Under the pieces are notes generated by a model, which saw only the letters and a program-made list of their open reading frames with translations, had not been told where the DNA came from and searched no databases. A DNA stretch of 64,000 nt from the NCBI RefSeq assembly GCF_020520425.1, contig NC_079491.1:29937449-30001448 (forward strand), in the 5' to 3' direction. Both the position numbers and the translations under genes were made by a program. This document shows positions 1 through 64,000 of the stretch, one piece after another (the stretch's first letter is position 1; each line of letters begins with the position of its first letter). Source of the stretch: Spinacia oleracea. Its lineage: Eukaryota; Streptophyta; Magnoliopsida; Caryophyllales; Amaranthaceae.

Positions 1-770
1 AGTTCCCTTCAAAACCTCAACTGCTAACTGCCAGCACTTTGGTCTCCACGTCCCTTGACTTGAGGAACAAGGGGAAGACCACTTCCCACGTTCAGCCATA
101 AAGCAGTTAGTGATTTGACTCAATCAAACCCTAAAATATTTCTTTAAAACAGATTTTATTTATCTACAAAAACTTAGGAGAATTTTTAGGAAAATAAGTT
201 TTGTTTAAATAAAATAAAACGTAAATCTATTTTATATTAAATATGCAAAACTTGTTTTTATTTATGAAAATGTTTTCCATAAAAATCGCTTCCAATAAAA
301 TAAATGGCCTAATTAAATCATAAGTTCCTTGGGTACTCTATATACCATTAGCATAATTAATATTTACATAAAATTCTAAGTACAGTGGACTACCTAGACT
401 TTATGTCTTCCCTTTGTCTGGAACTTGCAACTCAGAAGCTTCAGACGTTCCAGCCAAGGAACATTGATGAGTTCCTCTCTAGCTAACACAGGAACTCTTG
501 GCTATGAGTCTGTAATAGTTCTTGTGGATATTCGGAACTCTTGATATGTAACTGTGTTGCTCCTCTTGTGACTTCAAACTGGAACAGATACAACTTCCAG
601 CTCTGAAACTCCATTGACTGTTCCAAGTGTACCTCAGGAACTTCACCAGTTTATTCAAGTTCCTATCCTAATAGAAACTTGGGCATATGCCTGTTCAAAG
701 TCATTTAGCAACCATAATCAGGAAGTTTGCAATATGTGTGTGTGTCATCAACCAAAACTTAGGAACAACA
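1..770 (-). repeat. Element A 3' LTR (partial)
   Basis: Position 1 matches 8280 and position 770 matches 9049 of the other LTR, without a difference I could find by eye. The inner edge (plus-strand ...GGAACAACA) is the LTR 5' terminus TGTTGTTCC on the element strand. It directly follows the polypurine tract. Confidence 0.95.
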
Positions 771-785
771 ATATTCCCCCTTTTT
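771..785 (-). other. Element A polypurine tract
   Basis: On the minus strand this reads AAAAAGGGGGAATAT immediately before the 3' LTR. The same 15 bases precede the 3' LTR of element C (53849-53863). It is the expected plus-strand DNA primer site for copia elements. Confidence 0.85.
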
Positions 786-1287
786 GGTGATGACAACACT
801 TGCAAACTTTTTACAAAGAGAGTAATTACAAACAAACAAGAACTTATACAGACTATTGTGAAACAGAACATAAAAATTGAAAAACAAAAGAGAAAGATTA
901 GAGAGAAGAAAGAGGAGCACCCTTGGCTTACAGAGAGATTCAGAGAGATTGATTCAGGAACTGGATTGAGTGTGCCTTGGAAGTTTGCACCCATGACTTC
1001 CCCCTGTTGACATCAACAAAAAGCATAGCACGAAATATAGCCATTCCAAACACAGTGCCCCACGATCAACGTTTGGCAAGTTAAGCTAGCCTCAAAGTAT
1101 TAAACTAACTCATACAATAAATTGAAAGCAAGCAGTAATGATCAAGACTAGAAAGCATAGATATGTGTAACCAAGCAAGTCAAAATAAGATGGAACAAAT
1201 ACCCAAGTTTAAAAATTATACAAACCGAAAGCAAATTAAAAAGATTGTTCCATGGCAAAAGATAAAAGAAACATGGGATAGGGTGAT

Positions 1288-2967
1288 TTAGGCTTGGGAT
1301 GGGGAACCAGAACCAGCAGTTTCTTCTATCACAGTCTCCTCAAAAGATTCCAGATTGTTGATCTTGGTGAGGATTGTGGCACGAGTTGCATTGGCTTGTT
1401 CTGAGTAGTGGTGAAGATCGTTTTGGAGAGTCTTGACACTTGTAACCAATGCACCTATGTGGGCCTGCATTGAGCTAATCCTGTGATCTGTTCCCTCCTG
1501 TAGTTCCACCAGACGAGCAACTGTTGCCTTTAGCTCCAATATCTGATCATCCTTTGTGTTCCAGGCACCCCCATGATCTTGAACATGTTCCTGTTCAGAT
1601 GGAACACGACGAGCTTTGGACTTTTTGGAGGATCTGGGTGTCCTTTTTCTTGGCCTAACAGTTTCAGGCAGTTCCTCTTGATTCAGTGGAACAGCATCCT
1701 CCTCTATGGGCATCTCCTTGACATCCCCTTCCTCATTTATTTCCATGAAGACAGGCCCTCTTTTCTTGTTCTCCTTCATTGCTACCCTCATGCTCTTTCT
1801 TTTTCCTACACTCTTCCTGTTCCCTCGAGGTAAAGGGACCTCTATTTGTTCGAGTTCCTCCTCCTCCTCCACTTCTTCTTTAACTGCAATTCCTTCCTGA
1901 TCTTCCTCATCTTGTTTCTCTTCCTTTCCAGCCCTAATGACTTTACCCTGAACCACTTTAAGATTTAATAGATGGAGCATTTCAAGTTGAAGGATTTGGG
2001 TGGATTTTAAGGGAATCACAAAGTATGGGCTAAGGTCAACTGAGAAGCTTTTGAAGATTTCTGTAAGAAGGGAGGAGTATGGAATTTTGAATTTGGGGAT
2101 ACAGGTGGATAAGTGTTTGATCATGATTGCAGGAAAGTTTATGGGAATTTTCCTTTCAAGACAATACATGAGACATGCATCAAACAGACTTGCTATGTTC
2201 CTTTTCTGAGTTCGAGGAACTACACCTCTCCACACAATATTAAACAGTAATTTTTGAAGAGGTGAAAAGCAGTTGTGTGAGGTGGAGGTGGATACTTTAG
2301 AATCTCCTCCAATGGAACCAACTATATCTTTCTCATCTACATTATCTATGGTCACTGTGATTTGACCTTTGAGCCACATATCAAAACCCCTATTGGGTGT
2401 ACCAAACAGCTGTTCCAGATAAGAGGCATCAAATTCGATGCGAGTTCCATTCACTTTACTTGAACATACATTATCAACACATGCAAAGTTCTTGCAGAAT
2501 TCTTTCATAGCTTCAGGAATTAAGGGGGATTTGGCATAGGTACTCAACAGACTTACCCACTTTTGTTGTTCAAGGATTTCCATCAACTCTTTAAATTTCG
2601 TGGCTTCACACCATGTTGAGTTGATTGCGAACCCCTCGACCAGATTGTTTTCCTTTGCAGTGAGTTTCTTGGACCCTTTTGCTTCCCCCTGAGTTTGAGC
2701 ATTCTCCTCTGTTTCCTCGATGTTTTCACCAGAAGCTTCCACTCGTCGTTTTTTGGATTTTCTTGTGGAGGATCTAGGGTTTGAGATTGGGGATTTCATT
2801 TCGATGTCAGTGTTGGTTTGTTCCCCCTGAGTGATTGCGAGCATTGGATTGTGGGATCGAAGAGGAATTGGCGATTGAATGGGTGAGGTATCCATGGGAA
2901 CAGGAGATGAAGGGTTTCTCTTTCGTTTGAGGGATGTGAGATCAGTGTTGTTGCTTGTGAGAACCAT
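1288..2967 (-). CDS. Third ORF of element A, conserved in the 'env-like' position
   Basis: This 559-residue ORF lies between pol and the 3' LTR. I chose the ATG at 2967 because it aligns with the only possible start of the homologous ORF in element C; an upstream in-frame ATG at 3105 would add 46 residues. Visible parts: a Ser/Pro-rich N-terminus with basic, NLS-like clusters (LKRKRNP, RKSKKRR); a globular middle (about residues 110-340) holding the conserved stretch WRGVVPRTQKR; an acidic/basic linker; and a C-terminal coiled coil ending NNLESFEE. The middle resembles the 'putative plant transposon protein' domain found in many plant genomes; that is recall, not a search. No signal peptide or clear membrane span is visible, so it does not look like an envelope protein. 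Function unknown. It is intact here and broken by one stop in element C. Confidence 0.75.
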   Translation of the reverse strand: MVLTSNNTDLTSLKRKRNPSSPVPMDTSPIQSPIPLRSHNPMLAITQGEQTNTDIEMKSPISNPRSSTRKSKKRRVEASGENIEETEENAQTQGEAKGSKKLTAKENNLVEGFAINSTWCEATKFKELMEILEQQKWVSLLSTYAKSPLIPEAMKEFCKNFACVDNVCSSKVNGTRIEFDASYLEQLFGTPNRGFDMWLKGQITVTIDNVDEKDIVGSIGGDSKVSTSTSHNCFSPLQKLLFNIVWRGVVPRTQKRNIASLFDACLMYCLERKIPINFPAIMIKHLSTCIPKFKIPYSSLLTEIFKSFSVDLSPYFVIPLKSTQILQLEMLHLLNLKVVQGKVIRAGKEEKQDEEDQEGIAVKEEVEEEEELEQIEVPLPRGNRKSVGKRKSMRVAMKENKKRGPVFMEINEEGDVKEMPIEEDAVPLNQEELPETVRPRKRTPRSSKKSKARRVPSEQEHVQDHGGAWNTKDDQILELKATVARLVELQEGTDHRISSMQAHIGALVTSVKTLQNDLHHYSEQANATRATILTKINNLESFEETVIEETAGSGSPSQA

Positions 2968-3380
2968 GGTGGAGGTTTTTATAGGTGGAAGGAGAGGTGA
3001 TGTCAGTGGAGAAGGCGTGTGAGAGAGAGAAAGGGGGTTGCATGGATTGATTGTGGAAAGTGAAGAGTTTCTCCTATTTATTGCCAATGGAACCGTTCCA
3101 AACATTCTTTGAATATGGGTATTCGGTTTTTAATTAAAAAAAATAAATAGATAAAAATAAAAGGAAAATGAAAAAAATTGTGTTTGACTTTGACTTGCTT
3201 AATTTCGTATCTCTGACTTAACTAGTTTGAAAGGAACTGCTTACCTTGCTCATTTGAAGTGTGAGTGAATTTGCCACGATGGTAAGCTTCAACTATGTTT
3301 GCACACAAGATTTTGTGTTTGTAATAGTCTATATGTACCATGATTTTTGCTTTTGCCTTAGAGGAACTCCAATTTGGCAA

Positions 3381-6300
3381 TTACCTTAGCTTGATCATTC
3401 CGAGTTCCATTCTCATTTTCTCATGTTTCTCTCTGTTCAAAGGCTTAGTTAAAATATCAGCAATTTGGTGATCAGTTTGGCAAAAATCTAATTTGATCAA
3501 ACCTTTCTCAACATTATCTTTAAGGAAATGGTGTCTGATGTGGATGTGTTTGACTCGGGAATGATGAACCGGATCTTTTGAAATACAAATAGCACTAGTG
3601 TTATCACAATAGATAGGAACACAATCATAGATAATACCAAAATCTCTTAGCTGTTGTTTTATCCATAGAATTTGTGAGCAACAAGCTGCAGCAGCTACAT
3701 ACTCAGCTTCAGCTGTGGATAGAGCAACAGTATTCTGTTTCTTGGAACCCCAAGAAACCATGCATGGACCTAGGAACTGTACCATACCTGATGTGCTTTT
3801 TCTATTCACTAAGTCACCTGCATAATCAGCATCTGCATATCCTCTTAGCTCGAAGGATCCACTTCTTGGATAGTAAAGGCATAGGTCATCAGTTCCTTTG
3901 AGATATCTTAGTATTCTTTTCACCGCAGTTAGATGGGACTCTTTTGGATTTGATTGAAATCTTGCACATAGTCCTACACTAAAAGAAATGTCAGGTCTAC
4001 TGGCTGTTAAATATAATAGAGATCCAATCATACCTCTGTATTTTGTTTGATTCACACTTTTCCCATTTGGATCAGTGTCTAATCTGGTAGCAGTTCCCAT
4101 GGGAGTGTGATTTACTTTGGCTGATTCTAGCTCATATTTCTTTAGGAGTTCCTTCACATACTTTTGTTGGTGTATCATGATTCCCTCCTCGGTTTGCTTG
4201 ATTTGTAAACCAAGGAAGAAGTTGAGTTCCCCCATCATACTCATTTCAAATTCACTGCTCATCAAGCTTGCAAAATCCTTGCACAAATTTTCATTAGTTG
4301 CTCCAAATAATATATCATCAACATAAATTTGAACTACTAACAAGTCAGTTCCTCTAGATTTTAAGAATAAGGTTTTGTCTATTCTACCTCTTTTAAAATC
4401 ATTTTGAAGGAGGAACTTTGATAATCTCTCGTACCAAGATCTAGGGGCTTGTTTTAGTCCATAGAGAGCCTTATCTAATTTGTAAATGTGATTTGGAAAT
4501 TCGGGATTTTCAAATCCAGGGGGCTGTTCCACATAAACATCTTCCTCTAAGAAACCGTTTAAGAAAGCACATTTAACATCCATTTGATAAAGTTTAAAAC
4601 CCATGAAAACAGCAAAAGCAATTAAGATTCTAATGGCTTCTAATCTAGCAACAGGTGCAAATGTTTCTTCAAAGTCAATGCCTTCCTGTTGATTATAACC
4701 TTTGACCACTAACCTTGCTTTGTTCCTTATGATTGTTGCATGTTCATCTTTCTTGTTCCGGAACACCCATTTTAGCCCTATCACCTTCTGGTGCTTTGGT
4801 TTGGGTTCCAAGTGCCATACCTTGTTTCTTTTGAATTCATTTAATTCTTCTTGCATGGCAATGATCCAGTCAGCATCTTCCAGAGCCTCAGTGTGATTTC
4901 TTGGCTCAAATATGGAGAGGAACGCGTGGAATGCGCAAAAGTTCCTTAGTTGTGACCTTGTCTGAGTTCCTTTTCTGATGTCACTCACAATGAGTTCCAT
5001 TGGGTGGGACTTTAGATGCTTCCAAGGTTTAGGTTGAAATTGAGCTACTGGTGTTGTGGCATTTTCGTCAGTTCCTTCTATGACCTGAGTTCCCTGTTGG
5101 GGTTCCTCTGGTGTTGTTTCTGGATCTTCTTGGTTTTCTGCTTGTTCCTCTAGTACGGGAACTTCTTGATTTTGTTGAGCAGTTCCTCTTGCTGTGTGTT
5201 TGCTTATTTGGAACTCCTCATCATTTTCTGCAGCACGAGATAAACCAATCTCGAAAAATTCTTGTTCCTGTACTATGTCAGTTTTGTTAGATTCATCAAA
5301 TATTATATGTACACTTTCCTCAACACACATAGATCTTTTGTTATAAACTCTATAAGCCTTGCTATTTAAGGCATATCCTAGGAACACTGCCTCGTCGCTT
5401 CTTTCATCAAACTTCCCCAAGTTCCTTTTTCCATTGTTGTGGACAAAACATTTGCTCCCAAAGGCTCTAAAGTAAGAGATGTTGGGTTTTATACCTTTTA
5501 GTAGCTCATAGGGGGTTTTGTTTAGGATTGCTCGAATCATAACTCTATTTATAATGTAACAAGCAGTATTGACTGCTTCAGCCCAGAAGTTCCTAGGCAA
5601 GGAACTGGCTATTAGCATGGTTCTTGCCATGTCCTCTAGGGTTCTATTTTTCCTCTCAACAACTCCATTTTGTTGTGGAGTTCTGGGAGCTGAGAAATTG
5701 TGGTCCATACCTTGTTCCTTGCAGTATTCATCGAATTTGTAGTTTTCAAATTCTGTTCCATGATCTGATCTTATATGGATCAGTTGGTGACCTGTGGTTT
5801 TCTGGATTTTCTTTGAAAATGTAACAAACTCATCAAACGTTTCATCCTTGCTTGTTAGAAATATGACCCAAGTAAAGCGAGAGTAATCATCAACAATAAC
5901 TAATACATATTTTTTCCCACTTCTGCTTTGAATTCTCATTGGTCCACATAAGTCCATATGGATGAGTTCCAATGGTTTTGTGGTGCTTACCAATTTCTTA
6001 GATTTAAAGGAACTTCGGACATGCTTGCCTTTTGCACATGCATCACACACTTTATCAGTTAGGAACTTGATTGAGGGGAGTCCTCGAACCAGTTCCTTTG
6101 ATCTTAGTTTGTCAAGCAGCGAGAAACTAGCATGTCCGAACCTCCTGTGCCATAGTAGGGAATTTTCTTCAAGGGCACTGAGGCAGGTTAGATTGTTCCT
6201 GGGAACTGTATTGAGATCCACAGAATATGTGTTCCCTTTACGAGTTCCTTCCAAAATAACCTTCCCAGTGTTATTGTTTATGATTTGACAGTTTTCAGAA

Positions 6301-7685
6301 GTAAAACTTACAGAGTTTCCTTTGTCACAGAATTGAGAGATGCTTAGTAGACTGTGCATCAAACCCTCGACTAAAAATACATTTTCAATGGCGTAGGAAC
6401 TTGACCTTCCAACTTTTCCAATTCCAATAATTTCTCCTTTCATGTTGTCTCCAAAGGTCACAGTTCCTCCATTGTAGGCTTCTAGTGAGAGAAATTTAGA
6501 TTTGTCTCCTGTCATGTGTTTGGAACACCCGCTGTCGAGATACCACGAGCTGTTCCCCTTCACTAGAATTTCTTCTGATGGAACTTGATCAGTTCCTTCT
6601 GTTCTAGCCATAAGGCAGAGATTTGCAGTTTCTTCATTTGGTTGTTCCTCATCGTCTTCTGAGTCTGTTGCTTCGCCCCATGCAGCTATCATGGCCTTCT
6701 TGAAGTTTGGTCTGTTGAAGGTAGACTTGTTAAAGCGATCTTTGACCTGTTCCTTCCCTTTTCCTCTGGTCTTGTCGTTCTCCCACAGAGGGCATTCACG
6801 AATTTGATGATCAGTTTCTCCACATTTGAAGCAACCTTGCTCAGTTTTGGAACTAGTGATTTTCTTGGCAAAGTTCCTTCCTTTCTGGTTTCCTGGTTTG
6901 AAGTTCCTATAGAGCTTTCTCATTCTTCTGACCAGCATGGCAGCCTCTTCTTCATCTGGTTCAGATTCATCGAGTTCCTCAGCCTTTAGAGCAAGTCCTC
7001 GACTTCTTGAGCTCTCGGGAACAGCAGCTCCAAGATGCAGTTCGTGTGTCATCAAGGAACCAGCAAGTTGTTCAATGTTGAACTTGGTGAAGTCCTTGGT
7101 CTCAAACAGTGCAGTGACCTTTGTTCTCCAGCGATCATCTTGTGGCATGCTTCTTAGTATTTTTCTTACCTGTTCATCTGTGGGAATGATTCTACCAAGA
7201 GAAACTAATTCATTGGTTATGTTAGTAAATCTAGTGAACATTTCTTGAATAGTTTCTTTTGGAAGCATCTCAAATCTTTCATATTTAGACATCAAAAGGT
7301 CAATTTTGGAACGCTTAACTTCATTAGTTCCTTCGTGGGTTACTTGAAGTAGTTCCCAAATCTGTTTTGCGTTCTTGCACCCCATGACTCTGTTGTGTTC
7401 ATGAGGTCCAAGCCCGCAATGCAAGATTTTGACAGCCATGGCATTCATCTCATATTTATCAAAGTCTTCTTTAGAAAATTCAGACATTGGTTTAGGAACT
7501 ACCTCGTTTTCAGCATTGGTCTTTGTTACCTCGAAGTCTCCAACTTCAATTACACGCCAAACTTGGTAATTTTCAGCTTTGATGAATATCTCCATTCTAT
7601 TCTTCCAGTATGAGTAGAACTTGCCATTGAACATAGGTGGCCTTTGTGTCGAGTAACCTTCTTCCAGTTTCTCTTGTGAGTTCAT
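3381..7685 (-). CDS. Gag-Pol polyprotein of element A
   Basis: A single ORF of 1434 residues encodes the whole copia polyprotein. Order: Gag; CCHC zinc knuckle [14 protein letters not shown] (about residue 285); protease with active-site [14 protein letters not shown] (about 380); integrase with its HHCC zinc motif (HRRFGHASF...CDACAKGK, about 510-560) and DDE core (D in MDLCGPM, D in RSDHGTEF, E in VVERKNRT); RT with QIYVDDI (about 1120); RNase H to the end. The start is the ATG at 7685 ([10 protein letters not shown]), shared with element C; the frame stays open upstream only through a TTG. Protease follows Gag after ...[10 protein letters not shown] at 6570/6569, exactly where element C has a 728-nt intron-like segment. 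All catalytic motifs that I can see are intact, so the copy may be competent. Confidence 0.95.
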
Positions 7686-7735
7686 ACTTTCAGGAACTTG
7701 ACTCAAACAGGGTTTCCTGTGTTTTAGTGAGTACT

Positions 7736-7748
7736 GGCTCTGATACCA
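7736..7748 (-). other. Element A primer binding site (initiator Met-tRNA type)
   Basis: The minus strand reads TGGTATCAGAGCC two bases after the 5' LTR end. This is the usual copia primer site complementary to the 3' end of initiator methionine tRNA. Confidence 0.9.
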
Positions 7749-7750
7749 AC

Positions 7751-9049
7751 TGTTATTCCAGTAGGAACACGCACAAGAGGGGGGGGGGTGAATTGTGATT
7801 AGAACTTTGATAAAGTTTCTTGCGGAACTTAAGAAACAATCAAGAAACTGAGAATAGAGAAGACAATAACAACAATTGTGAAAACTTCTTGATACTAATC
7901 AAGAAGAGAATTCTTTTATTATGGTAATGCCTCGATTACAATAATCTCTCCAACACAAGTTCCTCTCAAACTCGTGTTCCTCACAGTAATCTACTTCGAT
8001 TACAACTCCTTAACTTCTCTCTCTCAGACTTAAACTCTAAGTCTAAACAGGATAACTCTATCCTTACTAATACAAATTATAATTCGTGTTTGGATAACTC
8101 TAGATATTAATAATGCTTTTGTGTGGATATAAGGAACTTAGGAACTTTGAATTAACTAGGACACAAACTGTTTTAGAAAATCTTAGACAAAACGTTTTTA
8201 GGAAAGCAAGAATTCTCAGAATGTTTGTGTGCTTTAAACCAAAAACGATTTCCCTTTTATAGTGTTTATCCTTAGGGTTAGTTCCCTTCAAAACCTCAAC
8301 TGCTAACTGCCAGCACTTTGGTCTCCACGTCCCTTGACTTGAGGAACAAGGGGAAGACCACTTCCCACGTTCAGCCATAAAGCAGTTAGTGATTTGACTC
8401 AATCAAACCCTAAAATATTTCTTTAAAACAGATTTTATTTATCTACAAAAACTTAGGAGAATTTTTAGGAAAATAAGTTTTGTTTAAATAAAATAAAACG
8501 TAAATCTATTTTATATTAAATATGCAAAACTTGTTTTTATTTATGAAAATGTTTTCCATAAAAATCGCTTCCAATAAAATAAATGGCCTAATTAAATCAT
8601 AAGTTCCTTGGGTACTCTATATACCATTAGCATAATTAATATTTACATAAAATTCTAAGTACAGTGGACTACCTAGACTTTATGTCTTCCCTTTGTCTGG
8701 AACTTGCAACTCAGAAGCTTCAGACGTTCCAGCCAAGGAACATTGATGAGTTCCTCTCTAGCTAACACAGGAACTCTTGGCTATGAGTCTGTAATAGTTC
8801 TTGTGGATATTCGGAACTCTTGATATGTAACTGTGTTGCTCCTCTTGTGACTTCAAACTGGAACAGATACAACTTCCAGCTCTGAAACTCCATTGACTGT
8901 TCCAAGTGTACCTCAGGAACTTCACCAGTTTATTCAAGTTCCTATCCTAATAGAAACTTGGGCATATGCCTGTTCAAAGTCATTTAGCAACCATAATCAG
9001 GAAGTTTGCAATATGTGTGTGTGTCATCAACCAAAACTTAGGAACAACA
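7751..9049 (-). repeat. Element A 5' LTR (1299 bp)
   Basis: Complete LTR with termini TGTTGTTCC...GGAATAACA on the element strand. A TATAAAA box lies at 8255-8261 (minus strand), about 790 bases into the LTR, a plausible U3/R promoter. A G-homopolymer sits near the inner end (plus 7781-7788). The 3' half is identical by eye to the visible part of the other LTR. Its first bases resemble the element C LTR (both contain TTTTGGTTGATGACA). Confidence 0.95.
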
Positions 9050-10452
9050 CTGTTCCAATTGTAATCTTCTCCTCCTGCCACCCACAGTTGCGTCTTTATC
9101 CATCAACACCGATTACGACACACCACCACACCACTGAGATCTGTACTCAAAATCAAGCCCAGATCTCTTCAACTGTAGAAAATGAACTCATAATCCACAA
9201 ATTTATCCAACTTGATGAGATGATAAATCATCCAAATTGAGGAATGAACCGAATAATTCACAGATTTATTTAAGGAAATCGATTTTCCAGAAACATTTGA
9301 GTGGGAAGAGCAAATATTTTTTACAACAGATGAAGAACAAGATGATTTCTTAAACATAATATCATTGATTTTTTTTTTTTTTTTGTGGTATATTAAATTC
9401 GTCGTTTTTGCCGCCTAACAATTGCCGAAATCAGTTTGGCGCAATTGCAAATTTTTACTTCTCTCTCTACATTTTAATTGCCGCTATTACAATCTTTTCC
9501 TTTTTTTTTCAGCATCTTTTGGCCCACTTTAAGGGAAAGTATTATTTTATTGTGGTTATACCATTTAAATGCTATAGTAGTTATAGGCAAAGACTTTCTC
9601 CATCTATGAAGACTAATCTAACATTCTGAGTGCTGAAAATCAATTAGGGGAATTATACAAACATCTAAATCTGAAGAAGCAGGTACACAACCACAAGCTA
9701 ATCAAATTTTGGACAATCAACAAATTCAAGTACAATTATTTTAAAATCCAACATTGTTATTATTCTATTGTCCACTCAACACTTGTTTTTTTTATTGAGG
9801 TTTTTTTAATTGATTGAAGACCCCTTTTGTCCTCCTTGCCTTTCCAATTTTCAATTATGATTTTGTATTTTTTGTATAGTGATTTAAGGCCCATCTTTGT
9901 CTGCTAATCAATTTGTTTAGATTTCAAACAACGCAAATTGATGGATAACCAATTGACCAGATATTTAAAAAATAAAGACAGAGACAGGTACTCCTACTGG
10001 CTGCGATGAATCAGGCTTTTTATTTAATCATACAAACCAGAAGCATTTGTCATTCTCACCATCAATGTGCAATTTTACAACACTCCCAAGACTCACAACA
10101 ATATACACATCTTACATAATGTACAATTGTAACAGCAAACCCGTATAAGTTGTTACTGATACAGGACCATGGGAGAACCATCCCCAAAAGCTAGGTAACC
10201 TTATATAGGACCGTAACAGTTACCATGGACCGTAACAGTTACACCTTAGAGAAATACAAAAGATCCAAACTCTTGTAATTAAGTCCTTGTATTTGTAAAT
10301 GACCCAAACTCTTGTAATTTCTTGAGCTAATTTGCATCTGAGAGTTTGAAAAGTATGTTATTCGCAAGGTTCTGGGTCATATGATCACATCACAACTGCT
10401 GCACAAGTAATCCTCCAAAGTTTACTTTTAAACATCAAAGAAGAAACCAGTT
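9050..10452. other. Intergenic, with the HDA8-like gene's 3' flank
   Basis: AT-rich sequence without a supportable gene. It has a T-homopolymer near 9368-9384. The stretch just below 10453 is the 3' untranslated side of the deacetylase gene; no clear polyadenylation site can be fixed by eye. Confidence 0.5.
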
Positions 10453-12881
10453 TCAATTTTGCTCCTTGGTGATTTCCTTTAGAAATGGAACATTTGTTTC
10501 ATAATACTTCTTCATACTATCAACTACCTTCTCAGTCAACTCTTCATCCTCGGGGTAGTGATCGAGAGGATCAGATAATAGAGGACTTTGAAGATTCAGC
10601 ACACCTTCAAGTGTCGCATGAAGACAATAGGCTGAATATGTAACATGATAGCCGCCTTCCTGAACAATAAGAAGTTGGCCATTGCAATGTGTTTTCGCCA
10701 GGTCACCAACTATTCTTCCTATTGCTCTGTATCCATCCATTGACAAGCACTGCCTTCCATTTGGGTCAAACTGTATATACATACAGAACAAATTCCTTGT
10801 AAGAGGTATGAAAACTGAAATAATGGAGTAAAACAGAACTAAGGAATACATAATTTATGGGGTCCTTTGATCCTAAAACAAACATCTTAAGAACTTGTAA
10901 ACTGCTAGATTAAGATTAGACTATTGCAGCACCAAAACTTTAAAGCTGTCTTCTGAAAAAATAGGGAAAAGAAACTAACATGTTAGACCTAGTGAGTAGT
11001 GAGTGTTATAAGCATCAGAATTATTCAATATAAGAGATCATGACTCATGAGGCTCCTCTGCTAAGTAGAGGGGTGGCCAATAAGAGAAAAGACCCCTTGT
11101 TCGACATAACGGGTCTCTTCAATATAAGAGATCTAATATTTTATTTGAACCTGTTTTGGACATCTTCATGATACTAAACCCTTCTTGGAGTCTGATGGAC
11201 GGTAGGGAGGCCAGCAAGGATACAGATAAGTTGGTCATAATGATCTCAGTTCTCAACTCATCACAGTTAAGTCTATAAAATTACCATATGACCTAACAAA
11301 TATCCTCAAGGCTCAAGCCCTAAAATAAAAACAGGACTTACCGCACTTGAGTCCTGTCCAGCAATCAAGATGATCATATCTGGTTCAAAGTTCTGAACGG
11401 CTGGAACAATAAGCTCCTCCACAGCATACATATATCCATGGTCTCCAGTTCCATTAGGCAATGGTATGTTTATATTATATCCCAACCCCTCCCCTTCACC
11501 GAGCTCATCAATGCTACCGCTTTGTGGATGTGATGGACCCCATGAACCATGATTCATATGAAGTGAAATTGTAAGAACTTCATTCGAGTTATAGAAGCCT
11601 TCTGCAGTCCCATTTCCATAATGAACATCAATGTCAATAACAGCCACTTTAGTACGACCAGAACCTAATGCTAATTGAATAGCGAGACCAGCATTGTTTA
11701 GGAAACAATATCCATCCCCATGAGTAGGCTGAGCATGATGACCAGGTGGCCTGACTAATGCATACACAATGTTACCATGTCCATCTAATATGTACTTCAT
11801 AGCTGAAAGCGTAGTGCCAGCAGCAAGAAGAGCAGCTTCCCAAGAGCCAGGGTTTAGAAATGTTGCAGAACAGATCATCTTCCCTCCAGCTTTATCTGCT
11901 TCTTCCAATTCCTGGATATATTCTACAGCAAAGTAGCAGTAGTATCAGTAATCTATTAACCAGCTGGGCACCCTAATAATCAATTTTCACAAGTTCATTG
12001 ATGCAATAAGTATTATAAAATGTTAGGATGCTTAAAGGATCACACCACTTTTGTCTAAGAAGAGATCGTGTAGATGGACATTCTTGGTTGCAAGCAATAA
12101 GGCAGCCATTTCTAGTTGAACAGCTGATGGAGCAAAGATTGGTCTGCTAATCCCATTGATTATTGTAGTCTGTATCTTAGTTCATGTAGCCGACCTCATC
12201 ATTGGGATTAAGGCTTCAATATTGTTGTTTTTGTATTTTTTTCCACCTATGACCTATCCCTCACATCAGACTCCATGATTCTAATATTTCCCCCCTTGTC
12301 CAACTCATTTCCTAATCCAACTATATGACTAAATAACCCAAACACATGGGATCCCCTTATACTTGCCTCAACACAATACTCAAAAGATTCCATCTTTATA
12401 AGCAAATGAATTTAAACATACCCTATTCATAATCAAATGAACTATGGAGTAATTGTCTTGACTATGCTAAGATTAAGTTATTTAATTAATCAATTGCCAT
12501 TAATTCCTGATACAGATAAAATAAATTTTACTTGGCACCAATTTCAGATATTACATGATCTAAGTAAGTAAACAACCAAAAATATAAAAAGAAATAAACA
12601 AACAAAAAATTGAAAAGACAGAGAAAAGAGTAACCTGGAGAGTGGAAAGAAAGGAGCTCAGAAATGGAAGCAGGTCTTCCTTGATGCCATGAAATGTAAG
12701 GTGAAATGGGGCCCCGTTTTAGGATAGAAAGCATGTTCCGGATCCTATCTCCATTTTCAGGGTGCTTTTCGAGAACGTCTATGAATCCCGGGTCTTCCCC
12801 GGTATCGAACACCCCCCGACCCATATCATGCTTTAACATCCCCTCCTCCCAGAACACGTCGATTTTCTCTACTTCCGCCAT
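10453..12881 (-). CDS. HDA8: HDA8-like class II histone deacetylase, three exons
   Basis: Zinc-dependent deacetylase that removes acetyl groups from lysines of histones or other proteins. Coding exons (minus strand): 12881-12635, 11922-11342, 10770-10453; introns are GT-AG, and the phases (1, then 0) give an uninterrupted 381-residue protein, close to the length I recall for Arabidopsis HDA8. Catalytic elements are present: RPPGHH with His144/His145, zinc ligands Asp181 and His183 in DIDVHYGNGTAEGF, the third-ligand Asp273 in GQDSSA, and Tyr317 in QEGGY. The protein is nearly all catalytic domain, without the ankyrin or zinc-finger parts seen in some other class II members. The start is the ATG at 12881 (MAEVEKIDVFWEEGML); upstream in-frame residues lack an ATG. 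A likely 5' UTR intron is 12925-13095. No disabling mutation seen. Confidence 0.93.
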
Positions 12882-12900
12882 AGGAGAAACTTCAATAGGA

Positions 12901-12921
12901 CTATCCCGCAATAATTTGCAT
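12901..12921 (-). promoter_or_regulatory. Possible short uORF before the HDA8-like gene
   Basis: If the 5' UTR intron (donor at 13095, acceptor ending 12925) is used, the exon begins with an ATG only three bases in. It encodes the six-residue peptide MQIIAG and stops 19 bases before the main ATG. A minimal uORF so near the start could reduce or tune translation. This is inferred from sequence only. Confidence 0.35.
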
Positions 12922-13096
12922 CAACTGTTTCATAAAAAAAACAAGATTATCACTTCAATTTGAACTGTAACGAAACAAACAAGTAAAACAAAATCCGGCA
13001 CATCTCATCCCAAACTTCTTTCCATAGAACCGACGAATTTTAAAGAGATGAATGAAGAATTCATGAATAATACAATCGGGAAGAGAAATAAATACC

Positions 13097-13817
13097 TCTG
13101 CCTCTGAGATGTGCAGCGTGGATTGCGGGAAACTGCGAACTTTCTCCTTGGTTGATAAGCAGGAAGTCCAGCTTTGGTTTAAGGACATATACAAAATCGG
13201 ATCCAAAACGAAATAATCGGTTTGGACTTTGGACTATGGACTGTATTAGGATTCTATCCAATGAAAACCAAATTGATATAGCCACGGCCCATGCTTAGAA
13301 ATTATCCTCTAAATGATTCTTTGAAATATAATTACCTACGACATCTAAATTGGAAATTTATTATGTGCTCTTTATTGTTGTAGATGTACTCTCTTTAGTC
13401 AATATAAGCACTAATTTATCTCTTCACTTGCATAGTTGCATGTAAGTCATCCCTTTTTTTGGTAGTTGGTCATTAAGTTACGTTATGAAGTGGAGTACGC
13501 ACCACTTTACAATTTCATAGATGACACGTGCAACACAGATGACAGATATCCAATAGTTATGTACGAAAATGTTTGGTTGATTCATAGTGGCTTAGGGTTG
13601 ATATACATGCTAATTGCTAAGAAAGCAAACAAAACAAGAAAAAAACAGAGAGAAATTGTAATTATTATTTTATTATTAATTTTTTTTTTTTTGACATAGG
13701 CAATTGTAATTAATTGATGAATAAGAGATGTAATTGATTATTCAAAAGTATTTAGTATTTAGTATTTAGTATTTACACACACAAATGTAGTATCTCCAAC
13801 AGATTTTTGAATATCAT
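13097..13817. other. HDA8-like 5' flank and intergenic region
   Basis: Contains the presumed 5' leader and promoter side of the deacetylase gene (to about 13290), then AT-rich sequence with a T-run at 13680-13692 and a triplicated TAGTATTTAG-like stretch near 13750. No gene is supported. Confidence 0.4.
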
Positions 13818-14180
13818 TTAGTCTCCTGCTTGGATCTTAATAGCAATATGAGAGCAATTAACCAAATTGACATTGGTTGGATTCTGGTGTTGACTCGCAC
13901 TTGTTGATTTCTCCAATTCTTGATCAACACATTTTGACTCTGGTTGTGAATTTTGTAGCTTAGTTGCCTTGAAATGTGCCAAGGAAGCAAGTTGAGTAGT
14001 GCAGTTTGCTATTTTTTCAGTACAAGTGACAATATCTGTTAGTATGGATATAATTGTTGTAGCTGAAATAACATGAAGCAGTTGGTCCTCATTGTCTTTC
14101 CATAAGGTTGTTGATTTCAACAAATCTTGTAAGCTTTTCATTTCTTCTTTAGATTTTGCAACGTAAACTTTGCAAGAAGA

Positions 14181-14220
14181 GGTCCGGGTCCGGGTCCGGG
14201 TCCGGGTCCGGGTCCGGGTC
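14181..14220 (-). repeat. Coding hexanucleotide microsatellite in ALMT-1
   Basis: About 6.5 copies of a GACCCG-type hexamer (minus strand) lie in frame in the last ALMT-1 exon and encode alternating Thr-Arg. ALMT-3 goes straight from AMT to its next segment at this place, so the repeat adds about 12 residues to the cytosolic tail. Confidence 0.9.
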
Positions 14221-14507
14221 ATACTCTTCAATGCACTTGCTTGCTCTTTTAGTGTTTTGCTTGCCTCCACCGTCATCCTGTTGCAAATTGCTCTAAATTT
14301 ATGTACATGATCATTTTCATTAACCTTGATATTTACTTTTAGGCGTTCATCAAGGGCATCAATCTTGTAGGCACATTCTCGAGAAAGAGCTCCTAGTTTT
14401 AGGTATTGTTTCCATGGATGCTTGTACCTAAAACAACCATGACTTGGCTCCCACTTTGCAAAATTAGCCTGTTCACATTATGTACAAATTTAGAACTTAA
14501 ACATATA

Positions 14508-14760
14508 TAATTACTCGACCTGTTTTGACCAGACACGCTTGCCAATGCACGACTTTGACCATCAATTTCTTTAACTACATATTATAAAAACTTATAAAAG
14601 TATTAATATTTTGAAAATATATATTAAGATGAAGCCAGCAATATGTTATATATTACTCCGTAACATTTATTTTCATATACTAGAAATAAAATAGGGTCAA
14701 AGTGAATAATGTGAATAGTGAAAAAAGTCAAAACGGGTCGAGTATTAAGGGACGGAGGGA
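14508..14760. mobile_element. Stowaway-like MITE in the last ALMT-1 intron
   Basis: The right end reads GGGACGGAGGGAG, the usual Stowaway terminal pattern. The left end (ATTACTCGACCTGTTTTGACC) matches the reverse complement of the inner right arm but lacks the outermost bases. It lies within intron 14469-14823. A relative without the middle is at 37322-37420. Confidence 0.6.
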
Positions 14761-15851
14761 GTGTATACGACGATAAAGAAGAAGAAGAATCTAGTACAAG
14801 TTTTACTCGTTTGGAGTACATACCAAGGTTTCCTCAGCCCCCTTTGTGTTGAAAACATTCTTGTAAGTTTGAAGCTTTGGTGTATCAATTTCGTGTGTAG
14901 CATCATTCTCTTTGATTTTGAAGTATGTATTTCCATATCCTGAAATATATAAACAATTACATTATTAAGTTAATTAGGAGAAAAAATAAACAAAAAAGAG
15001 GATAAAGTTAAGAAGGGGATGAACTTACCATCCAAAGAAATGGCAAGTTTGTGTAAGTTGTTAGCAATCAAATTATGAAGATCTTGGCCAGCCCAAACAG
15101 GGAAAACAAGTATAGAAACAAGGAGGGAACCGAAAACTCCAATAAGAATAGTAGCCCATCTATCGCGAGCCAAGTCTATGATATCCCGAACACGGAAGCC
15201 AGAGATGGATATGAATGAAAAGGTTAATATGAATATGAGGAACGCATAATCATATCTTGCTTTGATCTTTGGACAAAATCTTGCATATGTTGATAAAGAA
15301 GCTGCATATATTTAATTCATAAAGTTAATTGAAAGATGAAAGGAGGAGTATTGGATTAATGAAATGTTCAAGTTAAATAAATAAATTTACCTTGAAAGAA
15401 AACGAAGATGCTAATGAGAAAGGGTTCAGCAATGTGTCCACATTGAGTAGCCAAGCCATGCACCCCAACTGCTAGTACACCTCCTATTAGTGTAGCCATT
15501 GTCCTGTTCAAACCTTTGCCCAATGTGGCTCCTGCAAATTAATTAAAGTAATTAATCATTTGTTCCGTAATAATTAAAATAAAGTATAGAGAAAATTATG
15601 TATGTACCAACAGAGAACTCGAAAACAACGACGACAGTAAGGACAGCCCATAAAGCAGTGGTGCCTAAGTCTTGGTAGATTGAGCGGAAGTAGTAAAACA
15701 GAGATACTAAAGTGACTGCTAATCCTACTTTCATAGAATGAATCACTCTCCTTGGATCATCTTGTCCTATCTTTAAAATGCTTTTTGTAACCACTTCTAC
15801 TACGTTTGCCATTTTATTTAACAAAAAACTCACTCAAAGTGTGCAACTGTG

Positions 15852-15887
15852 GAAGAAGAAGAAGAAGAAGAAGAAGAAGAAGAAGAG
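15852..15887. repeat. (GAA)n microsatellite upstream of ALMT-1
   Basis: About 12 GAA units end roughly 40 bases upstream of the ALMT-1 ATG, reading as CTT/TTC on the gene strand. This is the expected place of the 5' UTR, where such CT-rich tracts are common in plant genes. Confidence 0.85.
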
Positions 15888-15892
15888 CAATA

Positions 15893-16327
15893 CTGTTGGG
15901 ACTATATAGTAACCAGTACTGCACTACTGCGTGTGGGGGCCGGGCTGCTTTAGTTTGTATCTTTTTTGACCGTTTACTATTTCATGGACTCATTTTTAAT
16001 GCATTCTTTCATACTTAGTGTGGTCTAAAGCTTTCATTAGTTAGGATTAGTGCGCCTTTTATATGTAACCATTATTGCTTTCGAACGTCCTATTTATGTT
16101 TATTGCTTTTTTTTCATATGCTACTAAATCCTATGTATCTTTATATTCTACTCACTACTCCGTATGTTTTAACTTCTTTTGTTGGAACTTTTTTTTTAAT
16201 AATTAAATTAATTCATTGATAACGTCTACATAGAGATTTGAATCTAATTAACAAATACATTACAATTAAATCAAACAAATTATACACGTAAAATTTAATT
16301 AGAATCAAATTCACCAAAGGACTACAC
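15893..16327. other. ALMT-1 upstream region
   Basis: AT-rich promoter-side sequence with no gene. It includes scattered ACTCCGTA fragments that look like remnants of MITE ends. Confidence 0.4.
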
Positions 16328-16330
16328 TAA

Positions 16331-16620
16331 GGGGTTGTTTAATTGACATCTAAAAATGAGGGAAGTGTGAATTCATGAGAATATATAGATTGGCTAGTTG
16401 TTTGGTTGACATAAAAAAGTAAAAATGGAGGAAATTAGAATTCATGGGAAGTTTAAATTCCTACAAAACATGGAAATTAATTACCTAGCCCCCCTTGGTC
16501 AATCAAAGTTCATGGGAATTTCTAACTCTCATGCTGTCAATCGAACAACTTAAAGAAATTTCCATGAATTTAATAAGAGAACTAATTTCCCTTAAATTTC
16601 CATGTCAACTAAACAACCCC
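16331..16620. mobile_element. Tourist/Harbinger-like MITE with TAA duplication
   Basis: A 290-bp element with terminal inverted repeats GGGGTTGTTTAATTGACAT / TGTCAACTAAACAACCCC, flanked by TAA on both sides (16328-16330 and 16621-16623). TAA duplications and GGG-starting ends are typical of PIF/Harbinger MITEs. It has no coding capacity. Confidence 0.85.
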
Positions 16621-16639
16621 TAAAATTATATAGTTTTAT

Positions 16640-17242
16640 TGAAATCAAACAAACAAAAAAAACACTAACAGAATATAAGAGACAGAGTCGAAAAAACAAT
16701 TTTTTTTTTTGGCTATTTCTCGCTAAGAAATCCGGAGGGAGGGAGGGAGAGAGGAAACGACTATCCAACTTCTAGCTCTTCATTTGTTGTACCTTTATTG
16801 TAAAAATATTGTTATGTTGTTATATTTTAGTTTTAATATTATATTTCACGTGCTATAACCGAATTATTTTAATGAGGTAGTATTGCTTTGCTTTATTTTT
16901 TATCGGAAGCATTTAGCTTGTGGGGTAGTACACTATTAATATTAATGTTCCTCCTCCGATTATTTTTTTCAATTTATTTTAGGCTCTTATTTTTTAAAGT
17001 AACGGTTTAAGAAAAAAGTAGAAAAAGTAAAGAGAGATACAATAAATTAATGAGTTAATAGGGGCAAAAGTATATATGAGAGAGATCGTGAAACAATATA
17101 ATCATTACGGAAAAATTAAAGAGGTAAAATAGTAAAAAAAGATTGCTAAATATATTATAAAGTAAAAATGGATAGAAAACAAAACTTCTTTCTTAAAATA
17201 TGGATCCAAAATCATAAGAGAACGAAGGGAGTATTACATTAC
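16640..17242. other. Intergenic, probable degenerate Stowaway-like MITE
   Basis: From about 16952 (CTCCTCCGATTATTTTTTTC) to 17232 (GAACGAAGGGAG) the two ends look like mutated inverted copies of a Stowaway-type terminus. The target duplication is not clear. The left part, 16640-16950, shows nothing recognisable. Confidence 0.4.
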
Positions 17243-17247
17243 GATAT

Positions 17248-17452
17248 TGAAGAAGCTAAGCAATGAAGAAGCAAAGCAGCAGAACAAGCAAAGCAGAAGA
17301 GAATTGTGTTTGGGAAAAATATTCGAATGAAAACAAAATTCATTACTTGAGTAACAAGTAGACTAGGGTATATATACAAGGCTCTAACTAACTAATAACA
17401 GAAATTAGTTAGAGAATAATAAAATAATAATATAAGTTAGATATTTCCTATA
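17248..17452 (-). repeat. Element B 3' LTR (205 bp)
   Basis: On the element strand it starts TATAGGAAATATC and ends GCTTCTTCA, so the usual TG start is replaced by TA. It is adjacent to the target duplication GATAT on the left and to the polypurine tract on the right. Confidence 0.9.
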
Positions 17453-20400
17453 CTCCCCCCTCAAGCTGGACCTTGGATAAGAGTCCAAGCTTGGCAGATA
17501 AAACATGATGTTGAGAAGCAGGGAGTGGTTTGGTGAGCAAATCTGCTAACTGCTGAGAGCTAGACACATGAGAAGTATGAAAGAAGCCAGCCTCCACTTG
17601 CTCCCTGATATAATGCATTTCTCGTTTAAGGTGTTTAGTTTTGTCATGATAAACTGGATTATGTGCAAGATGTTCAGCAGATGTATTATCACAGTAGAGA
17701 GTGATAGGTAGAGGAACATGAACTTGAAGGTCTTCCAACAAGCCTTGTATCCAAACCAGTTCACTAGCAGTTCCAGTTCCAGACATGCTTCTGTATTCTG
17801 CTTCAGCAGAAGATTTGCTTACACTCTTCTGTTTCTTAGTCTTCCATGAGATCAAGTTAGAACCAAGAAAAATCACATAGGCACTGAGTGATCTACTGCT
17901 GTATTGACATGAGCTCCAGTCAGCATCACTATAAGCAGAAATTTGTAAGTCTGAACTTGATGAGTACCACAAGCCATTGTCCAAAGTTCCCTTGAGATAT
18001 TTCAGAACATGAAGAGCAGCATGCAAATGTGGTACTCTTGGGGAGTGAACAAACTGACTCAAATGTTGAACACAATATGACAAATCAGGTCTTGTGATAC
18101 CTAAGTATAACAGCCTTCCAACAAGTCTTCTGTAAACCTCTGGTTCATCAAGGAGATCACCAACTTCAGTAGATAATTTCAATCCACAGGACAAAGGAGC
18201 AGGTGCAGAATCACAATCTAACATACCAGCATCAGCAAGTATGTCAGTGATGTATTTTCTTTGAGATAGAAAAACACCTTTGTCAGTTCTGTGAATTTCA
18301 ATTCCCAAAAAATAAGCCAATTGACCTAGATCTTTGATGGTGAAAGCCTGATCCAAGGCAGTCTTAACTTCTTCCATTTGAGATAATGATGTTCCAGTCA
18401 AAAGAATATCATCAACATAAACTAATAGGACCAAAAACTCTCCATCCAGACTTCTTGTAAATAAAGAGTAGTCCTGTGTTGATTGCTGGAATTTCAACAC
18501 TTTCAGAAACTTACTAAGCTCCTTATTCCATTGTCTGGAAGCTTGCTTTAAGCCATAAAGAGATCCCTTAAGTCTACAAACTTCTCCAGGTTTTGCTTTG
18601 GTGTAACCAGCAGGTGGTTTCATATACACCTCTTCATCCAAAAAACCATGCAAAAATGCATTATTCACATCCAATTGACACAAAGTCCATCCCTTAATAG
18701 CTGCTAAGGCAATAACAATTCTTACTGTTGCCAGTTTAGCAACAGGTGAGAAAGTTTGAGTGAAGTCCTTGCCTTCAATCTGTTGATAACCAATAGCTAC
18801 CAATCTGGCTTTTTGTTTGTCAATAGTATAATCTGGATTGAGTTTAGTTCTGTACACCCACTTTGAACCTATTGCCTTTTTGTCCTTAGGTAACATGGTT
18901 AAATCCCATGTTTCATTGCTCTCAAGAGCAATAATCTCTTTCTCCATAGCCTTCATCCAATTGATATCATCTTTAGCTTGATGATAAGTTTTAGGATCAC
19001 TAGAAGAAAGACCGACAGAGAAAGCAAGAGAATCCCATGTATCATAATTGTCTAAAGCCAGTCCTAATAACCAACCATCATCATCAAAAGTATCTGGTTC
19101 TGTAGACAAAGAAGAATCAACAGAAAAAGAAAGGGACTCACTGGTCTGTGGTTCTGGTTCAACCCTGTGAGGAACATAGCTTCCCACAAAATTCTTTAGA
19201 ACAACAGAAGGTTTAATAGGTCTTGTAGATTTTCTGTGAACAGAAATAATTCTGTCATTGGGGTTAGGAATAGCTTGGTTAGTAGGAACAAGGTGAAGAT
19301 GGGAATGTGTAGAAGAATTGGAAGAAATAGAATTAGGTATAGATTGTGGAGAGTTAGAAGGTATTGTATGTATGAAAGTAGTAGGTGTGTTTGGAGAAGA
19401 AATATGAGGAGTATCATTGTGAGAATTGAGAGAAATATAGGGAGATAGGTTTTGAGTAGGAGTAGAATCAATTGAAGAAGAAGGTTTAGAAAAAGAAGAA
19501 TGACAGGTATTGGTACTCAGATCAATCATAGAAGGAGTAGCAATCATTTGAGTAACAGAAGCAGATGATAGCTTGTAAGGAAAAACAGTCTCAAAGAATA
19601 TTACATCTCTTGAAACAAACACCTTTGTGTGTATCAAGATCATACAGTTTAAAGGCCTTGCAACCAGCAGGATAACCAATGAATAAACATCTTTTAGTTC
19701 TAGAATCAAACTTGTCTCTCTGAATGTGTGAATTATGAGAAAAACACAAAGAGCCAAAAACTCTAAGATTTGTATAGACAGGAAGAGAGTTAAACATGAC
19801 TTCAAAAGGAGTCTTCCCATTTAACACTTTAGATGGAATCCTGTTGATCAAGTAAGTAGCAGTGAGAATACATTCTCCCCAGAATTTTTTAGGAAGACCT
19901 GCATGAAATCTTAATGCTCTAGCAATTTCCAGCAAACTTCTATGTTTCCTCTCAACTCTACCATTCTGTTGAGGAACATAAGACACACTTCTTTCATGCA
20001 AAATTCCTTTATTTGCAAACATGTTTCTGCAGGATTGCTTGATTATTTCAGTCCCATTATCAGTTCTTATTTTCTTTACTAGTTGATTAAATTGAGTTTG
20101 TACCATTGAGAGAAAGTCAGAAATGACATTCTGAACTTGAAGCTTATTATGAATCAAGTAGGTCTAAGTTATTCTGCTATGGTCATCAACTATGGTTAGA
20201 AAATAAGAAGCTCCATCCAAATTCCTTACTCTGTATGAACCCCAAAGATCAATATGAATCAAATCAAAACATGCATTAGCTCTACTATTACTCACAGGAA
20301 AAGGAAATTTATGTTGTTTAGCATCATAACAAACATCACAGTTGTATTCACTATCTCCTTTGCAACAATCAGCATTCACAAATCTCATTTTTGACAAAGA

Positions 20401-21568
20401 GGGATGTCCCAATCTAGCATGGAGCAAATCCAGTACATTCCTAGTATCTCCCTTAGGCTTAGAAACACTAGTAGTTGTTTTATTTGGCAATTTCATCATA
20501 TGTACATCAACTATACTATCAACTGTATTGCATCTTGATGACTGAGAATCATTACCTTGACAGATATCAACTGTGGTTTTGACAAAATAGTAGAGTCCAT
20601 TTGTCCTTTTTCCAGCACCAATTATCTTGGAATTAGATGGGTCCTGGAAAATGTATCCAGTTCTGGTAAATGTTACTAGAATACAGTGTGTTCAATTAAT
20701 CTCCCAACAGATAACAAATTATGCCTAAAACCTTTTACTAGCAATACATCATGCAGGATCAAATCACCATTAAGCACAGCATCACCAATTTTCTCAACTG
20801 TCATCTGAGTTCCATCAGGCAAACCAACTTTGATAGACTGAATAATGACTCTTATGTTGATCAAAATATTTTCATCATATGTCATATGATCACAAGCACC
20901 AGAATCAACAATCCAGAGATGATCATGACTAGACTCAATTGTAGTACAGTTAAAAGAATGGGAGATTGTACCTGCATAATTTGCATAAGAACAACTTGCT
21001 GCATTTGTGTCTCCATTCTGAGATTGTTGCCCTTTCATCACCTTCATAACTTCTTGACAGATGGCATTAAGCATTGCACTATTAACCAGTCCATTATCTC
21101 CAGCTATGTTGCCAAGAGGATCATCACCAACATCATTTTCAGAGTTTACATTAGCAGCAAATCTAGTATTGCTTGAATTACTGCCCTTAGAAGCCTTGAT
21201 AGAGTTATACCAATCAGGATACCCAATTATCTTGAAACATTGCTCTGCAGTGTGTCCTTTTCCTTTGCAATGAGTACAGAACCTATTTAATTTCTCCTTC
21301 TTTAGTTCTTTCCAGTCCTTCTTCCCATAATTTCCAGCACTCTTCTGAACCCTGATTTCCTTTGTGAATCTGTGCAGCCATGGCACTACTGCTCAAATTA
21401 TTATACTCAACAGCAGCACTACTCACTTCCTTCTGCTTTTCAATTTGCTAAGTAATTGAAAATACTCTATTCAAATTAGGCATAGGATCCATTGCCAGCA
21501 CATTAGTTATAGTACTGTCAAATCCTCCATTCAATCCAAGTAAGAATTTGATTGTTTTGACTCGCCAT
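17448..21568 (-). pseudogene. Gag-Pol of element B, multiply interrupted
   Basis: The copia polyprotein is still readable: start MASQNNQ at 21568, a Gag fragment (GLNGGFDSTI...), zinc knuckle CTHCKGKGHTAEQC, protease WIVDSGACDHMT, integrase ARLGHPSLSK...CDVCYDAKQ and the DDE region, RT with YVDDI (about 18409-18423), and RNase H to 17448. Lesions: a gag deletion (only seven codons separate the ATG from a mid-Gag motif that is in another frame), a stop in the Gag part near 21450, a frameshift near 20690, a TAG replacing a Trp codon at 20164-20166, and another frameshift near 19610. The pol stop codon (17450-17448) is inside the 3' LTR, so pol reads through the polypurine tract. The copy cannot make its own proteins. 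Confidence 0.9.
17453..17467 (-). other. Element B polypurine tract
   Basis: The minus strand reads a purine run ending GAGGGGGGAG immediately before the 3' LTR. It also encodes the last residues of Pol (LEGGV). Confidence 0.8.
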
Positions 21569-21774
21569 TTCAAGAATCAATTCCAATAAGAATCAAATTT
21601 CACTAGAAATCGTGCAAGAAATTTGCAATAATCGCAAGAAATTTCGCAACAAAATTCCAGTAATATCTTCAGTGATTAAACACTTTCAGTTTAAGAAATC
21701 AAGATCAAACAAGAAAATTAATTCTCGAATTGAGAAACCTCAATCTCTTATCAGAGATTATTGCTCTGATACCA

Positions 21775-21979
21775 TGAAGAAGCTAAGCAATGAAGAAGCA
21801 AAGCAGCAGAACAAGCAAAGCAAAAGAGAATTGTGTTTGGGAAAAATATTCGAATGAAAACAGAATTCATTACTTGAGTAACAAGTAGATTAGGGTATAT
21901 ATACAAGGCTCTAACTAACTAATAACAGAAATTAGTTAGAGAATAATAAAATAATAATATAAGTTAGATATTTCCTATA
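21775..21979 (-). repeat. Element B 5' LTR (205 bp)
   Basis: Partner of 17248-17452 with three substitutions by eye. A TATATATA stretch at about 21896-21903 is the probable promoter core. The primer binding site follows without a gap. Confidence 0.9.
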
Positions 21980-21984
21980 GATAT

Positions 21985-22342
21985 CGATACTAACAAATTA
22001 AAAGGTTACTGACTAAATAGAGAAAAACAAATAAATAAATAATATTATCAAGTTGGCTAATTTTTAGTGCAGAGAGTCACAAAGGGCATAAATTAGAAAT
22101 GGGAAAGGGGTATTCGAACATGAAATTTATCGTATACATATCCTTAGTCTTAAACACTCGACTAAAGGTCGGTGCGTTATATTCACCTGGATTCCCCTTA
22201 TTTATCCTGAACTTATCTTATCTAAATTTATGAACTTATCTAACTATCAAAACTTATTTTAGTTATAAATTATGTTTGACCGATCTCACCCGTAGTAGTG
22301 GCTACTCCACACATCACACATGCACTCATGCGAGATTCTTAA
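21985..22342. other. Intergenic between element B and the LINE
   Basis: AT-rich sequence without ORFs or repeats that I can name. Confidence 0.4.
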
Positions 22343-22358
22343 TTCTTTCAACTCAATT
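22343..22358. repeat. LINE target-site duplication, 3' side
   Basis: TTCTTTCAACTCAATT, identical to 29619-29634. The T-rich tail of the element continues directly from it. Confidence 0.95.
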
Positions 22359-22422
22359 TTTTTTTTTTTTTTGACAGTGGATACAAGCAACAAAACAAGG
22401 AAAATACACACCTAAAGCACAT

Positions 22423-25400
22423 TCATCCTAGTCTAGCCTTCTTAGCTAGATCATGTGCTCTTCTAACATCATTCCTATCACATTTTATAAGAACTACATT
22501 ATCCATGGTCGAAGCTATACTAATAATATCAAAACACAAAGTAGCTACTTCCATCTTACAGTTAGGGTAGCTTTTGATGGAGGCCACTATGTTGCTGCAA
22601 TCAGTTCTGAGAATAACACTAGACAGCGTCCTATTTTTTGCCTCTTTCAAACCTGTGAGAATAGCCAATGCTTCCGTTTGAAGTGCATTATGAGTTAACA
22701 CTTTATCACCTCCTTCCCATAAAAGCTCTCCATTCACCTCAATGGTCCAGCCTATAGCCGCATCAACTCTTGCAACTTCTTTATTCATCTTCCAGGCTCC
22801 ATCAACAGTGATTACTGTATTATATGCACCCACAACTCCAGTAATGCAATGCTGCTGCTGCTGTGAGTTTTGTTCCCCTTGCAAATGACCTCTTTTCATC
22901 CTAAGCTCTATTTTATTACGTTCTTCAATGGCATTGTTCGCCATCTTTCTTAATTCCATTACATGTTGAATAATACCATTCGGACTAACCTTGCTTCCTT
23001 TAAATACGATATTGTTCCTGTGGATCCACAAAGCCCATAACACCACAACAAATTCCATAGCTCTATTACTCTCCCTTCCATCTTCAATCCAGAAAAAATT
23101 CAGAAAGTTCTTAATCCACTCTTGTAGAGTAATTGTTTGTGCATAGTCAACTGTAATGCCAAGGGAACTCGCCTTCCATATCGTGCTAGCAATCCAGCAA
23201 TCTCTAAATATATGTTCCTCAGACTCGTCTTCCTGTAAGCAAACTGGGCAAGTTGAATCAGCTGTCATACCTCTTTTCTTCAACCTTGTTCGAAGTGGCA
23301 GTGACCTGTGCATTATTTTCCATATAAAAATCTTCCATTTTTGGATGATAGGCGAATGCCAAAGTTTTTTCCACATTCGGGACTGCTGCACTCTTGCCCC
23401 ATTCACATCCTGTTTATCCACTAGATAAGCATATATTGCTTTCACAGAGCAAGGATCATCTTGTATACCCTTCCAATGGTATTGATCAGCTTTATCCTCA
23501 CACGCAATATGAGTGCTCAGAATTGCCTTTGCCGTATATTGAGTGAAGGTATTCCATATGAGTGGTGCATTCCATACTCTTTCCCCGGGTTTAAACAGGT
23601 CTCTAACACATTGACCGTGAAATTCCTGATTACTTCGGGCTTTAAACTCCACTTTTTCCGTTGGCAACCATTGTTCCTGCCCTAATAGTGTATCTCCCCC
23701 AAAAATACTTTTGCCAAATCCTCCCCTAGCATCTATAATACTCCTACACATACCTCTATAAGCCCACGAAGCACGAGGATGGATTTTCTGCTTCATTCCT
23801 GCTTCAATAGGACTTGTGTGATAGGCGGAGGTATAAACCCGAGCAATGAGTGAGTTTGGATTATTGTATATGCGTAATGCCTGCTTAATCAAAAGGGCTT
23901 TATTATATGCTTCAATGTTTCGAAGACCCAGACCTCCCATTCCTTTAGGTAATTCAAGTATCTTTCTTTTCACCCAGCAGACACCTCTAGAAGTTTTAGT
24001 AGCTTTCCACCAGTACCACATTAGAAGTGAGTTCATCTTTTTCGCAATTAATTTTGGAAGGAGGAAAACGGCTAGAACATTAGAACAAAGAGTTGCCAGA
24101 ATACTATTTATAAGGAGAAGTCGTCCTGCTGGAGACAATGACAGATAACGCCAAGATGAGATTTTTTTCTGAATTTTGTCCACAAGAGGAGCAAAAGCAT
24201 ATGATGATCTTCCATCAATCTCTACGTTGGTGCCCAAATATTTTCCCAGTGTAGTTGTAAATGGAGTACCTAGTATATTTTTTAATTCTCCTTTAGTCCT
24301 TTCAGGAGTGTTGGGGCTGAAAATCACATTAGATTTGTCAAAGTTGATCGCTTCCCCAGTTACTTGACAGAATCTGTCAATTGTGTTCCTTAATTTCCTG
24401 CATGATTGCGCATTTGCTGTAAAGCAAAAGAGTGAATCGTCAGCGAAAAACAGATGTGATATTGGTGGTGATGCTCTAGTAATCTTAATGCCTTTAATAT
24501 TTCCTTCCTCTTCCAGTTTGAGTATCATTTTTGAAAGCAAATCCATAACCAGGATGAATAAGTAGGGCGATAATGGATCGCCTTGTCGCAATCCACACTT
24601 TGGGTTGAATGCTTCTGTGGGTTCCCCATTAATAAGAATAGCATATGAGACTGTAGTGATGCATTGCATAATCCAGTGTCTCCAAGTGGGAGGGAAGCCC
24701 ATAGTGTCTAAAAGCCACTCTATAAATTGCCATTTTACTCGATCATACGCTTTATTCATATCAACCTTCAGAACTGCAAATCTTTCCAGACCTTTCTTCC
24801 TGCGCTTAATAAAAGTAATGATCTCATGGGCAAGCAGGCAATTGTCACCCATGAGGCGTTTTGGAACAAACGCATTTTGGAATGGACTAACTAGATCATT
24901 TAGTATTGTCTTCATACGATTCACAATGCATTTGGCCACAATTTTGTATATGACATTGCACAGGCTTATTGGCCGAAATTGTGCTGGATGTTCAGGACGT
25001 TCTACCTTTGGAATCAATGCGATAAGTGTTGTATTCCACTCACGAAGTAAGTAGCCTGTTCTGAAAAAATAAAGAACCGCTTCGGTCACATCCGCACCCA
25101 CCACATCCCAAGCTTTGTGGAAAAAAATGGCTGGAACACCATCCGGCCCCGGGGCTTTTAAACCGCCCATTTGGAACACTGCCTGTTGTACTTCAGAATG
25201 GGTAAAAGTAGCTTGCAGGTGTGAGATATGGGCCTGGGTGAGTTTAGCTGTGAGCCCACTCAACTCATGAGGAATCTGCCAGTGTTGAACCTCTGATTCA
25301 TGACATTTGAAAAGTGATTTAAAATGCTCCATAATCAACTGCTTAATCTGAGTGTTATCAGAAGTCCATTCCCCATTCGAGCGTTGAAGCAATTTTAATT

Positions 25401-26523
25401 CATTTCTTGCTTTCCTGCTTTTTGCACATCGGTAGAAGAACGCAGTATTACAATCGCCCAATGCCAACCACTTTCCCTTTGCTCGCTGTTTCCAGTAAGC
25501 AAGTTTTATGATAGCCTGATCCAGATTATCACGTCTGCTGTGTATTTCCTCCCTTGCATTCAGCTCCTCTAAATTGCTCTGTTGTGCAGAACATTTTTTC
25601 ACTACTTCATCCCAGATGATGTTATTCGCTATTTTGAACTCCTTGGTCCAGTTGAATAGATCCTTTTTTATGTGCTCCAATCTCCTAGTACAAGCATACA
25701 TCGGAGAACCTTGAATTCTTCGCATCCAACCTTCTTTGATTAGTTGTTGAGGACGTTCAAAGTCTAAGCACCAACTATCAATTTTATGCATTCGTTTCTT
25801 TTTTTCTTGTTTTAGTGATGTATCTAAGATGATGGGTGCATGATCAGACACAAGAATAGGTAAGTTTAGAATACAGGAGTTTGGATATTGCTGCAACCAA
25901 TCCTCCGTAGCATAGCCCCTATCAAGTCTTTCATATATGCTATCATTCCCTTCTCTATTATTGCACCAAGTATACTGCACACCTTGGAAAGGAAGATCAA
26001 TAAGGCCCCAATAATTACGCCAAAACATAAAGAAATCTCTACCAGGGATATTATCAGACCCTCCTTTTTTCTGGTTCAAGAACTCAACTTGGTTAAAATC
26101 ACCAAGAATGAGCACCTTCCCCGTAGCAGTGGCCAATACTCCCCCTATATCATTCCACACATTGAATCGTTCCTCAACATAAGGCGAGCCGTAAATCAAA
26201 AGTAAGTTCCATTCATAGAGATCACCTTTTTCTACATCAGTAACCTTACAAAAGATGAAGTTCTTAGACTTCTTTACAACCAAGACTCTAACACTTGGCT
26301 TCCAAAAGATAGCTAGGCCTCCAACATATGAGACAGATTCAACTAGATCAAATTTAGCATAATTAATAGAGTACGCTACCTTACTTACAACATTACAATC
26401 CGCCTTCGTTTCCATTAGAAAAACAACTTCAGGAGAAAATTGATGGATGGTCCAAGAGAGAAAAGGAACTGTAGGGCCATCCAAATTGTTCAATCCCCTA
26501 CAGTTCCATGCCATTATCTTCAT
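22423..26523 (-). CDS. LINE ORF2: endonuclease, reverse transcriptase, RNase H
   Basis: A 1366-residue protein that nicks target DNA and copies the LINE RNA at the nick. Domains in order: AP-like endonuclease from residue 4 (MAWNCRGLNN; FLMETKA; LILGDFNQ; VSDHAPI, all with the expected acidic, Asn and His residues); reverse transcriptase about 480-760 (GLKAPGPDG, FRPISLCNVIYK, LRQGDPLSPYLF, catalytic FADD); a zinc-binding region after RT (CPVCLQEDESEEHIFRDC); and a C-terminal plant-type RNase H (ITVDGAWK, ALQTEA, LRTDCSN). RNase H is a known acquisition of some plant L1 lineages. The ATG overlaps the ORF1 stop as ATGA, which suggests coupled reinitiation. No frameshift or stop is present. Confidence 0.96.
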   Translation of the reverse strand: MKIMAWNCRGLNNLDGPTVPFLSWTIHQFSPEVVFLMETKADCNVVSKVAYSINYAKFDLVESVSYVGGLAIFWKPSVRVLVVKKSKNFIFCKVTDVEKGDLYEWNLLLIYGSPYVEERFNVWNDIGGVLATATGKVLILGDFNQVEFLNQKKGGSDNIPGRDFFMFWRNYWGLIDLPFQGVQYTWCNNREGNDSIYERLDRGYATEDWLQQYPNSCILNLPILVSDHAPIILDTSLKQEKKKRMHKIDSWCLDFERPQQLIKEGWMRRIQGSPMYACTRRLEHIKKDLFNWTKEFKIANNIIWDEVVKKCSAQQSNLEELNAREEIHSRRDNLDQAIIKLAYWKQRAKGKWLALGDCNTAFFYRCAKSRKARNELKLLQRSNGEWTSDNTQIKQLIMEHFKSLFKCHESEVQHWQIPHELSGLTAKLTQAHISHLQATFTHSEVQQAVFQMGGLKAPGPDGVPAIFFHKAWDVVGADVTEAVLYFFRTGYLLREWNTTLIALIPKVERPEHPAQFRPISLCNVIYKIVAKCIVNRMKTILNDLVSPFQNAFVPKRLMGDNCLLAHEIITFIKRRKKGLERFAVLKVDMNKAYDRVKWQFIEWLLDTMGFPPTWRHWIMQCITTVSYAILINGEPTEAFNPKCGLRQGDPLSPYLFILVMDLLSKMILKLEEEGNIKGIKITRASPPISHLFFADDSLFCFTANAQSCRKLRNTIDRFCQVTGEAINFDKSNVIFSPNTPERTKGELKNILGTPFTTTLGKYLGTNVEIDGRSSYAFAPLVDKIQKKISSWRYLSLSPAGRLLLINSILATLCSNVLAVFLLPKLIAKKMNSLLMWYWWKATKTSRGVCWVKRKILELPKGMGGLGLRNIEAYNKALLIKQALRIYNNPNSLIARVYTSAYHTSPIEAGMKQKIHPRASWAYRGMCRSIIDARGGFGKSIFGGDTLLGQEQWLPTEKVEFKARSNQEFHGQCVRDLFKPGERVWNAPLIWNTFTQYTAKAILSTHIACEDKADQYHWKGIQDDPCSVKAIYAYLVDKQDVNGARVQQSRMWKKLWHSPIIQKWKIFIWKIMHRSLPLRTRLKKRGMTADSTCPVCLQEDESEEHIFRDCWIASTIWKASSLGITVDYAQTITLQEWIKNFLNFFWIEDGRESNRAMEFVVVLWALWIHRNNIVFKGSKVSPNGIIQHVMELRKMANNAIEERNKIELRMKRGHLQGEQNSQQQQHCITGVVGAYNTVITVDGAWKMNKEVARVDAAIGWTIEVNGELLWEGGDKVLTHNALQTEALAILTGLKEAKNRTLSSVILRTDCSNIVASIKSYPNCKMEVATLCFDIISIASTMDNVVLIKCDRNDVRRAHDLAKKARLG

Positions 26524-29144
26524 TGATGTTGTTGAGGCTGATTTGGCTCAGCCTCTAAGCCATTATGGTCAGAATCAGCAGCAATCAGATCTTCATTTGG
26601 GGTGTCAAAAGCCCTATTCTGAGCTTCAACACTGTCTGTAATTCTGTTCAAAACAAAATTTCCACCAAAGCACGCCTTATAGAATTCATCCACCATCGTG
26701 TTGAGATGAGGAATATGTGCAGCAGGTTCCTCATGAACTTTGCACCTTTTCTGTGTGTTGCACGGTTCCTCCAAAGAACAAAGGATATTCTCTCTTTTGC
26801 GTTTTGTTGGTGGTCGACCCATCTTCTTCCGAACATTGTATGGCTCAGGAACAGGAACTGTGTTGCGCTTTTCTCCCTTGATCTTCCAATCTTCAGGGTT
26901 TACTCGCCCTTCGGGAAAGTACAAATACGCCCTTGCATTAGCTCGCATCTTCTTCTTGCCCCTGTTTTGCTTTCCCTTCCGAGCTTTCTTCTTTGTAATT
27001 TCTTCATCAGTGCCGCAAGACTCAGTAGTGATCGCAAGGTTATGTGCAGTTTGCACATCCTCAAATCGGGTACTGTCTTCCTTATTAGTTTCCTCAATGT
27101 ATTGTATCTGGTCCTCCATTATTGCTTGAAAGATGCACAAATTCTGAAACTCTTCTCTTGGGATGTCACGACAAGGAGAGTGATAGGAGCTCGAGGAGCC
27201 TGATTGAAGAGAAGCATGAGAACCAGGATAATTCAATGGTGACTTTGGAGAATCAATATTATTCATTGCTTGCCATAGTTGTGACCAAGATTCAGACTCT
27301 GGAAGCGTGTCTTCTGAAATATATCCATAATATCCAAACTCCCCATCCTGATGGGCCTGCAGTTCTGGAATTTCAGGAATTGGGCTGAAAGGTACATCTG
27401 GAATGTGGTCATGATCCATGAGTGAATAATTTGGGTCTTGATTTACAGAATCAAATATTCCCCCAGAAAGATTGTGAGATTGTTGCCTATCATCACTAAT
27501 AGGATGAGAAGGGGGTAGGGCCAGCTCAACATTAGTATCCTGTACTGGATCAACAACATCAGTTTGGACTGGATCAAGGACATTTGTTTGGGCTGGCTCA
27601 GGTTCATCGGACCAGTAGTATGGCATGAATTCTCTCATTCCAGAATTGGGGGTATTGGACGAAGAGCTCGGTTTTTTGAGTGAGTTTGGTTCACTTACAG
27701 AAGAAGATGATATGGGCAAAGGTTGTGGGTTAGTGGGTGCAGATTTTGGCTTTGGCCTTTTATTAAATGGCCTAATGGGCTTCCTATAATACGGATGGGA
27801 GAACGAAAACTTACTTGGAGTTCGTACATTACACTTGGAACATAAATTCTTGCCTTCCACGTGTCTGTTTAAATAAGATGCATAAATTATGGAGTTGATA
27901 TTTCCAGCACGCCTCTTCTTAAATGTTCTTCTCCCCTTCACACGTAACTGCCAGCATGGAACTGTCTTGGGAGCCGCATCAACCTTCTCCTTTCCCTTTC
28001 GTCGTGCATGACTCTGAGATTGCATATTTGCTACAGTAGCATCAGGAACTGTTCCAATTCCATAACTGCCAGTGAGTTTTTGCGAAGTTGTGAATGCAGC
28101 CTTCATCACCTGCTTCCCTTTTTCTACAAAATCTTTCTGATGGTAATGAGATTGGGAGTTACCGTCGCCCCCAGATTTCGACGAACTTGATGATTCAGAC
28201 TCAGTTTTTTCCATGAATCTGCGCCGTCGCCGTCGGCTAGGGCCAGCTTCATCATCATCTCGACGACCCGAATCATCATCTCCCCTATCATCACTATCTC
28301 CACTAGAGTCATCATAAAAATTCAATGCAGGAAGGTTCCCCAAAGCAACCCTTGTCGTTCTAAACTTCTCACAATTAGGGAGCCCTTTAATTTTATTAGA
28401 ATACAGCGGCGCATCCTCTCGACCATACATTATTCTCAAGTCACTGGCTTCTACAATGGCTCTATTTATGTCCCTGTGAATTCTGCTCCATTTAGTTGAG
28501 CATTCCATCATCTCATGCCCAATCTTCCCACATCTCTTACAGAAAAAGAACACACCTTCATAGCGAAAGTCAACCCAGACCGACTTCCCTGGATGATATT
28601 CTAGAAAACATCCTGGTATAAGTGGCTTTGATACCCTAACCCACACAAGTGCACGCATCCACTTTTTAAACCCAGGAGTTTGAGATTTTTCATCAAAGGC
28701 CATAAATTTCCCAATTTTCTCCAAAACTAACTTCGCCACTAAAGGGGTGTGGTAGATTAGAGGTATGCCTTCCACCTTTACCCAGATTGCTGCTTCAGAA
28801 AAATTGAAGGATTTGAAAGATGCCTCCGGGAACCATGGCTTCAATATCATTAGGGCACCCTGATAATTAAGAGTGTGGTATCTTCCCATCAGATCAATAT
28901 AATCTTCCCCCTCATGCACTATGAAGAAGAAAAGGCCATCCTGTTTCCATACCTCCACCAGATCTCGAGTGCTCCAAGTAAAAACCCAGGCTTTAATAGC
29001 TTCTTCCTCAAAATCTCGATCATGCAGGAACTTCCCTACCACCATCTTCTTGAATTGCATGTCAGATGGATTGTTGTATTCCTGCGGCGGAACCACATAA
29101 GGTCCCCTTTTTCTCAAAAACTCAACTGGAGAATCAATTTCCAT
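26520..29144 (-). CDS. LINE ORF1: DUF4283/zinc-knuckle nucleic-acid-binding protein
   Basis: An 874-residue ORF1 protein, presumably binding the element RNA to form the ribonucleoprotein. The N-terminal 200 residues match the DUF4283 pattern of plant L1 ORF1 (FKKMVVGKFLHDRDF, AWVFTWSTRDLVEVWKQDG, FNFSEAAIWVKVEGIPL), followed by a CCHC knuckle CKRCGKIGHEMMEC at about residue 210. The rest is low complexity: acidic and Ser-rich tracts, RRRRRR-type basic clusters that may be nuclear localisation signals, and a Gln-rich end. The start is the ATG at 29144 (MEIDSPVEFLRKRG); the frame extends five codons more to a TTG only. Intact. Confidence 0.93.
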   Translation of the reverse strand: MEIDSPVEFLRKRGPYVVPPQEYNNPSDMQFKKMVVGKFLHDRDFEEEAIKAWVFTWSTRDLVEVWKQDGLFFFIVHEGEDYIDLMGRYHTLNYQGALMILKPWFPEASFKSFNFSEAAIWVKVEGIPLIYHTPLVAKLVLEKIGKFMAFDEKSQTPGFKKWMRALVWVRVSKPLIPGCFLEYHPGKSVWVDFRYEGVFFFCKRCGKIGHEMMECSTKWSRIHRDINRAIVEASDLRIMYGREDAPLYSNKIKGLPNCEKFRTTRVALGNLPALNFYDDSSGDSDDRGDDDSGRRDDDEAGPSRRRRRRFMEKTESESSSSSKSGGDGNSQSHYHQKDFVEKGKQVMKAAFTTSQKLTGSYGIGTVPDATVANMQSQSHARRKGKEKVDAAPKTVPCWQLRVKGRRTFKKRRAGNINSIIYASYLNRHVEGKNLCSKCNVRTPSKFSFSHPYYRKPIRPFNKRPKPKSAPTNPQPLPISSSSVSEPNSLKKPSSSSNTPNSGMREFMPYYWSDEPEPAQTNVLDPVQTDVVDPVQDTNVELALPPSHPISDDRQQSHNLSGGIFDSVNQDPNYSLMDHDHIPDVPFSPIPEIPELQAHQDGEFGYYGYISEDTLPESESWSQLWQAMNNIDSPKSPLNYPGSHASLQSGSSSSYHSPCRDIPREEFQNLCIFQAIMEDQIQYIEETNKEDSTRFEDVQTAHNLAITTESCGTDEEITKKKARKGKQNRGKKKMRANARAYLYFPEGRVNPEDWKIKGEKRNTVPVPEPYNVRKKMGRPPTKRKRENILCSLEEPCNTQKRCKVHEEPAAHIPHLNTMVDEFYKACFGGNFVLNRITDSVEAQNRAFDTPNEDLIAADSDHNGLEAEPNQPQQHQ

Positions 29145-29618
29145 TTGATAAACAAACAATATCGAAATAGTAAACCCTAAGTGGAGTCAACGAAAAAATA
29201 CTAATTAAATTGTCCAGATCTTCGTAAACGTCTAGAAGAAAAAAGAACAGAATCTAGAACAGCAGATGCACACGCTCAGGGAGATTGGAAGGACCACATG
29301 AGGCATAATATTATTTTTAAAATAAGAAAGAGTGAACTTAGGAGGTGAAAAAACAGGAAAACAGAACAAAGGAATAAAAGCAGAATATAAAGAGGTAGAG
29401 TAGTATTAAACACTAGGAAACTGTCCTATGTAGAGTTATTAATGATCAGCGAAGATAAACACCAGAAACAAGGATTTAATGCTTTATCGGGAAAGATTTG
29501 AGAATTAAAAGCAGTAGATTGTTGGTGGAATAGAGAATAGGCGAAAAGATTCTTCCAGGACGCAGATACACTTTTAGAGTGAGAAACTAGAGAGAGAACC
29601 TCTCGTTTTTCTTCTACC

Positions 29619-29634
29619 TTCTTTCAACTCAATT
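29619..29634. repeat. LINE target-site duplication, 5' side
   Basis: Second copy of the 16-base TTCTTTCAACTCAATT. It marks the exact LINE 5' end at 29618. Confidence 0.95.
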
Positions 29635-30344
29635 AATTTGATCTTTTTTTCTTAGCAACATTTTATGATATTAATTATTTTAATTAGTTCAATTCTTCTC
29701 TAGTTCTATCTCAAATGAAGGTACACCATTGACCAATACATAGAATACTCCACTTGGACTTGAGAGACCGTTAAAATCTGCTATCTCCGTTTTTTAAGTT
29801 AGGTTAACATTTACTTTTATATTTGCATACATATTAAAGGGAAAATAAATAGAGAGTTGGTATGGCGAGTGTGTGTAACAAAAAGATGAAGAAAGCTAAG
29901 CAAAATAGAGAGGTTCAAAAGATGGGTTGATATAAGAAAAATGTGAACAAATTAAGAGAGATAGCGGAAATGTGTAAATTGGATCCTATAGGCGTGTGTA
30001 TAATCCTCATCTATGGATGAAAATATTAAACGGATATATTCATTTATCCGATCGATCCACCTGCAATTATTAAATGGATGAATACCTAAACTAAATAGAT
30101 GAGAAGTGGGTGATGGATGAAGTGGGTGAGGGATCGGGTCGGATACGGATGACCCTCGCTCCATCCTAGACCTCATCAAGATTAGCCCGGCCCGACCCGA
30201 CCCAAAATTTGACGGGTTTGGCAGCCTTTTTAGGCCCGAGCCCGAAAACGTTTTTTTGGCGGGTTTGAGAAACGTAAAAACTACATTTTTAGTTATGAAT
30301 TTGGCCCGACCGAAATTGGCCCGAAAATCCAATATTTTGTAAAT
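29635..30344. other. Intergenic with GGCCCG-rich MITE-like fragments
   Basis: 29635-30000 is featureless AT-rich sequence. About 30007-30170 is rich in GGATGAA repeats. About 30180-30330 has repeated GGCCCGACC motifs and a section similar to 44109-44392 (CGGGTTT...GCAGCCTTTTT...GGCCCG, then TTTTAGTT.TGAATTTGGCCCG). These are probably small non-autonomous DNA transposons that have decayed. They truncate the neighbouring copia relic. Confidence 0.5.
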
Positions 30345-31760
30345 CATCACTTAATTGAGAAACAGAGAGTAAGTTGCAACTGAATTGAGGAACATAAAGC
30401 ACATGTTTGAGAGTAATATTTTTAGCGAGGCGGACCGAGCCTTCTTGAGTTGCATTTTCCTTTTTTCCATTGGGAAGAGAGACGGGACAATGATAATAAA
30501 TATTGGAAATATCAAACAACCTATACTTGTCACCTGTGACATGATGTGTTTTGTCAATGATCCACAAATTAGTATTAAACTTACCATTTAAACGATTTTC
30601 TGAAATTTTAGCAGTACCAAGTAGGCCGGCTATCGCCGTCCATTGCTCCGCGGTGAAGAGTTGTTGCTGGCCCATAGTACTGTTGTCCATTGGAATACTA
30701 GTGCTGGCCTGTGGTTCAGTTTGGGCCCCATTGGCGCGGGCAGGCCCACGTCCAAAGCTCTTTCCACGACCTTTATATGAATGTTTGCCACTGCCCCTTG
30801 ATGGGCCTTCTGTTTGGGACTATTCTAGATAGCCCATAATTTTGTAACATGTTTCACTTGAGTGGCCTGGCCTGTTGCAATGAATACAAGGGTGAAGGGC
30901 CCAACAAGTAGAATTATCATGGCCAGACTTTTGTCAATGAGTGCAAAATGGAAGCTCAGATTGATGACTTAGATTGTTGGACCTGGGGTTGCTGGGCAAC
31001 GCCCGGAGAGAGAAGCCGGCAACCTCGACGGGTTGTTCGTCCGGCATGGGGTTGGCGAGCCTGTCCTGCTCGTCTTGTGTTACTAATTGATACGCTCTAT
31101 CAAGAGACGGTAGGGGATCTCGAGATAATATATTTGTACGTTGTTGTGCATAATATGAAGTATATAAACCCATTAAAAATTCATGTAGCTTAGCCGTTTC
31201 ATGTAGTTTAATATGTTTATCTACATCATAACATTTGAACAACATGTACAAGTAATAATAGGCTAAAGATTACCTAAGTCTTCCCACAAAGCATTAAGTT
31301 TACCATAATATTGAGAAACAGTCATAAACTTTGTTTGTTCACAAGGGGAAATTGAAGACTTAAGTTGTTGAATTCTAGGACCATTAGCGACAGAAAAACG
31401 ATGTTTAAGATGATCCCATAAACGCTTTGGATCACTATATTTAGTCATATTAGATTTTACCTCGACGTCAATGGTGTTTGTGATCCAAGAAACGAGGATG
31501 ATATTGATGGTATTCCAATCCGATTGTGTGCATGGTGGAATTGGGGCGGTGATGGTGCCATCCATAAACTCGAATTTGCGTCGTGCTTCTAATGCTGTTT
31601 GAATATCACTAGCTCATTCATTATAATTATTGTTGCGAAGACGAGTTGGGGTAATAGAATCACCCTGACGATCTTGACTGCCGAGAAAAAAAGGAGAGTC
31701 GGAAGCTATACGTTTTGGCGGAGGGGGTAGCGGATCTTCGCCATCAGTACCTCCGGTCAT
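30345..31760 (-). pseudogene. Copia gag-protease relic, 3' truncated
   Basis: Remains of a different copia family. The start MTGGTDGEDPLPPPPK at 31760 is followed by an in-frame TGA at 31614-31616 where relatives have Trp, then a gag (UBN2-type) region TNTIDVEVKSN...LWDHLKHRF to 31263. A frameshift follows, then more gag (LHEFLMGLY...AYQLVTQDEQ), then protease (WIIDKTHHVTGD with a damaged active site, and LKHVLYVPQFSCNLLSVSQL). Sequence ends at about 30345 against a GC-rich MITE-like piece; integrase, RT and RNase H are missing. A primer-site-like TGGTATCAC lies at 31811-31803, next to LTR remains. Confidence 0.75.
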
Positions 31761-31968
31761 TGCGAGAAGGGGAAAAAAATTATATATGTGAGACTTATGG
31801 TTGTGATACCATGACAAATTGATAATAATGCGTAAAAGCCTGAGATTATTATTGCTTGATAACGAATATATATAGTCCCTCCGTATTTTAAAAAGAGATA
31901 CACTTTGATCGGGACATAGTTTTAGGAGAGTGGTTGAATTTATTAAAATAAGATAAGAGTGAGGTAGA

Positions 31969-32719
31969 TGTTGGAAATTCTCATTGGGAAACACAAAGGA
32001 AAAAGAGAGTGAAAAATAAGAGAGTCCCACATGGAAAAAACTCTTCATATTCTCCTTGTTTATTAATTGGGGAGTAGGTGTAACTCTTGTTTAAGAAAGT
32101 GTGAGAGTGGTATGGGTGGACACATATCACACACGCGCGCGCACCGGGCCTCGGGCCATGGGCCTTGGGCTCTTGGGAATGCGGTTCCCGGGCGTGGGGT
32201 GGGTTTTGTGGGCCAACCCTATTCTTTTTGGTAACTGGACCGTTTTGGTTAAGTCATTGTTACGGGAATCTGAATGGATTACGTAACCGTTGGATTAATT
32301 ACCATTAATTACGTCCGTTACAATATTCAATGTTTCTGACCTTTTTTGGCCGTTGCAATCTTCATTAACTCAGCCGTTTTTTGTCTGTTGGTTTGATTTC
32401 CTTCTGATTACTTAAATCAGAATTTCGGATTCCTTCAAACACACAGAAAATCATTCACACAAACAAATCGAAAACACATTCTTTCTCTGACACAAAATTG
32501 CTCTCGGTTTTGGGCATATGTTCTGACTCCATCCGTCTTTGCGAGTGCACACAACGTCGGAGTTGCGCTAACCCAGGGTGACCGCATTCTGTTCTACTGC
32601 ACCGGGAGGTAGCGCAGAATCGTCTTTTAGGACAGTGGGTGACCACGACGCAACAATTTTTTTTAATTCAGTTCATCGAATCAGATAAGTTTGTTCTAAT
32701 TTTTGGTTTAATCGCAACA
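31969..32719. mobile_element. Probable solo LTR (751 bp)
   Basis: Starts TGTTGGAAATTC and ends AATCGCAACA, with near-identical five-base flanks GTAGA and GTAGG (one mismatch). No coding region accompanies it. It contains a (CG)n-rich short tract near 32130. Confidence 0.6.
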
Positions 32720-32756
32720 GTAGGTAATGGGTGAATCATTTATTATAGTAAACAAA

Positions 32757-35700
32757 CTAGTATAGTACCCGTGCGTTGCACGTTTTGTAACATAAATATA
32801 AATTTTTATGAATATAAACTATAGTGGTAGATAATAATCATCAAAATAGAGGTGATAGATGTTCTGCTAATTAAAATTAATGATGGATAATTTTTTATTG
32901 ACCTATCTGTTGTCTTATTTATTAAAAAAAATAAAACAAAAAAGGGTACATAGACAAAATTATATTCATAATCATTCATCATCTATATCAATATTATATT
33001 TACTTTAATCCACCATTCCCTTCGATAGTTATATCAACATTAATACTCGTCCCATCTGCCTCATTATCCGACCACTTAACACATAACCCCACCATTTACT
33101 TTATTTTTCTAGAGATGACTTTGAGACGGGGCACGACCTTTACATCGTACCCGCCTAAAAATTTGCATCCCCATCCCCGCCACCGCCAGTGATAGGAACG
33201 ATAGTCACCCCTCCCCATCCCCATCTCGAGGGGTAAAAAAAAATCTCCCTCTGCTCCACCACCCACCCGTGTATCCACATCCGCCTCAAACCCTCCCCTA
33301 TAGACTCACCTATTTTTTTCGGTAAGAGTGTTTTGAATTTTAAATCTTTTTTCTAGAGTATTCGACAATTCAGTTATCTGATTAATTAGAGTAATTGAGT
33401 AAATAAATAAAACGTTATACTACATAATGTGTAGGATAGTATTCTATCCGTCCTAATTTAATCGTCACATTAAGTTTTCAAGGAGTTTTATACGATAAGT
33501 AGATTTTGGCTTATCTATTATATTTAAACACAAAAGTAGTTTAAGTGAATGAGACAATAAGTGAGACCTTAAATTTTGATAGTGAGAAGAGAGATGTAAT
33601 ATATTTATGTTGTTGCAAATATATTAATAATACAATAATTTTTTTATAATACTACCACCATTTTTTGCCAGCCTCACAATTTTAACTATTTTTTTTTTGT
33701 TTGAGAGGAATGTCAACATTAATTTTAATCTATGTTTTTTTAGAAAATTTTATCATAAGTTAATTTTATTGATTATTTCCTTAAATTCTTATTCTTCTAA
33801 ATTTTCAATTCAACTTATTTACTTTGCTTATTTAAGTCTATTCCTTAAATAAATAGTTACTTCATAATAATTTGATTTAATGAAAATTTTATTGAATGAA
33901 ATTTATAATCAACTATTTTCTTAATTAGATTTATTCATAGTCAATTACAATTAATAGTCAATTCAAAGTTTACTTGAGTCCATACATGTTAGGTTCTTGC
34001 ATTTTGGGTTTTGTGAACGGATTGCATGTCCATTGAAATTTATTTTTGGTTCTAAATTGCAGAATATGAGGGACAAACTAAGTACTTTATTCCCTTAATT
34101 ATTTACATTGTAATTTTAACTCTTAAAGAATTAGTTTTACCATGTTTTAGAACTAAAAAAATGTAATACGTATTAGTTCTATCAACTTTTGTCAACATAT
34201 TGATAAGTGCAAATTGAGATGAAATTAAATAAGTTTGAATTAAAATAAATACATAAAAAAATTAGTAGAATTTGAAAGGAATTAAAAAAAAAAAGTATGC
34301 CCTTATTTTTTTGAATTTGTGTTGATTTTTGACTGTGCATTGCTTTTTGAGCTAAGAATTTATGGCATCTGCTATGCTTTAATGTATGGTATACAAAATG
34401 ACAAAATCAATGAAAGAAATTTTAATTTTAATATTTGATATTACTCTAATTTTTTTATGGGGGTTTTTGTAAGGGCGTGTTCGGCGGTAGCGTTTGAGGT
34501 AGCGGGTAGCGTTTTGACCTAGTCAAGACGCTACTTGTAAAATTTGCAAGTGTTTGGTAAAGTAGCGATTTAGGTAGCGGTTAGCGGTTGAGGTAGCTTT
34601 TGTCAAACGTTAAAATTAGTAGCGTTTAAGGTAGCGGGTAGCGTTTGACAAATTTATAATAAAGTTTTAAATAATATTCTAGATTTTATTTTTGTTTTAT
34701 AATATCAACCGCTACTTTTACCGAACACTCATATTACTTACCGGCCACTTTGACAGCTAACCGTTACCCGCTACTATTCACCGCTACTCGCTACTCTAAC
34801 CACTACCCGCTACTCAACCGCTAACCGCTACCCGCCACCGCTAATTTTGCCGAACAGGGCCTAAGTTTTATTGATTATTTTCTTCTTTATATTGCCGAAC
34901 AGGGCCTAAGTTCATTTGTTTTCTTGATTTAAGTCATTTTCTTATTTATAATAGAGGTAATATAGTTTAATTAGTAACTTAATGAGTGCATTTTAATCTT
35001 TTTATATGGACACCAAATCATCTCATCTTCCCTTATAGATCGAATAGAGGTCAATATTTGGTGATATTGTTAAATGGTGTGGATAGTCATGCAAAACCAA
35101 GTAGTATTTGGTAATTCAAATATCTTTAGATAGTCACATGGGGAAGCTAAGCAAATTTTAGAAAATAGTCATGCGAATACTTTAAGATGATCATGATTAT
35201 TCACGGCAATATGAATTATCATTGGAGAAAATATTTTACTCTATATATAGTTTGATATTAATTACATACTTAACTTATGTAAAAAAAAAAGATCTTAATT
35301 ACACATACTATTGGCAATGTATGTCATGATTGCAAATTTACGCATATAAATTCCTTTCTAAATATGCATGTTTAGATGGTTAATAGTAGATGATTAAAAT
35401 TGATCATATATAATTCACCATATACGAATACTACACCAAAAATCTCCTGTGTATATTTGACTATGACATATTTCGATTACTGCACTCATATCACTTATAT
35501 TAATTATATTGGAGATTATTGTTTTATCTTATTATATATGATAAACGTCATTAATAAAAAAAATTGTTCTCCAATATAAAAAAATATTTGATATATACTT
35601 TATATTATAATTTAAATAAATTATATAATTTTCAATTTCACGGCTTAAGTAATCAGTAACATATTATCATTTTATTCATTGCAAATTAATTTCCATAATT

Positions 35701-36075
35701 TATTACGTCGTATATAATAACGTAGATAATCGAAACATTCGTGCAATAATTACGTGCATAAATATGTGTATATATATTTTACATAGCTAAGTCAAAATTA
35801 TATAATGACATGAATATTTTTTAATTAAATAACATATAATCAGTTTTTAAGGTTTAGGAGAGAATATTTAGCATAGTATATTCTTTAAGAATGGAATATT
35901 CAACAAATCTTTTAGTTTTATAATGGCAATCAATAATATCTTTTCTGATTCTTTCCCAATAAGGCAAAATAAATTTGGACTAATAATTATCTTTTAAAAT
36001 TAAAAGAGAGGCCAATCAATGAGTGACATTTGTCATCACCACATTGATTTCCTCTTTTTTAGTATATTATATAGA
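32757..36075 (-). mobile_element. Helitron (3.3 kb, non-autonomous)
   Basis: On the minus strand it starts TCTATATAATATACT (36075) and ends with hairpin CGTGCAACGCACG followed 13 bases later by CTAG (32757). It sits between A and T, with no target duplication; all of these are Helitron hallmarks. No Rep/helicase ORF is visible, so it depends on another copy. A smaller relative is at 58960-59938. Confidence 0.75.
34473..34861. mobile_element. Tourist-like MITE inside the Helitron
   Basis: A 389-bp element with ends GGGCGTGTTCGGCGGTAGCG / CGCTAATTTTGCCGAACAGGGCC and TAA on both sides (34470-34472 and 34862-34864). Both arms consist of degenerate GGTAGCGGGTAGCG-type hexamer repeats. About 20 bases of its right end (TTGCCGAACAGGGCCTAAG) are repeated at 34895-34913. 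Confidence 0.8.
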
Positions 36076-36315
36076 TGATGTGAGTAAGTGTAGGAACCAC
36101 AAGAAAGAGAGAAATATTAATATAATTGGAAGTGGGGATGAAACATGTCAAAAAAGGAAAGTGTATCTCTTCATAAAATACGGTCGTTTAAGGAAAATAT
36201 ATCTCTTTTTAAAATACAGATGGAGTACTACAATATGCGTGTGGTAAATCCATTAGGATTAGGGAACAAGGTAAACAAGTATACTAGTTGATATATATTT
36301 CCTAATAAACTGTCA

Positions 36316-36755
36316 TTCGTTATTTTTATTGACATGGAAAATGAATTATTTGATTCTAAAATAAATTGGATATCTCTTTTTTAATTCGTCCAAATATTAC
36401 GAAATAGTCCAATTTAATTTGTATATGATAGATTAGGTTTTAGAGTTTTAGTATTCTAAGGTTTCATTCATCCTATATAAAGTTTAATGATGAACCATTA
36501 AAATTGAGACATTGTGAATTTGTGATTCGTGATTTGTGATTCCTGAATCCTTTTCGTACTTGCAGGAAACTGTAGTTGGAATTTGCAATAAGCATTAAAA
36601 ATCTGTTGCAAGAATTCAAATTAGGTATTCTTCTTCTTGCTGCTTCTTCGTGCAGTCGTGCTTGAGCTTGTAGTCTGATCTGTCTGCATTTGACGTCTAC
36701 TTAATTCAAAATTTGTGTGGGTACGTATACTACTTTGTTCGTGTATCTTTGCTAG
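36316..36755. other. Intergenic, possible promoter of a small gene
   Basis: AT-rich. A TATA-like CCTATATAAAG at about 36472 precedes the small ORF by about 280 bases. Nothing else is recognised. Confidence 0.3.
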
Positions 36756-37019
36756 ATGACAATAGAAAAGTTACAAAAATCATCTATATTTACTGATGAT
36801 ATTTTTATGGAGGAAAAAGATGATAATTTCTGTTTTGGATTAGAGCCTAAATTAAATTTAGATCTACCTCCAAAATTTGACGAAGAGTATGAATCGGTGC
36901 CAAAAAGGGTGTTTACAAGGAGTAGTCCAATCATGACAACATCTTCGAGAATTTTACTGCTTTCATTTTCATTTTCACTTTCGATATTGGTGTTGTGTTG
37001 CTACTACTGCAGCGCATAA
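36756..37019 (+). CDS. Small hypothetical ORF with C-terminal hydrophobic tail
   Basis: An ATG-started ORF of 87 residues. The N-terminal two-thirds is acidic and hydrophilic (TDDIFMEEKDDNFCFG; LPPKFDEEYESVPKR). The last 22 residues (ILLLSFSFSLSILVLCCYYC) could be a tail-anchor membrane helix. A TATA-like box lies about 280 bases upstream. I do not recognise the family, and it may be a chance ORF or a gene remnant. It sits alone between the nested repeats and ALMT-2. Confidence 0.3.
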   Translation: MTIEKLQKSSIFTDDIFMEEKDDNFCFGLEPKLNLDLPPKFDEEYESVPKRVFTRSSPIMTTSSRILLLSFSFSLSILVLCCYYCSA

Positions 37020-37583
37020 TATAAGATCGATCATGAAATATAAGATCGCATAATCATGACAACTATTTGTTCCTGTTCCTATGGTTCGTCACATTATTTT
37101 TGTTCTTGATAAATCCTTTTTCAACAAGAGGAGATTGATACATATGCATGTTTTAAATTTCAAGAGGCAAACCTTAGCTTGAATGTATTCACTTCATTAC
37201 TAGTTACTGTTTTATCGTTCGGATTGTACGAGGCTTAATGCCATAACTCTGCACGTTTCATCTTTGTTCTACATTACTGATTAGTGTGCAACATTAATTA
37301 TTACCAAGTATTTATTTATTTCCTCCGTCACGTGATGAAGCCAACAATGTATTATACAGTGAATTATATGAATACTGCAAAAAGTTATAACGGTGCATGT
37401 GAGTATTAAGGGACAGAGGAGTACATTCTATACAAAGTTATTCTATACAAAGTTAAATTAGTCTGCAATGTAAACACAAGACGACTAGACGAGAACAGAA
37501 GAACAATTAAAAGCAACAAAAGTAGAACCATAAAAAAAGCAACAAAAAAGTAGACGCCTTGTTAATTCAAGAAAATCAGAATG
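37020..37583. other. ALMT-2 3' flank with a small MITE
   Basis: A roughly 100-bp MITE-like element (37322-37420) with ends CCTCCGTCACGTGATGAAG / GAGTATTAAGGGACAGAGGAG is a shortened relative of the one in the ALMT-1 intron. A nearly exact repeat of TTCTATACAAAGTTA occurs at 37427-37455. No gene. Confidence 0.5.
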
Positions 37584-40500
37584 TTACTCTGCAGCTTGTT
37601 GAGCCATAGCTAAGGAAGGCGGATCCTTTGGAACAGAGATTCTGGGAGATGAAGTTGGTGATGATGTCTCAATCAGTATAACATGATTAGCATGAGGACG
37701 TCGTTTAATCGATCCTTGATTATTTGCCATTTTGGTTTTTTCAATTTGAGGTGCCACTTTGGTTTTTTCAATTTGAGGTGCCACTTTGGTTTTCTCCTTA
37801 GCATCCTTAAATTTGGCAAGGGACGCAAGCTCTTGAACCGCCTCAGCAATATCCTCAGTGCAAGCCACAACATCTGCTAGTAGTTTGGCAACTGTGGCCA
37901 CTGGTGTTACATCTGAAAGATTAAGATTTTTCCATATGTTTGCTGTTAATAATACATTGAGATTTTGAACAGCTTGTTTGGCATTTTGTAGGTGGGGTTT
38001 TGCCTTAGAGGGTTTGTTCATTTTCTTAATTGCCATTGAAAGTTCGCTCAAACAATTCCCTGATTCTGTGCTCATCTTCATACAAGGTTCCAGAAATTTA
38101 GCCTTCACTTCATTTGGTGCCTGTCCTTGAGAATAAAGGAAACTGTGGAGAGCTTCAGCTCTACAGGCACAATTTCGAACCAACTCCCCAATTTTCTGGT
38201 ATTGTGTCCATGGATGCCCCTTTTTGAACCGTCCATGCCGAAACTCCCATCTTGCATAATTTAGCTGATTACATGAAAAATATGTGCACTTTTAGGTTAA
38301 TGTTAAGATATTAAATATGCCACTCTTAAGAAAGATGTCAAAACAGAGAAACATACCAAAGTGTCAATGTTGTTTTTGGAGTTGAGTACACTTTTTATCG
38401 CCTGGAGTGATGATTTATTGTCCTCAATCTCGTCATCCGAAGGTGTTATATCCAATGAAGTTTTGAAGTATTCAATTCCAAATCCTGTGAGTGAAATGAT
38501 TTATTCGATCATGTAATTTGGTAATAGAATTATACAAACATATACGAGTACTACTCCGTTTTCTGAACTTGCATTAACTTATCTGAATTTATTAGAATTT
38601 ATTATAATTAAATTGTACTTGGATAACCAGGGGCGGAGTTAGGGGGGCTGGCGGGGGCTATGGCCCCCCATGATATGTTCAAGTATTAAATATGCACTTT
38701 AAAAGCACATGTCTAGTATAACTCAAGTGGTTATTTTCCTTGAAAATTATAATTAGAGGTGTAAGGAGGTACAATTCTTAGCTCCCTTAATTTTATACTT
38801 AGTTTTCTTATTTTATTTTTGTTTTTCAATGTTATAAAAATTATATGTTAATATTTAGCCCCCATATGTATAATTTCTGGTTCTGCCACTGTGGATAACT
38901 ATTATTTTTCCTGAACTGAACTTATTTTTGTGAAATAAGGTGAACTGAACAAGATCTTAGAGTAAGTAATTGAGTCATTGGGGTTGATTAATAATTAATC
39001 ACTAGTATTTCACATCTTGATTATGTCATGGTACACCTAGCTAGTTCTTTTATAAAAAAGATAATCTAGTAAAGCATGGAGCCCGCAGCTCAAGATGAAA
39101 GGTAAGACACTACTCTTTTTCAAGCTTATTATGATAATACTTTGTGAAAGTGATATCCTAAACACCAAATTCATTAGCACTAACTTGTAATGTACATGTA
39201 CCTTTCAACTCTTGGACACTTGGTACTACGACTACCAAGTAATCCATTTTTCATTCTATAATAAAATATCTTGTAATGTTAAGTTAGTTTGGCATTTCCA
39301 ATGAATGGGTTACAAATAGGGGTGTCAAATCGGATCAACGGATCGGGTTTGGGTCGGACTCATCGGATTCAGGTTGAACAGATCGGATTGGAACGGATTA
39401 ATTTGGCTAACGGGTCGGATCGGATCGGATTGAAAACTTAACGGACCGGATCGGGTCGGATTTTTTATTCAAGGATTCATATCGGATCGGGTTGTAAACG
39501 GGTCGGATTGTAGTCGGTTTGGGTCGGATCGGATCGGATTGGAATATGACGGATTGTTAACGGGTTTAGTCGGACTAGAACGGGTTCGGGTTCATGTCGG
39601 TCGGATTCATATCGGATCGGATTCATTTCGGGTCGGATTCATATCGGATCGGATTCATTTCGGATCGGATTCATATCGGATCGGATTAATCGGTAACAGA
39701 CTAAAACGGGTTGGAATGAAACTAATTTAGCCTGGTTACATTGGATTCAGTTTTATATTGGTTCGGGTAATTATCGGATCGGGTTATTTGGTAGCAGGTT
39801 GGAATTTGGGTCAGTTCGGTTCCAAATTATATATTATCATATCGATGACTTAATTAGGGGACGAAAATAATAACCAACTTTTAAAAGTAATAAGAATTTA
39901 AGATCAGTAATATAAGTTATTGAATATATTATTATATCGATGGGTTGGAATTAGTTCGGATTAAACAGGTCACGGATTAAAAACGGATCGGATTAAACGG
40001 GTCACGGGTTGAAACGGGTCGGATTAAACGGGTCACAGATTAAAAACGGATCGGATTAAACGGATATTCCTCGGGTTGGAACGGATTCGGATTGAAACGG
40101 ATCGGATCATAAACGGGTTTCGGATCGTTTCGGATCGGATTAAATGGATCCGGATTGTCACGGATCGGTCTGTTAACGGATTCGGATCTTAATCGGATCA
40201 ATACTAACGGGTTGGGTCGGATTCGGGTTGAATATAATCGGATCGGATCGGATTTCGGATTTTAACTCGCGGGTTCTAAACGGTTCGGATTCTAAACGGT
40301 CGGACAAATCCATCGGGTTCACTGGGTCGGATTGAGAATTGACACCCCTAGTTACAAATAAAAAGAAAAGATAATGCACAATGGAGACAAGTAATGATAA
40401 TAACGTGTGCGAAGGAAAAGGGTAAATAGGGAATAGAAGTAGTTACCTTGAAAGAAAAGGGAAAGAGTAAGAATGTTGGTGGAAACAAGATTGTGAAGAT

Positions 40501-41089
40501 CAGTACCAGCCCAAACAGGGCAAATAATAAGACAAACAATGACAGCAGTTGAGCTACCAATAAGAATGGTGGTTATCCTTCTATGTGCCATATCTATAAC
40601 TTGATCATCTCGATAGCCAGATACACATATTAAACAAAATGTTAATATGAATACCAATAGTCCATAATCAAATCTGGCTTTTACCTTTGGAAAAAACCTC
40701 ATAAATGTGGTAACTCCAGCTGTAATGAAGACGGAGAAGCCAAGAAAAAAAGGCTCAAGTTTATCTCCAGAAAGACTTGATAATCTATGAGCACCAAATC
40801 CAGACATGCCCCCTATAATAGTTGCTAAACCTCTATTCACCCCTTTTCCTAACGTTGCTCCTACAGAGAACTCGAAGACTACAACGACAGTTAGAACAGC
40901 CCACATTGCATTCATGCCTAAACCTTCATATAGTGGATCGAAATAGAAGAATAGAGAGACTAATGTGATTGCAAAACCAACTTTGATGGAGTGAACAATC
41001 CTTCTAGGATCATCTTTTGCAAGCTGTTTTGTTAATTGGCTAATATGACTAACATCTGTTTTTATCTTCTCATAATTCGACATCAACAT
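37584..41089 (-). CDS. ALMT-2: aluminium-activated malate transporter-like, three exons
   Basis: Plant anion channel of the ALMT family, expected in the plasma or vacuolar membrane. Exons (minus): 41089-40447, 38484-38357, 38264-37584; phases agree and give 483 residues with no interruption. The first exon carries the whole membrane domain (DDPRRIVHSIKVGFAITLVS; WAVLTVVVVFEFSVGATLGKG; CPVWAGTDLHN), which ALMT-1 and ALMT-3 split over three exons; two introns have been removed precisely. The cytosolic half has WEFRHG (most relatives WEPRHG), HPW, and a tail with a 27-bp direct repeat encoding KTKVAPQIE twice. Intron 38485-40446 holds a hAT MITE and a 1-kb hAT-like element. The start is the ATG at 41089; a second ATG follows two codons later. 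Confidence 0.92.
38629..38891. mobile_element. hAT MITE in an ALMT-2 intron
   Basis: A 263-bp element with ends CAGGGGCGGAGTT / TTCTGCCACTG and a perfect eight-base duplication TGGATAAC (38621-38628 and 38892-38899). Eight-base duplications and CAG-type ends are typical of hAT. It has no coding capacity. Confidence 0.9.
39317..40350. mobile_element. hAT-like element filled with CGGATCGGA repeats, in an ALMT-2 intron
   Basis: Perfect 12-bp terminal inverted repeats TAGGGGTGTCAA / TTGACACCCCTA and an eight-base duplication GTTACAAA (39309-39316 and 40351-40358). Almost all of the interior is degenerate short motifs such as TCGGATCGGATT, AACGGGTCGGATT and CGGGTT in tens of copies. No transposase is visible, so it is non-autonomous and seems to have grown by internal short-repeat expansion. 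Confidence 0.85.
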
Positions 41090-41146
41090 GTTTTATTTGT
41101 TGCTTCGGCTCGACTTTCGTTTGTGTTTCTTTATTTCTCTCTTGTT

Positions 41147-41216
41147 GGAATTTGGAATTTGGAATTTGGAATTTGGAATTTGGAATTTGGAATTTGGAAT
41201 TTGGAATTTGGAATTT
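41147..41216. repeat. Heptanucleotide repeat (GGAATTT)n upstream of ALMT-2
   Basis: Ten copies of GGAATTT, perfect by eye, end about 58 bases upstream of the ALMT-2 ATG, in the likely 5' UTR or core promoter. Confidence 0.95.
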
Positions 41217-41217
41217 G

Positions 41218-41811
41218 ATGCTCATGTGCTTAGCTAGAAATGACTGGTGACTACTTATTTTAATTGTCGACTAAGAGATTTTTTATTTGGACTCTTCTAG
41301 TGTCCTTAACCTGTCAGCCACCAATACCAAAAAATAAATAAAAAGTATTCAAATTATATTTATACTCCGTAATAATTTTCTCAATTGTTAGATATGTACC
41401 ATTCTGACAACTGTTTTGGTGTTAATTTGTATTAAAAGGGAAATTCGATTTGATGATTGGTGAATGGTGATTACTTAATACTTACGTAGTATTAGTTAGG
41501 TGGAACGGAGTATGAAACATTGAAACCATGAAGTTGATGAATAGTAGCTGGTGTATTGGAGTATTGCTGTGTTTGTAGCTGTGTAGCCGTGTATGTGATT
41601 TTTCGGCCCTTGTACGTACGTGAAGTTGTGAGGACTTAAAATGACAGTTTTGTGGTATCCAGAAACATTGTTGCAAAACACTGTAAATTGAACTGAAGTA
41701 TCCTGATTGATTAGTTCTTCTTCGCTTAATTCTTCTGGATAGACGACGATAGCACTAAGAATTTTCCACGTGCAAATATGCAATCATATTGTCTTGGCAA
41801 ACTGTTGTTGC
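41218..41811. other. ALMT-2 upstream region
   Basis: AT-rich promoter-side sequence with scattered ACTCCGTA/TACGGAGT remnants. No gene recognised. Confidence 0.4.
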
Positions 41812-42578
41812 TAGGGGTATCAATTCGACCACACGGCTTTGGGTTGGGTTCATCAGTTTGGGCTGAAACAGGTTTATTTGGCTACCGGGTCGGGTCGAAA
41901 AGTAAATGGGCCTGTTCGGTTCGGGTTGGTAGGCACGAGTTCTTATCGGGCCGAGTTCATATCAGACCGGGTTAATATCGGGTTGGGTCGGGTTGTAAAC
42001 GAGTTTAGCGAGGTTGTAACAAGTTCAGGTCATATCGTGTCAGGTCGGTTCGGGTTGTAACACGACAGAGTTGTAAACGGGTTTATCCGAGTTGTAACAG
42101 GTTCGTATCATATGGGTTCGAGTTACATTGGGTTCAAGTTCGATTCGGGTTCTTATCATTTCAGTTCTTATCAGTTGTGTGGATAGATCAGTAACGGGAT
42201 GAAATGCATAGCGGGTTGTACTTCGGGTAGGTCAATTCCGATTCAAATTATAAACAATATCGGATTATTACAAAATCACAGTTTTCAATACGTTCATAAA
42301 TTATAATATCGATGTCTTAATTAAGGAACAAGGGCGATAACTAACTTTTAAAAGTGTTAAAATTTAAGACCAATGGAGTTATTGAGTATATTGTACATGA
42401 CTTAGTTTAATAATCGATAAAGATGAACTAATATTAACTAATAGAAATTATACTCCGTATTAATGAAGCATTTACTGATGAATTAATAACTAATAACGTA
42501 GTAATTAATAATCGGTAATGATGAGTTAGTTAATAAATTTGTAAAGTTTTTTAAGGCAAGTCTATCATATATTCATAT

Positions 42579-43959
42579 TGAAGGAAATAATGTCCTTGGT
42601 CCAAGTATGCATTCAATGCTAAGTCTAATAAATGCGGTTCAGTATTAATTAATTATACAAGTTAATAATTCAGTAAGATCAAGTGAACTGTATGCCTAGC
42701 TAGAGGCCGCTTCAGTTCAAGTGGAATTAATAATATTAATCCACAGCTTACTCTTGACTGAACCCGTAGGGTCACACAAATAGTACGTGAACAGATCAAG
42801 TATTTAAGTGAATTAAATACACCATTTATGGATATTCGGAATCGACGGATCTCGGTTCCAGTGGGAGTTGAAATCGTCAAAGGAAAATTATGAATACTTC
42901 AGAAACGATGATATTGCCGGAAACGGAAATATGGATCGTATCGGAAATATAAATATTATCCAAGTCGTAGATGTTGCCGGAAACGGAAACATGGTATGTA
43001 TCGGAAAATATTATCGGAAATGGAAATATTGCCGGAAACGGAAATATTGTCAGAATCGGAAATATTATCGGAATCGGAAAATAATTCCGGAATCGGAAAT
43101 ATTAAATATTGTTCGAATCGGAAATGAATTCCGAAATCGGAAAATTAATCGGAAGCGCGTCGTACGAAATAAACATCGGACGAGCTTGCATGCTAGACGC
43201 AAGGCCCAGCACGAAGCCAGGTCTGCGCCTAGCAAGCCCATGCACGCAACACAGCAAGCCAAGGCACGCAGGCCCAACCAAGTAGCACGCAAGGCCAGGC
43301 CCAACGCGCAAGGCCACTGGCGCGCCCAAGGCAGTGAGCTGCGCAGCGCTGTGGGCCGAGCTGCTCCGTGCGCGCGCGCCTCCAGCGCCCCTCGTGGGCT
43401 GTGCATGCGTGTGTGCGTAGAGTTCGTGCATACGTCGAATCCTTAAGCAATTAGGATTAGATTAAAAGATTAAATTTCCTAAGGTTACTAGAGCTAGTTG
43501 TTTAATTAAACAATAACTTATTAGTTTTAATTAATGTCTAATTCTAATAGGATTAGATTAATTGAAACCTAGTAGACTTCTAAATCCATTATTCCAACCC
43601 TATAAATATGTGATGGCATTCACAATTTATACACACATAATTCAAGTATTCACATAAGTTTTAAGGATTAAAACTAACGTTAATTTGCCACAAATTATTC
43701 GAATAACTTAAAACCTTAGGTGCAATTCTAGTTAATTAAATCTAAGGCGGATCCGAACGTGCTGTGGACTATCTACGGAGGGACGACATTTGGACTCCTA
43801 AACTTGTTCTTGTTCGGTTCGGGAGCAGCTAGGGAGGGCACGCTACATAAGTATGTATCCTAAATTATGCTAATTGTTATGTGGCAATTAATTTGGATTC
43901 CTGGCTTTAAGGTTTTTCCGCATGAAATATATATGCTTTATATGTATCATAACCTAACA
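42579..43959 (+). mobile_element. Solo LTR (1381 bp) with CATAT duplication
   Basis: Starts TGAAGGAAATAATG, ends ATAACCTAACA, and is flanked by CATAT on both sides (42574-42578 and 43960-43964). No internal region is present, so it arose by LTR-LTR recombination. It contains a cluster of degenerate CGGAAATATT-type repeats (about 42890-43150) and a GC-rich stretch (43150-43430) with long spurious ORFs. A relative of the LTR is at 55527. Confidence 0.9.
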
Positions 43960-44108
43960 CATATTGGTTTAAATAGCAACAAAACTCACATGTACGTTCA
44001 ACAACAGAGACAAATTAACAAGTTCAACTGTTAATGAATTAAGTCGATTTATTTAAAACAATGTAGTTTATTTATTTATTTGTACGTTGGTTATAAGCTT
44101 ATAACGTA

Positions 44109-44392
44109 GAGCTGATCAACGCTGACCCGGCACGAAAATTACCGGGTTTTGGGCAGCCTTTTTCGGCCCGGTTTTCGGGCCCGGCCCGACCCGATGTTTT
44201 TAAAAAAATTGCGGGCTTTCGGCAACTTAAAATAACAATTTTAGTTGTAAATTTGGCCCGGTCTGAAAATGGCCCGAAAACCCGCTATTTTTGGCACAAA
44301 AAATCGGTCTGAAGTTTGGCCCTGCCCGGCCCGACGTAATGGGCAGATTTTTATGCGCTTGGCTCGGCCCGCCTTTTGATCATGTCTATTAT
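44109..44392. mobile_element. GGCCCG-rich non-autonomous element
   Basis: Dense GGCCCGG/CCCGACCC motifs with weak terminal inversion (GCTGATCAA / TTGATCATG). A similar stretch is at about 30180-30330. The class is uncertain, possibly hAT. Confidence 0.4.
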
Positions 44393-44919
44393 AGCGTAAT
44401 GAATTAGATCAATTTAGTTTGTAAATGATTTGGGTTAAATGGATTACAGGTTGTAAACGGTTCAGGTTAAACGGATTCCGGGTTGTACATTGTTCGAGTT
44501 GAAACAGTTTGGGTTGTAAACGTCTGGATTGAGACAATTCGGGTTGTAAACGGTCCGGGTTGAACAGATTTTTTCACGGGTTGAAACGGTTCGGGTCATT
44601 AACGAGTTTCGAATCCCTTCGGTTCGGATAGAAACGGTTCGTGTTGCTGCAGAACGGTTTGTTACGGGTTTTGGTTCTTAATCGGGTTAATATTTCCAAG
44701 TCGATTCGGGTTCAGATATCGGGTTCCAACTCATGGGTTATTAACTTTTCGAGTTCTAAACAAACGGATTAACCCAATGGATTCAACGGTTTGGGTTGAG
44801 AATTGAGTTATGGCAATCCATACGAATATGATTGACAAATTGGTGACTATTTCGTTTTCCCTACCACTGACCAAACAATCGAAGGATATACACTGCCTAC
44901 AAGTGGCTTTAATTGTTAT

Positions 44920-46169
44920 TGTTGACCCTGATTTTGGTTGATGACAAATAGCAAACTTCCTGATTAAATTTTCTGTTGTGTCTACAAGTAAAGTGTTTCT
45001 GTTCCAGAGAGGAACTTGAGATGGCTGCTGATATTCCTGAGGTGGAATGCGCAAAGCTAGGAACTCCAAGCTAATACACAACAGAGGAACAACAAAGCAA
45101 AGGAGGATGAAGTTTTCATGTGATGAGTTCCTCTGTCCCTTTAGAGGAACTCACCTGTTCCAGAGAAGGAACCATTGCAGCTGCTGAGTTGTAGCTCCAG
45201 TAAAAGAGCAAAACACGAACCTAGGTAGTTAAATACTCTTAGATTTCTGTGTAAAATAATAACAGCTATAAAGATACATTGTGGAACTAGGATGCTTGAT
45301 TTAATATTTATTAAGATTTTATCAAAATATTTAACAGCTAGTTTTAAGGGAAAATTACATAAATAAAGTGTCGTTTTATTTTCTTTAATGAAATCTATTT
45401 TTATCCTTTCTGTTAAAACAGTTTTACTTTCCCTAAAACTTCTCCTAAATATCTGATTTGATTTCAGTAAATAATTTCACAAATCTTTTAGTGGTTGACA
45501 AAATCTAAACCATGATTTTCTCTAAAAAAACCGTTTTAAAGGAAGTGGTCTTCCCTTGATCCACAAGTCATGGATCGTGGAGACCAAGTTTTTAGGAGTG
45601 GGGGTAGTTGAGATTTGAAGGGAACTAACCCTAAGGATCATCTCTATATAAAGAGTGGTTTTCCTTCTGGTAAAATTACACAAATATTCTACCTACTTTC
45701 CAATCTAGAAAAACGCTTTCAAAAGAGTTTATAAAATTGATTTGTGTCCTAGCAATATTCAAGTTCCTAAGTTCCACAAATATCAGAAGAGCTTTATTAT
45801 TAACTAGAGTTTTCAAAACAAAATTGTAATCTGAGTGAGTAGAGATTGAGTAATCTCGTAAAGGCTTTTGAGTTAAAGTCGTGAAAGAGAGGAAAAGAAT
45901 AGAGAGTAATCAGAGCAGATTACTGTGAGATACTTGAGATTGAGTGGAACTCAAGTTGTTATATTATTGTAATCGAGGAATTATTTTAATATAAAAAGGG
46001 TTTTGAGGTTTTCTCTTCTTGATTAGTGTCAAGAAGTTTCCTCAAATTGAGCAACATTCGTTTCTGTCTTTTTCAGTTCTTTATATTACCTTAAAAGCAA
46101 AGGAACTCACTCTAGTTCCGAAAACAATTCACCCCCCCCCCTCTTGTGCGTGTTCCTATTAGACTATCA
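44920..46169 (+). repeat. Element C 5' LTR (1250 bp)
   Basis: Begins TGTTGACCCTG, ends AGACTATCA. A TATATAAA box lies at 45645-45652, a plausible promoter core. A C-homopolymer near 46132-46141 varies in length between the two LTRs. Confidence 0.95.
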
Positions 46170-46171
46170 AT

Positions 46172-46184
46172 TGGTATTAGAGCC
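46172..46184 (+). other. Element C primer binding site
   Basis: TGGTATTAGAGCC, two bases after the LTR, differs at one base from the initiator Met-tRNA site TGGTATCAGAGCC used by element A. Confidence 0.85.
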
Positions 46185-46235
46185 AGTACTCAATAAAAAC
46201 ACAGGAAACCTTGTTTGAGTCTAGTTCCTGATAGT

Positions 46236-48062
46236 ATGAATACACAAGAGAAACTGGAAGAAGGCTACTCCACGCAAAGGCCACCTATGTTCAACAGCAA
46301 ATTCTACTCATACTGGAAGAACAGAATGGAGATATTCATCAAAGCAGAAAATTACCAAGTATGGCGTGTGATTGAAGTTGGAGACTTCGAGGTAACAAAA
46401 ACCAATGCAGAAAACGAGGTAGTTCCTAAACCAATGTCTGAATTCTCTAAAGAAGATTTTGATAAATATGAGATGAATGCTATGGCAGTTAAAATCTTGC
46501 ATTGTGGACTTGGACCCCATGAACACAATAGGGTCATGGGATGCAAGAACGCTAAACAAATTTGGGAATTACTACAAGTAACCCACGAAGGAACTAACGA
46601 AGTTAAACGTTCCAAAATTGATCTGTTAATGTCTAAATATGAGAGATTTGAAATGCTTCCAAAAGAAACTATTCAAGAGATGTTTACTCGTTTTGCTAAC
46701 ATAACAAATGAATTAGTTTCCCTTGGTAGAATCATTCCCACAGATGAACAAGTGAGAAAAATCCTAAGGAGCATGCCTCAAGATGATCGTTGGAGAACAA
46801 AGGTCACAGCACTGTTTGAGACCAAGGATTTCAGAAAATTCAACATTGAACAACTTGCTGGTTCCTTGATGACTCATGAACTGCATCTTGGAGCTGCTGT
46901 TCCCGAGAGCTCCAGAAACCGAGGGCTTGCTCTAAAAGCTGAGGAACTCGATGATTCTGAACCAGATGAAGAGGAGGCTGCTATGCTGGTCAGAAGAATG
47001 AGAAAACTCTACAGGAACTTCAAACCTGGCAACCAGAAAGGAAGGAACTTTACAAGGAAAACTGTCAGTTCCAAAACTGAGCAAGGTTGCTTCAAATGTG
47101 GAGAAACTGATCACCAAATTCGTGAGTGCCCTCAGTGGGAAAATGACAAAAGAAAAGGAAAGGAACAGGTCAAGGAACGCTACAATAAATCCACCTTCAA
47201 CAAGCCTAACTTCAAAAAGGCTATGATAGCTGCATGGGGCGAAGAAACTGATTCAGAAGATGATGAGGAACAACCAAATGAAGAAACTGCAAATCTTTGT
47301 CTTATGGCAAGAACAGAAGGAACTGAACAAGTTCCATCAGAAGAAGTAAGTTCCTCCACTCTTCAGTGTCTCTCAAAGTCAAAACTAATTGAACTATTGC
47401 TAGAAACTCTAGATGATTATAAAAAGCTAAGTATTTTAAAAGCACAAAGTGATAGAGCCTTGGAACTCAGTAAAGATCACATAAATTACTTGAACAACAT
47501 TAGATCTGATGTTCAAGGCAGGTTCTTTGAGTTGCTAGATAGAAATACCTCCATTAATGAGTCTTTTGAGAAAATTAGAAATGAGAACATACTTCTACAA
47601 GTGCAACTCAGTCAATATAAGATGTTTAACCTAAGTTTAGATCCCACAAAGTCCCTGGAGATTAAAATGGGAGTGTTCAACATCGACTTAGAAAGGTTGA
47701 ACAAAGATCTGATAACCACAAAGGAACAGAAAGAGAAACTAGAGAGGGAATTGGCCATGGCTAGGGCACAGAAACATCCACCTAAAGTTCCCCCCAAGTG
47801 GATTGAGAATGCTCAATCCAAGAGAACAGAAGGTCTAGGTTACAATCACAAAACCAATCATAAGAAAAAGTATGTGGAACTCCCTAGTGTAAAAGTCTGT
47901 TTCTCGTGTGGCAGTGGAAATCATGTAAGCACTGAATGCTCTAAAATGAAGGAACTAGATCAAAGAAACATAGATTATGTAAAGAAAAAGTGGGTTAAGA
48001 AGTCAGACATTGTAGTTGAAAAGGAACTCGAGGAAACTCGAGTTCCTGTAACTAATCTTTGA
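46236..48062 (+). CDS. Element C Gag, unspliced form with coiled-coil and second zinc knuckle
   Basis: Unspliced RNA encodes 608 residues from the ATG at 46236 ([17 protein letters not shown]). Residues 1-370 align with the Gag part of element A and contain the CCHC knuckle [14 protein letters not shown] (about 285). Residues 371-608 are encoded by the intron-like segment: a long charged helical region (about 380-540) with coiled-coil character, and a second CCHC knuckle [14 protein letters not shown] (about 554-567). A TGA at 48060-48062 ends the frame 11 bases before the putative splice acceptor. This would be a Gag-only product that assembles particles. As I recall, Sirevirus Gags often carry such an extended coiled-coil part. 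I infer that it is the alternative to the spliced Gag-Pol. Confidence 0.85.
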
Positions 48063-48073
48063 TTTCTTTACAG
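47346..48073 (+). other. Putative retained intron separating gag from pol
   Basis: The donor is GAA|GTAAGTTCC (47346) and the acceptor TTTCTTTACAG|GTT (ends 48073). A branch-point-like ACTAAT at 48051-48056 lies about 20 bases upstream of the acceptor, followed by a pyrimidine-rich tract. The length of 728 nt is not a multiple of three, so gag and pol are in different frames unless it is removed; removal joins codon GAA to GTT in frame. Element A lacks exactly this segment (junction 6570/6569). The match to GT-AG rules and to the element A junction makes splicing the simplest reading. Confidence 0.85.
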
Positions 48074-51000
48074 GTTCTAGTGAAGAGGAACAGCTCGTGG
48101 TATCTCGACAGCGGGTGTTCCAAACACATGACAGGAGACAAATCAAAATTCCTCTCGCTAGAAGCCTACAATGGAGGAACTGTGACCTTTGGAGACAACA
48201 TGAAAGGAGAAATTGTCGGAATTGGAAAAGTCGGAAGGTCAAGTTCCTATGCAATTGAAAATGTATTTTTAGTCGAGGGTTTAATGCACAGTCTACTAAG
48301 TATTTCACAATTTTGTGACAAAGGAAACTCTGTAAGTTTTACTTCTGAAAATTGTCAAATCATTAATAATCACACTGGGAAGGTTATCTTGGAAGGAACT
48401 CGTAAAGGGAACACATATTCTGTGGATCTCAATACAGTTCCCAGGAACAATTTAACCTGCCTCAGTGCCTTTGAAGAAGATTCCCTATTATGGCACCGGA
48501 GGTTTGGACATGCTAGTTTCTCACTGCTTGACAAACTAAGATCAAAGGAACTAGTTCGAGGACTCCCCTCAATCAAGTTTCTAAATGATAAAGTGTGTGA
48601 TGCATGTGCAAAAGGCAAGCATGTCCGAAGTTCCTTTAAGCCTAAGAAATTGGTAAGCACCACAAAACCTTTAGAACTCATCCATATGGACTTGTGTGGC
48701 CCAATGAGAATTCAAAGCAGAAGTGGGAAGAAATATGTTTTGGTTATTGTTGATGATTACTCCCGTTTTACTTGGGTCATATTTCTAACAAGCAAAGACG
48801 AAACGTTTGATGAGTTTGTTGCATTTTCAAAGAAAATCCAGAAAACTACAGGTCATCAACTGATCCACATTAGATCTGATCATGGAACAGAATTTGAAAA
48901 CTACAAATTCGATGAATACTGCAAGGAACAAGGTATGGACCACAATTTCTCAGCTCCCAGAACTCCACAACAAAATGGAGTTGTTGAGAGGAAAAATAGA
49001 ACCTTAGAAGACATGGCAAGAACCATGTTAATAGCCAGTTCCTTACCTAGGAACTTCTGGGCTGAAGCAGTTAACACAGCTTGTTATATTATAAATAGAG
49101 TTATGATTCGAGCTATCCTAAACAAAACTCCCTATGAGCTACTAAAAGGTACAAAACCCAACATCTCTTATTTTAGAGCTTTTGGTTGTAAATGCTTTGT
49201 TCACAACAATGGCAAAAGAAACTTGGGAAAGTTTGATGAAAGAAGTGATGAAGCAGTGTTCCTAGGTTATGCCTTAAATAGCAAAGCCTACAGAGTATAT
49301 AATAAAAGGACAATGTGTGTAGAAGAAAGTGTTCACATAATTTTTGATGAATCTAACAAATTTGATGCAGCACAGGAACAAGAAAGTTTCGAAATTGGTT
49401 TGTCCCGTATCTCAGATAATGATGAAGAGGTTCATCCAATCAAACAAACAGCTAAAGAAACAGTTCAACAGAATCAACAAGTTCCAATTCAAGAGGAACA
49501 ACCAGAAGGTCCAGTTCCAGAAGAACCTGAAACAGCATCTGAACCCGAGGAACTCTATGGCTCACAACAAGGAACTGAGATCACAGAAGGAACAGAAGGA
49601 GCTACTACAACACCAGTTGCACAATTTCAACCCAAACCTTGGAAGCATCAGAGTTCCCATCCAATAGAACTCATTATGAGTGATATTAGAAAAGGAACTC
49701 AGACGAGATCCCAACTAAGGAACTTCTGTGCAACTCACGCATTCCTCTCCATGATTGAACCAAGGAACCACAATGAAGCCTTGGAAGATGCTGACTGGAT
49801 AATTGCTATGCAAGAAGAGCTGAATGAATTCAAAAGAAACAAGGTATGGCACATGGAACCCAAGCCAAAACATCAAAAGGTGATAGGACTGAAATGGGTG
49901 TTCCGGAACAAAAAGGATGAACATGCAACAATCATAAGGAACAAAGCAAGGTTAGTAGTTAAAGGTTATAATCAACAAGAAGGTATTGACTTCGAAGAAA
50001 CCTTTGCTCCTGTTGCTAGACTAGAAGCCATTAGAATTTTAATTGCCTTTGCTGCATTTATGGGTTTTAAACTTTATCAAATGGATGTTAAGTGTGCCTT
50101 TTTAAATGGGTTCCTAGAAGAAGATGTATATGTGGAACAACCCCCTGGATTTGAAAATCCTGAATTTCCAAACCACATATACAAATTAGACAAAGCACTC
50201 TATGGACTAAAACAAGCTCCTAGGTCTTGGTATGAAAGACTTTCAAAGTTCCTTTTAGAAAATAATTTTAAAAGAGGTAGAATAGATAAAACTTTGTTTC
50301 TAAAATCAAAAGGAACTGACTTATTAGTTGTTCAGATTTATGTAGATGATATATTATTTGGGGCAACTAATGAAAATCTGTGCAAGGAATTTGCAAATCT
50401 AATGAGCAGTGAATTTGAAATGAGCATGATGGGGGAACTCAACTTTTTCCTTGGTCTACAAATCAAACAAATAGAAGAAGGAATCATGATCCACCAGCAA
50501 AAATATGTGAAGGAACTCCTAAAGAAATATGAGCTAGATTCTGCAAAAGTAAATCACACTCCCATGGGAACTGCCACCAGATTAGACACAGATCCTAATG
50601 GGAAGAGTATAAATCAAACGAAATATAGAGGTATGATTGGATCACTCTTATACTTAACTGCTAGTAGACCTGACATTTCTTTTAGTGTAGGACTATGTGC
50701 AAGATTCCAATCCAATCCAAAGGAGTCTCACTTAACTGCTGTAAAAAGAATACTTAGATATCTCAAAGGAACTGATGATCTATGCCTATTCTATCCAAGA
50801 AGTGGATCATTCGAGCTAAAAGGATATGCTGATGCTGATTATGCAGGTGACCTAGTAAACAGAAAAAGCACATCAGGTATGGTACAGTTCCTAGGTCCAT
50901 GCATGGTTTCTTGGGGTTCCAAGAAACAGAACACTGTTGCTCTATCCACAGCTGAAGCTGAGTATGTAGCTGCTGCAGCTTGTTGCTCACAAATTCTATG

Positions 51001-51283
51001 GATAAAACAACAGTTAAGAGATTTTGGTATTATCTATGATTGTGTTCCTATATTTTGTGATAACACTAGCGCTATCTGTATTTCAAAAGATCCGGTTCAT
51101 CATTCCCGGGTCAAACACATTCACATTAGACACCACTTCCTTAAAGACAATGTTGAGAAAGGTTTAATTAAATTAGATTTTTGTCAAACTGATTATCAAA
51201 TTGCTGATATTTTGACTAAGCCCTTAAACAAGGAGAAACATGAGAAAATGAGGATGGAACTCGGAATGATCAAAATAAGATAA
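48074..51283 (+). CDS. Element C Pol (second exon of the predicted Gag-Pol)
   Basis: Protease, integrase, RT and RNase H, 1069 residues after the predicted acceptor; joined to Gag residues 1-370 this gives about 1439 residues, against 1434 in element A. Motifs: protease [14 protein letters not shown] near the start; integrase [17 protein letters not shown] and the DDE residues ([23 protein letters not shown]); [15 protein letters not shown] (about 50337-50370); RNase H with YADADYAG and CDNTSA. No stop or frameshift is seen. It lacks its own ATG: the open frame begins at a TTG at 48059, so translation must come from spliced RNA, or by a frameshift or reinitiation. Confidence 0.93.
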
Positions 51284-51677
51284 ATGCAAAAGTGAAGTTC
51301 CTCTGAAGACAAAGACAACAACAATGGTGTATGATACTGATTATTTCAAACACAATTTTCGTGTGCAAACACAGTTGAAGCTTACCATCGTAAAAGATCG
51401 ACTCACTCAACACTTAAGCCAGGTAAGCAACTCCCTAACAAATCAGTAAATATTAGAAAATTAACCAAGCAATTTTTATTATTTTTTTTAAAAAAGTTGT
51501 TACGATTTTAAATTTTTAAATAAACAAAATCCTATTTTTTCGTTCCAAATCAAATCAGCAATATAAAAGAAACACTTCACCTTCCATCCATTCCCCTTAC
51601 TCAAATTCCCTCATCTTCCACACGGTTTCTCCCACTTAACCTCTTAAATTCCCCACACCTATAAAACGCCTAAAACC
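51284..51677 (+). other. Spacer between pol and the third ORF of element C
   Basis: Two things here are conserved in element A: a donor-like AGGTAAGCA (51421-51429; A at 3247-3239) and a CACCTATAAAA box just before the ORF start (51657-51667; A near 2984-2974). Either could serve expression of the third ORF. Otherwise AT-rich. Confidence 0.45.
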
Positions 51678-53363
51678 ATGAGCACCTCAAATCACACCAT
51701 CAAATTCCTCCAACTCAAAAGAAAAAGAAACCCTAACTCTCCGATTCCGATGGAAACCTCACCCGCTCAATCACCAACCAAATCACCATCACCACTCCAA
51801 ATTCAACCACCCCCTGTACTCGCCCTCACCTACGGCGATTGGACCGACCAACCAATGGAAACCCAAAGTCCCACTCCACCACCTGGCCGTCGATCTTCCT
51901 CAAGAACCAAGAGACAAAAAATCGACAAGTCTGAGGAACAGGAGGCTGAAACTCAGGGGGAAACAGAGAAGCTAGAGGAACTGGAAAAGGGTCTCACTGG
52001 TGGATTTGCGATCAACTATGTGTGGTGCAAATCGGAAAAATTGGAATAGCTCGTTGGGATTCTTGATCACCAACAATGGGTAAGCCTCTTTGATATACAT
52101 GCAAGACTACCAATCTATCCCTTAGCTGTCAATGAATTCTGTGATCATTTCGAGTGCAAAGATGGGGTTGTTTCCAGCATTGTAAATGGAACTCAAATTT
52201 CTTTTGATGCAACTTATTTGTCCAATCTGTTTGGTGTACCCAATGAGGGTTTTGAGGAATATGTGAAAAAGAAAACCACAATCACAATAAATGAAGTTGA
52301 TAGTAATCAAATTGTGGCAAACATAGGGGGAAATCTCAAAGAATCATCTATCACTAACCACAATCTTCTTTCACCACTCCACAAATTGCTTTTCAACCTT
52401 GTCTGGAGGGGGGTAGTTCCTAGGACTCAAAAGAGGGACGATGTCAGTTTTTATGATGCATGTCTAATCTACTGCCTTGAGTTTGATGTTCCAATCAATT
52501 TTCCAGCCATCATGATCAAACACCTAGCCCACTGCATTTCTGGTAAATACAAAATTGGGTATGGTTCCCTACTCACTGCCATATTCAACAACTTCGCAGT
52601 TGACCTGAGTTCCTATGAATCCCAACCCCTAACCCCTTCTCAAATTATTCAAGAAAAATTCCTAAGAAATCTGAAGTTGGTTGTAGTGGATAAAGTGTTA
52701 AGTTTCTCTGGAAAAAGGGAGGTAGAACCTGAAGTTCCTAGCTTGGAGGAAACTGTGTCATTAAAAACAAAGAGTGTTCCTAAGAGGGGTCATAGAAAAA
52801 GTATGAGAATTGCTACCAGACCTTGCAAAGTTCCTGCTCCACCTGTTTATATGGATATCACCTGTGAAGAAGAGGAGGAAGAGGACACAGGAACTAAGCC
52901 AGTTCCACAGGACAAACAGGAACTGACAAAGATTCTTAGGACCAAATCACCAGTTCCTAAGAAACCTGCGTCTGTTCCTTTCACCAAAGGAACTGGAACC
53001 ACTCCTGTTCTTCAAGCTGTTTCTACTAAAACTCCAGGCTCTCTGGGTGGTTTTGCTGGTTTCACTGGTTCCTCTGGGTTTGGAACACCACCAGTTACTG
53101 CTGAAAAATTCCAGGAGCTCCAGGATTCAGTGATGCGCTTAAATGCACTACAGGAGGGATCTAACCTTCGAGTTCAACAAATGCAGACACAATTGAACAC
53201 CTTGGTCAATGCAGTTCAAACACTCCAAACCAACCTCCAACAATATGCTGATCAAGCCAACACCACTCGCACTGAGATTCTGCAGAAAATCAACAACCTT
53301 GAATCCTTTGAGGAAGTTGTGGTGGAAGAAACTGCTGCCTCAGATTCTCCTAACCAAGCCTAA
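51678..53363 (+). pseudogene. Third ORF of element C, interrupted by one TAG
   Basis: Homologue of the third ORF of element A: 562 codons in one frame from the ATG at 51678, with a TAG at 52047-52049 (codon 124) as the only interruption. The layout is the same: Ser/Pro-rich start with KRKRNP and KRQK basic clusters, a globular middle with WRGVVPRTQKR, a linker rich in Pro/Thr/Glu, and a coiled-coil tail ending NNLESFEE. Sequence is well preserved after the stop, so the stop is recent or suppressed. Function unknown; possibly a captured domain of the 'putative plant transposon protein' type. Confidence 0.8.
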
Positions 53364-53848
53364 ACAACCCTTCATATCTTTTATATTAACTGCTGTTATG
53401 GAACAATTTTTTTTGGTTTTGTATAACTAAACAATGGGAATCCTCCCTTTTTGCTTAAATTTTTCAAACTTGCTTGGTTGAAAATCTACATATTGCTGTT
53501 TATATGGTTGTTGCTTCTCGGATTATTATGTTGTGTAAGCAGGTACAATACTTTGAGGCTAGCTTGACTTGCCAAACGTTGATCGTAGGGCACTGTGTTT
53601 GGAATATATGTATCTGCATTGCTCTTTTTGTTAATGTCAACAGGGGGAAGATCACTGAGCAAACTTCTTAAGGAGATCAAACTTTGTTTGACACTCGGAC
53701 TCTTCATGTTCTATCCACTGTAAGGGTAAATTTTTTTTTTTTTGCTTTCAATTTTATTATCTTGTTTATTTTTGTTACTATCCACACTTCATCAACTCCA
53801 TGTGATTTAATCTCTTATGATAAAAAGTTTGCGGATGTTGTCATCACC
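53364..53848 (+). other. 3' untranslated region of element C
   Basis: No coding potential. The section near 53560-53650 (GCCAAACGTTGATCGTAGGGCACTGTG, in pieces) is conserved with element A at about 1055-1085 in reverse, so it is retained internal sequence upstream of the polypurine tract. Confidence 0.5.
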
Positions 53849-53863
53849 AAAAAGGGGGAATAT
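53849..53863 (+). other. Element C polypurine tract
   Basis: AAAAAGGGGGAATAT directly before the 3' LTR; identical to the tract of element A. Confidence 0.85.
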
Positions 53864-55113
53864 TGTTGACCCTGATTTTGGTTGATGACAAATAGCAAAC
53901 TTCCTGATTAAAGTTTCTGTTGTGTCTACAAGTAAAGTGTTTCTGTTCCAGAGAGGAACTTGAGATGGCTGCTGATATTCCTGAGGTGGAATGCGCAAAG
54001 CTAGGAACTCCAAGCTAATACACAACAGAGGAACAACAAAGCAAAGGAGGATGAAGTTTTCATGTGATGAGTTCCTCTGTCCCTTTAGAGGAACTCACCT
54101 GTTCCAGAGAAGGAACCATTGCAGCTGCTGACTTGTAGCTCCAGTAAAAGAGCAAAACACGAACCTAGGTAGTTAAATACTCTTAGATTTCTGTGTAAAA
54201 TAATAACAGCTATAAAGATACATTGTGGAACTAGGATGCTTGATTTAATATTTATTAAGATTTTATCAAAATATTTAACAGCTAGTTTTAAGGGAAAATT
54301 ACATAAATAAAGTGTCGTTTTATTTTCTTTAATGAAATCTGTTTTTATCCTTTCTGTTAAAACAGTTTTACTTTCCCTAAAACTTCTCCTAAATATCTGA
54401 TTTGATTTCAGTAAATAATTTCACAAATCTTTTAGTGGTTGACAAAATCTAAACCATGATTTTCTCTAAAAAACCGTTTTAAAGGAAGTGGTCTTCCCTT
54501 GATCCACAAGTCATGGATCGTGGAGACCAAGTTTGTAGGAGTGGGGGTAGTTGAGATTTGAAGGGAACTAACCCTAAGGATCATCTCTATATAAAGAGTG
54601 GTTTTCCTTCTGGTAAAATTACACAAATATTCTACCTACTTTCCAATCTAGAAAAACGCTTTCAAAAGAGTTTATAAAATTGATTTGTGTCCTAGCAATA
54701 TTCAAGTTCCTAAGTTCCACAAATATCAGAAGAGCTTTATTATTAACTAGAGTTTTCAAAACAAAATTGTAATCTGATTGAGTAGAGATTGAGTAATCTC
54801 GTAAAGGCTTTTGAGTTAAAGTCGTGAAAGAGAGGAAAAGAATAGAGAGTAATCAGAGCAGATTACTGTGAGATACTTGAGATTGAGTGGAACTCAAGTT
54901 GTTATATTATTGTAATCGAGGAATTATTTTAATATAAAAAGGGTTTTGAGGTTTTCTCTTCTTGATTAGTGTCAAGAAGTTTCCTCAAATTGAGCAACAT
55001 TCGTTTCTGTCTTTTTCAGTTCTTTATATTACCTTAAAAGCAAAGGAACTCACTCTAGTTCCGAAAACAATTCACCCCCCCCCCCTCTTGTGCGTGTTCC
55101 TATTAGACTATCA
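53864..55113 (+). repeat. Element C 3' LTR (1250 bp)
   Basis: Same termini as the 5' LTR. Differences seen by eye include A/G in AAATCTATTT versus AAATCTGTTT, a one-base A-run indel and a one-base C-run indel. The GTTAT duplication follows. Confidence 0.95.
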
Positions 55114-55118
55114 GTTAT

Positions 55119-55378
55119 AAACCAAATTTAACCTCTCATTTTGAGTATAACCCTTGGAAAATTTTATCAACGACCTAAAATAGTCGACATTCTTAAATAT
55201 ATATTGTTTCGGGTATGAAACGATGTCATGATGATGGTATGAGCGTCCTTGGTGTCTTGAGTTTCGGCCGCGTACAGTGCCTATAAGATGAACTCTGGGT
55301 CGAGGGGGGATCCCTGAGGCAAAGCCTCCAACGCTCAAGTCAATACAATTGATGTATAATTGAGAGTATTTTGGGAGG

Positions 55379-55421
<43 letters not shown>

Positions 55422-55526
55422 GTGGCTTTTCTAGGGTTAGAGAATGACCCATTTTACCTTGTCCCATAAGGGGTATATATAGTGCCTTTTTAGACCTTTG
55501 AAACATCTGAATGACAAGTGGGAGAC
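55119..55526. other. LTR-like fragment with (GA)n microsatellite
   Basis: Contains about 18 GA units (55381-55416) and, on the minus strand, a TATATAC box in a context typical of LTR leaders. No termini can be defined. Confidence 0.4.
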
Positions 55527-56930
55527 TGAAGAAAATATGTCCTTCAACCAATGTGCATTAGTCTAATACCAAGGTTCAGATTAATTACGAACAATTAATT
55601 CAGTGAGATCAAGTGATCGGAACAGCTGGCTGGAGCAATGCTTCCGATCAGTGAGTTCTAATCTATATTAGGCTCACAGCTTACTCTTCACTGAACCTAT
55701 AAGGTCACACCATTGGCATGTAACAGATCATCGGATTAAATGAATCGGAAATTCATTTATTAACTTTTCAGGAATATAGTTCGGAAAAACATAAATATAC
55801 GATATGACGTTGGATCGGAATCGTATATCGTATTGAGTATATTCGTAAGCTAGGCGAAACGAATAATCGTATCGTACGACGATGAATTGTCAAGTACTAT
55901 ACGATAAACAATCGCCGTAAGGCATTGGACGCGAATACGAGAAGGCAACGCTGCTGGCCCGACGAACCAAGCGCGCAAGGCCCATCAGACGCAGCAGCGC
56001 GCCAGCGCGCAACGAGCAAGGCAAAAATCCTTCGGCTAGGCGCGCGCGGATCAGCAACAGCACACACAGCACGGCCCAAGGCCCAGCGCCTGTGTGGCTG
56101 TGCGCGTATGGGCTTGCGAGTAAGTGTTGGTCGGTCTTGGCCTTGTGCCTTGGCCGGTTGGTGTTATAACCGAAAGGTTATATATAACACTAATCCACCC
56201 TTATATATGTTTTTCAATACACTTTAACCTAATCTGTTTCTAACCTAAACATAGAGAAAACCTAAAATCTCCGTGTGCCTCCCGTTAGAAGTGTTCTTCC
56301 CAAAAGCAAACAATCTTGAGTGACTTCTAAGCCATCGATCTCAAGACGGATCTGAACGTGTCGGTGAACCAAGTAGAGGAACGACATCTGGAGTTCTTGT
56401 TTGTGTTCGTGATTCATTGAACTAGGGAAAACACGCTACAGATGTAAGTATTGCTTAATCTGTACTTTATACATGCTTCATGGCTTTGGGGTTATTCCGC
56501 TATTATGTTTTATATTTAACTGTAAACCCCTATAGTGCTATCATGAGCTACATGTATTCAAAGTACTTATTAGCATGTTTTATATGTTTGTGATTATTGT
56601 CGAATTTTTCTGAATATTTTCGTGAATTGTTTGAATTTTTCTGGGTTATTGGATAAGTCGTAGAAATTAATTCTCGGAAATTAGATTTTTCTGACCCTAA
56701 TCTTATTGGAAACGGCGTTTTAAGATCAATTCGTGAGAACATAATCTAAAAAACAGGCCCGGAGTTCAAGTTTTTGGACATTTTTGTTAATTAATGAATT
56801 AAATCGTTAAATTTGGAAACTTTTTCAATTAATTGCTCCATCTAATGAACTCGGAATTAATTGAAATTTTTCTCAAATAACGGGTATCATTATAGGCGTT
56901 TGGTATTTTATTTTTTTCTCAAATAACAGG
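55527..56930 (+). mobile_element. LTR retrotransposon remnant (LTR plus start of internal region)
   Basis: Starts TGAAGAAAATATGTCC and shares several blocks with the solo LTR at 42579 (TTCAGTGAGATCAAGTGA, CACAGCTTACTCTT.ACTGAACC, the GGCTTTGGGGTTATTCCG region). At about 56530 a degenerate primer-like TGCTATCATGAGC follows, then AT-rich internal sequence that stops being recognisable near 56930. No ORFs of retroelement type. Confidence 0.55.
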
Positions 56931-57111
56931 GAACTACAAAAAGTGTTCTCTATACTTGCGGGAAACGTTCTTCTATAAGTATCGAACAAGGTCCAATAAT
57001 ACATATACTTATTTAATTAAAACGAACTCTAGCCATTGTAATAATTAACCACCATTAAACTAAGACATATATTATTGAGTTGTAGTCTGAATTTGAAGTG
57101 ATAGGTGTAAA

Positions 57112-60100
57112 TCAGTCAGTATCTACAATCAGAATGCGAGAACAATCAACTCCAGAAACTTGTTCTATAGCTTCATTAAATGATACTTCCGGGTATACTA
57201 TTACACTGGACTTGATAACCTTGACCATGTCGAAATTTGCTAGGGCTGCAAGATCATTGGAAGATGCTGCAATTTTCTCAGTGTAATCGACTATATCTAT
57301 CAGCAGAAAAGCTATGGTTACAATTGGTACCATTTGTAGTAACTGGTCGTCCGAGTTTAAGGAGGTTGATTTTATGTAAGTTTTGAGGCTTTCCATAGCC
57401 TCTTTTGACCTCAAAATGTGAGCATTCACTAAAGAGGAAGGATATGTCATTGCCCTAAGGCATGATCCTAGCTCTTTCAAAGTTTTGCTCGATTCCAAGC
57501 TTATTTTGGTGCATGCTTCTCTCATTTCTTCTTCAAAGCTTTGTGATATCTGTATCAAAATTGGCCGAGATTTATATATATAAAGAATTTTAAACCCTAC
57601 TTGTATTGAAGATGTAATGTTATTAAAAGAAATGAAAAACTAATTAACTAGCTTTGGTTTTTTAGTTTTGTAAGTCATATGATTTAGATTGAATAATGAA
57701 CTAAAAAATAATCGGTAATCATGTTAATTTTGAAAACTGACAACAAAACACAGGAAACTATTTTTTGTGGTTTTCATATTTTGGTTTTTTAGTTTTGTAA
57801 AAAACAGAAAACTGGAAACAAAAAATGATGCCGAACGGACCCTAAACTAGATAATTAATCGATTAGCTTTCACATCGTTCTAACCTCTTAACATACATAT
57901 GACATCACTTTTCCTACATAACTCTTGTAATTAAAAATGTGTTGCTTTTATTAGATGGATCCATTTTCATTTCAATAAAAGGTGTTTTGTACATCCTAAA
58001 TTATGGGAGTAAGTTTCAATTACGCATACCTCACCGTCATGGTTAAAATAGGCATTTAGAGAATCAATTTTGTAGGCACATTGCCTTGTGAGACCTCCTA
58101 ACTTGATATATTGATTCCATGGATGACGGTACATAAAATGGCCATGTCGGGGCTCCCACCTCGCCAAATTTGCCTGAAGAATATGCCATAATGAGTTCAC
58201 TATGGTGGCAAAACTTGCAAGATAATTTGTCATATTTTACTGACTAAAAACACGGGTTTTAAAAAAAGTGAAATATAGTACTCCCTTCGTATTTAATTAA
58301 AAGATACAGTTTAATCGGGGATCATGACATGCTAAAAATAGGAAGTTTTTTTTTAATTAAATACATCCGATTATAAAAAGTGTATCCTTTAATTAAATAC
58401 AGAAGGAGTACATGGACTATAACTTTGAGACGCTCGACTAGAAAAATAAGACTATAATTATGGAATAGTATTAGTAAAATGGGACCATTGGAAATATGCA
58501 TTCACACCGTACCAACATTTCCTCCATATGTTTGGAATTCAGAACACTTTTATAGGCTTGAGAAGATGATTTATTCTCATCCTTGGAATTATCTTCAACT
58601 TTTGTTAGCTTCACACATAAAGCTCCAAGTCCTGAAAATATTCTCTAGTCACATCAGTGTAATTGACATGCATTTATATTATAATTAATTAATTAGATTA
58701 TGTCCCGTACAGCACGATATCCAAAAATAATTATTTGGTCATGTCTTTGAAAAAATATTTAATTGAAAATATTTATCTCCTAAAGCTAATATATACTACT
58801 TTCGTTTCATAAAGATTTTTAAGGTTATTATTTGCACAAATATTAAGACAAAAGTGGTAAGTTGGTTGAATATAAAAAATTAAGAAAAATGTATAAGAAA
58901 GTGGGTGGGTGAAAGAAAATATGAATAAAGTAAGAGAAAGTGGGTGAAAATTGTATATACTAGATTAGGTCCCGTGTATGCACAAAGATTTAAAATTAGT
59001 TGACTAATTTTTTATATATAATATATTTGAATGAAATATTTTTCTCATTGCATTTATTGCATAATTAATAAATTTAGAACATATACTAATTTAATCATCT
59101 ACTACAGTACATAATAAGGAGTACGGAGTATGCAATTTTCGTTCTACGTATTACACATTTTATATGTTTTATATGCTAATTTGACCAAAATATTCGATAT
59201 ATTAATATGTTGGTTTGACCAAAATATAGAGTAAATATATTTTTCATTATTAATATAAAGATTTGATTAAAATATTAACAAAAAATCATTTTTAGCAAAT
59301 TCTTATTATGTAACATATATTATTTCAATAATCTATAAATAAATATTTTTTCCATACATAAGCAGTAAATAAAAAAGAATATGAAACAAATAATAAAAAG
59401 TAGAGATTTTTTAGGAAAATATCTTTTGGGCGGAATTTTTTTTTACAAACTTTTAGGAAAGACGGCTTAACGATTATACCACATTTATGCAATGGAACGA
59501 ATTAGTTATGCACTTAAACTAATTAGTTAATCACTGAAACCAATTAGTTAAGTATGAACTTCAATTAGTTAAGCAACGAAACCAATTAGTTATGCAACCG
59601 AACTAATTAATTAAGCATTGAACCAATTAGTTAAACAATGAAACTGATTAGTTAAACAATAAGATCAATTAGTTAAGATTTTATGAGTTTTAGTTAATAA
59701 TAAGTTTGTTCAAAAATAATAACTATTCGACTCATAATTTTTTTTTTACCTTAACTATTTTGTTATTCAATTAGTTATGATTTTATTACTTTTAGTTATG
59801 TTTTGAACTAGTTTAGTTAGTACCAAAAAAGTTGTCTAACCGTTATGCGGTCTTACACAAAAAAATTTGGAAAATTTTACACCAGGAAATGACACGTGTC
59901 ATTCTTGGTGTCTGTTTTAGTATAATGTAATTAATAGATTGTGGGTATGTAAGAAGGATAAGGTAGTAAATTTTCATGTCCAAAAATATAATAAAGCAAA
60001 ATGTAAAGAACATTATTAAACATACTAAAACGGAAAGTGTAAAAATAATTTTGAAACGGAGGTAGTAATTAATAAATCTTCAACATACTCATTTAATCAT

Positions 60101-62089
60101 CAATTTGCAATTTCCGTCCCGTATTACATATTTTATATGTTTAATATGCTAATTTGACCAAAATATTCGACATGCTTAATATGCTAATTTCACCAAAATA
60201 TTCTACATCCTTAATATGCTAATTTGACCAATATGGAGTAAAAATGTTTTGTGTTATTGATATGATGTTTGACTAAAATATTACCAAATCATCTATTATT
60301 ATCATACTTTATAATCCAATTTTTTTTCCACACTGCACGTAACTCGTCTATATAAAAGGGAGAGCAATTAAAATAAAATAAAGTGATTTATTTTTTAGGA
60401 AAGAGGTTTATTGGCGGGAAAGTTTTGCACCCGGAAATGATAAGTGACATTCCTAGTGTATCTATTTTAATATAATAAAGTACTCCGTAATAGACATGCC
60501 TTTTTTTGAGAATAAACTTCAAGAATGTTACGTTATTTTTGGTGCAAATGAGGCACAAGTGCAAATAAATTACAAATTGGGTTAGGGAATTTCAATCCGA
60601 GACCTATTGTACACAGGCTTTCGGTATTAACCACTAGGTCAAGACTTCATTGGTCGAAGAATGTTACGTTATAATTGGTGATTGACCACCAGCTAGCTAG
60701 ATGGAATGTAGGGACGTACCTTCTAAGAAGTGAGCAAGTTTTTCCATGTTAAGAGCAACTGAATTATGAAGCTCTTCACCAGCCCAAACAGGAAAGATAA
60801 AGATATTAATTAGCAAACAAATTAATGCACCAATTACAATGGTTGATAATCTCATGTGTGCCGTTTCTATGATATTTGTCTCTCCACGATACCCTGATAT
60901 GGTTATAAAACTATACGTCAATATGAATATCAATAATCCATTATCATATTGCGCCTTTATTATTGGGAAAAATCGTAAAAATGTTGAAGTTGCGCCTGCA
61001 ATTTAAACAACCAATTTCATATAATTAGTTAATTATAACTTGAATGACTAGAAACATGCATGAATGAAAGAATGTTTACCAATGATGAAGACAAATAATC
61101 CAATAACAACAGCTTCTCCAACCTTGTTACAAAGAATAGCCAAGTGATGTGTCCCAACTGTTAATCCAGCTGCGGTTAACGTAGCCATTACTCTATTTAA
61201 TCCCTTACCTAAAGTTGCCCCTGCGACGTAATAACATTGAATGCTGAATGTAAGCATTTATAGACACTAATTAAATTTATTTGTTATAAATTTAGTTGAA
61301 ACCCGATTAAAGTTAATGACATACTACCTCCGTTTCAAAAAGATCTTTACAGTTACTATTTGCACGAACTCCAATGCAATATTTAACTACTAATATATCC
61401 AATTTCGTACGTGAAAAATTATAAACATTTGATATTCTGAAAATATATACCGAGATCAATCTAACAATATCTCACATATAATGTTTTGATGTATATAATA
61501 GTGAGAATTTGTGGTCAAAATTTTTATACTTTGAACACATTTTCCAAAGTATAAAGAACTTTAAAAAATGGAGGTAATACGTAATACTCCTTACTAGTAC
61601 ATGTGAATATGGTCGTGATGATTGATCATGGAAAGTGGAAGCCAAATTTTATTTTTAATTTTCTTTGTTTTGTTGGGTGGACCTACTTTACAATTATTAC
61701 AGCTAAGTAGCTAAATAAATTAATTAATTAAACCATTATTGAAATTACCCAAAAGTGGTATATATCGTTCGTATACTATACTTACCAACAGTGAATTCAG
61801 AAAGAACAACCACGGTTACAACAGCCCACGTACCAGAATCACCAAAGCTATCATAAAGGGGTTGTAAATAGTAGAACAAAGACACCAAGGTTAGTGCTAA
61901 TCCCACTTTCATGGAATGAATAACCCTTCTCGGATCATCCATAGCCAACTTTTTTGTGATTGTTGTTATTCTATCGACATTTCTGTTTAACTTCTTCAGC
62001 GTGTCTTTAAGCCAAGACAATAAGCGAGCTACAAGGCTAGTTTTATTGTTAACATTGTTACCCGCTGTAGCAGGTGGCAACGACACCAT
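57112..62089 (-). CDS. ALMT-3: aluminium-activated malate transporter-like, six exons
   Basis: Complete ALMT anion channel gene. Exons (minus): 62089-61786, 61220-61080, 60995-60720, 58631-58513, 58173-58030, 57549-57112; every intron is GT-AG and the phases (1,1,1,0,0) give 473 residues. Hallmarks: [63 protein letters not shown]...HPW. The N-terminus is about 30 residues longer than in ALMT-1. This copy has the most introns of the three and probably the ancestral structure. Introns carry Stowaway-like MITEs (58281-58408, 61328-61574) and Helitrons (58960-59938 and a fragment); coding sequence is untouched. It lacks the HIAIKI-type tail of ALMT-1. Confidence 0.93.
58281..58408. mobile_element. 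Stowaway-like MITE in ALMT-3 intron 4
   Basis: 128 bp with inverted ends CTCCCTTCGTATTTAATTAA / TTAATTAAATACAGAAGGAG and TA on each side (58279-58280 and 58409-58410). Typical Stowaway (Tc1/mariner) structure. Confidence 0.9.
58960..59938 (-). mobile_element. Short Helitron in ALMT-3 intron 3
   Basis: On the minus strand it starts TCTATTAATTACATTATAC (59938) and ends ACACGGGACCTAATCTAG (58960), between A and T. The hairpin is weak (GTGCATACAC). Its 5' region resembles the 3.3-kb Helitron (AGTATA...GACACGTGTCATT). 979 bp, non-coding. Confidence 0.65.
59497..59685. repeat. Minisatellite inside the Helitron
   Basis: About nine degenerate units of 20-23 bp built on AATTAGTTAAGCAATGAAACC. Confidence 0.8.
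60065..60490 (-). mobile_element. Truncated Helitron fragment in ALMT-3 intron 3
   Basis: Repeats the ATATGCTAATTTGACCAAAATATTCGA part of the neighbouring Helitron three times and ends with a matching 5' region (TCTATTAC...AATGTCACTTATCATTTCC on the minus strand). The 3' hairpin/CTAG end is not seen. Confidence 0.5.
61328..61574. mobile_element. Stowaway-like MITE in ALMT-3 intron 1
   Basis: About 247 bp with ends CCTCCGTTTCAAAAAGATC / AAGAACTTTAAAAAATGGAGG, flanked by TA. The inverted repeats are imperfect. Confidence 0.65.
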
Positions 62090-63061
62090 AGTTTTTGTAT
62101 AAGCAAAAATGAGCTCTTTTGGAGAAGCTGAGGTAGCTAGGTTAATTTCTTTGCAAATTTTGTAAGTTGACAGACTATATATATATTGTACTGCCCGAGT
62201 GAGTGAAAGTTGATAAACTCCAAGCTAACATACACACGTACTATTTATAAGGGGAGATTATGGTGCATGGGTTGAAACTTGAAAGTCTTGAAACTTGAAC
62301 ATATTTACTTTGTATTAATATTCTTTTGGCCTTTTTTGTTCGTAGTACTCCACTACTCCGTAGAAGAAAATAAGTCTATGAGTGAAAGGTCATTGGCTCA
62401 TCATCATGTCACATATTAAAATTTTATTGTACCATATGTACGTATGTACAAGAAAATTATTATTTAGCTTGACTTTTTCACTTTCACGTCTTAATCTCAA
62501 GCAAATGAGCAATTACGATGCCAATTCTTTTGAAGACTAATTACTCAACCCGATGGGCCGAGGTTTGACTTTGATAAAAGACAAGCTTGGTTAACAAAGG
62601 TTATTTGGACGGCAAGCAAGGATGGGGTTACCGACATGTACTCCTACCTGTTCCGATGTTAAAACAATGGACTTCGATTGAAGGCCCTATTTGTTGATGT
62701 GGAAGATCTTGTTTGCTTGAATGAGTTGTGTTCGAATTTACCTGCACAATGAACATTGTAACTGGTCTCGGGGGTATTCCGAGGAAAGCCCCTCCGATGC
62801 CTAATTAAGAACGATACTCGGATTCTATAGAGAGTTCTCTAGAGAGTAGTCTTAAGGCGATAAATTGGACGTACGTTGATGTGTGAGTCTTGACGGCTTA
62901 TTTATAGTGTTTGTATAGTAAATGCCCCATAGGTCATTTATTACTTGTTGGGCATTGGGCCTTGTTGATGGATGAATAGACTTTAAAGGGGTAAAGTGGC
63001 TTGAATGTTGTTGTTTGGAGCCATTGGGCTTTTGGGCTGTTGGCCCAATTGGGAGCCCAAA
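62090..63061. other. ALMT-3 upstream region and LTR-like fragment
   Basis: 62090-62500 is the probable promoter side of ALMT-3. From about 62640 to 63050 the sequence (ACCTGCACAATGAACATTGTAAC..., TCTCGGGGGTATTCCGAGG) has the look of an LTR leader or TRIM-like repeat, but no ends can be defined. Confidence 0.35.
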
Positions 63062-63250
63062 CACTAGTGAAAAAAATACCTGTTGAGGGGGGCATTTTGG
63101 GTTTATTGAGGCGAACAAGGCCCGCTGCGACAGACGTAGCTTCAACAGCTCAGTGATCTGTTGAGGCGGGCTTTGTTCGCCTCAACAGGTGATCTGTTGT
63201 GGGGGCTTTCAAAAGCCCGCCTCAACAACCTCTACAGAAACGCGAAAAAT

Positions 63251-63342
63251 AAGGACCTGTTGAGGGGGGCATTTAAGAAGCCCGCCTCAACAGCCTCCTC
63301 TGTTGAGGCTCACTTCTTAAATGCCCCCCTCAACAGGTCCTT
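63251..63342. repeat. Perfect 30-bp inverted repeat in the CACTA subterminal region
   Basis: Arms 63251-63280 and 63313-63342 are exact reverse complements; the 32-base loop itself contains a smaller inverted pair (CCTCAACAG / CTGTTGAGG). It could form a long hairpin in DNA or RNA. Confidence 0.95.
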
Positions 63343-63564
63343 ATGAAAGTCTGCCTACAAAACAAATTCATGGGCAAGTAGACAACGGGTAGGTTGTGTA
63401 TACATTATGTCTTGTTTTTTTATATTAAGGGCAAAATGCTACAATTGGCCATTTACAAAGCTATACCTAAAATAATGGCCTTATGGTATTACACCTAACA
63501 TGCAAAACAATCCCAAATCAAACCTCACCTAAAAAAACAACCCAAAAAAAAATCATAACTCACC

Positions 63565-64000
63565 AGTTCTACGCACTGATCTGCACAGCTCAGATCAGAA
63601 CTGTGCAGATCAATGCACAGAACTGATCAGAACTGACCAGTTTTGTGCACTGATCTGCACAGTTCTGATATGAGCTGTGCAGATCAGTGCACAGAACTGA
63701 TCAGAACTGACCAGTTCTGTGCACTGATCTGCACAGTTCTGATCTGAGGTGTGCAGATCAGTGCATAGAACTGATCAGAACTGACCAGTTCTGTGCACTG
63801 ATCTGCACAGTTCTGATCTGAGCTGTGCAGATCAGTGCACAGAACTGATCAGAACTGACCAGTTCTGTGCACTGATCTGCACAGTTCTGATCTGAGCTGT
63901 GCAGATCAGTGCACAGAACTGATCAGAACTGACCAGTTCTGTGCACTGATCTGCACAGTTCTGATCTGAGCTGTGCAGATCAGTGCACATAACTGCACAG
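63565..64000. repeat. 74-bp palindromic tandem repeat
   Basis: Units start at 63565, 63639, 63713, 63787, 63861 and 63935: five full units and one partial at an exact 74-base period. Each unit is a 24-base arm (AGTTCTGTGCACTGATCTGC plus CACAG-type end), a 12-base centre, the reverse-complement arm, and a 14-base spacer. The final unit diverges near 63990, so the array may end there. Confidence 0.95.

Follow-up and report, generated by a model that had tools for sequence, protein, structure and literature searches.

A candidate coding intron at the gag/pol boundary of a Sirevirus-type retrotransposon in spinach

Retroelements require more Gag than Pol, and a Ty1/copia element in the 64,000 nucleotides of Spinacia oleracea DNA analysed here (the window) raises the question of how its Pol is made at all. 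In this element, termed element A, gag closes with a stop codon and pol lies in a frame that differs from it by -1 so that, as an earlier note on this DNA had pointed out, pol is out of frame unless 728 nt are removed. The catalytic DSG of the protease is encoded at 48107, while the first in-frame ATG of pol lies downstream of it, at 48128; an intact protease thus needs either a fusion or a non-AUG start. Element A comprises the following features.

44920..55113, plus strand: element A, complete Sirevirus-type Ty1/copia element
44915-44919 and 55114-55118: target-site duplication GTTAT, flanking both ends
44920..46169, plus strand: 5' LTR (TGTTGA...CTATCA), paired with the 3' LTR
46236..48062, plus strand: gag ORF of the unspliced RNA, 608 aa, TGA at 48060-48062, with PF14223 and zf-CCHC (Pfam)
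46236..47345, plus strand: Gag part that splicing would retain, 370 codons, with the first CCHC knuckle at residues 285-298
48056..51283, plus strand: pol frame (protease, integrase, reverse transcriptase, RNase H), -1 frame, putative second exon from 48074
52050..53363, plus strand: extra 3' ORF in envelope-like position, open from stop to stop, PF20167
53864..55113, plus strand: 3' LTR, with AAAAAGGGGGAATAT directly upstream

The two LTRs are 99.4% identical over 1254 aligned positions, and element A appears to be an intact-looking, recently inserted Sirevirus. Its Pfam domains (PF14223, zf-CCHC, Pol_BBD, gag_pre-integrs, rve, SH3 and RVT_2) follow copia order, and its sequence features place it in the Sirevirus/SIRE lineage of Ty1/copia. 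Excerpts of PMC5009743 and PMC2829016 describe as Sirevirus hallmarks a 5'-AT/TG-3' between the terminal polypurine tract and the 3' LTR, which in element A reads AAAAAGGGGGAATAT/TGTTG at 53864, and a 27-nt boundary motif with an 11-bp stem and a 4-nt loop, which corresponds to an inverted repeat of that geometry at 48022-48047. The extra 3' ORF at 52050-53363, matched by PF20167, agrees with the excerpted statement that 74% of SIRE elements carry one (PMC6317226). A scan of 44900-55200 against Rfam gave 0 matches at the gathering score, and the patterns tried for an LC8-type motif gave no match in the Gag of element A.

The candidate intron and an intron-less relative

The segment whose removal would bring gag and pol into one frame carries the following signals.

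47346..48073, plus strand: candidate coding intron, GT...AG, 728 nt, encoding Gag residues 371-608 and precisely missing from element B
47346..47351, plus strand: candidate donor GTAAGT after GAA, directly following a complete Gag codon
48052..48056, plus strand: CTAAT, branch-site-like pattern in the sequence
48061..48073, plus strand: pyrimidine-rich acceptor GATTTCTTTACAG, candidate 3' splice site

The borders read GAA/GTAAGT...TTTCTTTACAG/GTT, with TTTCTTTACAG ending at 48073 and the junction at 48073/48074, and the gag stop at 48060-48062 sits 11 nt upstream of the acceptor end. The earlier note had listed this donor, the CTAAT, the acceptor, the length of 728 nt and the 11-nt spacing, all of which were confirmed, and its estimate of an in-frame Gag-Pol of about 1439 residues agrees with the 370 + 1069 codons that the join would leave. 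The plus strand of 46236-51283 contains two GTAAGT. Of 143 YAG sites, six including the acceptor are preceded by at least 9/11 pyrimidines, and the acceptor ranks joint second when ties are broken by T content. Among the nine pairs of a GTAAGT with a strong acceptor, 47346/48073 is the only one that gives an in-frame gag-pol, by frame arithmetic done by hand. Within the candidate intron the gag frame is open up to its stop and the other two frames contain 25 and 28 stops. The segment is not U-rich, its T content being 25.4%, compared with 22.2% for the gag exon and 26.6% for pol, which counts against reading it as an intron.

A second element in the window, termed element B, lies about 36 kilobases from element A on the opposite strand.

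1..9049, minus strand: element B, intron-less Sirevirus relative extending past the window start, with the 5' LTR from 9049 and the 3' LTR from 770
3381..7685, minus strand: single Gag-Pol ORF of element B, 1434 aa plus stop
6569..6570, minus strand: site matching the candidate splice junction of element A in the A/B alignment

Element B is without exactly the 47346-48073 segment of element A, and the flanks are co-linear with 84% and 89% identity to A. A one-base ambiguity allows two placements of the gap, the base after the acceptor being G in A and A in B, and one placement corresponds to GT...AG. At a random pair of break-points GT...AG would be expected with a chance of ~0.4%, or 0.7% with two placements, given the base frequencies of 46236-51283. 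The LTRs of element B differ at 2/776 compared bases, both within the six bases that precede the LTR, and 770/770 bases agree within the LTR itself; this near-identity indicates that element B is very young.

Database proteins point to an intron-containing sister of element B. P0001, a Gag, is identical to the Gag of element B at 372/372 positions and then continues into the intron-coded 238 residues, of which 221/238 are identical to A, while P0121, a pol-only ORF, matches the pol of element B at 1038/1044 positions (99.4%). Such a sister therefore exists and the loss of the segment was recent. No fused B-type protein of high identity over its full length was present among the best 120 of 744 protein matches. 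The intron-less evidence comes from a single copy, element B, and its progenitor is known from proteins alone; element B is most simply read as the recent product of a spliced RNA that was reverse transcribed.

Conservation of the segment and the boundary hairpin

Beyond what the earlier note had recorded, the analysis brought out the Sirevirus identity of element A, a conserved Gag domain in the segment and the correspondence with the published gag/pol-boundary hairpin. A second CCHC knuckle was located by pattern match at Gag residues 555-568, inside the candidate intron, Pfam having returned the first knuckle only. At an E-value limit of 1e-3 with filtering switched off, the intron-coded part found a BLAST match in 75/231 relatives, some of these matches being weak, and a further protein search returned 10 proteins, 8 of them new. 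In 29 aligned Gag-only relatives from quinoa, spinach and other contigs, hand-picked from the 42 of that class, many keep CX2CX4HX4C, TEGLGF, YVDLPS and the C-terminus, some being shortened or divergent there. The Sirevirus lineage is described as having an enlarged Gag with a coiled coil beyond the zinc knuckle; in the present set the Gag extension of 238 aa is conserved, and some quinoa relatives are annotated as coiled-coil protein. On this comparative evidence the candidate intron is ancestral coding sequence for a conserved Gag C-terminus; that the segment was inserted into element A is ruled out, since relatives carry it.

Gag residues 370-371 (E-V), whose codons lie on either side of the exon/donor border, are conserved in 17/29 and 18/29 relatives, respectively, while at the ten preceding positions the residue of element A is kept in at most 9/29. 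Residues soon after position 375 are likewise well conserved, so that the conservation of 370-371 may reflect protein constraint. The donor valine is also not universal, being replaced by leucine in 8/29 relatives, six of them from spinach, which counts against the splicing reading.

Several of the collected records call for separate comment. The legume and flax proteins P0130-P0135, P0051 and P0204 have Gag joined to protease near the donor position of element A and lack the Gag extension; they are either spliced gene models or products of intron-less copies. P0087, recorded under Klebsiella pneumoniae, is a Sirevirus Gag from a plant, probably through plant contamination of a bacterial record, and P0043, a spinach gene model that fuses a Sirevirus Gag to a cytochrome P450, results either from faulty annotation or from gene capture. 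Genome contigs yielded 14 related loci, the closest of which (L004) shares 63% identity and covers pol residues 708-1065 only, and none of the 14 entered the comparisons; the contig that bears this SIRE-like pol end is catalogued as a genome bin of Eubacterium and is probably plant contamination as well. No relative was confirmed in the viral contigs searched for related DNA.

The inverted repeat at the boundary was compared with shuffled sequences.

48022..48047, plus strand: 11-bp hairpin with a GAAA loop at the gag/pol boundary, folding against shuffles

The folded stretch (48020-48048) has a z-score of -7.2, with 0/200 shuffles as stable. The hairpin ends 4 nt short of the CTAAT; the gag stop follows it at a distance of 12 nt and the acceptor end at 26 nt. 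A similar arrangement is hinted at by Gag C-termini, collected from 239 proteins plus element A as proteins of <800 aa ending in [VI]P plus 3-6 residues, which gave 42 ends with A included. In 41/42 of these exactly four residues separate VP from the stop. The 11-bp stem is encodable in 26/42 Gag ends, as against 61/23195 control 9-mers, and the last residues could encode CTRAY in 32/42, as against 2368/23195 control 4-mers; these counts express what the protein permits through synonymous codons rather than the DNA itself, come from related, non-independent sequences and serve as hints only. Among the 42, no more than 8 pairs can form in P0006, P0010, P0019 and P0023, and CTRAY cannot be encoded by ten ends. 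In some Sireviruses a UAG stands 10 nt past the gag stop, according to excerpts of PMC5009743 and PMC2829016, approximately the position of the acceptor CAG in element A.

A broader proposal, which we put forward tentatively and at less than even odds, is that the Sirevirus hairpin, debated since 2003 as a translational recoding signal, belongs to a regulated 3' splice site, in which the hairpin and the branch site would be held at fixed spacing from the gag stop and the acceptor. Sireviruses generally would then obtain Pol by removing a coding intron from gag, and packaging of spliced RNA would be frequent enough to found intron-less sub-families.

A proposed splice switch and other routes to Pol

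For element A itself, we consider it probable (about 0.77) that the 728-nt segment is a coding intron, that unspliced RNA yields a long Gag and spliced RNA a Gag-Pol, and that element B descends from spliced RNA. Unspliced RNA would be translated up to the gag stop into a long Gag with two zinc knuckles and a C-terminal extension. Splicing from 47345 to 48074 would take out the extension together with the stop and abolish the frame difference, producing a Gag-Pol polyprotein that contains core Gag only, and the ratio of Gag to Gag-Pol would be set by the efficiency of splicing. The hairpin, situated just 5' of the branch-like site, is a candidate brake on splicing. Spliced RNA would occasionally be packaged and reverse transcribed, giving rise to intron-less copies such as element B. 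What the sequences show directly are the frames, the splice signals, the exact intron-less copy and the conservation of the protein encoded by the intron; we infer that splicing is partial and regulated and serves as the principal way of making Pol, that element B goes back to spliced RNA and not to a deletion by chance, and that the hairpin takes part. The splice switch that the earlier note had proposed is supported in part: the segment behaves like an intron whose excision fuses Gag with Pol, as the precise excision in element B together with P0001 shows, and the unspliced frame encodes the long Gag.

The selection of the acceptor seems more certain than that of the donor. Further in-frame donor candidates lie closer to the acceptor.

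47925..47930, plus strand: alternative in-frame donor candidate CAT/GTAAGC, phase 0
47994..47999, plus strand: alternative in-frame donor candidate TGG/GTTAAG, phase 0, where some quinoa and spinach models leave gag

It is accordingly conceivable, although we consider it rather unlikely, that splicing to 48074 mostly uses a donor closer to the acceptor, such as 47925 or 47994, in which case Gag-Pol would retain the bulk of the extension and the excision seen in element B would be a minor event. The GT at 47925 and that at 47994 both being in phase 0 would permit this, and in 8/9 proteins from quinoa, spinach and beet the join falls on the residue that corresponds to the second exon of element A, from several upstream points. 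Against it, these joins are those of deposited gene models, the GTAAGT at 47346 is closest to the consensus and the sole genomic excision found uses 47346.

Ribosomes might instead arrive at Pol through bypass, internal entry or re-initiation at the hairpin, the GT and AG being incidental and the loss in element B an unrelated deletion. Bypass or internal entry is what excerpts of PMC5009743 and PMC2829016 propose for Sireviruses with separate gag and pol frames, the hairpin being linked there to the bypass idea, and the hairpin of element A is intact and fits that idea as well, which counts against the splicing reading. We nevertheless judge this route improbable, because the loss in element B matches GT...AG at both ends and leaves one open frame, the first pol AUG is downstream of the protease active site and the offset of pol is -1 in element A as opposed to the +1 given in those excerpts. 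An offset that differs between families would be expected from splicing more than from a fixed ribosomal shift. Two related mechanisms were also considered. A ribosomal -1 frameshift was rejected, as the gag frame contains a single X XXY YYZ heptamer, at 47435, which pol-frame stops, the nearest at 48053, separate from pol. Internal initiation at the first AUG of pol is disfavoured by the position of this AUG downstream of the protease DSG.

Reverse transcriptases are known to make internal deletions, and the loss in element B could in principle have arisen by template switching or by recombination in DNA or cDNA, splicing playing no part. This origin appears very unlikely, in that the ends of the missing segment share no direct repeat beyond one or two bases and both coincide with splice sites, the strongest donor and one of the top-ranking acceptors. 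Least probable of all is decay of element A, whereby a frame shift would have divided an originally single gag-pol ORF and no regulated switch would exist: some plant relatives (e.g. P0140 and P0160) do have the Gag extension and Pol in one frame, but the near-identical LTRs, the perfect target-site duplication and two open ORFs of element A, the recurring Gag end and the 11 pol-only proteins that begin near its gag/pol border all speak against decay.

Relation to known systems

The proposed coding intron resembles exitrons, exonic introns of plants in which protein-coding sequence is kept or removed as an intron, and differs from them in residing in a retrotransposon, in including a stop codon and in opening a second gene on removal.

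Among retrotransposons the closest functional parallel is Ogre, a Ty3/gypsy element in which unspliced RNA stops after the first part and splicing in a subset of the RNA gives the whole polyprotein (PMC6317226, in excerpt). Splicing restores one long polyprotein in Ogre and would do so in element A. In contrast with Ogre, where the intron follows the protease, the candidate intron of element A lies before the protease, in a Ty1/copia element, and consists of conserved Gag coding sequence; element A would thus work like an Ogre while not being one. EVD, an Arabidopsis Ty1/copia element, also decides between Gag and Gag-Pol by splicing near the gag/protease border, but its spliced RNA gives Gag only and its unspliced RNA Gag-Pol (excerpt of PMC8892269), the opposite of the direction proposed for element A. 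Barley BARE1, also Ty1/copia, has a facultative 104-nt intron at the end of gag, a position shared with element A, whose splicing creates a stop after Gag (excerpt of PMC3735527), whereas in element A splicing would remove the stop and join Pol. The excision in element B, which fuses Gag to Pol, accordingly differs from the spliced, Gag-only RNA of EVD and BARE1, and the splice logic of Drosophila copia is likewise opposite to that proposed for element A (excerpts of PMC8892269 and PMC3735527). The earlier note had called the logic of this locus reversed, a description that holds relative to EVD, BARE1 and Drosophila copia but not relative to Ogre, which already has such logic in Ty3/gypsy.

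The published split-frame Sireviruses share with element A their lineage, a long extended Gag and the 11-bp stem with its 4-nt loop; element A differs in its offset, in its splice sites and in having a spliced-looking relative. Pol expression in these Sireviruses is called a puzzle in a review (excerpts of PMC5009743 and PMC2829016), and the literature searched, as excerpted, contained no description of gag being linked to pol by splicing in a Sirevirus. If real, the coding intron would answer this puzzle for at least one family of Sireviruses, a large plant-specific group, and Gag and Gag-Pol would then differ not only in amount but also in RNA-binding and assembly domains. If element B did arise from spliced RNA, that RNA can complete the life cycle, which would make element B a natural version of the intron-marked transposition assay.

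Two further repeats were observed in the window. A shorter copia-like element at 17248-21979, minus strand, has 205-bp terminal direct repeats that are 98.5% identical and pol pieces that are 33-37% identical to element A, and a tandem array at 63552-63995 has a 74-bp period and six copies, as judged from self-match spacing, which are 86-95% identical.
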